Positions 1 through 44,193 of a stretch of DNA of 44,193 nucleotides are shown here, piece after piece; the stretch's first letter is position 1; each line of letters starts with the position of its first letter. Made by a program: the position numbers and the translations under genes. Below the pieces are notes generated by a model, which saw nothing but the letters and a program-made list of their open reading frames with translations, ran no database searches and was not told the origin of the DNA. The DNA is from an uncultured Verrucomicrobiota bacterium. GTDB taxonomy: Bacteria; Verrucomicrobiota; Kiritimatiellia; Kiritimatiellales; Pontiellaceae. Location: the NCBI GenBank assembly GCA_913065005.1, contig CAJYAJ010000010.1, forward strand, positions 1 to 44,193, in the 5' to 3' direction.

Positions 1-324
1 ATTGGGAAGGACATATGTGGATTCAATTTTTTTCTCTCCACTCAACAGAAGGAATGTCTGACCTGTGATACGTGCCATAGACTTTTCATCAAAAGACGCA
101 TTTTGATAGACATCCATCCAATTAATTTTTATTCCATTTTCATTGAGAAAATTTACACATTCGAAAACGGAATAATCAGGTCGGATATGACGATCAAATA
201 AACCTGAATATTTTACATAATATGAGATGAAAGACGTATACTTTACCTCTGATATGGAGATGGATGAAATCCCCAAAACCAAAGATGCTATTAATAGATT
301 TAAACTACGTCTAATCACCAGCAC
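1..324 (-). CDS. Unknown secreted protein, N-terminal part only (runs off left edge)
   Basis: An open minus-strand frame of 108 codons runs without a stop to the first base of the window, so the C-terminus is missing. The start is probably GTG at 324; an in-frame TTG at 333 preceded by AAAGGG is an alternative, and an in-frame TAA lies a few codons further upstream. Residues 2-22 look like a signal peptide: basic VIRRS, then a hydrophobic stretch ending around ISSISIS. The mature part is rich in Tyr, Phe, Ser and Asn and I do not recognise the family. It is divergent from rnhC, separated by 55 bp. G and C are balanced here, unlike the region from about 3 kb onward. Reading-frame integrity is good; function is unknown. 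Confidence 0.6.
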   Translation of the reverse strand, partial: MLVIRRSLNLLIASLVLGISSISISEVKYTSFISYYVKYSGLFDRHIRPDYSVFECVNFLNENGIKINWMDVYQNASFDEKSMARITGQTFLLLSGEKKIESTYVLPN

Positions 325-379
325 ATTAAACAAGCTATGCCCTTTGAATTAAAGATTAAACCAACTACATTTACGCTCT

Positions 380-1324
380 ATGAAAATCTCCTATACATTC
401 AAATGTGACACAACTGAACAAAAACGGCTTCTACAAGAATTAAAGAAATCGACCTATCGCCCAGAAAATGTTCCCCACACGGTGATCGCCGTTTCGATAG
501 AACAATGCAGAATTAATCTCTACACATCTGGTAAATTACTAATTCAAGGTAAACGAGCTAAAGAGTGGATTGAATTTGTTCTCGAACCGACCATTTTGCA
601 ACGCATAGAAATTGGCTATGATGAAATTTTGGACCCTAAATCTCTTGAACCACATATGGGGATTGATGAGAGCGGGAAAGGCGATTTTTTCGGACCGCTC
701 GTAATTGCTTCAGCGTATACCGATGAAAAATCGGTCGCGCTCTTAAAAGAAGTTGGCGTTCAAGACTCCAAACGTATCAAATCAGATCGAAAAATAATTA
801 CATTAGCCAAAGAAATCCGTAGAATCCTTAAAAATCAATGTACCGTTATCACGATTGGTTCGGAATCCTATAATCGCATGTATTCAAAGGTCCGGAACGT
901 TAACAAGATGTTGGCTTGGGGACACGCAAGAGCCATTGAAAACCTGCTAGAAATAACACCCGATTGCCCGCGAGCTTTGTCCGACAAGTTTGGTCCTGAC
1001 AATCGAATAAAAAGCGCGCTAATGGAACGAGGTAAAAAGATCCTATTAGAACAGCGAACAAAAGCCGAATCTGACCCTGCCGTTGCTGCTGCCTCGATTC
1101 TAGCGCGAGCTGGCTTTGTAATGGCCTTGAAAAAAATGGAAAATGATCTCCAACTAGATATTCCAAAAGGAGCATCTGAACACGTTCGATCCGTGGCTGA
1201 AAATCTCATTGAAAAACATGGCCCCGCTATCTTAACAAAAACAGTAAAATGTCATTTTAAAACAACAGACCAAGTGCTCGCCGCCAAAGGCATGACTCGC
1301 CATGATCTGCCCACTTTTAATTAA
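380..1324 (+). CDS. rnhC: Ribonuclease HIII
   Basis: This enzyme cleaves the RNA strand of RNA/DNA hybrids, which arise from R-loops and misincorporated ribonucleotides, in the cytoplasm. The 314-residue length is typical of RNase HIII. Residues 1 to about 85 form the N-terminal TBP-like substrate-binding domain that separates HIII from HII. The catalytic domain opens with GIDESGKGDFFGPLV, giving Asp96 and Glu97. Asp202 (in LSDKFGP) and Asp232 (in SDPAVAAASI) complete the D-E-D-D metal-binding set known for this family. No clear Shine-Dalgarno sequence precedes the ATG at 380, but the N-terminal domain begins properly there. The gene converges on exbD and their 3' ends overlap by 8 bp. Confidence 0.95.
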   Translation: MKISYTFKCDTTEQKRLLQELKKSTYRPENVPHTVIAVSIEQCRINLYTSGKLLIQGKRAKEWIEFVLEPTILQRIEIGYDEILDPKSLEPHMGIDESGKGDFFGPLVIASAYTDEKSVALLKEVGVQDSKRIKSDRKIITLAKEIRRILKNQCTVITIGSESYNRMYSKVRNVNKMLAWGHARAIENLLEITPDCPRALSDKFGPDNRIKSALMERGKKILLEQRTKAESDPAVAAASILARAGFVMALKKMENDLQLDIPKGASEHVRSVAENLIEKHGPAILTKTVKCHFKTTDQVLAAKGMTRHDLPTFN

Positions 1325-1757
1325 CTGAGCCAAAACTAATTTGTTCAATCTTAGCTGCGGCACAAAGATTCAAAACATCAATAACACGCTCATGAATTGA
1401 ATCGTCATGTGCATCTATCATCACCGCCGCTGGTTGACCCATCTGATCAGAAGCCGCTTTATATCGAATTAAGATTTTCTTTAACTGTGCAAGTTGAGCC
1501 GCATCAGTCCCCGAAAACGTCTGATTATTCAATCGAATCACGCCCGCTGCATCCACCACAATGATCTGTTCATCCGGCATTACCACCTGCGTTGTCACAG
1601 CAACCTCTCCAGGCAATGCTAAATCCAAATCAGCTTCAGGTCTCTTCAGCTGGGCACTGACCATAAAATAAATTAATAAAAGGAAAACTACATCAATCAA
1701 TGGAGCAATTTGAAGTCCCACCTTTTCTTTCGTCAACTCATCAATCCAAGCTTTCAT
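1317..1757 (-). CDS. exbD: ExbD/TolR-type biopolymer transport protein (first envelope operon, distal)
   Basis: A 146-residue single-pass inner-membrane protein that, in the known family, pairs with ExbB to use the proton gradient to do work on envelope proteins. A short cytoplasmic N-terminus leads into the segment IAPLIDVVFLLLIYFMV (about residues 17-33). Asp22 is the conserved proton-path aspartate (Asp25 of E. coli ExbD). The remainder is a periplasmic ExbD/TolR domain. The start ATG overlaps the stop of the upstream ExbD as TAATG, so the two are translationally coupled. It is the last gene of the TPR-TPR-ExbB-ExbD-ExbD operon, and its 3' end overlaps rnhC by 8 bp. Two ExbD copies behind one ExbB suggest an ExbD heterodimer (inference). 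Confidence 0.9.
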   Translation of the reverse strand: MKAWIDELTKEKVGLQIAPLIDVVFLLLIYFMVSAQLKRPEADLDLALPGEVAVTTQVVMPDEQIIVVDAAGVIRLNNQTFSGTDAAQLAQLKKILIRYKAASDQMGQPAAVMIDAHDDSIHERVIDVLNLCAAAKIEQISFGSVN

Positions 1758-2188
1758 TACAGCCCTGCCTCAAAGGTGGCAAAAATAACGTCCGATACAC
1801 CACTTTCCACACAGGCTTCCATGACCCTTTTTACATGCCGATTTTTGGCATACCGATCGATACGAAGGCAAATAGATGCATCTGGATTATTCTGTATAAT
1901 TTTTTTTAATTTATCTTTCAGCTCATCCAACTGGAGCTGTTGCAGATTCATCAAAATCTCGACCCGCTCTCCGGTCATATCCTGCGAGCGTAGCGTGATC
2001 AACGTTCGACTTCCCCGCTGTTCAGGAATATTCGCCTGATCAGCAACCGGCAACTCAACCGGCGTACGATCCATTTTTTCCATATGAGAAGCCACCATGA
2101 AGAAAATTAAGAGCAAAAAAACCATATCAATCATGGGTGCCATATTAATCTCCTCATCTTCCTCGAAAAATGAAGTTTTAAATCGCAT
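1757..2188 (-). CDS. exbD: ExbD/TolR-type biopolymer transport protein (first envelope operon, proximal)
   Basis: A 143-residue ExbD-family protein. The N-terminus carries the acidic run EEDEE before the membrane segment MAPMIDMVFLLLIFFMV (residues 16-32), and Asp21 is the conserved transmembrane aspartate needed for proton coupling in ExbD and TolR. The C-terminal periplasmic domain ends in the usual beta-alpha pattern (VMEACVESGVSDVIFATF). Its ATG directly abuts the TAG of exbB (TAGATG), and its own TAA overlaps the next exbD start. It differs clearly in sequence from the second ExbD, so this is an old duplication rather than a recent copy. TolR is the alternative name, but no tolB, pal or tolA is next to it. 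Confidence 0.9.
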   Translation of the reverse strand: MRFKTSFFEEDEEINMAPMIDMVFLLLIFFMVASHMEKMDRTPVELPVADQANIPEQRGSRTLITLRSQDMTGERVEILMNLQQLQLDELKDKLKKIIQNNPDASICLRIDRYAKNRHVKRVMEACVESGVSDVIFATFEAGL

Positions 2189-2926
2189 CTATTCGCTCCG
2201 ATCCGCCGGAGTAGAAAAACGGTAAAGATTGATAAAATGACCCATCAACCGCCCCATTGATGACATGCTCTTGATGAAATTATTTTTAAAGATAAAATAA
2301 GCAATCATGGCTGGAATCGCGATAACCAGCCCAGTCGCCGTTGTCACAAGCGCCTCTCCAATACTACCCGCCAATTTACCGGGATCCCCCATACCCCCCT
2401 GAGATATAATCGAAAACGCTTTAATCATACCCGAAACCGTTCCAAGCAAACCCAACATCGGCGCCGTACCTCCAATAATTGAAAGATAATTTATCGGCTT
2501 CATGAACGTAACCAACTGCTCATTCCCCATTTCTTCCACCGCCTCCATCACATGAGCCGCATCGAACGTATGCTCCTCACTGATCCGTTCCATTCCGGCA
2601 TCTAAGACCGCTGTGATCAAACTATCATTTTTAGCACACAACATTCGAACTCCAGCCACATCACGACTACGCATCATTGATTCAATTTCATCTTTTAAAT
2701 CGGGACGAAGCAAATTGCGTTCACGCAAAATAATGAGATTGCGAATAATAAAGTAGAACATTGCCAACGAAAAAATCCCAAGCGGATACATCGCCCATCC
2801 ACCCTGCTGAAGTAAAGCTCCGAGCGAAATGGTCTGCTCAGAAGCCGCATTTTCTGCCTGCGCCCAACTCATAGTTGCCACACTCAAAAGCACACCAACT
2901 ACCCAGTTTTTTCTCCCATGAATCAT
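2189..2926 (-). CDS. exbB: MotA/TolQ/ExbB proton channel protein with N-terminal signal-like extension
   Basis: A 245-residue inner-membrane proton-channel subunit, the stator partner of the ExbDs downstream. An N-terminal extension (residues 1-25, ending WAQAEN) looks like a signal peptide, a common addition in ExbB-type proteins. The first classic membrane helix is about residues 42-68. The signature MotA/TolQ/ExbB core at about 145-225 contains GGTAPMLGLLGTVSGMIKAF and IGEALVTTATGLVIAIPAMI. The GTA/GTVSGMI and TTATGL motifs line the proton path in the family. The ATG overlaps the stop of the upstream TPR gene as ATGA, indicating coupling. It is probably energised together with the secreted TPR proteins encoded just upstream. 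Confidence 0.92.
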   Translation of the reverse strand: MIHGRKNWVVGVLLSVATMSWAQAENAASEQTISLGALLQQGGWAMYPLGIFSLAMFYFIIRNLIILRERNLLRPDLKDEIESMMRSRDVAGVRMLCAKNDSLITAVLDAGMERISEEHTFDAAHVMEAVEEMGNEQLVTFMKPINYLSIIGGTAPMLGLLGTVSGMIKAFSIISQGGMGDPGKLAGSIGEALVTTATGLVIAIPAMIAYFIFKNNFIKSMSSMGRLMGHFINLYRFSTPADRSE

Positions 2927-3744
2927 ATTGTATCTCCCATTTTAGCCTTCTCTTTTGTCGACTGAAGAAGGCTCATCGCTTTATTCGTCCATTCAGAATC
3001 AGGATACGACCATCTCAACTCCTGAACCACTTGTTCCACCTGCGCCATCGCGCCTAATTTCACATATATTTCTGCCTCTAAAAAAAGGGCAGGCGCCATC
3101 CATTCTCGATCCCGCGGATATAAAGCCACAATCTTTACTACCTCCCGCAGTGCATTCTTATACTCTTTTTTTAACAAAAGCATCCGCGCCTCGACATAAT
3201 GAGACATCGGGAGGGAAACCAGCTCCGCATTCCGTATACGATTCCGATGTTGTTGTGCTTGATCTGCATTTTTTCGATCAAGCCAAATCAGCGCTGCATA
3301 CATCTCTGCCACATCCACCTCTTGCTGAGACCGAGATACCTGCAACACATCTACTGCCCGTAGCGCACCCACCTCATTACCACTCCAATATTCGCACTTT
3401 AACAACCAATACCAATAGACATCTAAATTGCTCGGGATAGTTTTAAGGCTCGATAAAGAGGAAAGAACCTGATCAAGCCGCCCGCGTAAACTCGCTAATC
3501 TTCCGCTTGAATATAACGACGCACATAAATCAGGACTCAGTTCTCGAAACCGGAACTCCAACCGCTCAACTGCATTTGTCGCAACCGGAGGTCGTTCTCC
3601 ATTCATCCTAATGCGATCGCCCTGCAAAAGCAGCTGCGTCGCTTTCATCACCGCTCCACTTTTTAAAATCACATCCACCTCATAAACCGCAAAGGTAGAT
3701 TGCAACGTCAGTAAACCTATAAGAATAAAAAGCTTCTGTTTCAT
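2923..3744 (-). CDS. Secreted TPR-like protein of the first ExbB/ExbD operon
   Basis: A 273-residue protein with a signal peptide (MKQKLFILIGLLTLQSTFA, cleavage near residue 19). A short beta-rich segment follows (VDVILKSGAVMKATQLLLQGDRI). Helical pairs resembling tetratricopeptide repeats fill roughly residues 100-260, the clearest being near ALFLEAEIYVKLGAMAQVEQ. Its start overlaps the giant TPR gene upstream (ATGA) and its stop overlaps exbB (ATGA). It is therefore almost certainly made with the ExbB/ExbD complex and is probably a periplasmic scaffold for it (inference). I recognise no enzymatic motif. Confidence 0.85.
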   Translation of the reverse strand: MKQKLFILIGLLTLQSTFAVYEVDVILKSGAVMKATQLLLQGDRIRMNGERPPVATNAVERLEFRFRELSPDLCASLYSSGRLASLRGRLDQVLSSLSSLKTIPSNLDVYWYWLLKCEYWSGNEVGALRAVDVLQVSRSQQEVDVAEMYAALIWLDRKNADQAQQHRNRIRNAELVSLPMSHYVEARMLLLKKEYKNALREVVKIVALYPRDREWMAPALFLEAEIYVKLGAMAQVEQVVQELRWSYPDSEWTNKAMSLLQSTKEKAKMGDTI

Positions 3745-6587
3745 GGTCTAATTTCCCCACTTAACCGCTCTAACCAAGCGCGCGCGATATCCGTTTCTGG
3801 AAAAAAGGCCAAGGCCGGAATTAAGATCATTTCTCGGCATGTTTGCATTAGTTCCTCTTCACGCCCACCCAATGCTTCCAGACAATTCATACTTTCTATG
3901 TATGCTTTTGCCACCCATGCCGGATAGCCGCCATAGAGAACATAAATGCGTTGATAATATGCAAATGCCTCCGCCCATTGTCCTAACGCCATTCTACAAG
4001 ACCCCATCCAAAACAACACCTCCGGCGTTAATCCACCCCGCCATTCACGTGTAGCTAACACCTCTTCATAAAGTGAAATTGCCTCTTCATATCGACCCTG
4101 AAACCGAAGCGCATCTCCTGCACGCACCCGTGCCACCCCCGTTAATTGAACCCCATACCCATACTGCTCTAAAATCTCCGCACTCAAAGAATTGATATCT
4201 TCATAGTCCTGCAAACCCATGCGGGCATCCAGCGCCGCCACGCGAACTTCCAAACCAGAAAGAGAACGGTCATCGCGATTCAAAATTTGCTGCTCTGCCA
4301 ACAGCACCAACTCGTACCGCTCCTTTTCCAAAGCATATTCCGCAATTCGCGACAGCCCCAACGGTCCCGCCAATTTCACCGCACGCTCTTGCAATAAGAC
4401 AGCCAAATGCGGCTCCCGCGCCTCCACGTTCTGGAGCGCTGCCATAACGGTATGATATCGAAGTGCTAACACTTCACTCTCTGTTTCTATCTGTTCCAGT
4501 CGCTCCGAAACCCATTCTAAAATGACATCCTGATAGGCTAATAAAGACGCTTTTTTATAATCTGCAATCAACCGCTCTTGCAAACGATCCACCCCCGCAA
4601 GCTCGGGATCTCCCCCAAACTCCTCCAACCGATCCAGCAAACAACTCAACGCCTTCGGATAATCATTCATCGCCTCAAGCGCATCCATACTCATCGAAAC
4701 AGCCCGCGCAAAATCTGCCTGCTCCTTCCAATCCTCCATATATGCCTGCATATTTTCTACAATGATTTCATGCGCATCCTGCAACTTCCAAACCCTCGCC
4801 CGCTGGAAAAAAGGATAATTGTACTGATCCAATCCCTCTGCCGAGTTCAATGCCCGCCCATACCAAACAATGCCCTCCTCAAGAGATCCCTCAGCCGCAC
4901 GAAGATCTCCCAGCATCGCAAATGCTTCCGAAGCCAGCCGCCCATCAGGATACTGCTCAACAAAATCAAGAAAGGTCTGCTCCGACGCCTCATATTGAGT
5001 CGCACCATACTGACTCATTCCCAACCGATACAACGCCTCCTCTCTCAAAACAGCATTCACAAAATCAGGTTCTGATAAAAATGACCTAAAAGAAACCATC
5101 GCCTCATCAAACTGTGTTAAATAAAGATGCGTCAACCCCTTCCAGAAAGAAACCATCTCACGCAGGGAACTTGTTGGATAACGATCTAATACCTCCGAAA
5201 AATGATGCAAAGCGGATACAAAATTAAACTGCTTAAAATAAATATACCCCAATACATATCCCAGTTGATCCGCATACGGATAATCCAAACGCTCTTCCCG
5301 CACTTGCAATCCCAATGTTAGCGCAGCATCCCACTGCTCCTCCTGCATGTGCAACTGAAGCAAATTCAATGCCGCATCATCCCAAAACAACCCTTCCGAC
5401 CGTTCATGCAGATAGGCATATCCCTCCTGCTTTGCCAGCAACCACTCCGCCTCATCAAGCAACACCGTAAACGAAGCATAATGAGCTTGGTCTGCAACCT
5501 CCGACGCTGGATATCGCTCCATCAGCGCCTGATAAAGCGTATACGTAAGCCAATGCCGCTTCAATTGATGTGACGCCTGGCCCATACGCAACAACAACTC
5601 CACATCATAATTGATAAATTGCTCAACCTGATCAATCCGCACCCGCTGAGCCGCCACCTTTTTCTCTATCTCCAGACGCGCCTCTTGGTGGGCTGCCAAA
5701 CTCCGACCCATTCCCGGACGAAACGCAACAATCTGTTGCTCCAAAAAATTCAAACGATTCCACTGATACGCCTTAATTTCTTCAAGCGAAACTACTTCAC
5801 GATACAACAACAGCGCCTCAGAAAAAGCCGCTTGATGATATTGATAATCTCCCGCTTCAAGCAGTGCCACATTCAGCGCCAACTCATGTCGAGATAATTG
5901 ATTACAATAAGGTAAAAACCGGAACAACTCAGCAAACTGATTCAACCGAGCATAAGAAGTAACCAACATCACCGACGCCCGAGAACGGTCTTCATCGCTC
6001 TGCGAAAATCGAAATAATTTCCGAAGAGGCTCTATCGAATCCACCCATTTTTTTTGCTCAAAACACGCTTCGGCAAAAAGACGAAGCACCGACCGCTCCA
6101 TCTCATCCTCCAGCGGCACATCATCCAACACAGATGCCGCCTCCGCTTCAGCCTCCGCCCATAAACCAACCAAACTGAAACATTCCGCTGCTAACAACCG
6201 CGCATCATTCCGTTGTGGATCTAAATCAAAAAGATCTGCAAATCGACGAAATCCCTCGGCCGCTCGCTCATACTCACCCAACTTCATCGAACAATCCGCT
6301 AATTGAAAAATAGAAAACGCCAACGTTTGCTGCGCTTTCTTCTCCGAATCGTCCTCTAAACGAAACACCACCTCTTCCAAAAAAGGAACCGCAGCCGCAT
6401 GCTGTTCATTCCGGAGCAATTCTCGACAAACACTCAATAATCGACTCGTACTCTCCACCTTTGGATTCAACCGATCAAGCTGACTCACCGTCAACCCACG
6501 CGTTTCACCCACAGATACCGACAACAAAGAGAACCACAGAAAAACAGACAAACCCCCTCTTATCCAAGATGAACCACAACCCAACAT
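3741..6587 (-). CDS. Giant secreted TPR protein (948 aa), first gene of the first ExbB/ExbD operon
   Basis: A 948-residue protein. An N-terminal hydrophobic segment after WIRGG (about residues 12-27) serves as the export signal; a Cys at position 4 precedes it, so it is not a lipoprotein box. The rest is almost entirely helical tetratricopeptide repeats. Recognisable units carry A-x-x-x-Y/F spacing, for example LGEYERAAEGFRRFADLFDL, FNFVSALHHFSEVLDRYPTS and YEASEQTFLDFVEQYPDGRL. Such proteins usually act as periplasmic or outer-membrane scaffolds, as do YbgF/CpoB-type partners of Tol systems. It is the promoter-proximal gene of a five-gene unit and overlaps the next gene by ATGA. A paralogous giant TPR gene leads the second cluster at 11.8-14.3 kb. 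The exact role is unknown. Confidence 0.88.
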   Translation of the reverse strand: MLGCGSSWIRGGLSVFLWFSLLSVSVGETRGLTVSQLDRLNPKVESTSRLLSVCRELLRNEQHAAAVPFLEEVVFRLEDDSEKKAQQTLAFSIFQLADCSMKLGEYERAAEGFRRFADLFDLDPQRNDARLLAAECFSLVGLWAEAEAEAASVLDDVPLEDEMERSVLRLFAEACFEQKKWVDSIEPLRKLFRFSQSDEDRSRASVMLVTSYARLNQFAELFRFLPYCNQLSRHELALNVALLEAGDYQYHQAAFSEALLLYREVVSLEEIKAYQWNRLNFLEQQIVAFRPGMGRSLAAHQEARLEIEKKVAAQRVRIDQVEQFINYDVELLLRMGQASHQLKRHWLTYTLYQALMERYPASEVADQAHYASFTVLLDEAEWLLAKQEGYAYLHERSEGLFWDDAALNLLQLHMQEEQWDAALTLGLQVREERLDYPYADQLGYVLGYIYFKQFNFVSALHHFSEVLDRYPTSSLREMVSFWKGLTHLYLTQFDEAMVSFRSFLSEPDFVNAVLREEALYRLGMSQYGATQYEASEQTFLDFVEQYPDGRLASEAFAMLGDLRAAEGSLEEGIVWYGRALNSAEGLDQYNYPFFQRARVWKLQDAHEIIVENMQAYMEDWKEQADFARAVSMSMDALEAMNDYPKALSCLLDRLEEFGGDPELAGVDRLQERLIADYKKASLLAYQDVILEWVSERLEQIETESEVLALRYHTVMAALQNVEAREPHLAVLLQERAVKLAGPLGLSRIAEYALEKERYELVLLAEQQILNRDDRSLSGLEVRVAALDARMGLQDYEDINSLSAEILEQYGYGVQLTGVARVRAGDALRFQGRYEEAISLYEEVLATREWRGGLTPEVLFWMGSCRMALGQWAEAFAYYQRIYVLYGGYPAWVAKAYIESMNCLEALGGREEELMQTCREMILIPALAFFPETDIARAWLERLSGEIRP

Positions 6588-6714
6588 ATAAAAAATCTCT
6601 CAGACATTCCAAAACCATCAAAGATCAAACTCAGAAAAAGAATCAACTAAACCTTGCACAACCTAACCTTCTTTCGCTAGAAAACACCCCCTTAACCAGA
6701 CAGAGGTTCAAATC

Positions 6715-6921
6715 ATGAAAAGCGAAATTCATCCAAATTATCAATTAGCAACCGTAAGTTGTGCCTGTGGAAACGTGTTCCAAACACGTTCAACCGTTAA
6801 AGAAATGCATGTCAACACCTGCTCTGCATGCCATCCCTTCTTCACCGGTCAGGCTAAATTCATCGATACAGAAGGTCGTGTAGACCGCTTCAAGAAGCGC
6901 TTTACAGAAGGCACCTATTAG
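6715..6921 (+). CDS. rpmE: 50S ribosomal protein bL31, zinc-binding form
   Basis: A 68-residue protein that sits at the central protuberance of the large subunit and bridges to the 30S head. It starts [10 protein letters not shown], typical of bL31. It keeps the four zinc cysteines Cys16 and Cys18 (SCACGN) and Cys36 and Cys39 ([12 protein letters not shown]), so it is the zinc-containing type rather than the zinc-free paralogue. An AGAGG ribosome binding site lies about 9 nt before the ATG. A strong intrinsic terminator follows 17 bp after the stop, so rpmE can be expressed as a single-gene unit even though prfA follows on the same strand. Confidence 0.97.
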
Positions 6922-6937
6922 CCCTCACTTCTGAGCT

Positions 6938-6969
6938 AGCCGAACACCCAACCCGTGTTCGGCTTTTTT
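6938..6969 (+). terminator. Intrinsic terminator after rpmE
   Basis: A perfect 10-bp stem, AGCCGAACAC (6938-6947) with GTGTTCGGCT (6955-6964), encloses a 7-nt loop and is followed by a run of T to 6969. It lies between rpmE and prfA, and the T-tract overlaps the TTG that would otherwise extend the prfA frame. This argues against that upstream start. Confidence 0.92.
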
Positions 6970-7000
6970 GTGCCCACACCTCAAACTCTACGACTCCTTT

Positions 7001-8098
7001 ATGAAAATCGACGCCACCTACCTCGATCAGATCAACGAGCAGATTCAGCAGCTCGAAACAACCATGTCACAACCCGAAGTTTCCTCCGATCCCAACAAAA
7101 TGAAACAATGCATGCGCGAATATGCACATCAAAAAAAAATTGCCACCATCGCCAGTCAACTCTGGCAACTCATGCAGACCATCGAAGAGAGCCAAACTCT
7201 ATTAAACGATTCCGCTTGCGAAGAAGAGCTCAAAGAACTAGCGCAACTTGAAAAAGAAGAAGCTGAAGAAAAATTACCCGAAGCTGAACGTGAGATGCGC
7301 CTCGCCCTCCTACCACCCGACCCCGTCGATAACCGCAATGTAATCATTGAAATCCGCGCCGGAACCGGCGGCGACGAAGCCGGTATATTTTGCGGAGATC
7401 TCTACCGCATGTATACGCGGTATTTTGACCTCAAAGGGTGGAAGCATGCCATGATGGATGCCAACCCCTCCGAATCCGGTGGATACAAAGAAGTCTCCTT
7501 CTCCGTCGAAGGCGACGAAGTTTATAAAACCCTTAAATACGAAGGTGGAACACACCGCGTTCAACGCGTCCCCCAAACCGAAACACAAGGACGCGTTCAT
7601 ACATCCGCCGCCACCGTCGCCGTACTAGCCGAAGCCGAAGAAGTCGACATTGAAGTAAAAACTGAAGATTTACGCATCGACACCTATCGCGCATCCGGCG
7701 CAGGCGGACAGCACGTCAACACCACCGACTCCGCCATCCGCATCACCCACGTTCCAACCGGCGTAGTCGTTCAATGCCAAGACGAACGCTCACAACATAA
7801 AAATAAAGCAGCAGCCATGAAAATGCTCCGCGCTAAACTCTTTGATGAACAGCAACGAAAAAAAGCCGAAGAAGAAGCCTCTCAACGTAAATCAATGGTG
7901 GGCTCCGGCGACCGTTCTGAAAAAATCCGCACCTATAACTTCCCGCAAAACCGACTCACCGATCACCGGATCAATTTAACAATCTATAAACTGGATCGTG
8001 TCATGGAAGGCGACCTCGAAGAAACGCTACACGCCCTAAATCAATTCGATCTCGAAGAACGCCTTGAAGAGCAAATGAAACAAACGGCAAGCGACTAG
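7001..8098 (+). CDS. prfA: Peptide chain release factor 1 (RF1)
   Basis: RF1 reads UAA and UAG stop codons and triggers peptide release. I place the start at ATG 7001 (365 residues, the usual RF1 length). The frame extends to a TTG at 6968, but that lies in the T-tract of the rpmE terminator. The central domain has the tripeptide anticodon region as PQT (191-193, [14 protein letters not shown]), the P-x-T form of RF1 rather than the SPF form of RF2. Domain 3 carries the universal GGQ (235-237, in [13 protein letters not shown]), whose glutamine is normally methylated by PrmC. No prmC is adjacent in this window. No strong Shine-Dalgarno sequence is visible before the start. Confidence 0.95.
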
Positions 8099-8135
8099 AT
8101 GAAAGTTCCCCTCGAATGAGGCGAATAAGCAAGGA

Positions 8136-9749
8136 ATGAAAACAGAAAATCAAGTATATGACTATCTCGTCATTGGAAGCGGATTAGCCGGACTCTCCGC
8201 CGCCATAGAACTTAGCCAGCACGGCCAAGTGCTCGTCGCCACAAAGGTAGCAACCATCGAATCAAACAGTTTTTATGCACAAGGAGGGATTGCCTGTGTA
8301 ATGGATCCTGACGACTCGCCCGATGATCACATCAAAGACACCCTCAACTCCGGATGCGGTCTCTCCAAAGAAGAGATCACCCAAGAAATCATATCCCACG
8401 GGCAAGACCGAATTAAAGCTCTCGAAAAATTAGGGTTAAAATTCGACCTCCGAAAAGGCAAAGAGACCGAATATGATCTCGGAAAAGAAGGCGGACATTC
8501 ACACCGACGCATTCTTCACTGCGGAGATATCACCGGACAAGCCGTCATGCATACCCTGCAAGCATCAATACAAAAAAACCCTAACATCACACTCCTAGAA
8601 AACGTCATGGCGATTGATCTCATCACCACCAGCTGGCTTAAAATGGAAGGTCCAAACCACTGTATCGGAGCCTATTTTCTCGATCGAACTGCCAACAAAA
8701 TCATCTCCGTTCAAGCAGGTGCCACCCTCCTCGCCTGCGGGGGTGTCGGCAAAGTCTATCCCTACACCTCCAATCCCGACGTAGCCACCGGCGACGGCAT
8801 CGCCATGGCATGGCGCGCCGGACTCCCCATCCGCAACATGGAATTTATTCAATTCCACCCCACCTGCCTGTACCATCCCGATGCTAAATCATTCCTCATT
8901 TCAGAAGCCGTTCGAGGCGAAGGCGCCAAACTAATGGACCTGCGTGGACATGCATTCATGGAAACCTATGACCCCCGAGGATCACTCGCCACCCGCGATA
9001 TCACCGCCCGTGCCATTGATTCAGTCATGAAGATAAACGGAGATCCATATGTCTATCTCGACATCACCCATCGATCCGAATCCTTTCTCCGAGAACGCTT
9101 CCCGAATCTATACACTGCCTGCCTACGGTACGGCATCAACATGGCAACCGATCCCATACCCGTCGTACCCGCCGCCCACTATTCATGCGGAGGAATCGCC
9201 GCCGACGTAGACGGAAAAACCAATCTATCCGGACTCTTTGCCGCCGGTGAAACCGCCAACACAGGTCTCCATGGAGCCAATCGACTCGCCAGCAACTCCT
9301 TGCTTGAAGCGACCGTCTGCGGTCATCAAGCGGCCCATGCCATGCGGAAAAGCCATCGCAAAGAAAATGTTGAAATCAACATCCCCAGCTGGAAAAAAGG
9401 CGTAGCCGTCTCCTCCGATGAAGCCGTTGTCGTAGAACACAACTGGAATGAAGTACGAACTTGCATGTGGGATTATGTCGGCATTGTACGAACCGAACGC
9501 CGACTCAACCGAGCACGAGCACGCATTCAAAACTTACGAAAAGAAATCAAACAGTATTATGGCGACTACCTCGTCACATCCGATCTACTCGAACTACGAA
9601 ACTTAGCAGACGTAGCTGAACTCATCATTCGCAGCGCACTCACTCGCAAAGAGAGCCGTGGATTGCATCACATGGTTGATTTTCCAGAAAACAACGAAGA
9701 TAAAAGAGATACAGTTATTCAAGATGCCCCCGGCGGCCCCCTCACCTGA
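8136..9749 (+). CDS. nadB: L-aspartate oxidase
   Basis: This FAD enzyme oxidises L-aspartate to iminoaspartate, the first step of de novo NAD synthesis, using oxygen or fumarate as acceptor. The 537-residue protein opens with the dinucleotide-binding motif VIGSGLAGLSAA (Gly14, Gly16, Gly19). It has the family block FYAQGGIACVMDPDDSPDDH, the central GEGAKLMDLRG region and the FAD-contacting GLHGANRLASNSLLEA segment. The C-terminal helical domain contains RTERRLNRARARI. The related fumarate reductase/succinate dehydrogenase flavoproteins are less likely because of the length and the LASNSLLE motif. No nadA or nadC lies nearby. It follows prfA by 37 bp and converges on the zinc-ribbon gene with a 7-bp gap. 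Confidence 0.95.
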   Translation: MKTENQVYDYLVIGSGLAGLSAAIELSQHGQVLVATKVATIESNSFYAQGGIACVMDPDDSPDDHIKDTLNSGCGLSKEEITQEIISHGQDRIKALEKLGLKFDLRKGKETEYDLGKEGGHSHRRILHCGDITGQAVMHTLQASIQKNPNITLLENVMAIDLITTSWLKMEGPNHCIGAYFLDRTANKIISVQAGATLLACGGVGKVYPYTSNPDVATGDGIAMAWRAGLPIRNMEFIQFHPTCLYHPDAKSFLISEAVRGEGAKLMDLRGHAFMETYDPRGSLATRDITARAIDSVMKINGDPYVYLDITHRSESFLRERFPNLYTACLRYGINMATDPIPVVPAAHYSCGGIAADVDGKTNLSGLFAAGETANTGLHGANRLASNSLLEATVCGHQAAHAMRKSHRKENVEINIPSWKKGVAVSSDEAVVVEHNWNEVRTCMWDYVGIVRTERRLNRARARIQNLRKEIKQYYGDYLVTSDLLELRNLADVAELIIRSALTRKESRGLHHMVDFPENNEDKRDTVIQDAPGGPLT

Positions 9750-9756
9750 GGTGTAT

Positions 9757-10002
9757 TTAAAACTGCGACTGATTATTCACAATCAACACATCATTCAATT
9801 TTCCACAGCGCGGGCATTGATTCATAGGACGCCGATTCGAAACCGAATACACATGCTCACAACCTGAACAAAAATGAACATGCTCACGCTCCTTTAACGG
9901 TCGATACGAAGACCGAAATCGCTCATATAACGCCAACACACCAATCCCCAATAGAGGAAAGGCAAGAAGCAGCATAATCAGCAAAGATAACGAAAGATTC
10001 AT
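9757..10002 (-). CDS. Small membrane-anchored zinc-ribbon protein
   Basis: An 81-residue protein with one N-terminal membrane helix (about residues 4-25, LSLLIMLLLAFPLLGIGVLA). A small cytoplasmic or periplasmic domain follows, with two CxxC knuckles: CSGC (near 45-48) and CPRC (near 63-66). This is a classic zinc ribbon. The family is not recognised. The start overlaps the stop of the TonB-like gene as ATGA, placing it as the last gene of the second ExbB/ExbD operon. It could be an assembly or regulatory accessory of that system, but this rests on position only. Confidence 0.75.
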   Translation of the reverse strand: MNLSLSLLIMLLLAFPLLGIGVLALYERFRSSYRPLKEREHVHFCSGCEHVYSVSNRRPMNQCPRCGKLNDVLIVNNQSQF

Positions 10003-10691
10003 GGCATCTCCTTTGCAGATCGACTTCGCACTTCAACCCAACCCGACTCCCGCGAACCCGGTTCAAACGGCATGGCATATAAAGCACGAACCACCGCTTG
10101 ATTCCAAACTCCATTTTCAATCGGCGATTCAACAAAAAGATGTTTCACCCGCCCGTGCTCAGAAACGTCAACTTGCGCACGAACCAAAAAAGATCCCTCC
10201 ACCTCAACCGGCATCTCAAACGAAGAGGCTACCCAACGCCGCCGTAGATTATCACTCACCACCACCGATGAATCTCCATGGGGTTCCCACCTCAATGCAT
10301 AGGCTGGTTCCTCCACAACAGGAATTCCCCGCTCATCAAAATCACTCAATACAACCAACGGCTTTCTCTGATCGACCGCATAACCAGTATCCAAAAAATA
10401 TTCCCGCTGAACCGTCTTTGCAAACCGTAATTCTGTACGCATGGTAGACCCATCGATTGCAGCGCTATAACCCACCGATGAAGGAAACGCAAAAAGCAAC
10501 GGGGATTGGACTTCACGAACATCATAATCCAATCTTGGACCACGACCCGAATGAATCCAATACGTATGCAACCCCCTCTCCGCCGAACGCACTGGTTCCA
10601 ATGTGAGCGTCACCGGTAACAAGCTTAAAAGAGCCAGAACCAAGAGAGCTATCCAAACAAAATGGGGCACATCTTTCACACTGAGATTCAT
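9999..10691 (-). CDS. TonB-like energy-transducing protein
   Basis: A 230-residue protein with one N-terminal membrane anchor (about residues 11-30, VWIALLVLALLSLLPVTLTL) and a periplasmic remainder. The last 65 residues follow the TonB C-terminal domain pattern: a beta strand (VRAQVDVSEHGRVKHLFVESP), a helix (NQAVVRALYAMPFEPG) and a closing strand. In place of the usual proline-rich linker is a longer, more structured middle region, so the match to TonB is distant. The context is strong: ExbD lies immediately upstream with an ATGA overlap, and ExbB lies before that. It would carry the force from ExbB/ExbD to an outer-membrane or periplasmic partner (inference). Confidence 0.7.
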   Translation of the reverse strand: MNLSVKDVPHFVWIALLVLALLSLLPVTLTLEPVRSAERGLHTYWIHSGRGPRLDYDVREVQSPLLFAFPSSVGYSAAIDGSTMRTELRFAKTVQREYFLDTGYAVDQRKPLVVLSDFDERGIPVVEEPAYALRWEPHGDSSVVVSDNLRRRWVASSFEMPVEVEGSFLVRAQVDVSEHGRVKHLFVESPIENGVWNQAVVRALYAMPFEPGSRESGWVEVRSRSAKEMP

Positions 10692-11149
10692 TGATGAGTA
10701 TCCTCACCTCTCAACCCCGTCGCCAACGAAATCGACGCTACCCCCGCTGCTTGAGCCGCACTCCACACATCCACTAACCGACCATGGCTCACTTGCCGAT
10801 CGGCTTCAATAATAAGAACCAGCTCTGGCTCCTTAGCAACCCGAGCCACCAATTGCTCTTTCAGTCTATCCAAATCAATTTGCTCATCATCAAAATAGAC
10901 CCGCTCATCACGCGCAATCGACACCACATCACCACCCAACGCAACGCCCCCATTAAAAACCGCTGCCGGTAATTCTATTTGAATCCCCGGTTTTAAAATT
11001 ACCGGCGAAACCACCAAAAAAAACGCGATTAAAACACACGCAACATCCAATAGAATCGTGCACCCAATCGACCCCCCCCGATAACGCAACCGCGGACGAA
11101 ATTTTCGAAACTGCACCCCTTGTCGGTTCGGCTGTTCCAAATCAGTCAT
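10688..11149 (-). CDS. exbD: ExbD/TolR-type biopolymer transport protein (second envelope operon)
   Basis: I choose ATG 11149 (153 residues). It has a good Shine-Dalgarno sequence (GGGGAGAGG just upstream) and overlaps the exbB stop by 8 bp (ATGACTGA), whereas the frame extends nine codons further. The N-terminus is basic and unusually long. The membrane segment TILLDVACVLIAFFLVV (about 31-47) keeps the conserved aspartate as Asp35, but the usual A-P-L/M-I-D context is altered. The periplasmic domain has the expected IQIELPAA start and a C-terminal ASISLAT strand. Only one ExbD is present here, against two in the first cluster. Confidence 0.85.
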   Translation of the reverse strand: MTDLEQPNRQGVQFRKFRPRLRYRGGSIGCTILLDVACVLIAFFLVVSPVILKPGIQIELPAAVFNGGVALGGDVVSIARDERVYFDDEQIDLDRLKEQLVARVAKEPELVLIIEADRQVSHGRLVDVWSAAQAAGVASISLATGLRGEDTHQ

Positions 11150-11774
11150 GCACCTCTCCCCGCTGCTCCCACTCATCTGCTAAAAATCGAGTAACTTCAT
11201 TAACAGCATACTCCATATTGCTCGTGATACGCTCCACACGACCCAATAAAAAATGGTAGCCCACCAACGCCGGCAACGTGAAACTAATCGCCAATATACT
11301 ACTCAAAAGTGCCTTCCAGATCCCCCCAGAAACATCACCGATATGCGTTAAAGGTGCCATCGCCTCCATCCCAACAAACAACTCCAACAAGCCCACCAAC
11401 GTGCCCAACAAACCTAAGAGCGGCAACAACTGCGCCAAAATATACAACCCGCTCAGATTTTTCTCCAACCGTGGAATTTCTTCCAACCCCGATTTATATA
11501 ACATCGTGCTCAACTGCTCAGGCGCCTCATCCGCATGCAACAAAGCCGTTCGAACCAAATGCGCCACCGGTCCCGGTGTCTCATTACAAATCGTAACCGC
11601 CTCTGCACGATTCCCCCGATTCATTAAGGTAAAGATCCCACTCAAAAAATCTTCCTGCTTAATCTGAGCCCGATGTAAATGAAACCACCGATCCAAAAAC
11701 AAGCCGAGAGCCACCGCCCCACAAACCCAGATCGGCCCCATCATCCATCCACCATTTTGCATTAAACCAAACAT
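11142..11774 (-). CDS. exbB: MotA/TolQ/ExbB proton channel protein (second envelope operon)
   Basis: About 210 residues; ATG 11774 is preferred over a GTG one codon upstream because GGAG sits 8 nt before it. Helix 1 covers about residues 10-27. The core (about 108-180) contains LAQLLPLLGLLGTLVGLLELF and the second polar-lined helix IWKALLSSILAISFTLPALVGY. The family's TTATGL-type motif is replaced by SSILAISFTLP, so the proton-path residues are less canonical than in the first cluster. It follows the giant TPR gene by a few bases and overlaps exbD. Together with exbD and the TonB-like protein it should form an energised inner-membrane complex. Confidence 0.88.
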   Translation of the reverse strand: MFGLMQNGGWMMGPIWVCGAVALGLFLDRWFHLHRAQIKQEDFLSGIFTLMNRGNRAEAVTICNETPGPVAHLVRTALLHADEAPEQLSTMLYKSGLEEIPRLEKNLSGLYILAQLLPLLGLLGTLVGLLELFVGMEAMAPLTHIGDVSGGIWKALLSSILAISFTLPALVGYHFLLGRVERITSNMEYAVNEVTRFLADEWEQRGEVHD

Positions 11775-11778
11775 CACA

Positions 11779-14268
11779 CTACTCCAATTCCTGTCCTACC
11801 GATTGTAAACGATCCCGTATGGCATCCGCCCGTTGTTGTGCCTCTTTCGAAGCTGGAACAGCCGCCTCAACCATTCGATCATATACCGCAATCGCACCCC
11901 TCGGATTTTCCAAATCAGCCTGCAAAGCCGCCGCCGCAAATCCCGCCCGAGTAAACCACACCAAATTTTTCGAACTTCGCACCAATCCCTCACTTAAAAA
12001 AGAATAAACCACCTGCATATACGCCTCAAACGCCTCATCCGGTCGATCCATCTTTTGCGCACAACGCCCCATCTTATAAAGCGACTGCAACCGCAACTCT
12101 CGATCCAAATTGACCCGTTCCAACAAAGCTCGATACCCCTCAAACGCAACTTGATACCGCTCCGGCTGATCTGCACCCAACGCAAACTGACAATCGGCCA
12201 CCCGACCCTGGGCCGCAAAAGCCAACGAATGCTGCGGAAAATTCTTCAACACTTCTTCAAACGCCAAAATCGCACGCGCATGCTCCCCCAACTCCGTCAA
12301 TGCATCCCCCTGAGAAAATCGCGCTTGCGGCAACAACACACTCTCCGGATAAACCCGCACCAACTCACTAAACCGCTCAATTGAAACCGTAAACATACGG
12401 GTTCGCATCGCCGCTCGACCCGCTTGATATAAGGCCTTTTCAGACAACGCATGTGACTGATAATCCATATAAATCCGTAAAAACTGCCGCTCTGCCTCAG
12501 CAAAATCTCCACTATTAAACGCCTGCTCTGCCAACCAAAACAACACCTCCGGCGTCCATATAGAATCCGGATGTTCCACAATAAAACGCCGACACAACCC
12601 CAACGATTCATCCACATTACCCAACATATACACCGAAAACGCCCGCATATAAATCGCCTGTAAAACCGATTCACTCTGCTGATCACTCTGCGTTAATTCA
12701 AAAAAGATGCGTTCCGCCTCCCCATACTCACCCAACGCATACAACAACAAACCTCGCTGCAATCGGCTCAGCTTCACCACCTCAGCATCCACCGCATTAC
12801 GCTCAAGCTGACTATACGTCGCTAAAGCCTTTTCCCACTGCTGCTCCGCAATCCAAACATCCGCAATCCGCAACATCGATTCCACCGCCAATGCATCCAC
12901 CGGATACAGCTCAACCACCCGCTCAAATTCAAACAAAGCCTCTTCCCGAAACCCAATCCGAGCCGACGTTAAACCCAACTGATACATCCCCCGCGCCTCA
13001 TTCGCATGCGCCGGATAGCTTTTCAAAAACTGTTGATATAAAACCCTCGCCTGCTCAAACCGCTCCGCCTGATAATACGCATCCGCCGCCTTAAACAGAG
13101 CCCGAGACGCCAACTCAACCTCTTTATTCCCACGAAACGCCTGTTCAAAAAGATACGCCGCCTCCTCCGGCCGACCCAACTCCAACAACGCCTGTCCCCG
13201 CCCATAATACGCCCACGAACGCTGCGACGACTCCTCACTCACATCTAGCACCGACTGAAACACCTCCTCCGCCCGCTTAAAATTCAACTGCCCCAAAAAC
13301 ACCCGTGCCTTCTGCATCTGCAACCGCAATGCCCAAGCTCGACTCTCCACCTCAACCTGAGCCGCCTCAATCCAACGCAACGCCAACTCCCACTGCTCCA
13401 TCTTCTGGCAGAGTTGCGCCAGCTCCGTTTTACGCTCCACACGCCCAACCGACGTATCAATCCAATCAATGGTCTGCTCCAATAATCGAATCGACGCCTG
13501 CAGATCGCCCCGTTCCATTTCCCTCTCAGCCAAAAAATGCGCCGCCTGCAATCGATACACACGCCCCGCCTCAACATTTTTCATCAACGACTCAAAAATC
13601 GCACCCGCCTCATCCGCATCCGACTCCACAAGAAGCTCCGCCAATAATAACCGAACCCGATAAATCAACTCACCCCCCGCAATCGCCTCCACCTTCCGCA
13701 ACTGCTCCAACGCCTCATCAACTCGATTTTGCTTTCGCAGCACCCAAGCAAGATCATACGCATTCTCAGCCATCGCTTCATCCGACTCAGCCATCGACTC
13801 AAACCGAAGAAAAACCCCTTCCGCTTCCTCCAACCGATCCAACTCGACCAACAAACGCCCCTTCAACCTCAACCGATCGACCGCCATCACTCCCACCGAC
13901 TGATCCCCCTCCAAACGCGCCAATCCCGCCTCGAAATCCCCCAAATTCATATAGGTCCGCGCCACCCAATAGCGCAAGCGCTCATCATCAGAAGCATCCG
14001 AAATTTCATCCAAGACCGCTTCGAAACGCCCTTGTCCCCAAAGCGCATGCGCCAATAAAGCCTGATCTACTAAATCCAGTTCACCGTCCACATCCCGCGC
14101 ATTCGACCGTATTTGCTGCTCTGCAAGTTCATAAAACCCATCCTCCAAAGCCGCAGTAATCTCCATCCGCACTGCATCTGAAAGCGACGCAAACGAAACC
14201 AAAGAAAGCCCAAGCGTCACCACCCAAACCAACCCCCGTCTCACCTTCATCAAACGCATATTGAACAT
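11779..14268 (-). CDS. Giant secreted TPR protein (about 830 aa), first gene of the second ExbB/ExbD operon
   Basis: An export signal precedes LSDAV (VRRGLVWVVTLGLSLVSFAS). Almost the whole length is tandem tetratricopeptide-like repeats, for example LGRPEEAAYLFEQAFRGNKE, FEQARVLYQQFLKSYPAHAN, FREEALFEFERVVELYPVDA and YGEAERIFFELTQSDQQ. Many units carry the A-x-x-x-F/Y and P-x-x-x-x-A pattern. The frame reaches GTG 14271, with ATG codons at 14268, 14259 and 14250; ATG 14250 would give the cleanest signal peptide. It parallels the 948-residue protein at 3.7-6.6 kb in position and architecture. It is probably a periplasmic scaffold or outer-membrane-associated partner of the ExbB/ExbD/TonB-like set (inference). 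Confidence 0.87.
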   Translation of the reverse strand: MFNMRLMKVRRGLVWVVTLGLSLVSFASLSDAVRMEITAALEDGFYELAEQQIRSNARDVDGELDLVDQALLAHALWGQGRFEAVLDEISDASDDERLRYWVARTYMNLGDFEAGLARLEGDQSVGVMAVDRLRLKGRLLVELDRLEEAEGVFLRFESMAESDEAMAENAYDLAWVLRKQNRVDEALEQLRKVEAIAGGELIYRVRLLLAELLVESDADEAGAIFESLMKNVEAGRVYRLQAAHFLAEREMERGDLQASIRLLEQTIDWIDTSVGRVERKTELAQLCQKMEQWELALRWIEAAQVEVESRAWALRLQMQKARVFLGQLNFKRAEEVFQSVLDVSEESSQRSWAYYGRGQALLELGRPEEAAYLFEQAFRGNKEVELASRALFKAADAYYQAERFEQARVLYQQFLKSYPAHANEARGMYQLGLTSARIGFREEALFEFERVVELYPVDALAVESMLRIADVWIAEQQWEKALATYSQLERNAVDAEVVKLSRLQRGLLLYALGEYGEAERIFFELTQSDQQSESVLQAIYMRAFSVYMLGNVDESLGLCRRFIVEHPDSIWTPEVLFWLAEQAFNSGDFAEAERQFLRIYMDYQSHALSEKALYQAGRAAMRTRMFTVSIERFSELVRVYPESVLLPQARFSQGDALTELGEHARAILAFEEVLKNFPQHSLAFAAQGRVADCQFALGADQPERYQVAFEGYRALLERVNLDRELRLQSLYKMGRCAQKMDRPDEAFEAYMQVVYSFLSEGLVRSSKNLVWFTRAGFAAAALQADLENPRGAIAVYDRMVEAAVPASKEAQQRADAIRDRLQSVGQELE

Positions 14269-14575
14269 CACTTAATTATTCCCCACCCATTCAAAAGTTA
14301 AAGTCAATTATCCAGTCATTCCATTCAAACTGAATTGCAAAAAAATAGAATCTACCTCAGACTAGAGTCATGAAAACAATAAACCTAACCCGCCGCCACT
14401 TTCACGAACTCAACACCATTACACTTCTCGCCTGCCTACTCACTCACCCCGCACCAACTCGAGAAAAAAAAACTACATTCACACCCCAGCAACCTCATAG
14501 CTTCTTTCAAAAACAACCCATTCCAGATCCACCCGGACGCCCCCTCCCCTTCATCAACTACCTGTAAAAACAGAA
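14269..14575. other. Intergenic stretch between era and the giant TPR gene
   Basis: About 300 bp with no confident gene. It must hold the promoter of the minus-strand TPR operon. On that strand TTGACT (14307-14302) and AATAAT (14280-14275) resemble -35 and -10 boxes but are 21 bp apart, too far for a standard sigma-70 promoter. A 65-codon plus-strand frame at 14370-14567 has no ribosome binding site and a Pro/Thr/His-rich composition typical of random frames on this C-rich strand. I do not call it a gene. Confidence 0.5.
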
Positions 14576-15505
14576 CTAGGCATAGCCCAACTTCTTCAAA
14601 ATCCAAAAATTCTTTCGCCAATTTTTCTCCACCTTCACCATCAACTTCAACGCAATCCGAATACCATACATCTCATAAAGCTCACGCTCAGCCTCTTCGC
14701 GAACCGTTTTGATCAACCGCCCTTTTTCCCCAATCACAATCCCCTTTTGCGAATGCCGCTCCACAAACACCGACGCCTCCACCTTCCACTTCTTCTCACC
14801 CTCATCAATCGACTCCACCCAAACCGCCACAGCATGCGGCAACTCCTGATGCAACCGATTAAACAACTTCTCACGAATCACATCCGCCATATTAAGTTTT
14901 CGCGGATAATCCGTCAGCACATCCTCCGGAAACAACGGCGGTCCCTCCGGCATCGTCTCCCGCAACACATCGATCAACGCTCGAACCCCCGCACCATCCA
15001 ACGCAGAAAACTCCATCCACATCGGCTTCACCCCACTCTCCTTCTCCTCCGCCACAGCCGCCCATAAATCCTTATACGCCCTATGAAATGCCTGCCCCAC
15101 ATCCCGCTTATTCAACCCAAAGAAAACCGGCACCTCCGCCCGCGCCAACCGCCGAAACCAACCCTCATCCACCTGAGCCGGCGCCACCGAACCATCCAGC
15201 ACCAACAACACAGCATCCACCCCCTCCGCCGCCGAACGCGCCGCCTTATTCATATTTTTTCCAAGATCCCCCTCCGCTTTATGCACCCCCGGCGTATCTA
15301 AAAAAACCAACTGCCCCTCCGGCTCACTCAAAATCACCCGAATCACATTCCGCGTCGTCTGAACCCGATCACTCACGATGCTCACTTTCTCGCCAACCAT
15401 GCCATTCAACAACGTAGACTTCCCCACATTCGTCTGCCCCACGATCGCAACCAAACCCGATCGATACACAACCTCTTTATTCTCTTCCTCATTCATCATG
15501 CTCAA
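14576..15505 (-). CDS. era: GTPase Era
   Basis: An essential GTPase that binds the 3' end of 16S rRNA and aids 30S maturation. The 309-residue protein has G1 GQTNVGKST (23-31), a G2 region with TTRN (50-53), G3 DTPG (70-73), G4 NKRD (132-135) and a G5-like SALDG. The C-terminal KH domain carries VERHSQKGIVIGEKGRLIK, with the GxxG-type loop that contacts rRNA. EngA/Der is excluded because there is one G domain plus a KH domain. The exact start among the clustered Met codons 1, 3 and 4 is uncertain. The gene is divergent from the PPIase gene across 91 bp, in which I see no clear promoter. Confidence 0.96.
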   Translation of the reverse strand: MSMMNEEENKEVVYRSGLVAIVGQTNVGKSTLLNGMVGEKVSIVSDRVQTTRNVIRVILSEPEGQLVFLDTPGVHKAEGDLGKNMNKAARSAAEGVDAVLLVLDGSVAPAQVDEGWFRRLARAEVPVFFGLNKRDVGQAFHRAYKDLWAAVAEEKESGVKPMWMEFSALDGAGVRALIDVLRETMPEGPPLFPEDVLTDYPRKLNMADVIREKLFNRLHQELPHAVAVWVESIDEGEKKWKVEASVFVERHSQKGIVIGEKGRLIKTVREEAERELYEMYGIRIALKLMVKVEKNWRKNFWILKKLGYA

Positions 15506-15596
15506 AACCTACCACAACACACCCAACCGCATAAAACCTTTGCCTTCTCTCTTTTCACCATTGCCACTCAACCCCGCATGCAGTAACTTTTAAAAA

Positions 15597-16589
15597 ATGA
15601 AGACACGATCAACCATCTGCATCCTCCAACTCATCCTCCTGAGCATACCCCCCCTTCACTACGCCCAAACCTCCCCACCCGCCACCCAATCCATTCCCAT
15701 CGATGGCTACGCCGCAAAAGTAAACGAAACCATCATCACCCGCAGTGATATTCGTTCAGCCATGGCATCCATTCTCCCACAACTCTACCGCCGCTATCAA
15801 GGCGCCGAACTCGAACAACAACTCGATCAAGCCTACCTCAACGCACGCGAACAACTCATCGAACAAGCCCTCATCAACGCCGCCTTTGAAACCCGCGGAG
15901 GCCAAATCCCAGACTATTACGTAAACAATGAAATCGACCGCATCATACGCGACCGCTTCAACGGCGAACGAGCCCGCTTCGAAGAAACACTCGCCGCAGA
16001 ACAGATCACCTACCAAGACTACCTCGAAAAAACCCGCCGCAACATCAGCACCTCCATGCTCATCCGAGAAGAAGTTAATCAACGCGCCCGCATTTCACCC
16101 GAAACCATCCGCATCACCTACGAAGCCAATCGGAACAACTACCTCATCCCAGAAAAAATTCGCCACAGCATCATTCTATTACACTGCGGAAGCACCCCCG
16201 AAGAACGAACCCTAAAAACCCAAACCGCCCAACACATCATACAAAAAATTGAAGCCGGAGAAGACTTCAACACCCTTGCTCAAGAATTTTCCGAAGGCGC
16301 CCGTGCCGACCAAGGCGGCGCCTTTCCCTGGCTCCAGCTCAAAGACATCGACACCTCACTCCACTTCCACCTCAATCAACTCAAAACCGGGCAACACAGC
16401 CCCCTCATAGAAGACGACGACCGCCTGCTCATTCTCAAAGTCGACGCCCGTCGCAACGCATCCTATCAACCCTTCTCAGAAGTTCGCCAAACCATTAAAG
16501 AAGAGCTCACCACCCTCGAACAAGACCGCCTCTATCAAAACTGGATGGAACAACTCAAAAAAGAACACTACGTCCGCCGCTACGATTAA
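15597..16589 (+). CDS. SurA-like periplasmic peptidyl-prolyl isomerase (PpiC/parvulin type)
   Basis: A 330-residue chaperone-isomerase for outer-membrane or secreted proteins. A signal peptide covers residues 1 to about 24 (LQLILLSIPPLHYAQ). A SurA N-terminal helical chaperone domain spans about 30-180 and opens with DGYAAKVNETIITRSDIR. A single parvulin domain spans about 190-285: IRHSIILLHC, then LAQEFSEGARADQGGAFPWL, and LKTGQHSPLIEDDDRLLILKV. This last is the family's G-x-x-S-x-x-I motif. E. coli SurA has two parvulin domains, so this is the shorter SurA-like form. The 3' end overlaps the convergent GGQ-factor gene by 4 bp. There is no Shine-Dalgarno sequence before the ATG. Confidence 0.85.
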   Translation: MKTRSTICILQLILLSIPPLHYAQTSPPATQSIPIDGYAAKVNETIITRSDIRSAMASILPQLYRRYQGAELEQQLDQAYLNAREQLIEQALINAAFETRGGQIPDYYVNNEIDRIIRDRFNGERARFEETLAAEQITYQDYLEKTRRNISTSMLIREEVNQRARISPETIRITYEANRNNYLIPEKIRHSIILLHCGSTPEERTLKTQTAQHIIQKIEAGEDFNTLAQEFSEGARADQGGAFPWLQLKDIDTSLHFHLNQLKTGQHSPLIEDDDRLLILKVDARRNASYQPFSEVRQTIKEELTTLEQDRLYQNWMEQLKKEHYVRRYD

Positions 16590-16984
16590 TCAGGCGGATC
16601 CACCCGTTTACGCAACCGCTTCTGATCCCCCCGCCGCGTCTTATTCTCCAACATCTTCGCTTTCGCCCGCCGCGACCTCCGCCGCTTCTGCCGCCGAACC
16701 TTCTCCATCTCCTGCTGACGCTTACTAAACGCCCCCTCCCGACGCTCCAAAATTCGCTCACACAACTCCCGACGCGCCCAAAACCGATTCTCCGCCTGCG
16801 AACGCGTCTTCTGACACCGAACCTCCAGCTCCCCATAAATCAGCTGCACACACGACGACGTCTTATTCATCTTCTGACCACCCCGACCCGAACCCCGGAT
16901 AAAATGCTCCTCCAAAGCATCCTCATCAATCCCCAGTTCAGCCATCTCTCTACGCAACCGATTCCATTTTTCAGCCGTAATCAT
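16586..16984 (-). CDS. Short GGQ-domain release-factor-like protein (ribosome rescue type)
   Basis: About 132 residues holding only the catalytic RF1 domain. The motif GSGRGGQKMNKTSSCVQL (about residues 32-49) contains the GGQ that triggers peptidyl-tRNA hydrolysis, and no codon-recognition domain is present. The C-terminal third is very basic (RRQKRRRSRRAKAK), as in ArfB/YaeJ and the mitochondrial C12orf65/MTRFR family, whose tails thread into the empty mRNA channel or bind rRNA. The KTSS after GGQ resembles the C12orf65-like bacterial group more than ArfB. The likely role is rescue of stalled ribosomes or split 50S complexes (inference). ATG 16984 is preferred over GTG 16987. Confidence 0.85.
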   Translation of the reverse strand: MITAEKWNRLRREMAELGIDEDALEEHFIRGSGRGGQKMNKTSSCVQLIYGELEVRCQKTRSQAENRFWARRELCERILERREGAFSKRQQEMEKVRRQKRRRSRRAKAKMLENKTRRGDQKRLRKRVDPPD

Positions 16985-17055
16985 CACTTCTTTTTACGCA
17001 TCCCCATCCCGCTTCGCAATTGATTAATGCAATCAGAACCCACATAATCGCACCA

Positions 17056-17862
17056 ATGAACACCCCATACCCCCCATCCCAAATCGGATTCGGAATCCTC
17101 CTTCTCATCGGATCAATCATCCTCCCCTTTCTCATCAAAACGATTCGAAAAGAGTCTCATCTTGCCCCCAAAAAAACAGAACGCCTTCAACACCGCGCCT
17201 GGTCAAATCGCACCCTCTACACCCTACTCATCAGCTGGCTTTCACTCTACCTACTCGCCGCCATCACCGGACTCTTTTTCTATGAAGACCAACTCCCCAC
17301 CGTCCGCCTCATCCTCACCTATATCATCTACACCCTCATCGGCGCACAAATCATCCACACCCAACGAACCCAATCATCCACCCAACCACTCGGACTCGCC
17401 AAAAAAAACCTACCCCAACTCCGCTGGGCGCTCCCACTCTACCTCGCCTTTCTACCCCTACTCAGTCTCATCGCCATCCTCAACCAACTCTTCCTCACCG
17501 AACTCCTACAGATCGAAACAGAACACCAAGCCATCACCCAACAAATGACCCAATGGAACAACCCCCTCAATCAGCTATACATTCTCACCGCCATCCTCAT
17601 CGCCCCCCTCTACGAAGAGATCCTCTTTCGCGGCGTCCTACTCCCCAAACTCATTCAAAAAACCGGACTCACCAACGCCCTCATCATCACATCCCTGCTC
17701 TTTGCCGCACTTCATTTTCACCTACCCGCGCTCCTACCCCTCTTCGCCTTATCCATCCTACTCTCACTCGTCTACTGGTGGAGCGGATCCCTCTGGAACT
17801 GCATCGCCATACACATGCTCTTCAACGCCGGCTCCATCGCATTCTTAATCGCCAACAACTAA
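17056..17862 (+). CDS. CPBP-family intramembrane metalloprotease
   Basis: About 268 residues from ATG 17056; a TTG 12 codons upstream is possible but less likely. It is a polytopic membrane protein with around seven or eight hydrophobic segments. The CAAX-protease/bacteriocin-processing (Abi) signature is complete: motif 1 APLYEEILFRGVLLP (EExxxR), motif 2 FAALHFH (the FxxxH region), and the terminal NCIAIHMLFNAGS with its HxxxN. These residues coordinate the metal in Rce1-type proteases. The substrate is unknown. The gene has no visible Shine-Dalgarno sequence and stands alone, ending 6 bp before the convergent hexokinase stop codon. Confidence 0.88.
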   Translation: MNTPYPPSQIGFGILLLIGSIILPFLIKTIRKESHLAPKKTERLQHRAWSNRTLYTLLISWLSLYLLAAITGLFFYEDQLPTVRLILTYIIYTLIGAQIIHTQRTQSSTQPLGLAKKNLPQLRWALPLYLAFLPLLSLIAILNQLFLTELLQIETEHQAITQQMTQWNNPLNQLYILTAILIAPLYEEILFRGVLLPKLIQKTGLTNALIITSLLFAALHFHLPALLPLFALSILLSLVYWWSGSLWNCIAIHMLFNAGSIAFLIANN

Positions 17863-17868
17863 CGCACC

Positions 17869-19095
17869 CTAAAACGCCGCCATCGCCGCGCCCAACGCCG
17901 GTGCATCCGCCACCCTCACCACCCGGAACTCACGCCCAAATGGCTCAAGCAACTCCCGCATAAATACCTCCGTCTGAGCCGCCAATCCCGGCGTTCGGTG
18001 AAACGTCGAACCATTCGCATTCACGCAAATTGGCGCCGCCCCCTCCGTCCGATCCAACACCATCGCCGCCCCCATATTCACCGCCGAAAACAACGCCGCT
18101 CGCTCCACCAAACCCTCAAAAATTCGCAACATCACCCGCTCATCTTTCTCCGCCAACTCCCACGCCGGCACGGCCTCCCCCGCCAACCGCATCGACAAAG
18201 AAACCGTATCCAACTCATGCCACCCCTCAATCACCGCCGCCCCCGCCGCCGAAAAGAGACCCTCCTGCGCCGCCTCTTGCATCGCCACCAACGTCAACGG
18301 ACCCAAATACGCCCCCGAAACCGCCTTCTCAAACCGATACTGCCCCCGATTCACCTGCAACGCATCCAACCGATCATCCACCGCCGAAAACGACCACCCC
18401 GCAAAATTGCCCGACTCCATATTGAAAATCTGACCCCCATGCAAACACGCACAATTCGTCCCCGTACCCAAAATAAAGCCCACAAACTCCTCCGCACCAA
18501 AAGCCCGACCCGCCGAACACCCCCCCAACAACGTCGCCGTCGTATCATTCAACACCGTCACCGACTTGCGCCCCGCACCCCGCTGCTCCAACGCCGCCAC
18601 TAAATCCGCACCCACACACGAGCCCACCATCTCCGGAATTTGAATCTCTTTCGTCCATCGCAACAAACGCCCATCTCGATTGGGCAAAATTTCTGCTGGA
18701 TACGAAAAACAGAATCCAATCCGATCAAACCGATCCGCCACCGGCAACAAACCCGCACAAATCGACTCATAAAAATCCGCCGCCGACACCTCTGCACCCC
18801 GACCCGGCATCGCCCGCTTCACCACCTGCTCCAACGTCACCTGACCCCCCGCATCCACCACCGCCAAACCCGTCCGTAAATTCGTACCCCCCGCATCCAC
18901 AAAAGCAACCGTACCCTCAACCCCCGCAGCCAACGGCGAAAGATACGTCGGCAACATCGCCAACGAACTCGACGCCCCCGCCAAACCCGCCTCCATCTCC
19001 ACTCGAAAAGCCTCCAGCATCCCCGACCCCGCATACGCACCCGCCGAAAGCCCCTGCTCCATCAACCACGACTCAATCTGTTTATCATCACTCAT
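17869..19095 (-). CDS. Hexokinase, eukaryotic-type family
   Basis: This enzyme phosphorylates glucose or another hexose with ATP to feed glycolysis. Start ATG 19095 gives 408 residues and overlaps rlmH by 8 bp (ATGAGTGA); the frame extends further but inside rlmH. The phosphate-1 loop VDAGGTNLRTGLAV, the sugar-binding FCFSYPAE segment and the phosphate-2 region LNDTTATLLGG (with the catalytic Asp) are all present. So is the adenosine-side GFILGTGTNCAC. This pattern matches the hexokinase family known from eukaryotes and from some bacteria (Bacteroidetes, spirochaetes, PVC), not the ROK glucokinases. It is last in the pabBC operon and shares that operon with a PTS EIIA-like regulator. Substrate specificity cannot be read from the sequence. 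Confidence 0.88.
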   Translation of the reverse strand: MSDDKQIESWLMEQGLSAGAYAGSGMLEAFRVEMEAGLAGASSSLAMLPTYLSPLAAGVEGTVAFVDAGGTNLRTGLAVVDAGGQVTLEQVVKRAMPGRGAEVSAADFYESICAGLLPVADRFDRIGFCFSYPAEILPNRDGRLLRWTKEIQIPEMVGSCVGADLVAALEQRGAGRKSVTVLNDTTATLLGGCSAGRAFGAEEFVGFILGTGTNCACLHGGQIFNMESGNFAGWSFSAVDDRLDALQVNRGQYRFEKAVSGAYLGPLTLVAMQEAAQEGLFSAAGAAVIEGWHELDTVSLSMRLAGEAVPAWELAEKDERVMLRIFEGLVERAALFSAVNMGAAMVLDRTEGAAPICVNANGSTFHRTPGLAAQTEVFMRELLEPFGREFRVVRVADAPALGAAMAAF

Positions 19096-19570
19096 TATGA
19101 TACGGATGTCCTTCCAACACCATCGCGCCCCGATAAAGCGCCTCCAATAAAACCACACGGGCCACACCGCCCGCCATCACCAAACCCGATAACGACCACA
19201 CCTCATCCGCCCGCGCCCGCACCGTTTCCGAAAATCCATACGCCCCACCGATCGCAAAAATCAACCGACCCCGACCGCTCAACCGTTCCGAGCCACCCCG
19301 AGCCAGCCCCAACACATTCACCACATCCGCCGTCTTAATCCGCAAACCCCGCTCATCACAAACCACCAAAAAATCATCCGCCCGAACCGACTTCAAAAAC
19401 GCCGCCCCCTCCTGTGTCCGAGCTTGATCCTCCGCACCACTCCGCACCTTCTCCACCCGATACGCCACCACATCCACCTTCACCAACGCCAACCGCTCGG
19501 CATACACCCTCTCCGCCGCCTCCAGCGCTCGGGGTCGCGCCCGACCCGGAACCCAAACCACCACCTTCAA
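19088..19570 (-). CDS. rlmH: 23S rRNA (pseudouridine1915-N3)-methyltransferase RlmH
   Basis: A SPOUT-family enzyme that methylates pseudouridine 1915 in helix 69 of 23S rRNA, using S-adenosylmethionine on assembled 70S ribosomes. The 160-residue length fits. The trefoil-knot SAM site is seen as LIFAIGGAYGFSE, and the C-terminus ends RGAMVLEGHPYHNE, matching the family's terminal G-x-P-Y-H. The start is a TTG that directly abuts the TAG of the upstream gene (TAGTTG), with GGGAGAG as ribosome binding site. The stop overlaps the hexokinase start. The coding strand is extremely G-rich, which gives many Val, Gly, Ala and Arg codons. Confidence 0.93.
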   Translation of the reverse strand: MKVVVWVPGRARPRALEAAERVYAERLALVKVDVVAYRVEKVRSGAEDQARTQEGAAFLKSVRADDFLVVCDERGLRIKTADVVNVLGLARGGSERLSGRGRLIFAIGGAYGFSETVRARADEVWSLSGLVMAGGVARVVLLEALYRGAMVLEGHPYHNE

Positions 19571-19879
19571 CTACAACTCTCCCTCACGCAACGCCGCCAC
19601 CGAAGCCACCTTATCCTCAATCGTCTGCACTCGATCAATGCGCGTTCCCACCTTCACCGATGTATGCACCCGCGGCGCCCCCATCGCATGCACCCGCTCA
19701 TGGCACGCCTTCACCGCCGCAAAAACCGCATCCCACTCACCCTCAATCGCCGTCCCATTCGGCCCCGGAACCTGCTTCAAACCCGCCGCTTCAATCACTT
19801 CACCACACGCCGCCACATACGCCGACAACGAAACCCCCACACCAATCGGCACCACACACACATCCACAATCACTCGCAT
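19571..19879 (-). CDS. MTH1187/YkoF-like thiamine-binding protein
   Basis: A 102-residue ferredoxin-fold protein of the COG0011 family (MTH1187, YqgV). Members bind thiamine or its pyrimidine precursor and form tetramers, but the physiological role is unsettled. Recognisable parts are the opening strand VIVDVCVVPIGVGVSLSAYV, the segment GLKQVPGPNGTAIEGEWDAV, and the closing strand around RVHTSVKVGTRID. The start is ATG 19879 with a perfect AGGAGG seven nt upstream; a TTG two codons earlier lies within the spacer. It sits between the HTH-EIIA gene and rlmH in a tight operon. No thiamine-biosynthesis gene or TPP riboswitch is visible nearby. Confidence 0.82.
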   Translation of the reverse strand: MRVIVDVCVVPIGVGVSLSAYVAACGEVIEAAGLKQVPGPNGTAIEGEWDAVFAAVKACHERVHAMGAPRVHTSVKVGTRIDRVQTIEDKVASVAALREGEL

Positions 19880-19892
19880 ACCCAACCCTCCT

Positions 19893-20528
19893 TTAATCCA
19901 TCAACAAGGCAACCACCGCCGACGCATCCTTCAAGCCCAATAACTCCTTCCGCACCGGCGCATCCTTCAACCGAGAACTAATCGATGAAAGCGTCCGCAA
20001 ATATTCCGTATGCTGATCCGCCCGCGCCGCCAACATACAAACAATCGTAACCGGCATCCCATCCAGCGAATCATAATCCTCAATACCCTTCTTACACACC
20101 GCCACCGCCATAATCAAATCACTCACCGCATCGCTCCGCACATGCGGAACCCCCACGCCAAATCCAATCCCCGTACTCATCAACCGCTCTCGCTCCAACA
20201 TCCCGCTCCGCAGCACCGACGCATTCCGAACCTCCGGCGCGCGCGACAACGAATCGATCAACTGACCCAGCACCCCCGCCTTATTTCCCTCCGGCAACAA
20301 CAACACTCGCTCCGGCGTCAGCACCGAAGAAACCGCATGCTCATCCACCGCCGCGCCCTGTCCCTTCAACCGATCATTCACCCACTTCTCAATATCCGCA
20401 CTCTTGAACCGCCACGTCGTGCCAATCTTACCCCCCGGCAAATCCCCCTTCTGCGCCCACTCATAAACCGTACGCTCCGAAACCCGCAAATAAGAAGCCA
20501 CTTCCTCAATCGTCATTATTTCATGCAT
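19893..20528 (-). CDS. Excisionase-type HTH fused to a PTS EIIA (type 2, Ntr-like) domain
   Basis: About 211 residues from ATG 20528; a TTG 14 codons upstream is less likely. Residues 4 to about 52 form a MerR/excisionase-type winged helix (IEEVASYLRVSERTVYEWAQ, then KIGTTWRFKSADIEKWV), predicted to bind DNA. Residues about 65-211 form a PTS EIIA type 2 domain with the phosphorylatable histidine His129 in GIGFGVGVPHVRSD. No EIIB or EIIC is present. This suggests a phospho-switch regulator of the PtsN kind rather than a sugar transporter (inference). It lies in one operon with pabBC upstream and hexokinase downstream. The target promoter is unknown. Confidence 0.87.
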   Translation of the reverse strand: MHEIMTIEEVASYLRVSERTVYEWAQKGDLPGGKIGTTWRFKSADIEKWVNDRLKGQGAAVDEHAVSSVLTPERVLLLPEGNKAGVLGQLIDSLSRAPEVRNASVLRSGMLERERLMSTGIGFGVGVPHVRSDAVSDLIMAVAVCKKGIEDYDSLDGMPVTIVCMLAARADQHTEYLRTLSSISSRLKDAPVRKELLGLKDASAVVALLMD

Positions 20529-20587
20529 AAACTCAAATCTTCCGTAACAAAACGTAACTATTGCAACCAAACCGCATTACTTTCAAT

Positions 20588-22288
20588 CTATTTCCAAACT
20601 GCATCACACACGCCACGCACCGAATTAAACAGCCGAAAACGACCCGCCTCACGCAACTCCTCCACCAAAACAATCCCCTCAACCAACGCACCCGAAGCCA
20701 ACAACTCCGCTCGCATCACGCCCCCCAACAAGCCCGACGCAACCGGTGGCGTCACCCACACCCCCTGCCGCTCCACCGCCACATTAAAAATCGTACCCTC
20801 CGTAATCTCGCCCTCTCGATTCCACAACATCACCTCTTCACAATCCACCCGCTCCGCCTCCGCCGCCGCATACACCGCCCGATGCGTCGTCTTATGATAC
20901 AACCACCGATCCCCCCGATCCACCGGCTCCGAAGCCAACCGAACCCGCAAAGCCCCCCCCTCATGCAACGCCCTTAACGGCAACGGCTCCATCCGCAACA
21001 AACCCCGCTCATCCAACAACAAGCGCACCCGCAACGCCACGGAACCCCCCAACGAATCCAACAACCGAACCACCTCATCCTCATCAAACCGGCGCCCAAA
21101 AAACGCCGCCGAAGCCCTCAACCGCTCCACATGCCGATCCAACAAATAAACCCCCGTCTCCGGCCTCCACACCACCGTCTCCAACAAATCAAACGCCGGA
21201 CGCTCCCCCAGCAACACCTCCGCCTTCGCCAACGTCTCCGCATACTCCGACGCCGCATCCGAATCCCAAACAATCCCCCCCCCCACGCCATACGTCAACC
21301 GACCCTCCACCGCATCAATCACCGCCGTCCGAATCGCCACATTAAACTGCCCATCTCCACTCGGACCCCAATATCCCACCGAACCCGTATAGACCCCCCG
21401 AGGCTCCGTCTCCAACGCCTCGATCAACTCCATCGTCTTCACCTTCGGAGCCCCCGTAATCGACGCACACGGAAACAACGCACGCAACACATCCAACACA
21501 CTCCCCTTCACCAAACCCCGCACCGTCGACGTCATCTGCCACACCGTCGGATACCGCTCCAACGCAAACGTCTTCACCGTCTCCACACTCCCCAGCTCAG
21601 CCACCCGACCCAAATCATTGCGGATCATATCCACAATCATAATATTCTCCGCTCGGTTTTTCTCTGATGCCCGCAAGCCATCCGCCAACATCGCATCCTC
21701 CGCTGGCGTCCGACCCCGCCGCACCGTTCCCTTCATCGGCCGCGACTCCAACACCCCCTCCTTCAATCGAAAAAACAACTCAGGCGAAGCCGAGCAAACC
21801 GCCCATCCATCCACCTCCACAAACGCCGCATACCCCGCATCCTGACCCGCAACCAACGACCGAAAAAATCCATACGCATCTCCCGTAAACGCGCCCCCAA
21901 GCCGATACGAATAATTCACCTGATACGTAGCTCCCGCTGCAATCTGCTCCTTAATCGAATCAATCGCCAACTCAAACCCCGCTTCATCCACCGACGCCTC
22001 CAAGCCACTCAACCCACCCACCGCCAGCGCCTCCGGCAAAACCTCCAACCGCTCCACCGACTCAAACAACCCCATCACCATCAACGGCACCCGACCCACC
22101 GACCCCGTCGTCAACGCCTCATCAAACGCCCCCGCCGCCTCATACGAAAGCCAACCCGCCACATAGCAACCCGTCTCCACCGCCCGCTCCAGCAAAGGAA
22201 TCACCTCATCCAAACACGCCGTCTCCAACACCTCTCGCGGCTCCGAAAACCGCAGCCAATGTGCATCCTCTTTAACAATCGCAATCAC
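20588..22288 (-). CDS. pabBC: Fused aminodeoxychorismate synthase component I / aminodeoxychorismate lyase
   Basis: A bifunctional folate-pathway enzyme of 566 residues with a GTG start at 22288. Residues 1 to about 360 form the PabB chorismate-binding domain. Its family motifs are PMKGT (184-188) with Lys186, the nucleophile position that marks PabB rather than TrpE, and ENIMIVDMIRNDLGRV, SITGAPKVKTMELI and GVGGGIVWDSDAASEY. Residues about 365-566 form a class IV PLP domain (PabC) with Lys466 in WLYHKTTHR, and MLWNREGEITEGTIFNVAV. Together they turn chorismate into p-aminobenzoate. The N-terminal part is shorter than in E. coli PabB. No PabA glutaminase domain is present, so a PabA/TrpG partner or free ammonia must supply nitrogen. 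Confidence 0.93.
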   Translation of the reverse strand: MIAIVKEDAHWLRFSEPREVLETACLDEVIPLLERAVETGCYVAGWLSYEAAGAFDEALTTGSVGRVPLMVMGLFESVERLEVLPEALAVGGLSGLEASVDEAGFELAIDSIKEQIAAGATYQVNYSYRLGGAFTGDAYGFFRSLVAGQDAGYAAFVEVDGWAVCSASPELFFRLKEGVLESRPMKGTVRRGRTPAEDAMLADGLRASEKNRAENIMIVDMIRNDLGRVAELGSVETVKTFALERYPTVWQMTSTVRGLVKGSVLDVLRALFPCASITGAPKVKTMELIEALETEPRGVYTGSVGYWGPSGDGQFNVAIRTAVIDAVEGRLTYGVGGGIVWDSDAASEYAETLAKAEVLLGERPAFDLLETVVWRPETGVYLLDRHVERLRASAAFFGRRFDEDEVVRLLDSLGGSVALRVRLLLDERGLLRMEPLPLRALHEGGALRVRLASEPVDRGDRWLYHKTTHRAVYAAAEAERVDCEEVMLWNREGEITEGTIFNVAVERQGVWVTPPVASGLLGGVMRAELLASGALVEGIVLVEELREAGRFRLFNSVRGVCDAVWK

Positions 22289-22448
22289 AACAGAACGCTA
22301 CACCTCCCAACCCAAAATGCAAAGCACCCCCATCATAATTCCTTCAAAAAGAAGCCATCTCAGCCAAGCCCACCGCCCTTATTTACCCCTATAAAAAAAG
22401 AAAAAATAGCTTTATTAATTTTATTATAAAATAATCTTAAACATTAAA

Positions 22449-22480
22449 TATAATACAATACATACCAATAAAGGAGTACC
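22449..22480 (+). promoter_or_regulatory. Candidate -10 box and ribosome binding site of the 51-residue ORF
   Basis: A TATAAT hexamer at 22449-22454 lies in a very A+T-rich tract (about 22395-22470). It is followed by AAGGAG at 22471-22476, seven nt before the ATG at 22484. No good -35 box is seen 16-18 bp upstream of TATAAT, so the promoter half is a guess. The ribosome binding site is convincing. Confidence 0.4.
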
Positions 22481-22483
22481 CAA

Positions 22484-22639
22484 ATGAAAACAAGTATCGC
22501 CATTCTAACTCTCCTCAGCGGAGCCCTACTCAGCCATGCCCAAGTCGTCGTTCAATATAGTGCCGGCGACGGAACCTCCAAATCGGCACAATGCACGACA
22601 TCCGGCACCCATGGCTACTTCCGCGTGCAAACTAACTAA
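22484..22639 (+). CDS. 51-residue exported peptide, probable internally deleted surface-protein gene
   Basis: ATG 22484 has a good AAGGAG seven nt upstream. Residues 1-19 form a convincing signal peptide (MKTSIAILTLLSGALLSHA). Only about 32 residues follow before the TAA at 22637-22639, ending SGTHGYFRVQTN. From codon 28 onward the sequence is part of the 155-bp repeat whose second copy (32081-32235) encodes a matching but start-less tail, SGTHGFFRVQVN. I infer that this ORF joins the signal peptide and the C-terminal tail of a formerly larger secreted protein, with the middle lost. It could instead be a genuine small secreted peptide. Family not recognised. Confidence 0.55.
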   Translation: MKTSIAILTLLSGALLSHAQVVVQYSAGDGTSKSAQCTTSGTHGYFRVQTN

Positions 22640-22720
22640 CGCTGTTTTTATAAAACAAGAGATCTTTTGAGAGCGGGATCCTGCTTTTTCCGCCCCCGGT
22701 TGGGGCGGTTTTTTTTTGCT
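22566..22720 (+). repeat. 155-bp repeat copy 1: C-terminal coding tail plus terminator
   Basis: This block and 32081-32235 are the same length and roughly 90% identical by eye, both in plus orientation. The first 74 bp code for the same C-terminal tail and differ at about eight sites. The last 45 or so bp, from TTTTGAGAGCGGGATCC through the terminator hairpin, are identical apart from T-run length. Similarity starts abruptly at GCGAYGG and stops just after the T-tract. It has no terminal inverted repeats and no transposase. Confidence 0.85.
22690..22717 (+). terminator. Intrinsic terminator in repeat copy 1
   Basis: A 7-bp GC stem, CCGCCCC (22690-22696) with GGGGCGG (22702-22708), encloses the loop CGGTT and is followed by nine T. 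It ends the transcript of the 51-residue ORF before asd. It is preceded by a weaker imperfect palindrome around AGCGGGATCCTGCT. Confidence 0.9.
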
Positions 22721-22840
22721 CACCCACTCAAACACAAGCGAACGCTCTTCCACAGGCCCATCAACCAATCTCAATCCCTACTTGCCTTGCCCTCTCAAAT
22801 CAAATATTTTGCGCCCGTTTAAATCATCAGGAGAAACAAC

Positions 22841-23947
22841 ATGAAAACAGGAATCATCGGGTGGCGCGGTATGGTTGGCTCCGTCCTCATCGAACGCATG
22901 CAAGCAGAAAACGACTTTGCACACATCGATCCTACCTTTTTCACCACTTCACAAGCCGGACAACCCGCTCCTAACCTAGGGCAAAATGAAACCACCCTCA
23001 TCGACGCCAACGACATCAACGCGCTCCAAGAGATGGACGTTATCCTCACCTGCCAAGGCGGCAGCTACACCGAATCCATCCACCCCCAACTCCGCGCCTC
23101 TGGCTGGAACGGCTACTGGATCGATGCTGCATCCACTCTCCGCATGGTAGACAACGCCACCATCATTCTCGACCCCGTCAACCAACCCATTATCGATGCC
23201 GCTCTCGCCAACGGACAAAAAGACTTCATCGGCGGTAACTGCACCGTTAGCCTCATGCTCATGGCCGTCGGCGCCCTCCTCAAAGCCGGACACGTTGAAT
23301 GGATCTCCTCCATGACCTATCAAGCCGCCTCTGGCGCCGGTGCCCGCAACATGCGCGAACTCCTCAACCAAATGGGCGCTCTCCAACAATGCGCTGCCAC
23401 CGAACTGGCCGACCCTGCCGCTGCCATTCTCGATATCGACCGCAACATCACTGCCGCCCTCCAAGGCAACACCCTTCCTACCAGCGAATTTGGCGTTCCT
23501 CTCGCCGGCTCCCTGATTCCTTGGATCGACCGACTCGTCGAAGATGGTCAAACCCGCGAAGAGTGGAAAGGCTTCGCCGAAACCAACAAGATTCTCCAAA
23601 GCGATCCGCTTATTCCCATCGACGGTTTCTGTGTTCGCATCGGCGCCATGCGCTCCCACTCCCAAGCCCTGACCATCAAATTAAACCAAGACGTTCCCCT
23701 ACACGATATCGAACAAATGCTTCGAGAAGATAACGACTGGATCGACGTGGTTGAAAACAGCAAAGAAGCCACCTTAGAACGCCTCACCCCCGCCGCCATC
23801 TCCGGCACCCTAACCGTACCCGTCGGGCGACTCCGTAAAATGAAAATGGGCGACGACTACCTCAGCGCCTTCACCGTCGGTGATCAGCTCCTATGGGGCG
23901 CCGCCGAACCCCTGCGCCGCATGCTCCGCATCCTGCAAAACCGCTAA
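22841..23947 (+). CDS. asd: Aspartate-semialdehyde dehydrogenase, E. coli-type
   Basis: It reduces aspartyl phosphate to aspartate semialdehyde with NADPH, the branch point to lysine/diaminopimelate, threonine and methionine. The 368 residues match the Gram-negative long form. Seen are the NADP loop [13 protein letters not shown], the active-site Cys134 in [10 protein letters not shown] and [14 protein letters not shown]. The C-terminal [12 protein letters not shown] holds the family's substrate-side Arg and catalytic His region. AGGAG lies about 10 nt before the ATG. The gene ends with no spacer against the convergent purL stop codon. It begins 121 bp after repeat copy 1. The C excess of the plus strand persists here but is milder than in the operon to the left. 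Confidence 0.95.
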
Positions 23948-26917
23948 TTAAACGCCTGCTAACGTTGCCTTAAAGCGAGCGCGCATGGTTTCGCGGTCGA
24001 GCGTGGCAAGCTCGTGGATGGTCAACGCCTCACCCGCCGTAACCCGCCCAATGGGCGTCAGCGGTAGCCCTGCAAACAACGCCTCAAACGCCGCTACATC
24101 GTCCGGCTTCACCGACACCACAAAGCGACTATTCGACTCGGAAAAGAGCGCCGTAACGGCTCCCTGCGATACCGCCGAAAGATCGACCTCTGCCCCTTGC
24201 CCGCTTCCCACCGTTGCCAATGCCAATGCGAGTGCTAATCCACCCTTCGTTGGCGTCGTTGCCGACTGTAAAAGGCCCTGCTTTGTCGCCCCGTTCATCG
24301 CTCGATAAATCGCTAATGCCTGTTCCCCATTCACCTCAGGAACCTGCCCGCCCATCGCTTCCGGTGTACCTTGCTGTTCTGCCAACCATCGATAATAGGA
24401 AGAAGCACCTAGCTCCGTCTTCGTTTCACCAATCACATAAATCAGATCGCCCGCTGCCTTGAACGGCATCGTTATCGCTTGGCTCACATCCGCCATCTGA
24501 CCGACTGAGGAAATCAACAATGTCGGAGGAATCGAAATCTTTTTTCCACCTCGAGTGGAATCATTTTTGCACGAATCTTTACCCGAAACCGCTGGCGTCT
24601 TATACAGCGTGGTTAGATCATATAACGCCTTACACGACCGCACCAACTGTGCCATCTTATACGCCCCATCTGGCGTCTTTTCCGACTCCACTGGATCCGG
24701 CCAACAGAAGTTATCCAAAATCGCAATCCGATCCAAATCACCGCCTACCGCAATCACACGCCGCACCGCCTCATCAATCACCGAGGTCGTCATCGCATAC
24801 GTATCGATATCCGAATACCATGGATTAATCCCTTCTGCTAATACCGCCCCTCGATCACTCTCATAGTTAACGCGCAGCACCGTCGCATCGGAAGGCACAT
24901 CCGCTTGGGATCCCACAAATGGTTTCACCACACTCAGCCCCTTCACTTCGCCATCATACATCCGGCTCTTATACTCCCGTGAGCAGAGATTTAAATCGCC
25001 CAATAAGGCTAAAATTGAATCACTATAATCCGTCGTCTCTGGCACCACTGGTGCTTCGACCGTAGGCGCTTGCCACACCGCTGGCATATCCAACGTGGGG
25101 CAGCCATCCTCATACAAGAAGTTCATATAGAGGCTCGCAACAACCGCTCCCTCCTGCTTCACCGTAAAGTAGCCCGAGTCATTAAACGTACCCATAAACG
25201 CCACCTCCACATCCCGCCGCTTCGCTAACGCCTCAAACGCCGAACGCTGTTCCGGTTGCACCGCCAATGTCATTCGCTCTTGTGCCTCTGAAACCAACAC
25301 TTCCCACGGCTGCAAACCCTCATACTTCAACGGCGCACCTTCCAGCTCGCACTCGCAACCGCCCGAATATTTGCCCATCTCACCGAACGAACACGAGATG
25401 CCACCTGCTCCATTATCGGTGATACAACGGAATAAACCTGCATCACGCGCTTCCAAAATAAACTCATACAACTTCCGTTGCGTCAGCGGATCCCCAATTT
25501 GAACCGCCTGTGCTGGCGACTCCGTTCGCAACTCCTCCGATGAGAACGTGGCTCCATGAATCCCATCTTTACCAATGCGACCGCCGCACATAACAACCCA
25601 GTCGCCCACTTCAATCTCTTTCCGCTCCGATGGACGACCGCCCACCTCAACCGGAATCGTTCCCAACGTGCCGCAATAAACCAACGGCTTGCCCAGAAAA
25701 CGCTCATCAAAACACTCAAACCCTCGGCTATACGGTATACCGGATTGGTTCCCGCCATCGATTACGCCCTCATGCACGCCATCCCGAATCCGACGCGGAT
25801 GCATCAAACCCTCTGGCATCGCATCCGCATAAAACGGCGACCCCAAACAATAGCCCCATACATTGGAAACCAATTCCGCCCCCATACCCGTTCCCAACGG
25901 ATCGCGGTTCACGCCCACAATGCCCGTCATCGCACCGCCATACGGATCCAACGCCGACGGTGAATTATGCGTCTCCACCTTATAAACCAGATGCAAGCGA
26001 TCATCGAACTTCACAATTCCCGCATTATCCGTAAAGACCGAAACCAACCAATCAATCGACTCTGCAATTCGATTTGTACTCGCCTTCACATAGGTTTTAT
26101 AAAGCGAATGAATCGTCTCCTCTTCCCCCGTCTCCGCATCTCGATACTGAACCGTTCCTGCAAAAATCTTGTGCGAGCAATGCTCCGACCACGTCTGTGC
26201 AATACACTCGAGCTCCACATCCGTCGGCCACGCTGCCAACCCCAACGCCTGCCGATGCGCCTGCACCGACGCCTCTAAATAGTGCCCTCGAATCGCTCGC
26301 ATCTCCTCCAACGAAAGCGATAAAATTCCCTCGCTTGAAATCCGCATCAGCTCCGCATCATCATCCGGCAGCTCAATCACCTTCACCTGCGGTTCCCGCT
26401 CATCTTCAAACAACGGCAAGCTCATATCCGGTTCCGACGCACGCCACTCCGACTCACTCCAAACCGCCACCTGCTGAATCAATCCATTTGCCAACAAATC
26501 ATATCCCAGACGCTCCATCTCCTCACGCCCCAGATCCCCTGTCACAAAATACTGGATCGAGGTATACACCTGCTCCTCCCACGCCAGCTCTCGCCCCAAC
26601 AAATCCTGCAACGATCCCCGTGCCGTCCGGCCCACATTATCCGTTACACCTGCCTTATAGCTAATTTCCAGACACCATGTGAACGCCTCTGCCATCGCCA
26701 AACGACCCCGTGCCGACTCCGCTACCACCGCATCCGTAAACACGTCCATCACCCGATCCGCTTCCGCATCCGAAAGATGGGCCGTCACTTTATACGCATC
26801 CCGTGTTCGACACTTCTCCATCGATAATCCTAACGCTCGATCCGCCCGATCCAACACACTTCGACCCCGCGCATCTGGAACCCCAGACTTCAACCCTATT
26901 TCAAATCGATATACCAT
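23948..26917 (-). CDS. purL: FGAM synthase PurL with two fused N-terminal PurS-like domains, no glutaminase
   Basis: It converts FGAR to FGAM, purine pathway step 4. At 989 residues it falls between small PurL (about 740) and the 1300-residue enzyme of E. coli. The N-terminus holds two PurS-like modules: residues 1 to about 75 start MVYRFEIGLKSGVPDARGR, and about 85-165 start FTWCLEISYKAGVTDNVGR. This resembles the PurS-dimer-like domain of large PurL. The catalytic body follows with TWSEHCSHKIFAGTV, KVETHNSPSALDPYGGAMTG, TDNGAGGISCSFGEMG and SGKDSCKND. It ends around residue 989 without the class I glutamine amidotransferase domain, so PurQ or ammonia is required. AAGGA lies about 8 nt before the ATG. 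It is divergent from the helical-repeat gene. Confidence 0.93.
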   Translation of the reverse strand: MVYRFEIGLKSGVPDARGRSVLDRADRALGLSMEKCRTRDAYKVTAHLSDAEADRVMDVFTDAVVAESARGRLAMAEAFTWCLEISYKAGVTDNVGRTARGSLQDLLGRELAWEEQVYTSIQYFVTGDLGREEMERLGYDLLANGLIQQVAVWSESEWRASEPDMSLPLFEDEREPQVKVIELPDDDAELMRISSEGILSLSLEEMRAIRGHYLEASVQAHRQALGLAAWPTDVELECIAQTWSEHCSHKIFAGTVQYRDAETGEEETIHSLYKTYVKASTNRIAESIDWLVSVFTDNAGIVKFDDRLHLVYKVETHNSPSALDPYGGAMTGIVGVNRDPLGTGMGAELVSNVWGYCLGSPFYADAMPEGLMHPRRIRDGVHEGVIDGGNQSGIPYSRGFECFDERFLGKPLVYCGTLGTIPVEVGGRPSERKEIEVGDWVVMCGGRIGKDGIHGATFSSEELRTESPAQAVQIGDPLTQRKLYEFILEARDAGLFRCITDNGAGGISCSFGEMGKYSGGCECELEGAPLKYEGLQPWEVLVSEAQERMTLAVQPEQRSAFEALAKRRDVEVAFMGTFNDSGYFTVKQEGAVVASLYMNFLYEDGCPTLDMPAVWQAPTVEAPVVPETTDYSDSILALLGDLNLCSREYKSRMYDGEVKGLSVVKPFVGSQADVPSDATVLRVNYESDRGAVLAEGINPWYSDIDTYAMTTSVIDEAVRRVIAVGGDLDRIAILDNFCWPDPVESEKTPDGAYKMAQLVRSCKALYDLTTLYKTPAVSGKDSCKNDSTRGGKKISIPPTLLISSVGQMADVSQAITMPFKAAGDLIYVIGETKTELGASSYYRWLAEQQGTPEAMGGQVPEVNGEQALAIYRAMNGATKQGLLQSATTPTKGGLALALALATVGSGQGAEVDLSAVSQGAVTALFSESNSRFVVSVKPDDVAAFEALFAGLPLTPIGRVTAGEALTIHELATLDRETMRARFKATLAGV

Positions 26918-26968
26918 TCACCTGTCCTTTTAAACCATAAGCTCCGAACCATACCCACTTCCCCCAGC

Positions 26969-27016
26969 CGGGAAAAGAGCAGACCTCGTTAAAGTTAATC
27001 TTTCCCGTTTTTTTTT
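26969..27016 (+). terminator. Terminator-like hairpin in the purL / secreted-protein divergent region
   Basis: CGGGAAA (26969-26975) can pair with TTTCCCG (27001-27007) across a 25-nt loop. Nine T (27008-27016) follow, giving the shape of an intrinsic terminator in plus orientation. It sits 58 bp upstream of the ATG at 27075, between divergent genes, so it does not end any annotated plus-strand gene. It could be a leader attenuator for the downstream gene or could stop antisense transcripts. I recognise no riboswitch. Confidence 0.5.
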
Positions 27017-27074
27017 GAATGTCACTTGAACTTTCAGGTCTCATTACATACGTTTTGAACGACTGGAGAATTAG

Positions 27075-27974
27075 ATGAAAAAAATCATACCCCTTTGCAC
27101 CCTTTGCACCCTTTTCGCCATTGCCCTCACATCAACGGCTCAGCTTCCCGCACCCACCACCCCCAACACTACTACCGTCTCCATCAAAGAAATGCTCATA
27201 AGCGGCCCTCCTCAGCTCAAAATGCACTCGCTCGCTATGATCACCCAAAACCAGACCCCCGGTGCCGTAGACGCCTCCTATCTCGACGCCTTCGAAAGCT
27301 GTAGCACCAACACCATAGCAGCCATTCGCTCCATCACCGCCCGTACGTTGGGTCAACACTTCATTCAAGATCAGACCCACCCCCATACACGCGCCATCGA
27401 ACTTCTCCTCAACCTCGCGCAAGACTCCCATGCCGACGTACGCTTTTCAGCGACCGCTTTTGGACTCTGCAAACTTCAATTCATGACACCCGAGGTTTTA
27501 GAAACACTCATTACCATCGCTACCACCGACCGACGCGCCTCCCTCCTCGAAACCATCCAAACCGCCATCGCCGATCTGCCCGAAACCAAACAATATCTGG
27601 AAAATAAACTCCAAAACCAAGCCGACATCGCCTACTACGAGATCTACCGCGAATTAATGGACGACGAACCCCTCCATGCCACCGCCTACCAAGATCTCCC
27701 CTCCAGCCGACCGCGCCTCTTTGTCTTCAGCACCGGCAACACCGACCTCCCCACCGCCACCACCGAACTACAACGACAACTGAAACAGATCGGTATTGAT
27801 CACAACCTCATCCAATCCAAAGACTCTCAAGCCAATTCCATGCTCATGCTAAAAACCTTCATCACAAGAGAATGCATCGAAGTCGAAAAGCACTTCACCC
27901 ACCACGACCAATTTCCCATCACCCAATCACTCTGGGTCACGCCCGAAATCGAAGTTCAACTACAGAACTTCTAA
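27075..27974 (+). CDS. Secreted helical-repeat (HEAT-like) protein, function unknown
   Basis: A 299-residue protein with a signal peptide (residues 1 to about 22, LCTLFAIALTSTAQ). About residues 30-185 are paired helices resembling HEAT/armadillo repeats, for example AIELLLNLAQDSHADVRFSA and EVLETLITIATTDRRASLLE. The C-terminal part (about 205-299) is a separate alpha/beta-looking segment opening RPRLFVFSTGNTDL. No catalytic motif is recognised. GGAG lies 8 nt before the ATG, and the terminator-like hairpin at 26969-27016 lies upstream. The 3' end is 4 bp from the convergent LptF/G stop. The presence of a signal peptide suggests a periplasmic protein-protein interaction role (inference). Confidence 0.75.
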   Translation: MKKIIPLCTLCTLFAIALTSTAQLPAPTTPNTTTVSIKEMLISGPPQLKMHSLAMITQNQTPGAVDASYLDAFESCSTNTIAAIRSITARTLGQHFIQDQTHPHTRAIELLLNLAQDSHADVRFSATAFGLCKLQFMTPEVLETLITIATTDRRASLLETIQTAIADLPETKQYLENKLQNQADIAYYEIYRELMDDEPLHATAYQDLPSSRPRLFVFSTGNTDLPTATTELQRQLKQIGIDHNLIQSKDSQANSMLMLKTFITRECIEVEKHFTHHDQFPITQSLWVTPEIEVQLQNF

Positions 27975-27978
27975 CGCA

Positions 27979-29106
27979 TCAGTTTAATTTGCGGATCATC
28001 CACAACCCGCCCACCTGCGCCGCTAACGTCCCGATCCACGGAATCAACCACGGATACCATTGCGGCTTTGTATCCAATCCATCCGCCACGATAATCAATA
28101 AATAATAGACAAACATCACCGCCAAACTCAGCACCATCCCCGCCGCCGACTCCCGCCGATGCGACTGAATTCCCAACGGAATCCCAACCAACACAAACGT
28201 CAACGGTGCCAACGCCAAATAAAAACGCTGATGCAAATGCACACGCCAACGACACCGCTCCTGCTCAGCCTGCTCCACACCCATACCCAACACATCACCC
28301 ACATGATCAATTTGATACACCAGCTCAGCCAACGTCATATTTCTTCGCTTTTTGCTCACCGCCTCTCGCTCCGACATCGCTGAAATATCCAACTGAATTG
28401 GAAACTGATCCGCCGCAATATAATGCGTTTTCGTGGCATCATCCGGATGCTCTGGATCGGGCAACTCAATTCGAACCGACTGCAACATCACCTCCAGAAA
28501 CGACTCTCCCTCTCGATGAGAAAGGGTGCCCGTCTTAGCCCGAATACTCCGCTCAATCTGTCCACCCTCATCGGAAATCTCATAAAACACCAGGTCTTCA
28601 ATTTGCGACCCTTCTTTTTTCCCCACATAAATCATATAGCCTGGAAAATCTCGAATAAAACGACCCTCATCCAGCAACTTCACCGGATCCTCCACACCCA
28701 TATTCTTCAACAACGACCGGTTCGCATACTGTGTATTTGGATAAATTAACGTATTGTTCACCAAACAAAACACCGACAAACCCAACGCCATCAAAATGAG
28801 CGGCGAAGCAATCTGCCACAAGCTCAGCCCCCCGCTCTTCATCGCACTCAGCTCACTATCCGCCGATAACCGACCAAACAACAACAACGTCGCAAACAAC
28901 ACACTAATCGGAATCGAATACGACAGCGTATACGGAATATTATTCAAGAAAAACCTCAGCACCGTTCCCACATCGATACCACGCGAAAGCACATCAATCG
29001 CCTTATAGATCGCCCCCAAACACATCGCAAACGTCACCAACAGCAACGCCATCCCGAACAGCCCCGCAAAATCACGCAACACATACCGACCCAACCGACC
29101 CAACAT
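27979..29106 (-). CDS. LptF/LptG-family lipopolysaccharide export permease
   Basis: An inner-membrane subunit of the LptBFG ABC exporter that extracts lipopolysaccharide for transport across the periplasm (family knowledge). About 375 residues from ATG 29106, with GGAGGG upstream; a GTG one codon earlier is possible. There are three N-terminal membrane helices, including LFGMALLLVTFAMCLGAIY and the signature FGRLSADSELSAMKSGG. A periplasmic beta-jellyroll region follows at about 130-270, then three C-terminal helices. LptF and LptG cannot be told apart here, and a second YjgP/YjgQ permease is not in the window. The gene supports a diderm cell with LPS. Confidence 0.9.
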   Translation of the reverse strand: MLGRLGRYVLRDFAGLFGMALLLVTFAMCLGAIYKAIDVLSRGIDVGTVLRFFLNNIPYTLSYSIPISVLFATLLLFGRLSADSELSAMKSGGLSLWQIASPLILMALGLSVFCLVNNTLIYPNTQYANRSLLKNMGVEDPVKLLDEGRFIRDFPGYMIYVGKKEGSQIEDLVFYEISDEGGQIERSIRAKTGTLSHREGESFLEVMLQSVRIELPDPEHPDDATKTHYIAADQFPIQLDISAMSEREAVSKKRRNMTLAELVYQIDHVGDVLGMGVEQAEQERCRWRVHLHQRFYLALAPLTFVLVGIPLGIQSHRRESAAGMVLSLAVMFVYYLLIIVADGLDTKPQWYPWLIPWIGTLAAQVGGLWMIRKLN

Positions 29107-29275
29107 CACACGCCCTCCATCAGCCCACTGCCCGCATCGATTTCACCAAGATAAAAATCCATCTTCATTCCTGTTCAACCTCGCATACTTTCCACGCACC
29201 GATCAACCGGTAAACAGAAAATGTCTTGCAGGGATCCCCACATTCTGAAACCGTCTCGCCTTTTCGGAGCCCACC

Positions 29276-30106
29276 ATGCAAAAAACAACGTTCATCGTTA
29301 AACACCGCCAAGAAGGACAACGCCTCTTCGCCGTCATCGCTGAAGAACAAAACGTATCCAAAAAACAAGCCCAAGCCTGGATCGATGAAAAGCGCGTCCT
29401 CGTCAACGGCAAGCGCATCTGGATTCGCCGCCATCTACTCAAAGAAGACGATACCGTTGAAATTCTTCAACTCGCCACCACCGCCCCCATTCCAAAAAAA
29501 ATTCCCATTCTCTGGCACGATAAAGACTACCTTATCGTCAACAAAGCCCCAGGTCTGCTCTCAAACGCCCATGCCGACAGCCTCGAAGCTCGCCTCCAAA
29601 AACAACAAAACAACCCCCAAATCTGCGCCGTTCACCGCCTCGACAAAGAAACCTCCGGCTGTCTCCTCTTCGCCACCTCTGCCGACACCAAAGCCGCAGC
29701 CGTTCCCCTCTTTCGCGGACGCGACATCATCAAAGTCTATCGCGCCCTCACCGTCGGCAAATTTCCCAATATCTGGAAAGAGATTCGTACCGATATCGAC
29801 GGCTACATCGCCACCACCCTCGTCAAGATTCTCGACAGCAACCGCCAAGCCTCCTACCTCGAACTCCGCATCGAAACCGGACGCACCCACCAAATTCGCC
29901 GCCACCTCGCCGACAAACGCTATCCCGTTTTAGGTGATAAGAAATACGCCGGAACCGGCCATGAAATTTCCCTACAACAACCCCGCCAGATGCTACACGC
30001 CTACCGGCTTATTTTTCCGCACCCTCGCACCAAAGAAACCATCCGTGCCACCGCACCCATGCCCTCCGATATCAAGCGCACTCTCAACCAGCTCAAGCTT
30101 CGCTAA
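29276..30106 (+). CDS. RluA-family pseudouridine synthase with S4 domain
   Basis: It isomerises uridine to pseudouridine in rRNA or tRNA. The 276-residue protein has an N-terminal S4 RNA-binding domain (about 12-65, RLFAVIAEEQNVSKKQAQAW, then KRVLVNGKRI). The catalytic domain has the RluA motif VHRLDKETSGCLLFA with nucleophile Asp123, and ends with the RTHQIRRHLADKRYPVLGD block. These identify the RluA/RluC/RluD group but not the target site. GGAG lies 6 nt before the ATG at 29276. The 3' end overlaps purF by 4 bp. Confidence 0.93.
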   Translation: MQKTTFIVKHRQEGQRLFAVIAEEQNVSKKQAQAWIDEKRVLVNGKRIWIRRHLLKEDDTVEILQLATTAPIPKKIPILWHDKDYLIVNKAPGLLSNAHADSLEARLQKQQNNPQICAVHRLDKETSGCLLFATSADTKAAAVPLFRGRDIIKVYRALTVGKFPNIWKEIRTDIDGYIATTLVKILDSNRQASYLELRIETGRTHQIRRHLADKRYPVLGDKKYAGTGHEISLQQPRQMLHAYRLIFPHPRTKETIRATAPMPSDIKRTLNQLKLR

Positions 30107-31995
30107 TACGCCCGCTCGTTGCTCGATTCCATAAAATTAATAAACGCCCGATTCGCCACCCGATTGCCCCCCGGCGTTGGATAATTCCCCGTGAAATACC
30201 AATCCCCCTGATGCGCCGGACACGCCGTATGCAACCCCTCAATCCGCTGAAAGATAATCTCTACCTCTGCCGACAAATCCTTCGGCGTTAGAATCGACCC
30301 AATCCGCTCCGTAATCGCCTCCAAACTCAACGAAGCAAACAGCCGCTTCACCTCATTTTCCGACTCCCGCACCGGCTTCTTCAAATCCGCCAACGCCGCC
30401 TCATAAATCGAGGTCAACAACGCCTCTCCATCTGCCTGCTCACGCACCAAGGAAACCGCCGCCTCAAACGCCACGAAATCACCCATCTTCGACATATCAA
30501 TACCATAGCAATCCGGATACCGAATCTGCGGCGCCGAAGAGACTACAATAATCTTCTTCATCTTCAATCGATCCAGAATCCGTAAAATACTCCGCCGCAA
30601 CGTCGTACCCCGCACAATCGAATCATCCAGCACCACCAACGTATCCGTCGGTGCAATAATCCCATATGTCGTATCATACACCTGCGAAACCAACTCCTCC
30701 CGATCCGCATCCGCTGTAATAAATGTTCGCAACTTCGCATCCTTCGTCATCAGCTTTTCAATCCGCGGATGCAACGTCAACAACTGCTCAATCTCCGTCT
30801 CCGGTGCACCCCGCTGCATCGCCTCGCGCAATGCCTGCGTCCGAAAATCACGCAACCCCTCCATCAATCCATAAAACGCCGTCTCCGCCGTATTCGGGAT
30901 ATATGAAAAAACCGTATGCTCCAAATCACCATTCACCGCCGAAAGCACCTGCTTCACCAACGAACGCCCCAACAGCTTTCGCTCCCGATAAATATCCAAA
31001 TCCGTTCCCCGCGAAAAATAAATTCGCTCAAACGAACACGGCTTTTTCTCCAACGGCTCATTGATCAACTCAGACTGGATCGAGCCATCCTTCCGTACGA
31101 TCAACGCATGCCCCGGCTCCACCTCTCGAATCGCCTCCAATGGCACATTCAGCGCCGTCTTTATCTGCGGGCGCTCCGATGCCACCGCCACGATCTCCTC
31201 ATCTTCATAGTAGAACGCCGGGCGAATCCCCGCCGGATCTCGCAACACAAACAGATCCCCATGCCCTAGCATCCCTGCCATCACATAGCCCCCATCAAAA
31301 GCCCGCGTCGCCTTCCGCAACACCAAGCCCAAATCCAGCTCTTCAATAATCTTCGCCGTAATCGACGTTCGCTCCACCCCCGCTTTGCGATACTTCCGAA
31401 AAATTGCTTCATTCCCCTCGTCCAGAAAATGCCCTATCTTCTCCAACACCACCACCGTATCCGTATGGTTTCGCGGATGCTGCCCCAGCTCCACCAACAT
31501 CTCAAACAGCTCGCGATTATTCGTCAGATTAAAGTTCCCCGCTAGCACCAGATTCCGTGTCATCCAATTATTTTGACGCAAAAACGGATGGCAAAATGTC
31601 TCCCCCGAAGCCCCATGCGTTCCATACCGCAAATGCCCCAGCAACAACTCCCCTGCAAAATGAACATGCTCCTTAATCCATGCCCCATCACTCATCTTTT
31701 CAGGATATTCATCCGCCGCTTTAATAAACGACTTCGCCAACCGGCTCCGAACATCCATCAACGGATTCTCACCCGCCGAACGCGTCCGAAAAATATACGG
31801 ACTTCCCGGCTCCATATCCAACTTGATTACCGCCGCTCCCGCACCATCCTGGCCCCGGTTATGCTGCTTCTCCATCAGCAAATTCAGCTTATTCACGCCA
31901 TACATAGAAGTACCATACTTCTTGATGTAATAGTTTAACGGTTTCCGCAGCCGTATCGCCGCAATTCCGCACTCATGGCCGATCCAATCGCTCAT
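30103..31995 (-). CDS. purF: Amidophosphoribosyltransferase, long Bacteroidetes-like form
   Basis: It makes phosphoribosylamine from PRPP and glutamine, the committed step of purine synthesis. The 630 residues are about 120 longer than E. coli PurF and match the long form known from Bacteroidetes. The N-terminal nucleophile cysteine is at position 9 (MSDWIGHECGIAAIRL), so removal of an eight-residue leader is expected. The glutaminase domain has EKQHNRGQDGAGAAV and LLGHLRYGTHG. The phosphoribosyltransferase domain has the PRPP loop VVLDDSIVRGTT (about residue 455). An excellent ribosome binding site (GAGGAGGG) precedes ATG 31995. GlmS and AsnB are excluded by the PRPP loop. Confidence 0.93.
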   Translation of the reverse strand: MSDWIGHECGIAAIRLRKPLNYYIKKYGTSMYGVNKLNLLMEKQHNRGQDGAGAAVIKLDMEPGSPYIFRTRSAGENPLMDVRSRLAKSFIKAADEYPEKMSDGAWIKEHVHFAGELLLGHLRYGTHGASGETFCHPFLRQNNWMTRNLVLAGNFNLTNNRELFEMLVELGQHPRNHTDTVVVLEKIGHFLDEGNEAIFRKYRKAGVERTSITAKIIEELDLGLVLRKATRAFDGGYVMAGMLGHGDLFVLRDPAGIRPAFYYEDEEIVAVASERPQIKTALNVPLEAIREVEPGHALIVRKDGSIQSELINEPLEKKPCSFERIYFSRGTDLDIYRERKLLGRSLVKQVLSAVNGDLEHTVFSYIPNTAETAFYGLMEGLRDFRTQALREAMQRGAPETEIEQLLTLHPRIEKLMTKDAKLRTFITADADREELVSQVYDTTYGIIAPTDTLVVLDDSIVRGTTLRRSILRILDRLKMKKIIVVSSAPQIRYPDCYGIDMSKMGDFVAFEAAVSLVREQADGEALLTSIYEAALADLKKPVRESENEVKRLFASLSLEAITERIGSILTPKDLSAEVEIIFQRIEGLHTACPAHQGDWYFTGNYPTPGGNRVANRAFINFMESSNERAY

Positions 31996-32082
31996 AACAT
32001 ACCCTCCTCAGGTTATGTGTCGGTTAAGAAAACCTAAACCTGCCAACCCCTACTCCCAAAGTCAAGCTCCCACCCCTTCCGC

Positions 32083-32154
32083 GATGGAACCTCCAAAACG
32101 GCACAACGCACGGCATCCGGCACCCATGGCTTCTTCCGCGTGCAAGTCAACTAA
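32083..32154 (+). pseudogene. Start-less remnant of the repeated C-terminal tail
   Basis: In frame with copy 1, this reads a tail beginning DGTSKTAQRT and ending GTHGFFRVQVN, closed by TAA at 32152-32154. Upstream the frame stays open only to a TAA at 32035-32037 and contains no ATG, GTG or TTG start. Nothing resembling the copy 1 signal peptide is present. It looks like the last 23 codons of a gene whose body has been lost. The tail's reading frame is intact and most differences from copy 1 are substitutions, which fits a gene-family 3' end. Confidence 0.6.
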
Positions 32155-32166
32155 CGCTGTTTTATC

Positions 32167-32232
32167 AAAAAGCGGGATATCTTTTGAGAGCGGGATCCTG
32201 CTTTTTCCGCCCCCGGTTGGGGCGGTTTTTTT
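32167..32232 (+). terminator. Double-hairpin intrinsic terminator in repeat copy 2
   Basis: The first hairpin pairs AAAAAGCGGGAT (32167-32178) with ATCCTGCTTTTT (32195-32206), with one G-T pair. The second is the same GC stem as in copy 1, CCGCCCC (32207-32213) with GGGGCGG (32219-32225), followed by seven T. In copy 1 the first hairpin is largely destroyed by changes in its left arm. Confidence 0.88.
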
Positions 32233-32337
32233 GCTACCTCAAAAAGATTGATCCGTCGTGGCCACTCTTTCATACTTCGATGTATTGAACGTTTTATCGA
32301 TGACAAGGTCGGTAGAAAAAGAAGGAGAAACAGAACG

Positions 32338-33036
32338 ATGTTTATGTATTTTGACCCGATGTATCTACTCTTTATGGCACCTGCGTTGATTCTGGCAGGA
32401 ATTGCCTCGGCAAAAACCAAAGGAACCTTCAAAAAATATAGCCGGGTGGCGGCGAGCAGTCGTCTTACAGGGGCTCAGGCGGCGCGGCGGATGTTAGATC
32501 GCAATGGGCTACAGGATGTGCAAATCTTTCGGGCACGAGGCTTTCTCTCCGATCACTATAATCCGGCAAACCGCAGTTTGAACCTCTCTCCAGATGTGCA
32601 TGATTCCCAATCGCTCTCGTCGATTGGGGTGGCGTGCCACGAAGCGGGTCATGCGTTGCAACATGCGGAAAACTATGCCCCGCTCAAGTGGCGAAGTGCC
32701 TTGGTGCCGATTACGCAGTTCTCTTCGCATGGAGCCTATATCTTTATTCTCCTCGGTGTTTTTATGCAAAGCATGGCGATGTCGCAGTTTGGCGTGATCC
32801 TCTTTGGCGTTGGGTTTGTGTTTGCGTTGGTTACCTTACCGGTGGAGTGGGATGCGACGGCACGAGCCAAACGGTTGATGGTGGGCGATGGCATTGTGCA
32901 ACCGCAGGAAGCACACGATGCAGGCAAGGTTCTTGATGCGGCTTTTCTGACCTATGTGGCGGCGGCGGTCTCGGCTCTATTAACCCTACTCTACTATGCG
33001 CTTCGTCTCGGTCTGCTGGGTGGGCGCGACGACTAG
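32338..33036 (+). CDS. YugP-type zinc metallopeptidase, membrane-bound
   Basis: About 232 residues from ATG 32338, which has GAAGGAG 10 nt upstream; the frame extends 30 codons further without a ribosome binding site. There is an N-terminal membrane helix (about 8-24), then the zinc site CHEAGHALQHAENY with His101, Glu102 and His105 (HExxH). Two more hydrophobic segments follow and then the VTLPVEWDATARAKRLM block, which is typical of the YugP/DUF2268-like neutral zinc metallopeptidase family (COG2738). The physiological substrate is not known. The conserved SDHYNPANRSLNLSPDVH stretch before the zinc site supports the assignment. The gene follows repeat copy 2 and shows balanced G and C. Confidence 0.9.
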   Translation: MFMYFDPMYLLFMAPALILAGIASAKTKGTFKKYSRVAASSRLTGAQAARRMLDRNGLQDVQIFRARGFLSDHYNPANRSLNLSPDVHDSQSLSSIGVACHEAGHALQHAENYAPLKWRSALVPITQFSSHGAYIFILLGVFMQSMAMSQFGVILFGVGFVFALVTLPVEWDATARAKRLMVGDGIVQPQEAHDAGKVLDAAFLTYVAAAVSALLTLLYYALRLGLLGGRDD

Positions 33037-33104
33037 AGTTCATTAACAAAATCCAAATCAATCTTTCATAGAGCTTGCTCGCTCAATGGCATAGAGTGGA
33101 CCGT

Positions 33105-34466
33105 ATGAAATTGAGTATGCTTTCTATTTTTCTTCTGATAATGGGCACTTCATCGGCTCACCTCACCGAGTTGAGGCATTGGGAGATTGCCAGCCGAGAT
33201 CCTGATCGTATCTATCTAACGTTTAATGGAGATCCCGCTACCTCTCGTGGGGTTGCTTGGCGTACCTCGATCAAGATCGAAACGGCATATGCTGAAATCG
33301 CTCCGGCGCTTGGTGCACCGGGATTTGACCTAGCAGCCCGCCGATGCAAAGCCGAAACCGACGTGGTCAACCTCAATCAAGTGGAAGAAAATACACAAAA
33401 AACGGTGCACTTTCATCAGGTTCTTTTTACCGGCTTACAACCAGACACCCTCTACGCCTATCGGGTGGGCGATGGCGACCAACGCTGGTCTGAATGGATT
33501 CAGTTTCGTACAGCAAAGCAGCAACCGGCTCCCTTCTCCTTCATATATTTTGGCGATGCCCAAAATGATATCCTGAGTCGCTGGTCGCGCACCGTCCGAA
33601 TGGCGTATCAAACCGTTCCCGATGCGGCTTTCATGCTTCACTGCGGTGATCTTGTTGATCATGCTCATAACGATAACGAGTGGTCTCAATGGTTTAAAGC
33701 TGGCGGCTTCTTGCATGCACAGATCACGGGCATACCGGTGCTGGGTAATCACGAATATGTCGGTAGCTTTCGTGCACAGGGTGAGAAAACCAAATCCATT
33801 CTCTGGAATCCACAATTTAACCTGCCAATTGAAAAATCCCTTCCCGAAAGCCTCCATAAAACCTGCTACACCGTCGATTATCAAGGGGCTAGGATTATTG
33901 TCCTGAACTCGAATAAACACCAAAAAGAACAAACCGAGTGGTTCAAAGCTCAACTCGAACGCCCGGGTGCTCAGTGGCTGATTGTCGCCTTTCACCATCC
34001 CCTTTTCCCGCCTGCAGGCCGCGTCTATTTTGACGATGAACTTCGCAACGAGTGGCTGCAGCTGATCACCCGCTACAATGTGGACCTGCTCTTACAGGGG
34101 CATGACCACTCGTATTTACGCGGGACACTTCCTCTGATTGACCAGATCGACTCGTTTCAAACTCTGGTGGTGACGTCTGTCAGCGGTCCCAAACAATATC
34201 CCTCTCAAACCGATTCAGCCGAATCGTTTTCGGAGGAAGGTTTTAACGAGGATCGACGGGGTGAAAATGGGCAGTTCTTTCAACCTATTTCCATCAACGG
34301 GGATACCCTCACCTATCGCTGCTATCTTGCGGATGGTGAACTCTACGACGAAGTGGTCATTCGTAAGGACTTTCAGACGGGTAAAAAAACGCTCCAATCG
34401 GATTCCTATAGAGGAGAAGAGCGCACCTTTAAAAACACGCCAGAATACAATAAAGCGAACCTTTAA
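33105..34466 (+). CDS. Secreted purple acid phosphatase-like metallophosphoesterase
   Basis: 453 residues from ATG 33105, which starts a signal peptide (MKLSMLSIFLLIMGTSSAHL). About residues 32-135 form an N-terminal fibronectin III-like purple acid phosphatase domain (IYLTFNGDPATSRGVAWRT and LQPDTLYAYRVGDG). The calcineurin-like metallophosphoesterase domain follows with FGDAQND (Asp151), HCGDLVDH (Asp182), GNHEY (Asn215, His216), FHHPLF (His297, His298) and GHDHSYLRG (His333, His335). These are the complete bimetal ligands. The likely activity is phosphomonoester hydrolysis outside the cytoplasm to recover phosphate; the real substrate may differ. It stands alone, 69 bp after the metalloprotease gene. 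Confidence 0.92.
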   Translation: MKLSMLSIFLLIMGTSSAHLTELRHWEIASRDPDRIYLTFNGDPATSRGVAWRTSIKIETAYAEIAPALGAPGFDLAARRCKAETDVVNLNQVEENTQKTVHFHQVLFTGLQPDTLYAYRVGDGDQRWSEWIQFRTAKQQPAPFSFIYFGDAQNDILSRWSRTVRMAYQTVPDAAFMLHCGDLVDHAHNDNEWSQWFKAGGFLHAQITGIPVLGNHEYVGSFRAQGEKTKSILWNPQFNLPIEKSLPESLHKTCYTVDYQGARIIVLNSNKHQKEQTEWFKAQLERPGAQWLIVAFHHPLFPPAGRVYFDDELRNEWLQLITRYNVDLLLQGHDHSYLRGTLPLIDQIDSFQTLVVTSVSGPKQYPSQTDSAESFSEEGFNEDRRGENGQFFQPISINGDTLTYRCYLADGELYDEVVIRKDFQTGKKTLQSDSYRGEERTFKNTPEYNKANL

Positions 34467-34605
34467 ACCACTCCTCGGTTCACTGCGTTCGATTTTCAGT
34501 TTTTGTTGCTGAAATCAGCGGGTGCCTGTGTTTTAAAACTAGGAGTAGTTTGTAACTAGAGAGGCTAATAAGCGAACGGATAATGAATCTCAAACAAGGA
34601 GTTTT

Positions 34606-36405
34606 GTGAAACCAACAGATACAGAAAATCCAGAGTACTTTCACCGCGTGGTTGATTGCCAACATGCGTGCCCTGCTCACACCCCTGTTCCCGAGTATAT
34701 TCGCCTCATTGCGGCGGGTCGATATGAAGATGCCTACATGATCAACTGGGAGTCCAATGTCTTCCCCGGCATTCTTGGACGTACTTGCGACCGCCCGTGC
34801 GAGCCCGCCTGCCGACGAGGGCGCATTGAGGACAAACCGGTTGCCATCTGTCGACTCAAACGTGTAGCGGCAGACATGAAAGAAAATGTACAAGCACGCA
34901 TGCCCAAAATTCCGAAGAAAAAGAATGGTTTGAAAGTGGCGTTGATCGGTGCAGGGCCTGCTTCGTTAACGGTGGCGCGCGACCTGATGCCGCTCGGCTA
35001 TGAAATTGATCTCTACGATGCCACTCCCAAACCAGGTGGCTATATGCGACAGCAAATTCCTTCGTTCCGATTGCCCGAAAGGGTGATCGATGAAGAGTGT
35101 GGCTATATCCTCGATATGGGCGTTACATCCTATTTTAATCACCGTGTCGAGAGCATGAAAGCGCTTCTTGATCAGGCGTATGATGCGGTCTTCGTTGGTA
35201 CCGGTGCTCCAAGTGGTCGCAGACTGCCTCTGCCCAACTATGATGCAGTTGAGGGAACTGGCGTACAGCTAGGCGTGGAGTGGCTGGCGAATGTCGCATT
35301 CGATCACATCGATAGTGCACCTGAAGATGTATTGGTCATCGGTGGCGGTAATACGGCGATGGATTGCTGCCGGACGGCGCTACGGCTGGGGGCAAAAAAT
35401 GTGAAGGTGATGCTGCGGACGCCGATTAGCGCTATGCTCGCTTCTCCATGGGAAATCGAAGATACCCAAGCAGAGGGTATTCCGATTTTAGAAAATTACA
35501 ATCCGGCTGAATATGTGGTCGAAGATGGCAAATTGACCGCTATGAAATTTGAAATCATTGAGTATGACGTGGCAGAAGATGGCACCGAAGTATTCATCCC
35601 AACCGGTAAAATCGAAACCATTGATGCCAGTTTGGTGCTCTTGGCGATTGGGCAAAACAACGCCTTCCCGTGGATCGAAAAAGATCTCGGTATCGAGTTC
35701 AACCAACGCGGCTTAGCGGAGGTCAATCCCGATACGTTCCAATCTACTCTTCCCCAAGTTTTCTTTGGAGGGGATGCGGCACTTGGACCAAAGAATATTA
35801 TTACAGCGGTGGCGCAGGGGCATCAGGCAGCGATCTCGATTGATCAATTCCTGCAAAACAAATCGGTGGAAGATCGTCCGGCACCACATACCAACTTAAT
35901 GAGCCAAAAAATGGGTATCCATGACTGGAGCTACTCCAGTGCGGTCTCCGATGAGGAACGTCAAAAAGTGCCCCATGCGCCGTTAGCGGAAGCCCTCAAA
36001 AGCCGCAAACTGGAAGTGGAACTCGGCTTTGATGATAAACTCGCCTTTGAAGAAGCTCAACGCTGCCTCAACTGCGATGTCCAAACCGTCTTTACCGCCG
36101 ATAAATGTATCGAGTGCGATGCCTGCGTGGATATTTGCCCTGTCGACTGCTTGACCATGACCCCGAACGATGAGGAAGCGGTACTGCGCCAAAAACTAAC
36201 CGTGCCTGCGGAAAACCTGGATGAACCTCTTTTTGTTTCTGAAGCGTTACAAACCGAACGGGTGATGGTGAAAGATGAAGATGTTTGCCTTCACTGTGGG
36301 CTCTGCGCGGAGCGATGTCCCACCTCCGCTTGGGATATGCAGAAATATAACTATAAGACGGCTAAAGCGGGGAGTTCCCCCAGAGAGAGTGTTGTTAACG
36401 CCTAG
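34606..36405 (+). CDS. GltD-like NAD(P)H flavoprotein with C-terminal 2x[4Fe-4S] ferredoxin domain (Kor-associated)
   Basis: 599 residues, GTG start with AAGGAG just upstream. The N-terminal Fe-S domain has Cys18, Cys22, Cys61, Cys65 and Cys69 (CQHACPAH, CDRPCEPACRRG), as in the glutamate synthase small subunit. An FAD loop IGAGPASLTVA (about 114) and an NAD(P) loop VIGGGNTAMDCC (about 244) follow. Residues 487-490 form an extra CxxC, and the C-terminus carries two ferredoxin clusters: CIECDACVDICPVDC (501-515) and CLHCGLCAERCP (561-572). No large GltB subunit is present. The next two genes encode a 2-oxoacid:ferredoxin oxidoreductase. This protein most likely moves electrons between that enzyme and NAD(P) (inference; compare flavoprotein subunits of phenylglyoxylate and KorABC-type oxidoreductases). 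Confidence 0.87.
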   Translation: MKPTDTENPEYFHRVVDCQHACPAHTPVPEYIRLIAAGRYEDAYMINWESNVFPGILGRTCDRPCEPACRRGRIEDKPVAICRLKRVAADMKENVQARMPKIPKKKNGLKVALIGAGPASLTVARDLMPLGYEIDLYDATPKPGGYMRQQIPSFRLPERVIDEECGYILDMGVTSYFNHRVESMKALLDQAYDAVFVGTGAPSGRRLPLPNYDAVEGTGVQLGVEWLANVAFDHIDSAPEDVLVIGGGNTAMDCCRTALRLGAKNVKVMLRTPISAMLASPWEIEDTQAEGIPILENYNPAEYVVEDGKLTAMKFEIIEYDVAEDGTEVFIPTGKIETIDASLVLLAIGQNNAFPWIEKDLGIEFNQRGLAEVNPDTFQSTLPQVFFGGDAALGPKNIITAVAQGHQAAISIDQFLQNKSVEDRPAPHTNLMSQKMGIHDWSYSSAVSDEERQKVPHAPLAEALKSRKLEVELGFDDKLAFEEAQRCLNCDVQTVFTADKCIECDACVDICPVDCLTMTPNDEEAVLRQKLTVPAENLDEPLFVSEALQTERVMVKDEDVCLHCGLCAERCPTSAWDMQKYNYKTAKAGSSPRESVVNA

Positions 36406-36428
36406 CGTGTGCAACCGAAAACACCCTC

Positions 36429-38276
36429 ATGAAACGTGATATAATCATCAATCAATTCGTAATTAAATTTGCGAACATTAATGGAACCGGTTCAGCCAGT
36501 GCCAACAACCTTTTTAGCCGAGGCATTTTTCGGATGGGCGTGCCGATAAGCCCAAAGAATATCTTCCCCTCAAATATTCAAGGTTTACCCACGTGGTATG
36601 AAGTACGCGTTTCTGAATCCGGTTTTTTGGGTCGACGCGGGGGCATCGATATCATGGTCTCGATGAATCCGCAAAGCATGCAGCGGGATATCGCCGAGGT
36701 CGATAAAGGCGGATATTTTATCTATGACTCAACCAAACCGCTCGATCCTAAACTATTCCGAGATGATATTGATATTATTGGACTTCCGCTCACCGCTACC
36801 TGCCGCGAACTGTATGAAGATCCACGCCAACGGCAACTCTTCCGAAACGTAATGTATGTCGGCTCCCTCTGCGCCCTGCTCGATTTAGACATTGAGGTTT
36901 TTAAACAACTCATCAGTGATCAATTTAGAGGTAAAGAAAAACTCGTTACACCCAATGTGAAAGCCATTGAAACGGGCTATCGGCTGGCGCAAGAAAATGC
37001 AACTTGCCCGATGGCATTCCGCGTGGAAAAACGGAATAACGTCGGGAATAAAATTTTAATTGATGGCAATACGGCGGCGGGATTAGGGGCCGTCTATGGA
37101 GGCGCAACCGTGGCAGCTTGGTATCCAATTACGCCTTCTACCTCGGTCATCGATGCCTATTCTAAATATTGTCGGACGTTCCGAGTCGATCCCGAAACCG
37201 GCGAGAAAAACTATGCCATTGTTCAGGCAGAAGATGAACTGGCAGCGATTGGAATGGTCATAGGGTCCTATTGGACAGGCGCTCGTGCCTTCACCGCGAC
37301 CAGCGGACCCGGTCTCTCGCTGATGAATGAATTTTTGGGTCTTGCCTACTTTGCGGAAATTCCAACGGTGCTAGTGGAAGTGCAACGGGCTGGCCCTTCG
37401 ACCGGCATGCCAACCCGCACGCAACAATCAGATGTCCTTTTGGCTGCCTACGCTTCGCATGGTGATACCAAACACATCTGTCTCTACCCATCTACCCCGA
37501 AAGAATGCTTTGAATACACTGCGATGGCATTTGATCTGGCCGAACGCTTTCAGACACCAGTGATTTTACTTTCCGACCTTGATCTGGGCATGAATGAAAA
37601 TATGTCGGAGCCCCTAGAGTGGGACGATGAACGCACCTACGACCGCGGAAAAATTCTCACGCATGATGACTTAGAAAACATGAAAGAGCGTTACGGCCGC
37701 TATCTCGATGTCGATAACGATGGCATTCCCTACCGCACCCTGCCAGGTACGCACCCAACGAAAGGCTCGTTCTTTACGCGTGGAACATCCAAAGATGAAT
37801 ATGCGATCTATACCGAAATCGGTGAAAAATATATTGAGAATATGGATCGGCTCCAACGCAAGTGGAGAACCGCTTCAAAATATGTACCTAAGCCCATTAT
37901 TCGAAAAACCGACAAACCGTGCACAATAGGCGTTGTTCACTATGGCACCTCGGAAGCATCTACCCTGGAAGCCTTGCACCATTTGAACACGCTACATGGC
38001 ATCTCACTCGATAGCATGGGTATTCAGAGTTTTCCCTTCTCAGATGAAGTCGGCCAATTCATTGCCGAGCATGAATATGTTTTCGTTGTCGAACAAAATC
38101 GCGATGCACAAATGCGCACCCTGCTGATTAATGAGTATGATTTTGATCCCGATCGGTTGGTACCCTTACTTCATTATGATGGAAGCCCCATCACCGCGCG
38201 TTTCATTCGCCGTGAAATCCGTGACTGGATTTTGCAAACCACAACTTCGCCACGACGGGGAAGCCGTTTTTTCTAG
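36429..38276 (+). CDS. korA: 2-oxoacid:ferredoxin oxidoreductase, fused gamma-alpha subunit
   Basis: 615 residues. Residues 1 to about 195 form the gamma domain (NQFVIKFANINGTGSASANN, GRRGGIDIMVSMNP). The alpha (pyrimidine-binding) domain begins about 208 with LIDGNTAAGLGAVYGGATVA and includes AWYPITPSTSVIDAY and TATSGPGLSLMNEFLGLAYF. RAGPSTGMPTRTQQSDVLLA is a family landmark. With the beta subunit it oxidatively decarboxylates a 2-oxoacid with CoA, or carboxylates in reverse. The gamma-alpha fusion is common for 2-oxoglutarate-type enzymes, but the substrate cannot be fixed by eye. It lies 23 bp after the flavoprotein gene and 9 bp before korB. There is no obvious ribosome binding site at ATG 36429. 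Confidence 0.92.
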   Translation: MKRDIIINQFVIKFANINGTGSASANNLFSRGIFRMGVPISPKNIFPSNIQGLPTWYEVRVSESGFLGRRGGIDIMVSMNPQSMQRDIAEVDKGGYFIYDSTKPLDPKLFRDDIDIIGLPLTATCRELYEDPRQRQLFRNVMYVGSLCALLDLDIEVFKQLISDQFRGKEKLVTPNVKAIETGYRLAQENATCPMAFRVEKRNNVGNKILIDGNTAAGLGAVYGGATVAAWYPITPSTSVIDAYSKYCRTFRVDPETGEKNYAIVQAEDELAAIGMVIGSYWTGARAFTATSGPGLSLMNEFLGLAYFAEIPTVLVEVQRAGPSTGMPTRTQQSDVLLAAYASHGDTKHICLYPSTPKECFEYTAMAFDLAERFQTPVILLSDLDLGMNENMSEPLEWDDERTYDRGKILTHDDLENMKERYGRYLDVDNDGIPYRTLPGTHPTKGSFFTRGTSKDEYAIYTEIGEKYIENMDRLQRKWRTASKYVPKPIIRKTDKPCTIGVVHYGTSEASTLEALHHLNTLHGISLDSMGIQSFPFSDEVGQFIAEHEYVFVVEQNRDAQMRTLLINEYDFDPDRLVPLLHYDGSPITARFIRREIRDWILQTTTSPRRGSRFF

Positions 38277-38285
38277 GAGAGCTAA

Positions 38286-39338
38286 ATGAGTTATACGGTC
38301 CCCAGTTTTCGCCATCCCAACCTGCCGCGCAATGAGCTTGGCTACACCTCCAAAGATTATGAGGGGGCGGTCTCAACCCTCTGTGCGGGATGTGGGCATG
38401 ATTCGATCAGCGCCGCCATCATCGATGCCTGTTTTCAAATGTCGATTCAACCGCACCGGGTTGCCAAACTTTCTGGTATTGGCTGTTCTTCAAAAACGCC
38501 TACCTACTTTTTGGGCAACTCTCATGGTTTCAACTCGGTTCATGGGCGAATGCCTTCGGTTGCAACCGGTGCAAACATGGCAAATCGTAATCTACTCTAC
38601 ATAGGCGTTTCAGGCGATGGAGACACGGCTTCAATCGGCATGGGACAGTTTGTCCACGCTGTTCGCCGCAATATCAACATGGTTTATATCTGCGAAAATA
38701 ACGGCGTCTATGGTCTCACCAAAGGGCAAGATTCCGCTACCACCGATCTAGGTTCTAAAAGTAAAAAGGGCGATCCCAGCCCCTACGAACCTATCGACCT
38801 CTGCGCGCTTTCGTTGCAATTAGGGGCTACCTTCGTGGCGAATAGTTTTTCGGGTGATAAAGATCAGTTAGTGCCAATCATTCAAGCCGCGATTGCCCAC
38901 AAAGGCTTCGCCTTTATCAACGTGATTAGTCCTTGTGTGACGTTTAACAACGTCTCCAGTTCCACCAAAGCCTATGACTATATGCGCCAGCATATGGCAT
39001 CAACGAATACCGTCGATTATGTGCCAACGGCAGATGAAATTACAACCGACTATCAAGAAGGCACCACCGAGCGCGTAACGATGCACGATGGCTCCTACCT
39101 CAACCTTCATAAACTTGAAGCGCAACATGATATTCATAGTCGGCGCTCCGCATTAAAGCTAATGAAAGATTATGGAGCTGAGGATAAAGTGCTAACTGGC
39201 GTGCTCTTCATCGATGAAACCACACAAGAACTTCATGAAATTATGAAAACCACGAAAACCCCGCTTAGGAATCTCACCGAAAAAGAGCTCTGCCCAGGGG
39301 CGGATGCTCTTGAAAAACTGAATAATCAATTCCGTTAA
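38286..39338 (+). CDS. korB: 2-oxoacid:ferredoxin oxidoreductase, beta (TPP) subunit
   Basis: 350 residues carrying the thiamine diphosphate site. The motif GDGDTASIGMGQFVHAVRRN (about 110-129) followed by NINMVYICENNGVYGLTKGQ is the Mg-TPP fold. Cysteines Cys33, Cys36 (TLCAGCGHD) and Cys67 (GIGCSSK), with one in ISPCVTF, match the single [4Fe-4S] cluster of the family. It lacks an extra ferredoxin domain, consistent with the flavoprotein two genes upstream supplying clusters. AGGAG precedes the ATG. The C-terminus overlaps the convergent ovoB by 4 bp. It is the last gene of the three-gene unit. Confidence 0.94.
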   Translation: MSYTVPSFRHPNLPRNELGYTSKDYEGAVSTLCAGCGHDSISAAIIDACFQMSIQPHRVAKLSGIGCSSKTPTYFLGNSHGFNSVHGRMPSVATGANMANRNLLYIGVSGDGDTASIGMGQFVHAVRRNINMVYICENNGVYGLTKGQDSATTDLGSKSKKGDPSPYEPIDLCALSLQLGATFVANSFSGDKDQLVPIIQAAIAHKGFAFINVISPCVTFNNVSSSTKAYDYMRQHMASTNTVDYVPTADEITTDYQEGTTERVTMHDGSYLNLHKLEAQHDIHSRRSALKLMKDYGAEDKVLTGVLFIDETTQELHEIMKTTKTPLRNLTEKELCPGADALEKLNNQFR

Positions 39339-40510
39339 CCAAATAACGCACAGATCCGATCAACGGCCGGCAACAGTTGCGAACGAGAGTGGCCACAGTT
39401 GATACGAAACCATCCTTCTCCAGCAGGTCCAAAAAAAGTACCGCCCGATAACGCAACGCGCGCCTCTTTGATCAATCGATTGGAGACCGTGCTCCAATCC
39501 CCATGATCGCGAAAATCGCACCAAACTAAAAATGTGGACTCGGGACACATTGGCTTTAATCCATCGACCGCATCCAGTTTTTCATACACCTCTTGCGTAC
39601 TTGCTTTCAGATAGGCATTCAACTGTCGCTTATATTCCGCCCCGTCCGGACTGAAAAGACGGGTGATCGCCACTTTTCCAAGTAGGTTGATATTATCAGA
39701 GTGCGCGCGGCGATGGGCACGCCGTAGCCGAGTTCGCAAAGCAGCATTGGGTACAATCGAAAATGAGCTTTTTAGACCACTTGCATTGAAGGTCTTACCG
39801 ATCGAGTGCGCCATGACACAGTGATCTCGCAATTCAGGAATCGTGAGCACCGAGGTATGGCATGCTGGGGCATAGACAATATCGCTATGAATCTCATCAC
39901 TAAATAAAATGACCCCGTGTAATTTACAAAGGCGCCCCAACCGCAGCAACTCATCCGCTTGCCACACCCGCCCACTCGGATTCTGTGGATTGCATAAAAG
40001 AAGCATCGTGGTAAGCGAATTAGATAAGGCGGTATCAATGGCCTGCCAATCCATTTCATAGCGCCCTTTATCAATCAATAAAGGGCAGTCTGCAGGAACT
40101 CGCCCATGGAGTTTCACGGTCGAAAAAAACGGACCATATACCGGAGATAAAACCACCACCTGATCTTGCGGTGCTGTGAACGCTTCAATCGCCATCGAGA
40201 TGCTACTCACCACCGAAGGCGACAAAGAAATCATCTCTGGTGCCACCTCTACCCGATGCTGATCGCGCATCCACCAGATAATCGCATCGAATAACGTTGG
40301 ATCTTTTTCCGTATACCCAAACAGGGAGTGATCGACACGATCTCGAAGAGCTTCTACAAGAAACCCGGGGGAAGGCAGATCCATATCCGCCACCCAAAAA
40401 GGCTCCACATCATTCGTTCCATAATACTGCTTGCGGGCTTCATACTTTTCCGCCTGCGTACCGATGCGCGAAATGACCGTATCAAAATCGTATGTTATTT
40501 TTTCTTCCAT
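39335..40510 (-). CDS. ovoB: PLP-dependent C-S lyase, predicted ovothiol sulfoxide lyase OvoB
   Basis: 391 residues, fold-type I aminotransferase-like family of MalY/PatB cystathionine beta-lyases. It shows LCNPQNPSGRVW, the PLP-ring aspartate in FSDEIHSD (Asp205) and the Schiff-base lysine Lys239 in AHSIGKTFNASGLKSSF. On its own it would be called MalY/PatB. However, its start lies 16 bp inside the 3' end of an OvoA gene, giving translational coupling, and OvoA needs a PLP sulfoxide lyase to complete its pathway. It should cleave the histidine-cysteine sulfoxide adduct to 5-thiohistidine, pyruvate and ammonia (inference from family and context). GGAAGTG precedes the ATG. Confidence 0.82.
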   Translation of the reverse strand: MEEKITYDFDTVISRIGTQAEKYEARKQYYGTNDVEPFWVADMDLPSPGFLVEALRDRVDHSLFGYTEKDPTLFDAIIWWMRDQHRVEVAPEMISLSPSVVSSISMAIEAFTAPQDQVVVLSPVYGPFFSTVKLHGRVPADCPLLIDKGRYEMDWQAIDTALSNSLTTMLLLCNPQNPSGRVWQADELLRLGRLCKLHGVILFSDEIHSDIVYAPACHTSVLTIPELRDHCVMAHSIGKTFNASGLKSSFSIVPNAALRTRLRRAHRRAHSDNINLLGKVAITRLFSPDGAEYKRQLNAYLKASTQEVYEKLDAVDGLKPMCPESTFLVWCDFRDHGDWSTVSNRLIKEARVALSGGTFFGPAGEGWFRINCGHSRSQLLPAVDRICALFG

Positions 40511-42612
40511 ATCGTCACTTCCGAGAGCGAGTGTTGATGCTTATGCATCGTCTCACGGATGACGAAAGGTAGCTTAACCGGAGGCGCCGTTAAAGTGAAA
40601 TGCGCGTCCAGATGCGTATGCAATCCATCTAGCGTACTCACCGGTTCACCGTCTCGCTTAAAACCACCGAGCCAGTTCTCTTTTGGCGTAAACTCTTCCA
40701 TCCAAGTATAAGGGGAAGCAATAACCAAATGACCTCCGGCCTGAATGCGAGGCGCAATATCGTTCAAGAACCGAACGGGCTGACTCAATCGATCAATCAA
40801 GTTGGCTGCCAACACGAGATTATACCCCGTAAAACGAGCTTTCATATTGCAGGCATCTTGTTGCATGAAATTAATATGATCCATCGGTTGATCTAATCCC
40901 ATTGCGCTCAACGTTCGTTCTTGGAAGGTCGTTAAATCTCCCTGCTCTTTTCGCTCATAGCGAATGCGCCCAGCTCGCTGCATCTGCGCACCCATTTGAA
41001 TAAACCGTGCTGAAAAATCGAGTGCATCTACGCTCTTAAACTGCGTCGCTAATTCAAACGCCGAGCGCCCGACTGAACAACCCATATCCAACGCATGATC
41101 ACGTATTGATCCGCTTGTGGCTTCCATCGCTACCTGCGCAACCGCTTTCGCAAAATTCGGCACATCAAACACTTCATCTCCATAGTGGAATTCACAATAT
41201 TGAGAAACTAAATCATCGGTTTCGTAGATATCAAAATCCCGTTTTACTTCCGCATCGGATTCAATATAGCGGAATCCAGCGTGTTGATAGAAATGGCGGC
41301 GAAAGGCATATCGACTGCCCAACGTGATCTCATTTCCGGTTGAAATCCAGGAACCCCCTTTAATCAAATTATGCCGATTATCAAAGGTAGGTGTCGAAAA
41401 ATCATCATAGAGCGGATGAACCTGAAAGCCATCAAAGGCATGAATAGGCGTCTCATTCCACTGCCAGACGTTCCCTACCAGATCATAAAAGGCGCCATGT
41501 GCAAACCGATCGACGGCTACGGACGATGCCCCCTGTTCTAAATTCCAGTTCGCTTCAATCGATTGAGTATGATGTTCCCGGTCCAACCCGGCAGATTCTA
41601 ATAATCGTCGATATTCTGCTTCATCAGGCATCCGTACCGAAGTCCCACTCTGGGCGCTCTTCCAATTACAAAAAGCCTGTGCTTCATGATAACAGATTTC
41701 TACCGGCCAATTCATCGGCAACGCAATTTCATTGGTCATCAATCTTAAACGGTATTCTCCTGCTTCACCCCGCCAAAATTCGGGTTTATCCGCCTGATGA
41801 TATTCGCGCCACGAACGACCTTCATCGCTCCACCATCCATTTTGCTTATAACCACCCGCTTCCATGAAGCCGAGAAACTCTTGATTGGAAACTAAATATT
41901 TCGAGGCACGAAAGGAGGCAACATCATAAACCGTTTCACCAAACTCATTGTCCCACCCATAAATTTCATGTGTTTGACGACCCAATTCAACCGTTCCGCC
42001 CTCCACTGAAATCAACTCATTTTGAGGGGCCTCTCTGCCGTCGGCTTCATGCGGAGCGAAGGCATCAATCGATTTTACAAGCGATAGATCAAGCTGACGA
42101 ATCAATACCGAGCTAGTCTCCAGATGAATTCGTTCATGCTCAATCCCCATCAAAATTGTCCAAGCGGGACTTTCCCATGCAATCGGTATCGTGATTTCCA
42201 TCTCGTCGATAACCTGATTTACAGCCACTTTCACTTGATCTCGATATGCAAAAACTTCCGCCACCTGCGGCCACTCATAATGGGCATCATTGAGATCATC
42301 CCAACTCATCTCATCAACTCCAATCGCGAACAGCGACTCAAAACGAGGATTAATGCGTTCGCTTAGCAGCTTTCCAAGGACCAACTTATTCACAAAAAAC
42401 GTAGCGGTATGACCAACATAAAAGAGCAGCGGATGCCGCAATGGTTGCGGTCGCTCATAAAAAACTTCGTCTGATGCAAGCACATCAAACAGCAATTCAT
42501 ACTGTTCCCATGTGTAGTTAAAGTAGGTTTTAATCTCAGCCCGTTTGGACGCAACATCACCTTTGTTCAGAATCACGGTCTGATTCATTTCTTGAACCGA
42601 TAAATCATTCAT
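40495..42612 (-). CDS. ovoA: 5-histidylcysteine sulfoxide synthase / thiohistidine N-methyltransferase OvoA
   Basis: 705 residues in the full three-part OvoA layout. Residues about 25-180 form a DinB-like domain with iron ligands His68 (YVGHTAT), His159 and His163 (IEHERIHLETSSV). About 200-450 is a formylglycine-generating-enzyme (SUMF) domain, with GNVWQWNETPI, HPLYDDFSTPTF and NLIKGGSWISTG; Tyr402 is a candidate for the catalytic tyrosine. About 480-705 is a SAM methyltransferase with HALDMGCSVGRSAFELA (507-522). It joins cysteine to C5 of histidine with oxygen; the methyltransferase then methylates 5-thiohistidine to give ovothiol. EgtB is excluded by the fused methyltransferase. A GAGGGGG site precedes ATG 42612. 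Confidence 0.93.
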   Translation of the reverse strand: MNDLSVQEMNQTVILNKGDVASKRAEIKTYFNYTWEQYELLFDVLASDEVFYERPQPLRHPLLFYVGHTATFFVNKLVLGKLLSERINPRFESLFAIGVDEMSWDDLNDAHYEWPQVAEVFAYRDQVKVAVNQVIDEMEITIPIAWESPAWTILMGIEHERIHLETSSVLIRQLDLSLVKSIDAFAPHEADGREAPQNELISVEGGTVELGRQTHEIYGWDNEFGETVYDVASFRASKYLVSNQEFLGFMEAGGYKQNGWWSDEGRSWREYHQADKPEFWRGEAGEYRLRLMTNEIALPMNWPVEICYHEAQAFCNWKSAQSGTSVRMPDEAEYRRLLESAGLDREHHTQSIEANWNLEQGASSVAVDRFAHGAFYDLVGNVWQWNETPIHAFDGFQVHPLYDDFSTPTFDNRHNLIKGGSWISTGNEITLGSRYAFRRHFYQHAGFRYIESDAEVKRDFDIYETDDLVSQYCEFHYGDEVFDVPNFAKAVAQVAMEATSGSIRDHALDMGCSVGRSAFELATQFKSVDALDFSARFIQMGAQMQRAGRIRYERKEQGDLTTFQERTLSAMGLDQPMDHINFMQQDACNMKARFTGYNLVLAANLIDRLSQPVRFLNDIAPRIQAGGHLVIASPYTWMEEFTPKENWLGGFKRDGEPVSTLDGLHTHLDAHFTLTAPPVKLPFVIRETMHKHQHSLSEVTIWKKK

Positions 42613-42646
42613 TATATCCCCCTCGATTAATGACTATTTAAGTTCT

Positions 42647-42662
42647 AGCATATTTTTATGCT
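42647..42662. promoter_or_regulatory. 16-bp perfect palindrome upstream of ovoA
   Basis: AGCATA, four T, TATGCT forms a perfect 6-bp inverted repeat 35-50 bp before the ovoA start. It could be a transcription-factor site or a small hairpin. Its size is within what A+T-rich DNA gives by chance, so this is weak. Confidence 0.25.
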
Positions 42663-42714
42663 CCTTTTTACAAAAAAACTGCCTCTTCACACTATATATT
42701 TTTTGACACCTTGA

Positions 42715-43038
42715 TTAGATAGAAAATCCACCTGTTAGTTGAATAATCAATGTAATGATACAAGTGATACAAAGCAATAATGAATAAATTGGACGAGGTT
42801 CATTTTCCTTCCGGACTCGCTCCCATCTCGATAAAACCGATGCGACTGAAAGCAACAAGGTTATGCCCAACCAACTCAAAAAAATCATCTCATTTTCGGA
42901 TGCATGTTCTACCTTGCTGCCCGCTGGGCCCACCAACGGCAATAACATACAAAGTAGAAAGAAGGCTAAGCCCGCTAAGATACTCAAAGTAGCTCCAACA
43001 GATCGTCTATAAAACCAAGTATGTGCAGGTAATGCCAT
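42715..43038 (-). CDS. Small membrane protein with three helices, unknown
   Basis: 107 residues with three predicted membrane segments: about 14-36 (VGATLSILAGLAFFLLCMLL), about 51-67 (IFLSWLGITLLLSVASVL) and about 85-105 (SLLLCITCIITLIIQLTGGF). A short charged loop (RWERVRKENEPRP) lies before the last one. The family is not recognised. It lies 102 bp upstream of ovoA on the same strand and is divergent from the VWA-like gene. The frame is long for this gap and the hydrophobic pattern is coherent, so it is probably real. No strong ribosome binding site is seen. Confidence 0.6.
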   Translation of the reverse strand: MALPAHTWFYRRSVGATLSILAGLAFFLLCMLLPLVGPAGSKVEHASENEMIFLSWLGITLLLSVASVLSRWERVRKENEPRPIYSLLLCITCIITLIIQLTGGFSI

Positions 43039-43144
43039 AAGTCTATTTCTCTTGTATTGTCTCTATAAGTGCAAGTAAAAAGCATCCTATTAGGAGGACA
43101 CACCCTTTACTTCTCTAACAGAGTTACGCATAAATAGACCTCTT

Positions 43145-44193
43145 ATGAGCGTACAGAAAAAGAAACGCCGAATCATTGGATCAAGTGCCGCCCTGTTAAG
43201 CATTGCTGTGCATGTACTCCTGCTATTTCTAGCTGGCGGCATTGTGGCTCTTCGCTACTTTGCCAAAGAACCCGCAACGTTCACGGTCGCTGAACAAAAA
43301 AAATTAGAACGACGGCAATTGGATGTTCCAGTCAAAGTGCAGCCGTTCATGGAACAAATGTCGAGACCCTCTTCAAAAACCACTAGCCGTATCACCGCAT
43401 CCACCCCGCAAATGGTCAATATTCCGCAGCAGGGAACCTTCGTTGAAATGGCTCCTATGCCCACCTTTAAAGGCAACTATACCAATTTTGTGCAGACCGA
43501 TCGAACCCTCATCATGAACGCCAAATATCGCGAAGTTGGTTTTGGCATCTCCAAAGTCGATTTCTTTGGTACGCGAGGCCGAGCCGAGAAAGTCCTACTT
43601 ATTATGGATGCGGCTCCCACGATGGTGAGCGAAAACCGAGGAGGCTTATTCGCCTATGAGGCTTTAGTAGAGGAAGTTCGCATTCTCATCAATGAACTAC
43701 GCTCCTCAACCCTCTTCAATCTCATTCTTCATGATCATCATCAGATGATTCCCTATCAAGAAGCATTGGTACCAGCCACTGCAACCCATAAAACTAATTT
43801 GCTCGAATGGGTGGCTTCTATTAATACCCAGACACACCAACTCGGACTGGCCGACGTTGACCCCACCCCCCAAAACACGCCAGGCGAATACGAAATTCCG
43901 ATGCAAACAAACGATATAACCGGCTGGTTAAAAGCAGCCCAATATGGAACCGCATTGCAACCAGAGGTGATCTTCTTCCTTTCGGGAGACTGGGGCTCCA
44001 TAACCGATCCAGATAGTGATCTCTCCTACTTTGCACGCTTTGATCAGCTAGAACAGTATCTGGATGAGCGCTTGAATGCCTTGCTCTCTGATGAAGATAT
44101 CGCAGACGAGTGGGAAGAAATCGCCCTCGAACTGGAAGCACTCGTTCCAGTAGCCCAAAAAATGATCGAACTCGAACATCAAGCCCGGGCCGA
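43145..44193 (+). CDS. Membrane-anchored VWA-like protein, N-terminal part only (runs off right edge)
   Basis: The frame is open from ATG 43145 to the last base (349 codons). A basic start (QKKKRRIIGSS) and one membrane helix (about 13-35, LLSIAVHVLLLFLAGGIVAL) point to inner-membrane anchoring with the rest in the periplasm. A linker of about 100 residues follows. A von Willebrand A-like fold then begins with VLLIMDAAPTMVSENRGGLF (about 156-175), later LFNLILHDHHQMIPY, and a third strand PEVIFFLSGDWGS. The usual metal-site DxSxS is DAAPT here, so metal binding is doubtful. The N-terminal plan resembles TonB-like proteins. A Glu-rich helical tail begins before the edge. The start has no clear ribosome binding site. 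Confidence 0.75.
   Translation, partial: MSVQKKKRRIIGSSAALLSIAVHVLLLFLAGGIVALRYFAKEPATFTVAEQKKLERRQLDVPVKVQPFMEQMSRPSSKTTSRITASTPQMVNIPQQGTFVEMAPMPTFKGNYTNFVQTDRTLIMNAKYREVGFGISKVDFFGTRGRAEKVLLIMDAAPTMVSENRGGLFAYEALVEEVRILINELRSSTLFNLILHDHHQMIPYQEALVPATATHKTNLLEWVASINTQTHQLGLADVDPTPQNTPGEYEIPMQTNDITGWLKAAQYGTALQPEVIFFLSGDWGSITDPDSDLSYFARFDQLEQYLDERLNALLSDEDIADEWEEIALELEALVPVAQKMIELEHQARA

Follow-up and report, generated by a model that had tools for sequence, protein, structure and literature searches.

In this study, we report a two-gene locus, ovoA followed by the gene of a PatB-family lyase, in an uncultured member of the Pontiellaceae (Kiritimatiellota) that has a small genome and marine anaerobes among its relatives; judged from its sequence, the locus is very probably a genuine and conventional operon for the synthesis of ovothiol A. 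Ovothiol is an antioxidant, and its enzyme and pathway are already well known; it is the host group that is new. No earlier report of an ovothiol operon in the Kiritimatiellota was found in a literature search that reached few subscription papers, and the literature found contained no ovothiol product or enzyme activity from this phylum.

Genomes and sequence searches

The window (the whole stretch of DNA analysed, 44,193 nucleotides) belongs to a 1.2-Mb assembly that is 79% complete, and any gene reported here as absent from this genome was sought by family searches within that incomplete assembly. Among the genomes searched, 24 fall into the same genus as the window's genome. Oxidases were searched as Pfam families only. 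The searches for 2-oxoacid oxidoreductases and dehydrogenases took in 26 genomes, G019, G021, G023 and G024 being left out. The features of the window, and the loci of relatives that carry the lyase gene without ovoA, are listed in Table 1.

Table 1. Features of the ovothiol locus and its surroundings in the window, and lyase loci without ovoA in relatives
Feature	Sequence	Position	Strand	Evidence or remarks
2-oxoacid:acceptor oxidoreductase alpha	window	36429-38276	+	TIGR03710, 562 bits (cut-off 483)
2-oxoacid:acceptor oxidoreductase beta	window	38286-39338	+	PorB_KorB, 213 bits (below cut-off of 262)
ovoB candidate, PLP-dependent PatB-family C-S lyase	window	39335-40510	-	391 aa; TIGR04350, PDB 6qp3
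ovoA/lyase overlap	window	40495-40510	-	16 bp; exact in 17/17 loci
ovoA	window	40495-42612	-	705 aa; ORF call, TIGR04344/TIGR04345, PDB 8khq, invariant residues
Small ORF	window	42715-43038	-	107 aa; 102 bp upstream of ovoA, same strand
Locus without ovoA	L086 (G015)	8633-13787		Lyase kept; 2-oxoglutarate dehydrogenase E2/E1 present
OvoB-clade PatB-family lyase without adjacent ovoA	L087 (G004)	6156-7406
OvoB-clade PatB-family lyase without adjacent ovoA	L088 (G013)	4023-5306

Identification of ovoA

The families found in the ovoA product predict an N-terminal 5-histidylcysteine sulfoxide synthase part fused to a C-terminal 5-thiohistidine N-methyltransferase part. The protein scored 654 bits against the OvoA model TIGR04344 (cut-off 400, passed by 254) and 320 bits against the OvoA C-terminal model TIGR04345 (OvoA_Cterm; cut-off 170, passed by 150). 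Its best solved relative was the OvoA of PDB 8khq (E=3.6e-259, 865 bits, residues 14-704 aligned), and the OvoA fold was taken as settled because of the sequence identity to this structure. The C-terminus also matched the stand-alone methyltransferase OvoM (PDB 9bxl), and the Pfam layout was DinB_2, FGE-sulfatase and methyltransferase, in this order.

Residues H68, H159 and H163 (putative iron ligands) and Y402 (at the position of the catalytic tyrosine) were H/H/H/Y in 37/37 OvoA homologues; an annotated OvoA of Rahnella carries the same residues, and the same motifs are present in 8khq. The active-site tyrosine of Erwinia tasmaniensis OvoA is Tyr417 (PMC10903977), and Y402 would be its equivalent as judged from the 37 homologues, the Rahnella OvoA and 8khq. 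An earlier note on this DNA, made without database searches, had proposed OvoA for this gene on the basis of an iron site at His68, His159 and His163, a SUMF-like domain and a C-terminal methyltransferase, and had raised the comparison with EgtB and the alignment of Tyr402; both were carried out, and the identity, the numbered residues, the domain layout and the tyrosine were all confirmed. The OvoA of 8khq, a 5-histidylcysteine sulfoxide synthase / 4-mercaptohistidine N1-methyltransferase, resembles that of the window in the iron histidines, the tyrosine and the C-terminal methyltransferase, and differs only in host lineage and sequence divergence.

The DinB/FGE architecture is common to EgtB-type enzymes, and EgtB-IV structures matched the protein at 332-348 bits, as might be expected if it were an EgtB-like ergothioneine enzyme or another SUMF-methyltransferase fusion (e.g. 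of EgtB-IV or ovoselenol type). We regard this as extremely improbable, since the best solved relative, matched end to end at 865 bits, is OvoA, and the protein lies far under the cut-offs of both the EgtB equivalog model (169 bits against 360) and the SenA (selenoneine synthase) model (159 bits against 420), while its C-terminus passes OvoA_Cterm and matches OvoM. Moreover, EgtD was missing from all 40 genomes covered by family searches (that of the window, 79% complete, and 39 related ones), and an ergothioneine pathway was rejected on this ground. The identification as OvoA was also less hidden than the earlier note had expected when it supposed that the pathway would probably escape automated annotation: the NCBIfam OvoA equivalog-domain models are passed by far, public records already name 'ovoA: 5-histidylcysteine sulfoxide synthase', and only the lyase would receive a generic name, 'PatB family C-S lyase'.

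The lyase gene and its overlap with ovoA

The lyase scored 378.6 bits against the PatB C-S lyase model TIGR04350 (cut-off 340) and matched the PatB of PDB 6qp3 (E=9e-86, 39% identical), its PLP lysine K239 lying in a GKTF motif aligned with SKTF of that protein. A MalY/PatB-type PLP lyase had been predicted as the partner of ovoA, and the PatB family is indeed the one expected for OvoB. OvoB, a PLP beta-lyase described for E. tasmaniensis, is likened to the lyase of the window by family (TIGR04350) and by the place of the lyase gene beside ovoA; homologues of the window's lyase also exist without ovoA in the same genus. The lyase gene lies directly 3' of ovoA at every ovoA locus examined in the genus, and a strong PatB-family lyase was present in 8/8 ovoA-bearing relatives, as against 3/31 without ovoA (Fisher 2.7e-6).

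Both open reading frames and the 16-bp overlap between them were found as described for a compact ovoA-ovoB operon. The ATG of the lyase gene takes its first base from the third position of an Ile/Leu/Val codon and its other two from the start of the codon for a conserved C-terminal Trp of OvoA, and a GGAAG-like stretch lies within ovoA, shortly 5' of this ATG. In the window, the lyase has no other in-frame start in the 25 codons that follow this ATG, nor upstream of it as far as the next in-frame stop. When the overlap was surveyed in relatives, as the earlier note had suggested, it was exactly 16 bp in all 17 distinct loci read, which come mostly from Pontiellaceae and Kiritimatiellota relatives, and this conservation exceeds chance. 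The lyases of the other 16 loci are 46-79% identical to that of the window, which makes the arrangement an old one in this group. It is a reasonable inference from the sequence that the fixed overlap couples translation of the lyase to that of ovoA; it may also simply have been inherited, without selection. The exact overlap offers a simple signature for locating the operon in this clade.

Relative to ovoA, the lyase is read in frame -1, and the overlap of the window contains an A-run. An OvoA-lyase fusion produced by frameshift or read-through was nevertheless rejected, since the A-run is not kept in relatives, which have GATCAGAAAATA and similar sequences. An OvoA-OvoB fusion has been described in hydrozoans (PMC9103826), where both steps are physically linked, as they are in the window, although here they are carried by two proteins in different frames. 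The loci of Geobacter sp. UBA2189 (L022), Proteobacteria YF4 (L020) and G187 of the same phylum (L054) have ovoA followed by a PatB-type lyase, as in the window, but without the 16-bp overlap and with lyases 34-43% identical to that of the window.

Proposed pathway

From the families of the two enzymes we infer that the iron-dependent N-terminal part of OvoA would convert cysteine, histidine and O2 to 5-histidylcysteine sulfoxide, that the lyase would cleave this to 5-thiohistidine, pyruvate and ammonia, and that the SAM-dependent C-terminal part of OvoA would form ovothiol A by methylating the ring. The pathway would most likely serve cells that meet low-level oxygen and respire with a high-affinity oxidase.

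Distribution of ovoA and association with oxygen reductases

The nearest homologue was that of MED670 (79%), followed at 67-69% by those of Pontiella sulfatireligans, the Pontiellaceae strains B12219 and B12227, and further members; all of these are Kiritimatiellota. This host, together with the origin of the loci sharing the overlap, agrees with the earlier placement of the DNA in a PVC bacterium. In the OvoA tree, the window pairs with MED670 inside a group with Pontiella, and two loci labelled Deltaproteobacteria stand at the base of the group that holds all three. A survey of the phylum found OvoA above the cut-off in 19/388 genomes of Kiritimatiellota. The ovoA contig of the nearest relative, G019, is a sequence match to MED670.

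Several further loci were noted. Locus L007, labelled "Chromatiales", fell within the Pontiellaceae in each of the two trees; transfer to Gammaproteobacteria was rejected, and its ovoA-lyase contig is more likely to have been mis-binned. The OvoA from the single-cell genome of an uncultured Coxiella (L018) forms a very long branch next to the Kiritimatiellota group, and its placement is unsure; L064 (G160, same phylum) has a tandem of two OvoA-like pieces that overlap in part, possibly a duplication or a broken frame. A phage or plasmid origin was rejected: there was no phage match, and plasmid OvoA matches were below 60% identity.

A haem-copper oxidase (COX1) was found in 8/8 relatives with full-length ovoA and in 8/31 without it (Fisher 2e-4, relatedness ignored); within the genus the counts were 8/8 and 8/16 (p=0.017, relatedness again ignored). 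Cytochrome bd was also present in seven of the eight ovoA-bearing relatives. In G019, a cbb3 operon followed by genes for a DsbD-like protein and a P-type ATPase lies upstream of ovoA, with about 7.4 kb between the end of its catalytic subunit and the start of ovoA. No oxidase was found with the Pfam families in the window's genome (79% complete), an absence that is uninformative because the contig stops within one of the genes that lie between ovoA and the cbb3 operon in G019. The Pontiella in culture have been classed as obligate anaerobes but encode bd and cbb3 oxidases, and their describers proposed a possible adaptation of these bacteria to low oxygen (PMC7356697).

The oxygen intolerance of the cultured relatives, and the lack of ovoA at the syntenic locus of G015 (see below), would fit an ovoA that is unused or decaying in an anaerobe without access to O2. 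This is very unlikely: the frame of 705 codons is intact with all active-site residues, the gene is full-length and stop-free in eight relatives, and among the relatives ovoA is associated with oxygen reductases. The same association, together with the cbb3 genes near ovoA in G019, weakens the contrast drawn in the earlier note between the oxygen requirement of OvoA and the oxygen-sensitive type of oxidoreductase encoded next door.

Gene neighbourhood and relatives with the lyase only

The oxidoreductase genes (36429-39338) converge with the lyase gene, with a 4-bp tail-to-tail overlap. Directly before them, at 34606-36405 (+), is a gene for a 599-aa flavoprotein with 4Fe-4S domains and NAD(P)-binding, PRK12771-like though below the cut-off, which is possibly the electron partner of the 2-oxoacid oxidoreductase. 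On the other side of the operon, the small ORF is syntenic in G019 and G015 and has no family match; a further ORF at 43145-44191 (+) also has no family match, and the gene order here is apparently kept in both relatives.

In the 1.2-Mb relative G015, the order is cbb3 genes, accessory genes, two reverse genes, the small ORF and the lyase gene. Despite this syntenic locus, no ovoA is present in G015, and the lyase gene starts 10 bp after the small ORF. On a long branch, the lyase of G015 clusters with its counterparts in the window and MED670 (support 99/96), which makes loss of ovoA the simpler reading. Genes for 2-oxoglutarate dehydrogenase E2 and E1 occupy the spot held by the ferredoxin-type oxidoreductase in the window and G019. 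G015 was the only one of the 26 genomes with an E1 over the cut-off, and had no TIGR03710 oxidoreductase over the cut-off. Two further relatives, G004 and G013, have lyases of the OvoB clade, and ovoA was not found anywhere in their genomes.

These lyases bear on the function of the window's enzyme. OvoB has been described as a PLP beta-lyase of broad specificity (PMC12631010). The PatB family is also broad in its specificity, and this breadth, together with the lyases of the same clade in G004, G013 and G015, would be in keeping with a general cystathionine or cysteine-S-conjugate beta-lyase that happens to lie beside ovoA, the OvoB step being performed by another enzyme. We consider this unlikely, given that the adjacency is invariable, the overlap identical in 17 loci and the lyase present in every ovoA-bearing genome among the relatives; the window's genome also encodes Cys/Met-metabolism PLP enzymes of its own (PF01053), which makes the need for a housekeeping lyase less pressing. 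The general role and the OvoB role are not mutually exclusive. Retention of the lyase in the three genomes without ovoA, one of them small, suggests a second C-S lyase role independent of ovoA, and it is doubtful that the enzyme we assign as OvoB is dedicated to ovothiol alone.

Ovothiol might keep the oxygen-sensitive ferredoxin-type 2-oxoacid oxidoreductase of this lineage working during respiration of trace oxygen, in line with which G015, the one small relative found with an oxygen-tolerant 2-oxoglutarate dehydrogenase at this spot, lacks both that oxidoreductase and ovoA and would have kept the lyase for another purpose. As the joint replacement was seen in a single case, we put this link forward as a hypothesis only, and a rather improbable one.

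Significance

The mild surprise of this locus lies in which organisms carry the pair of genes, and in relatives that keep the lyase where ovoA is missing. The culturable Pontiella, described as obligate anaerobes, join the predicted makers of ovothiol, a compound whose synthesis depends on O2 and whose role in bacteria is unsettled. Close relatives with and without ovoA, one of the latter sharing the gene order, can be compared to test what ovothiol does at the oxic-anoxic boundary.
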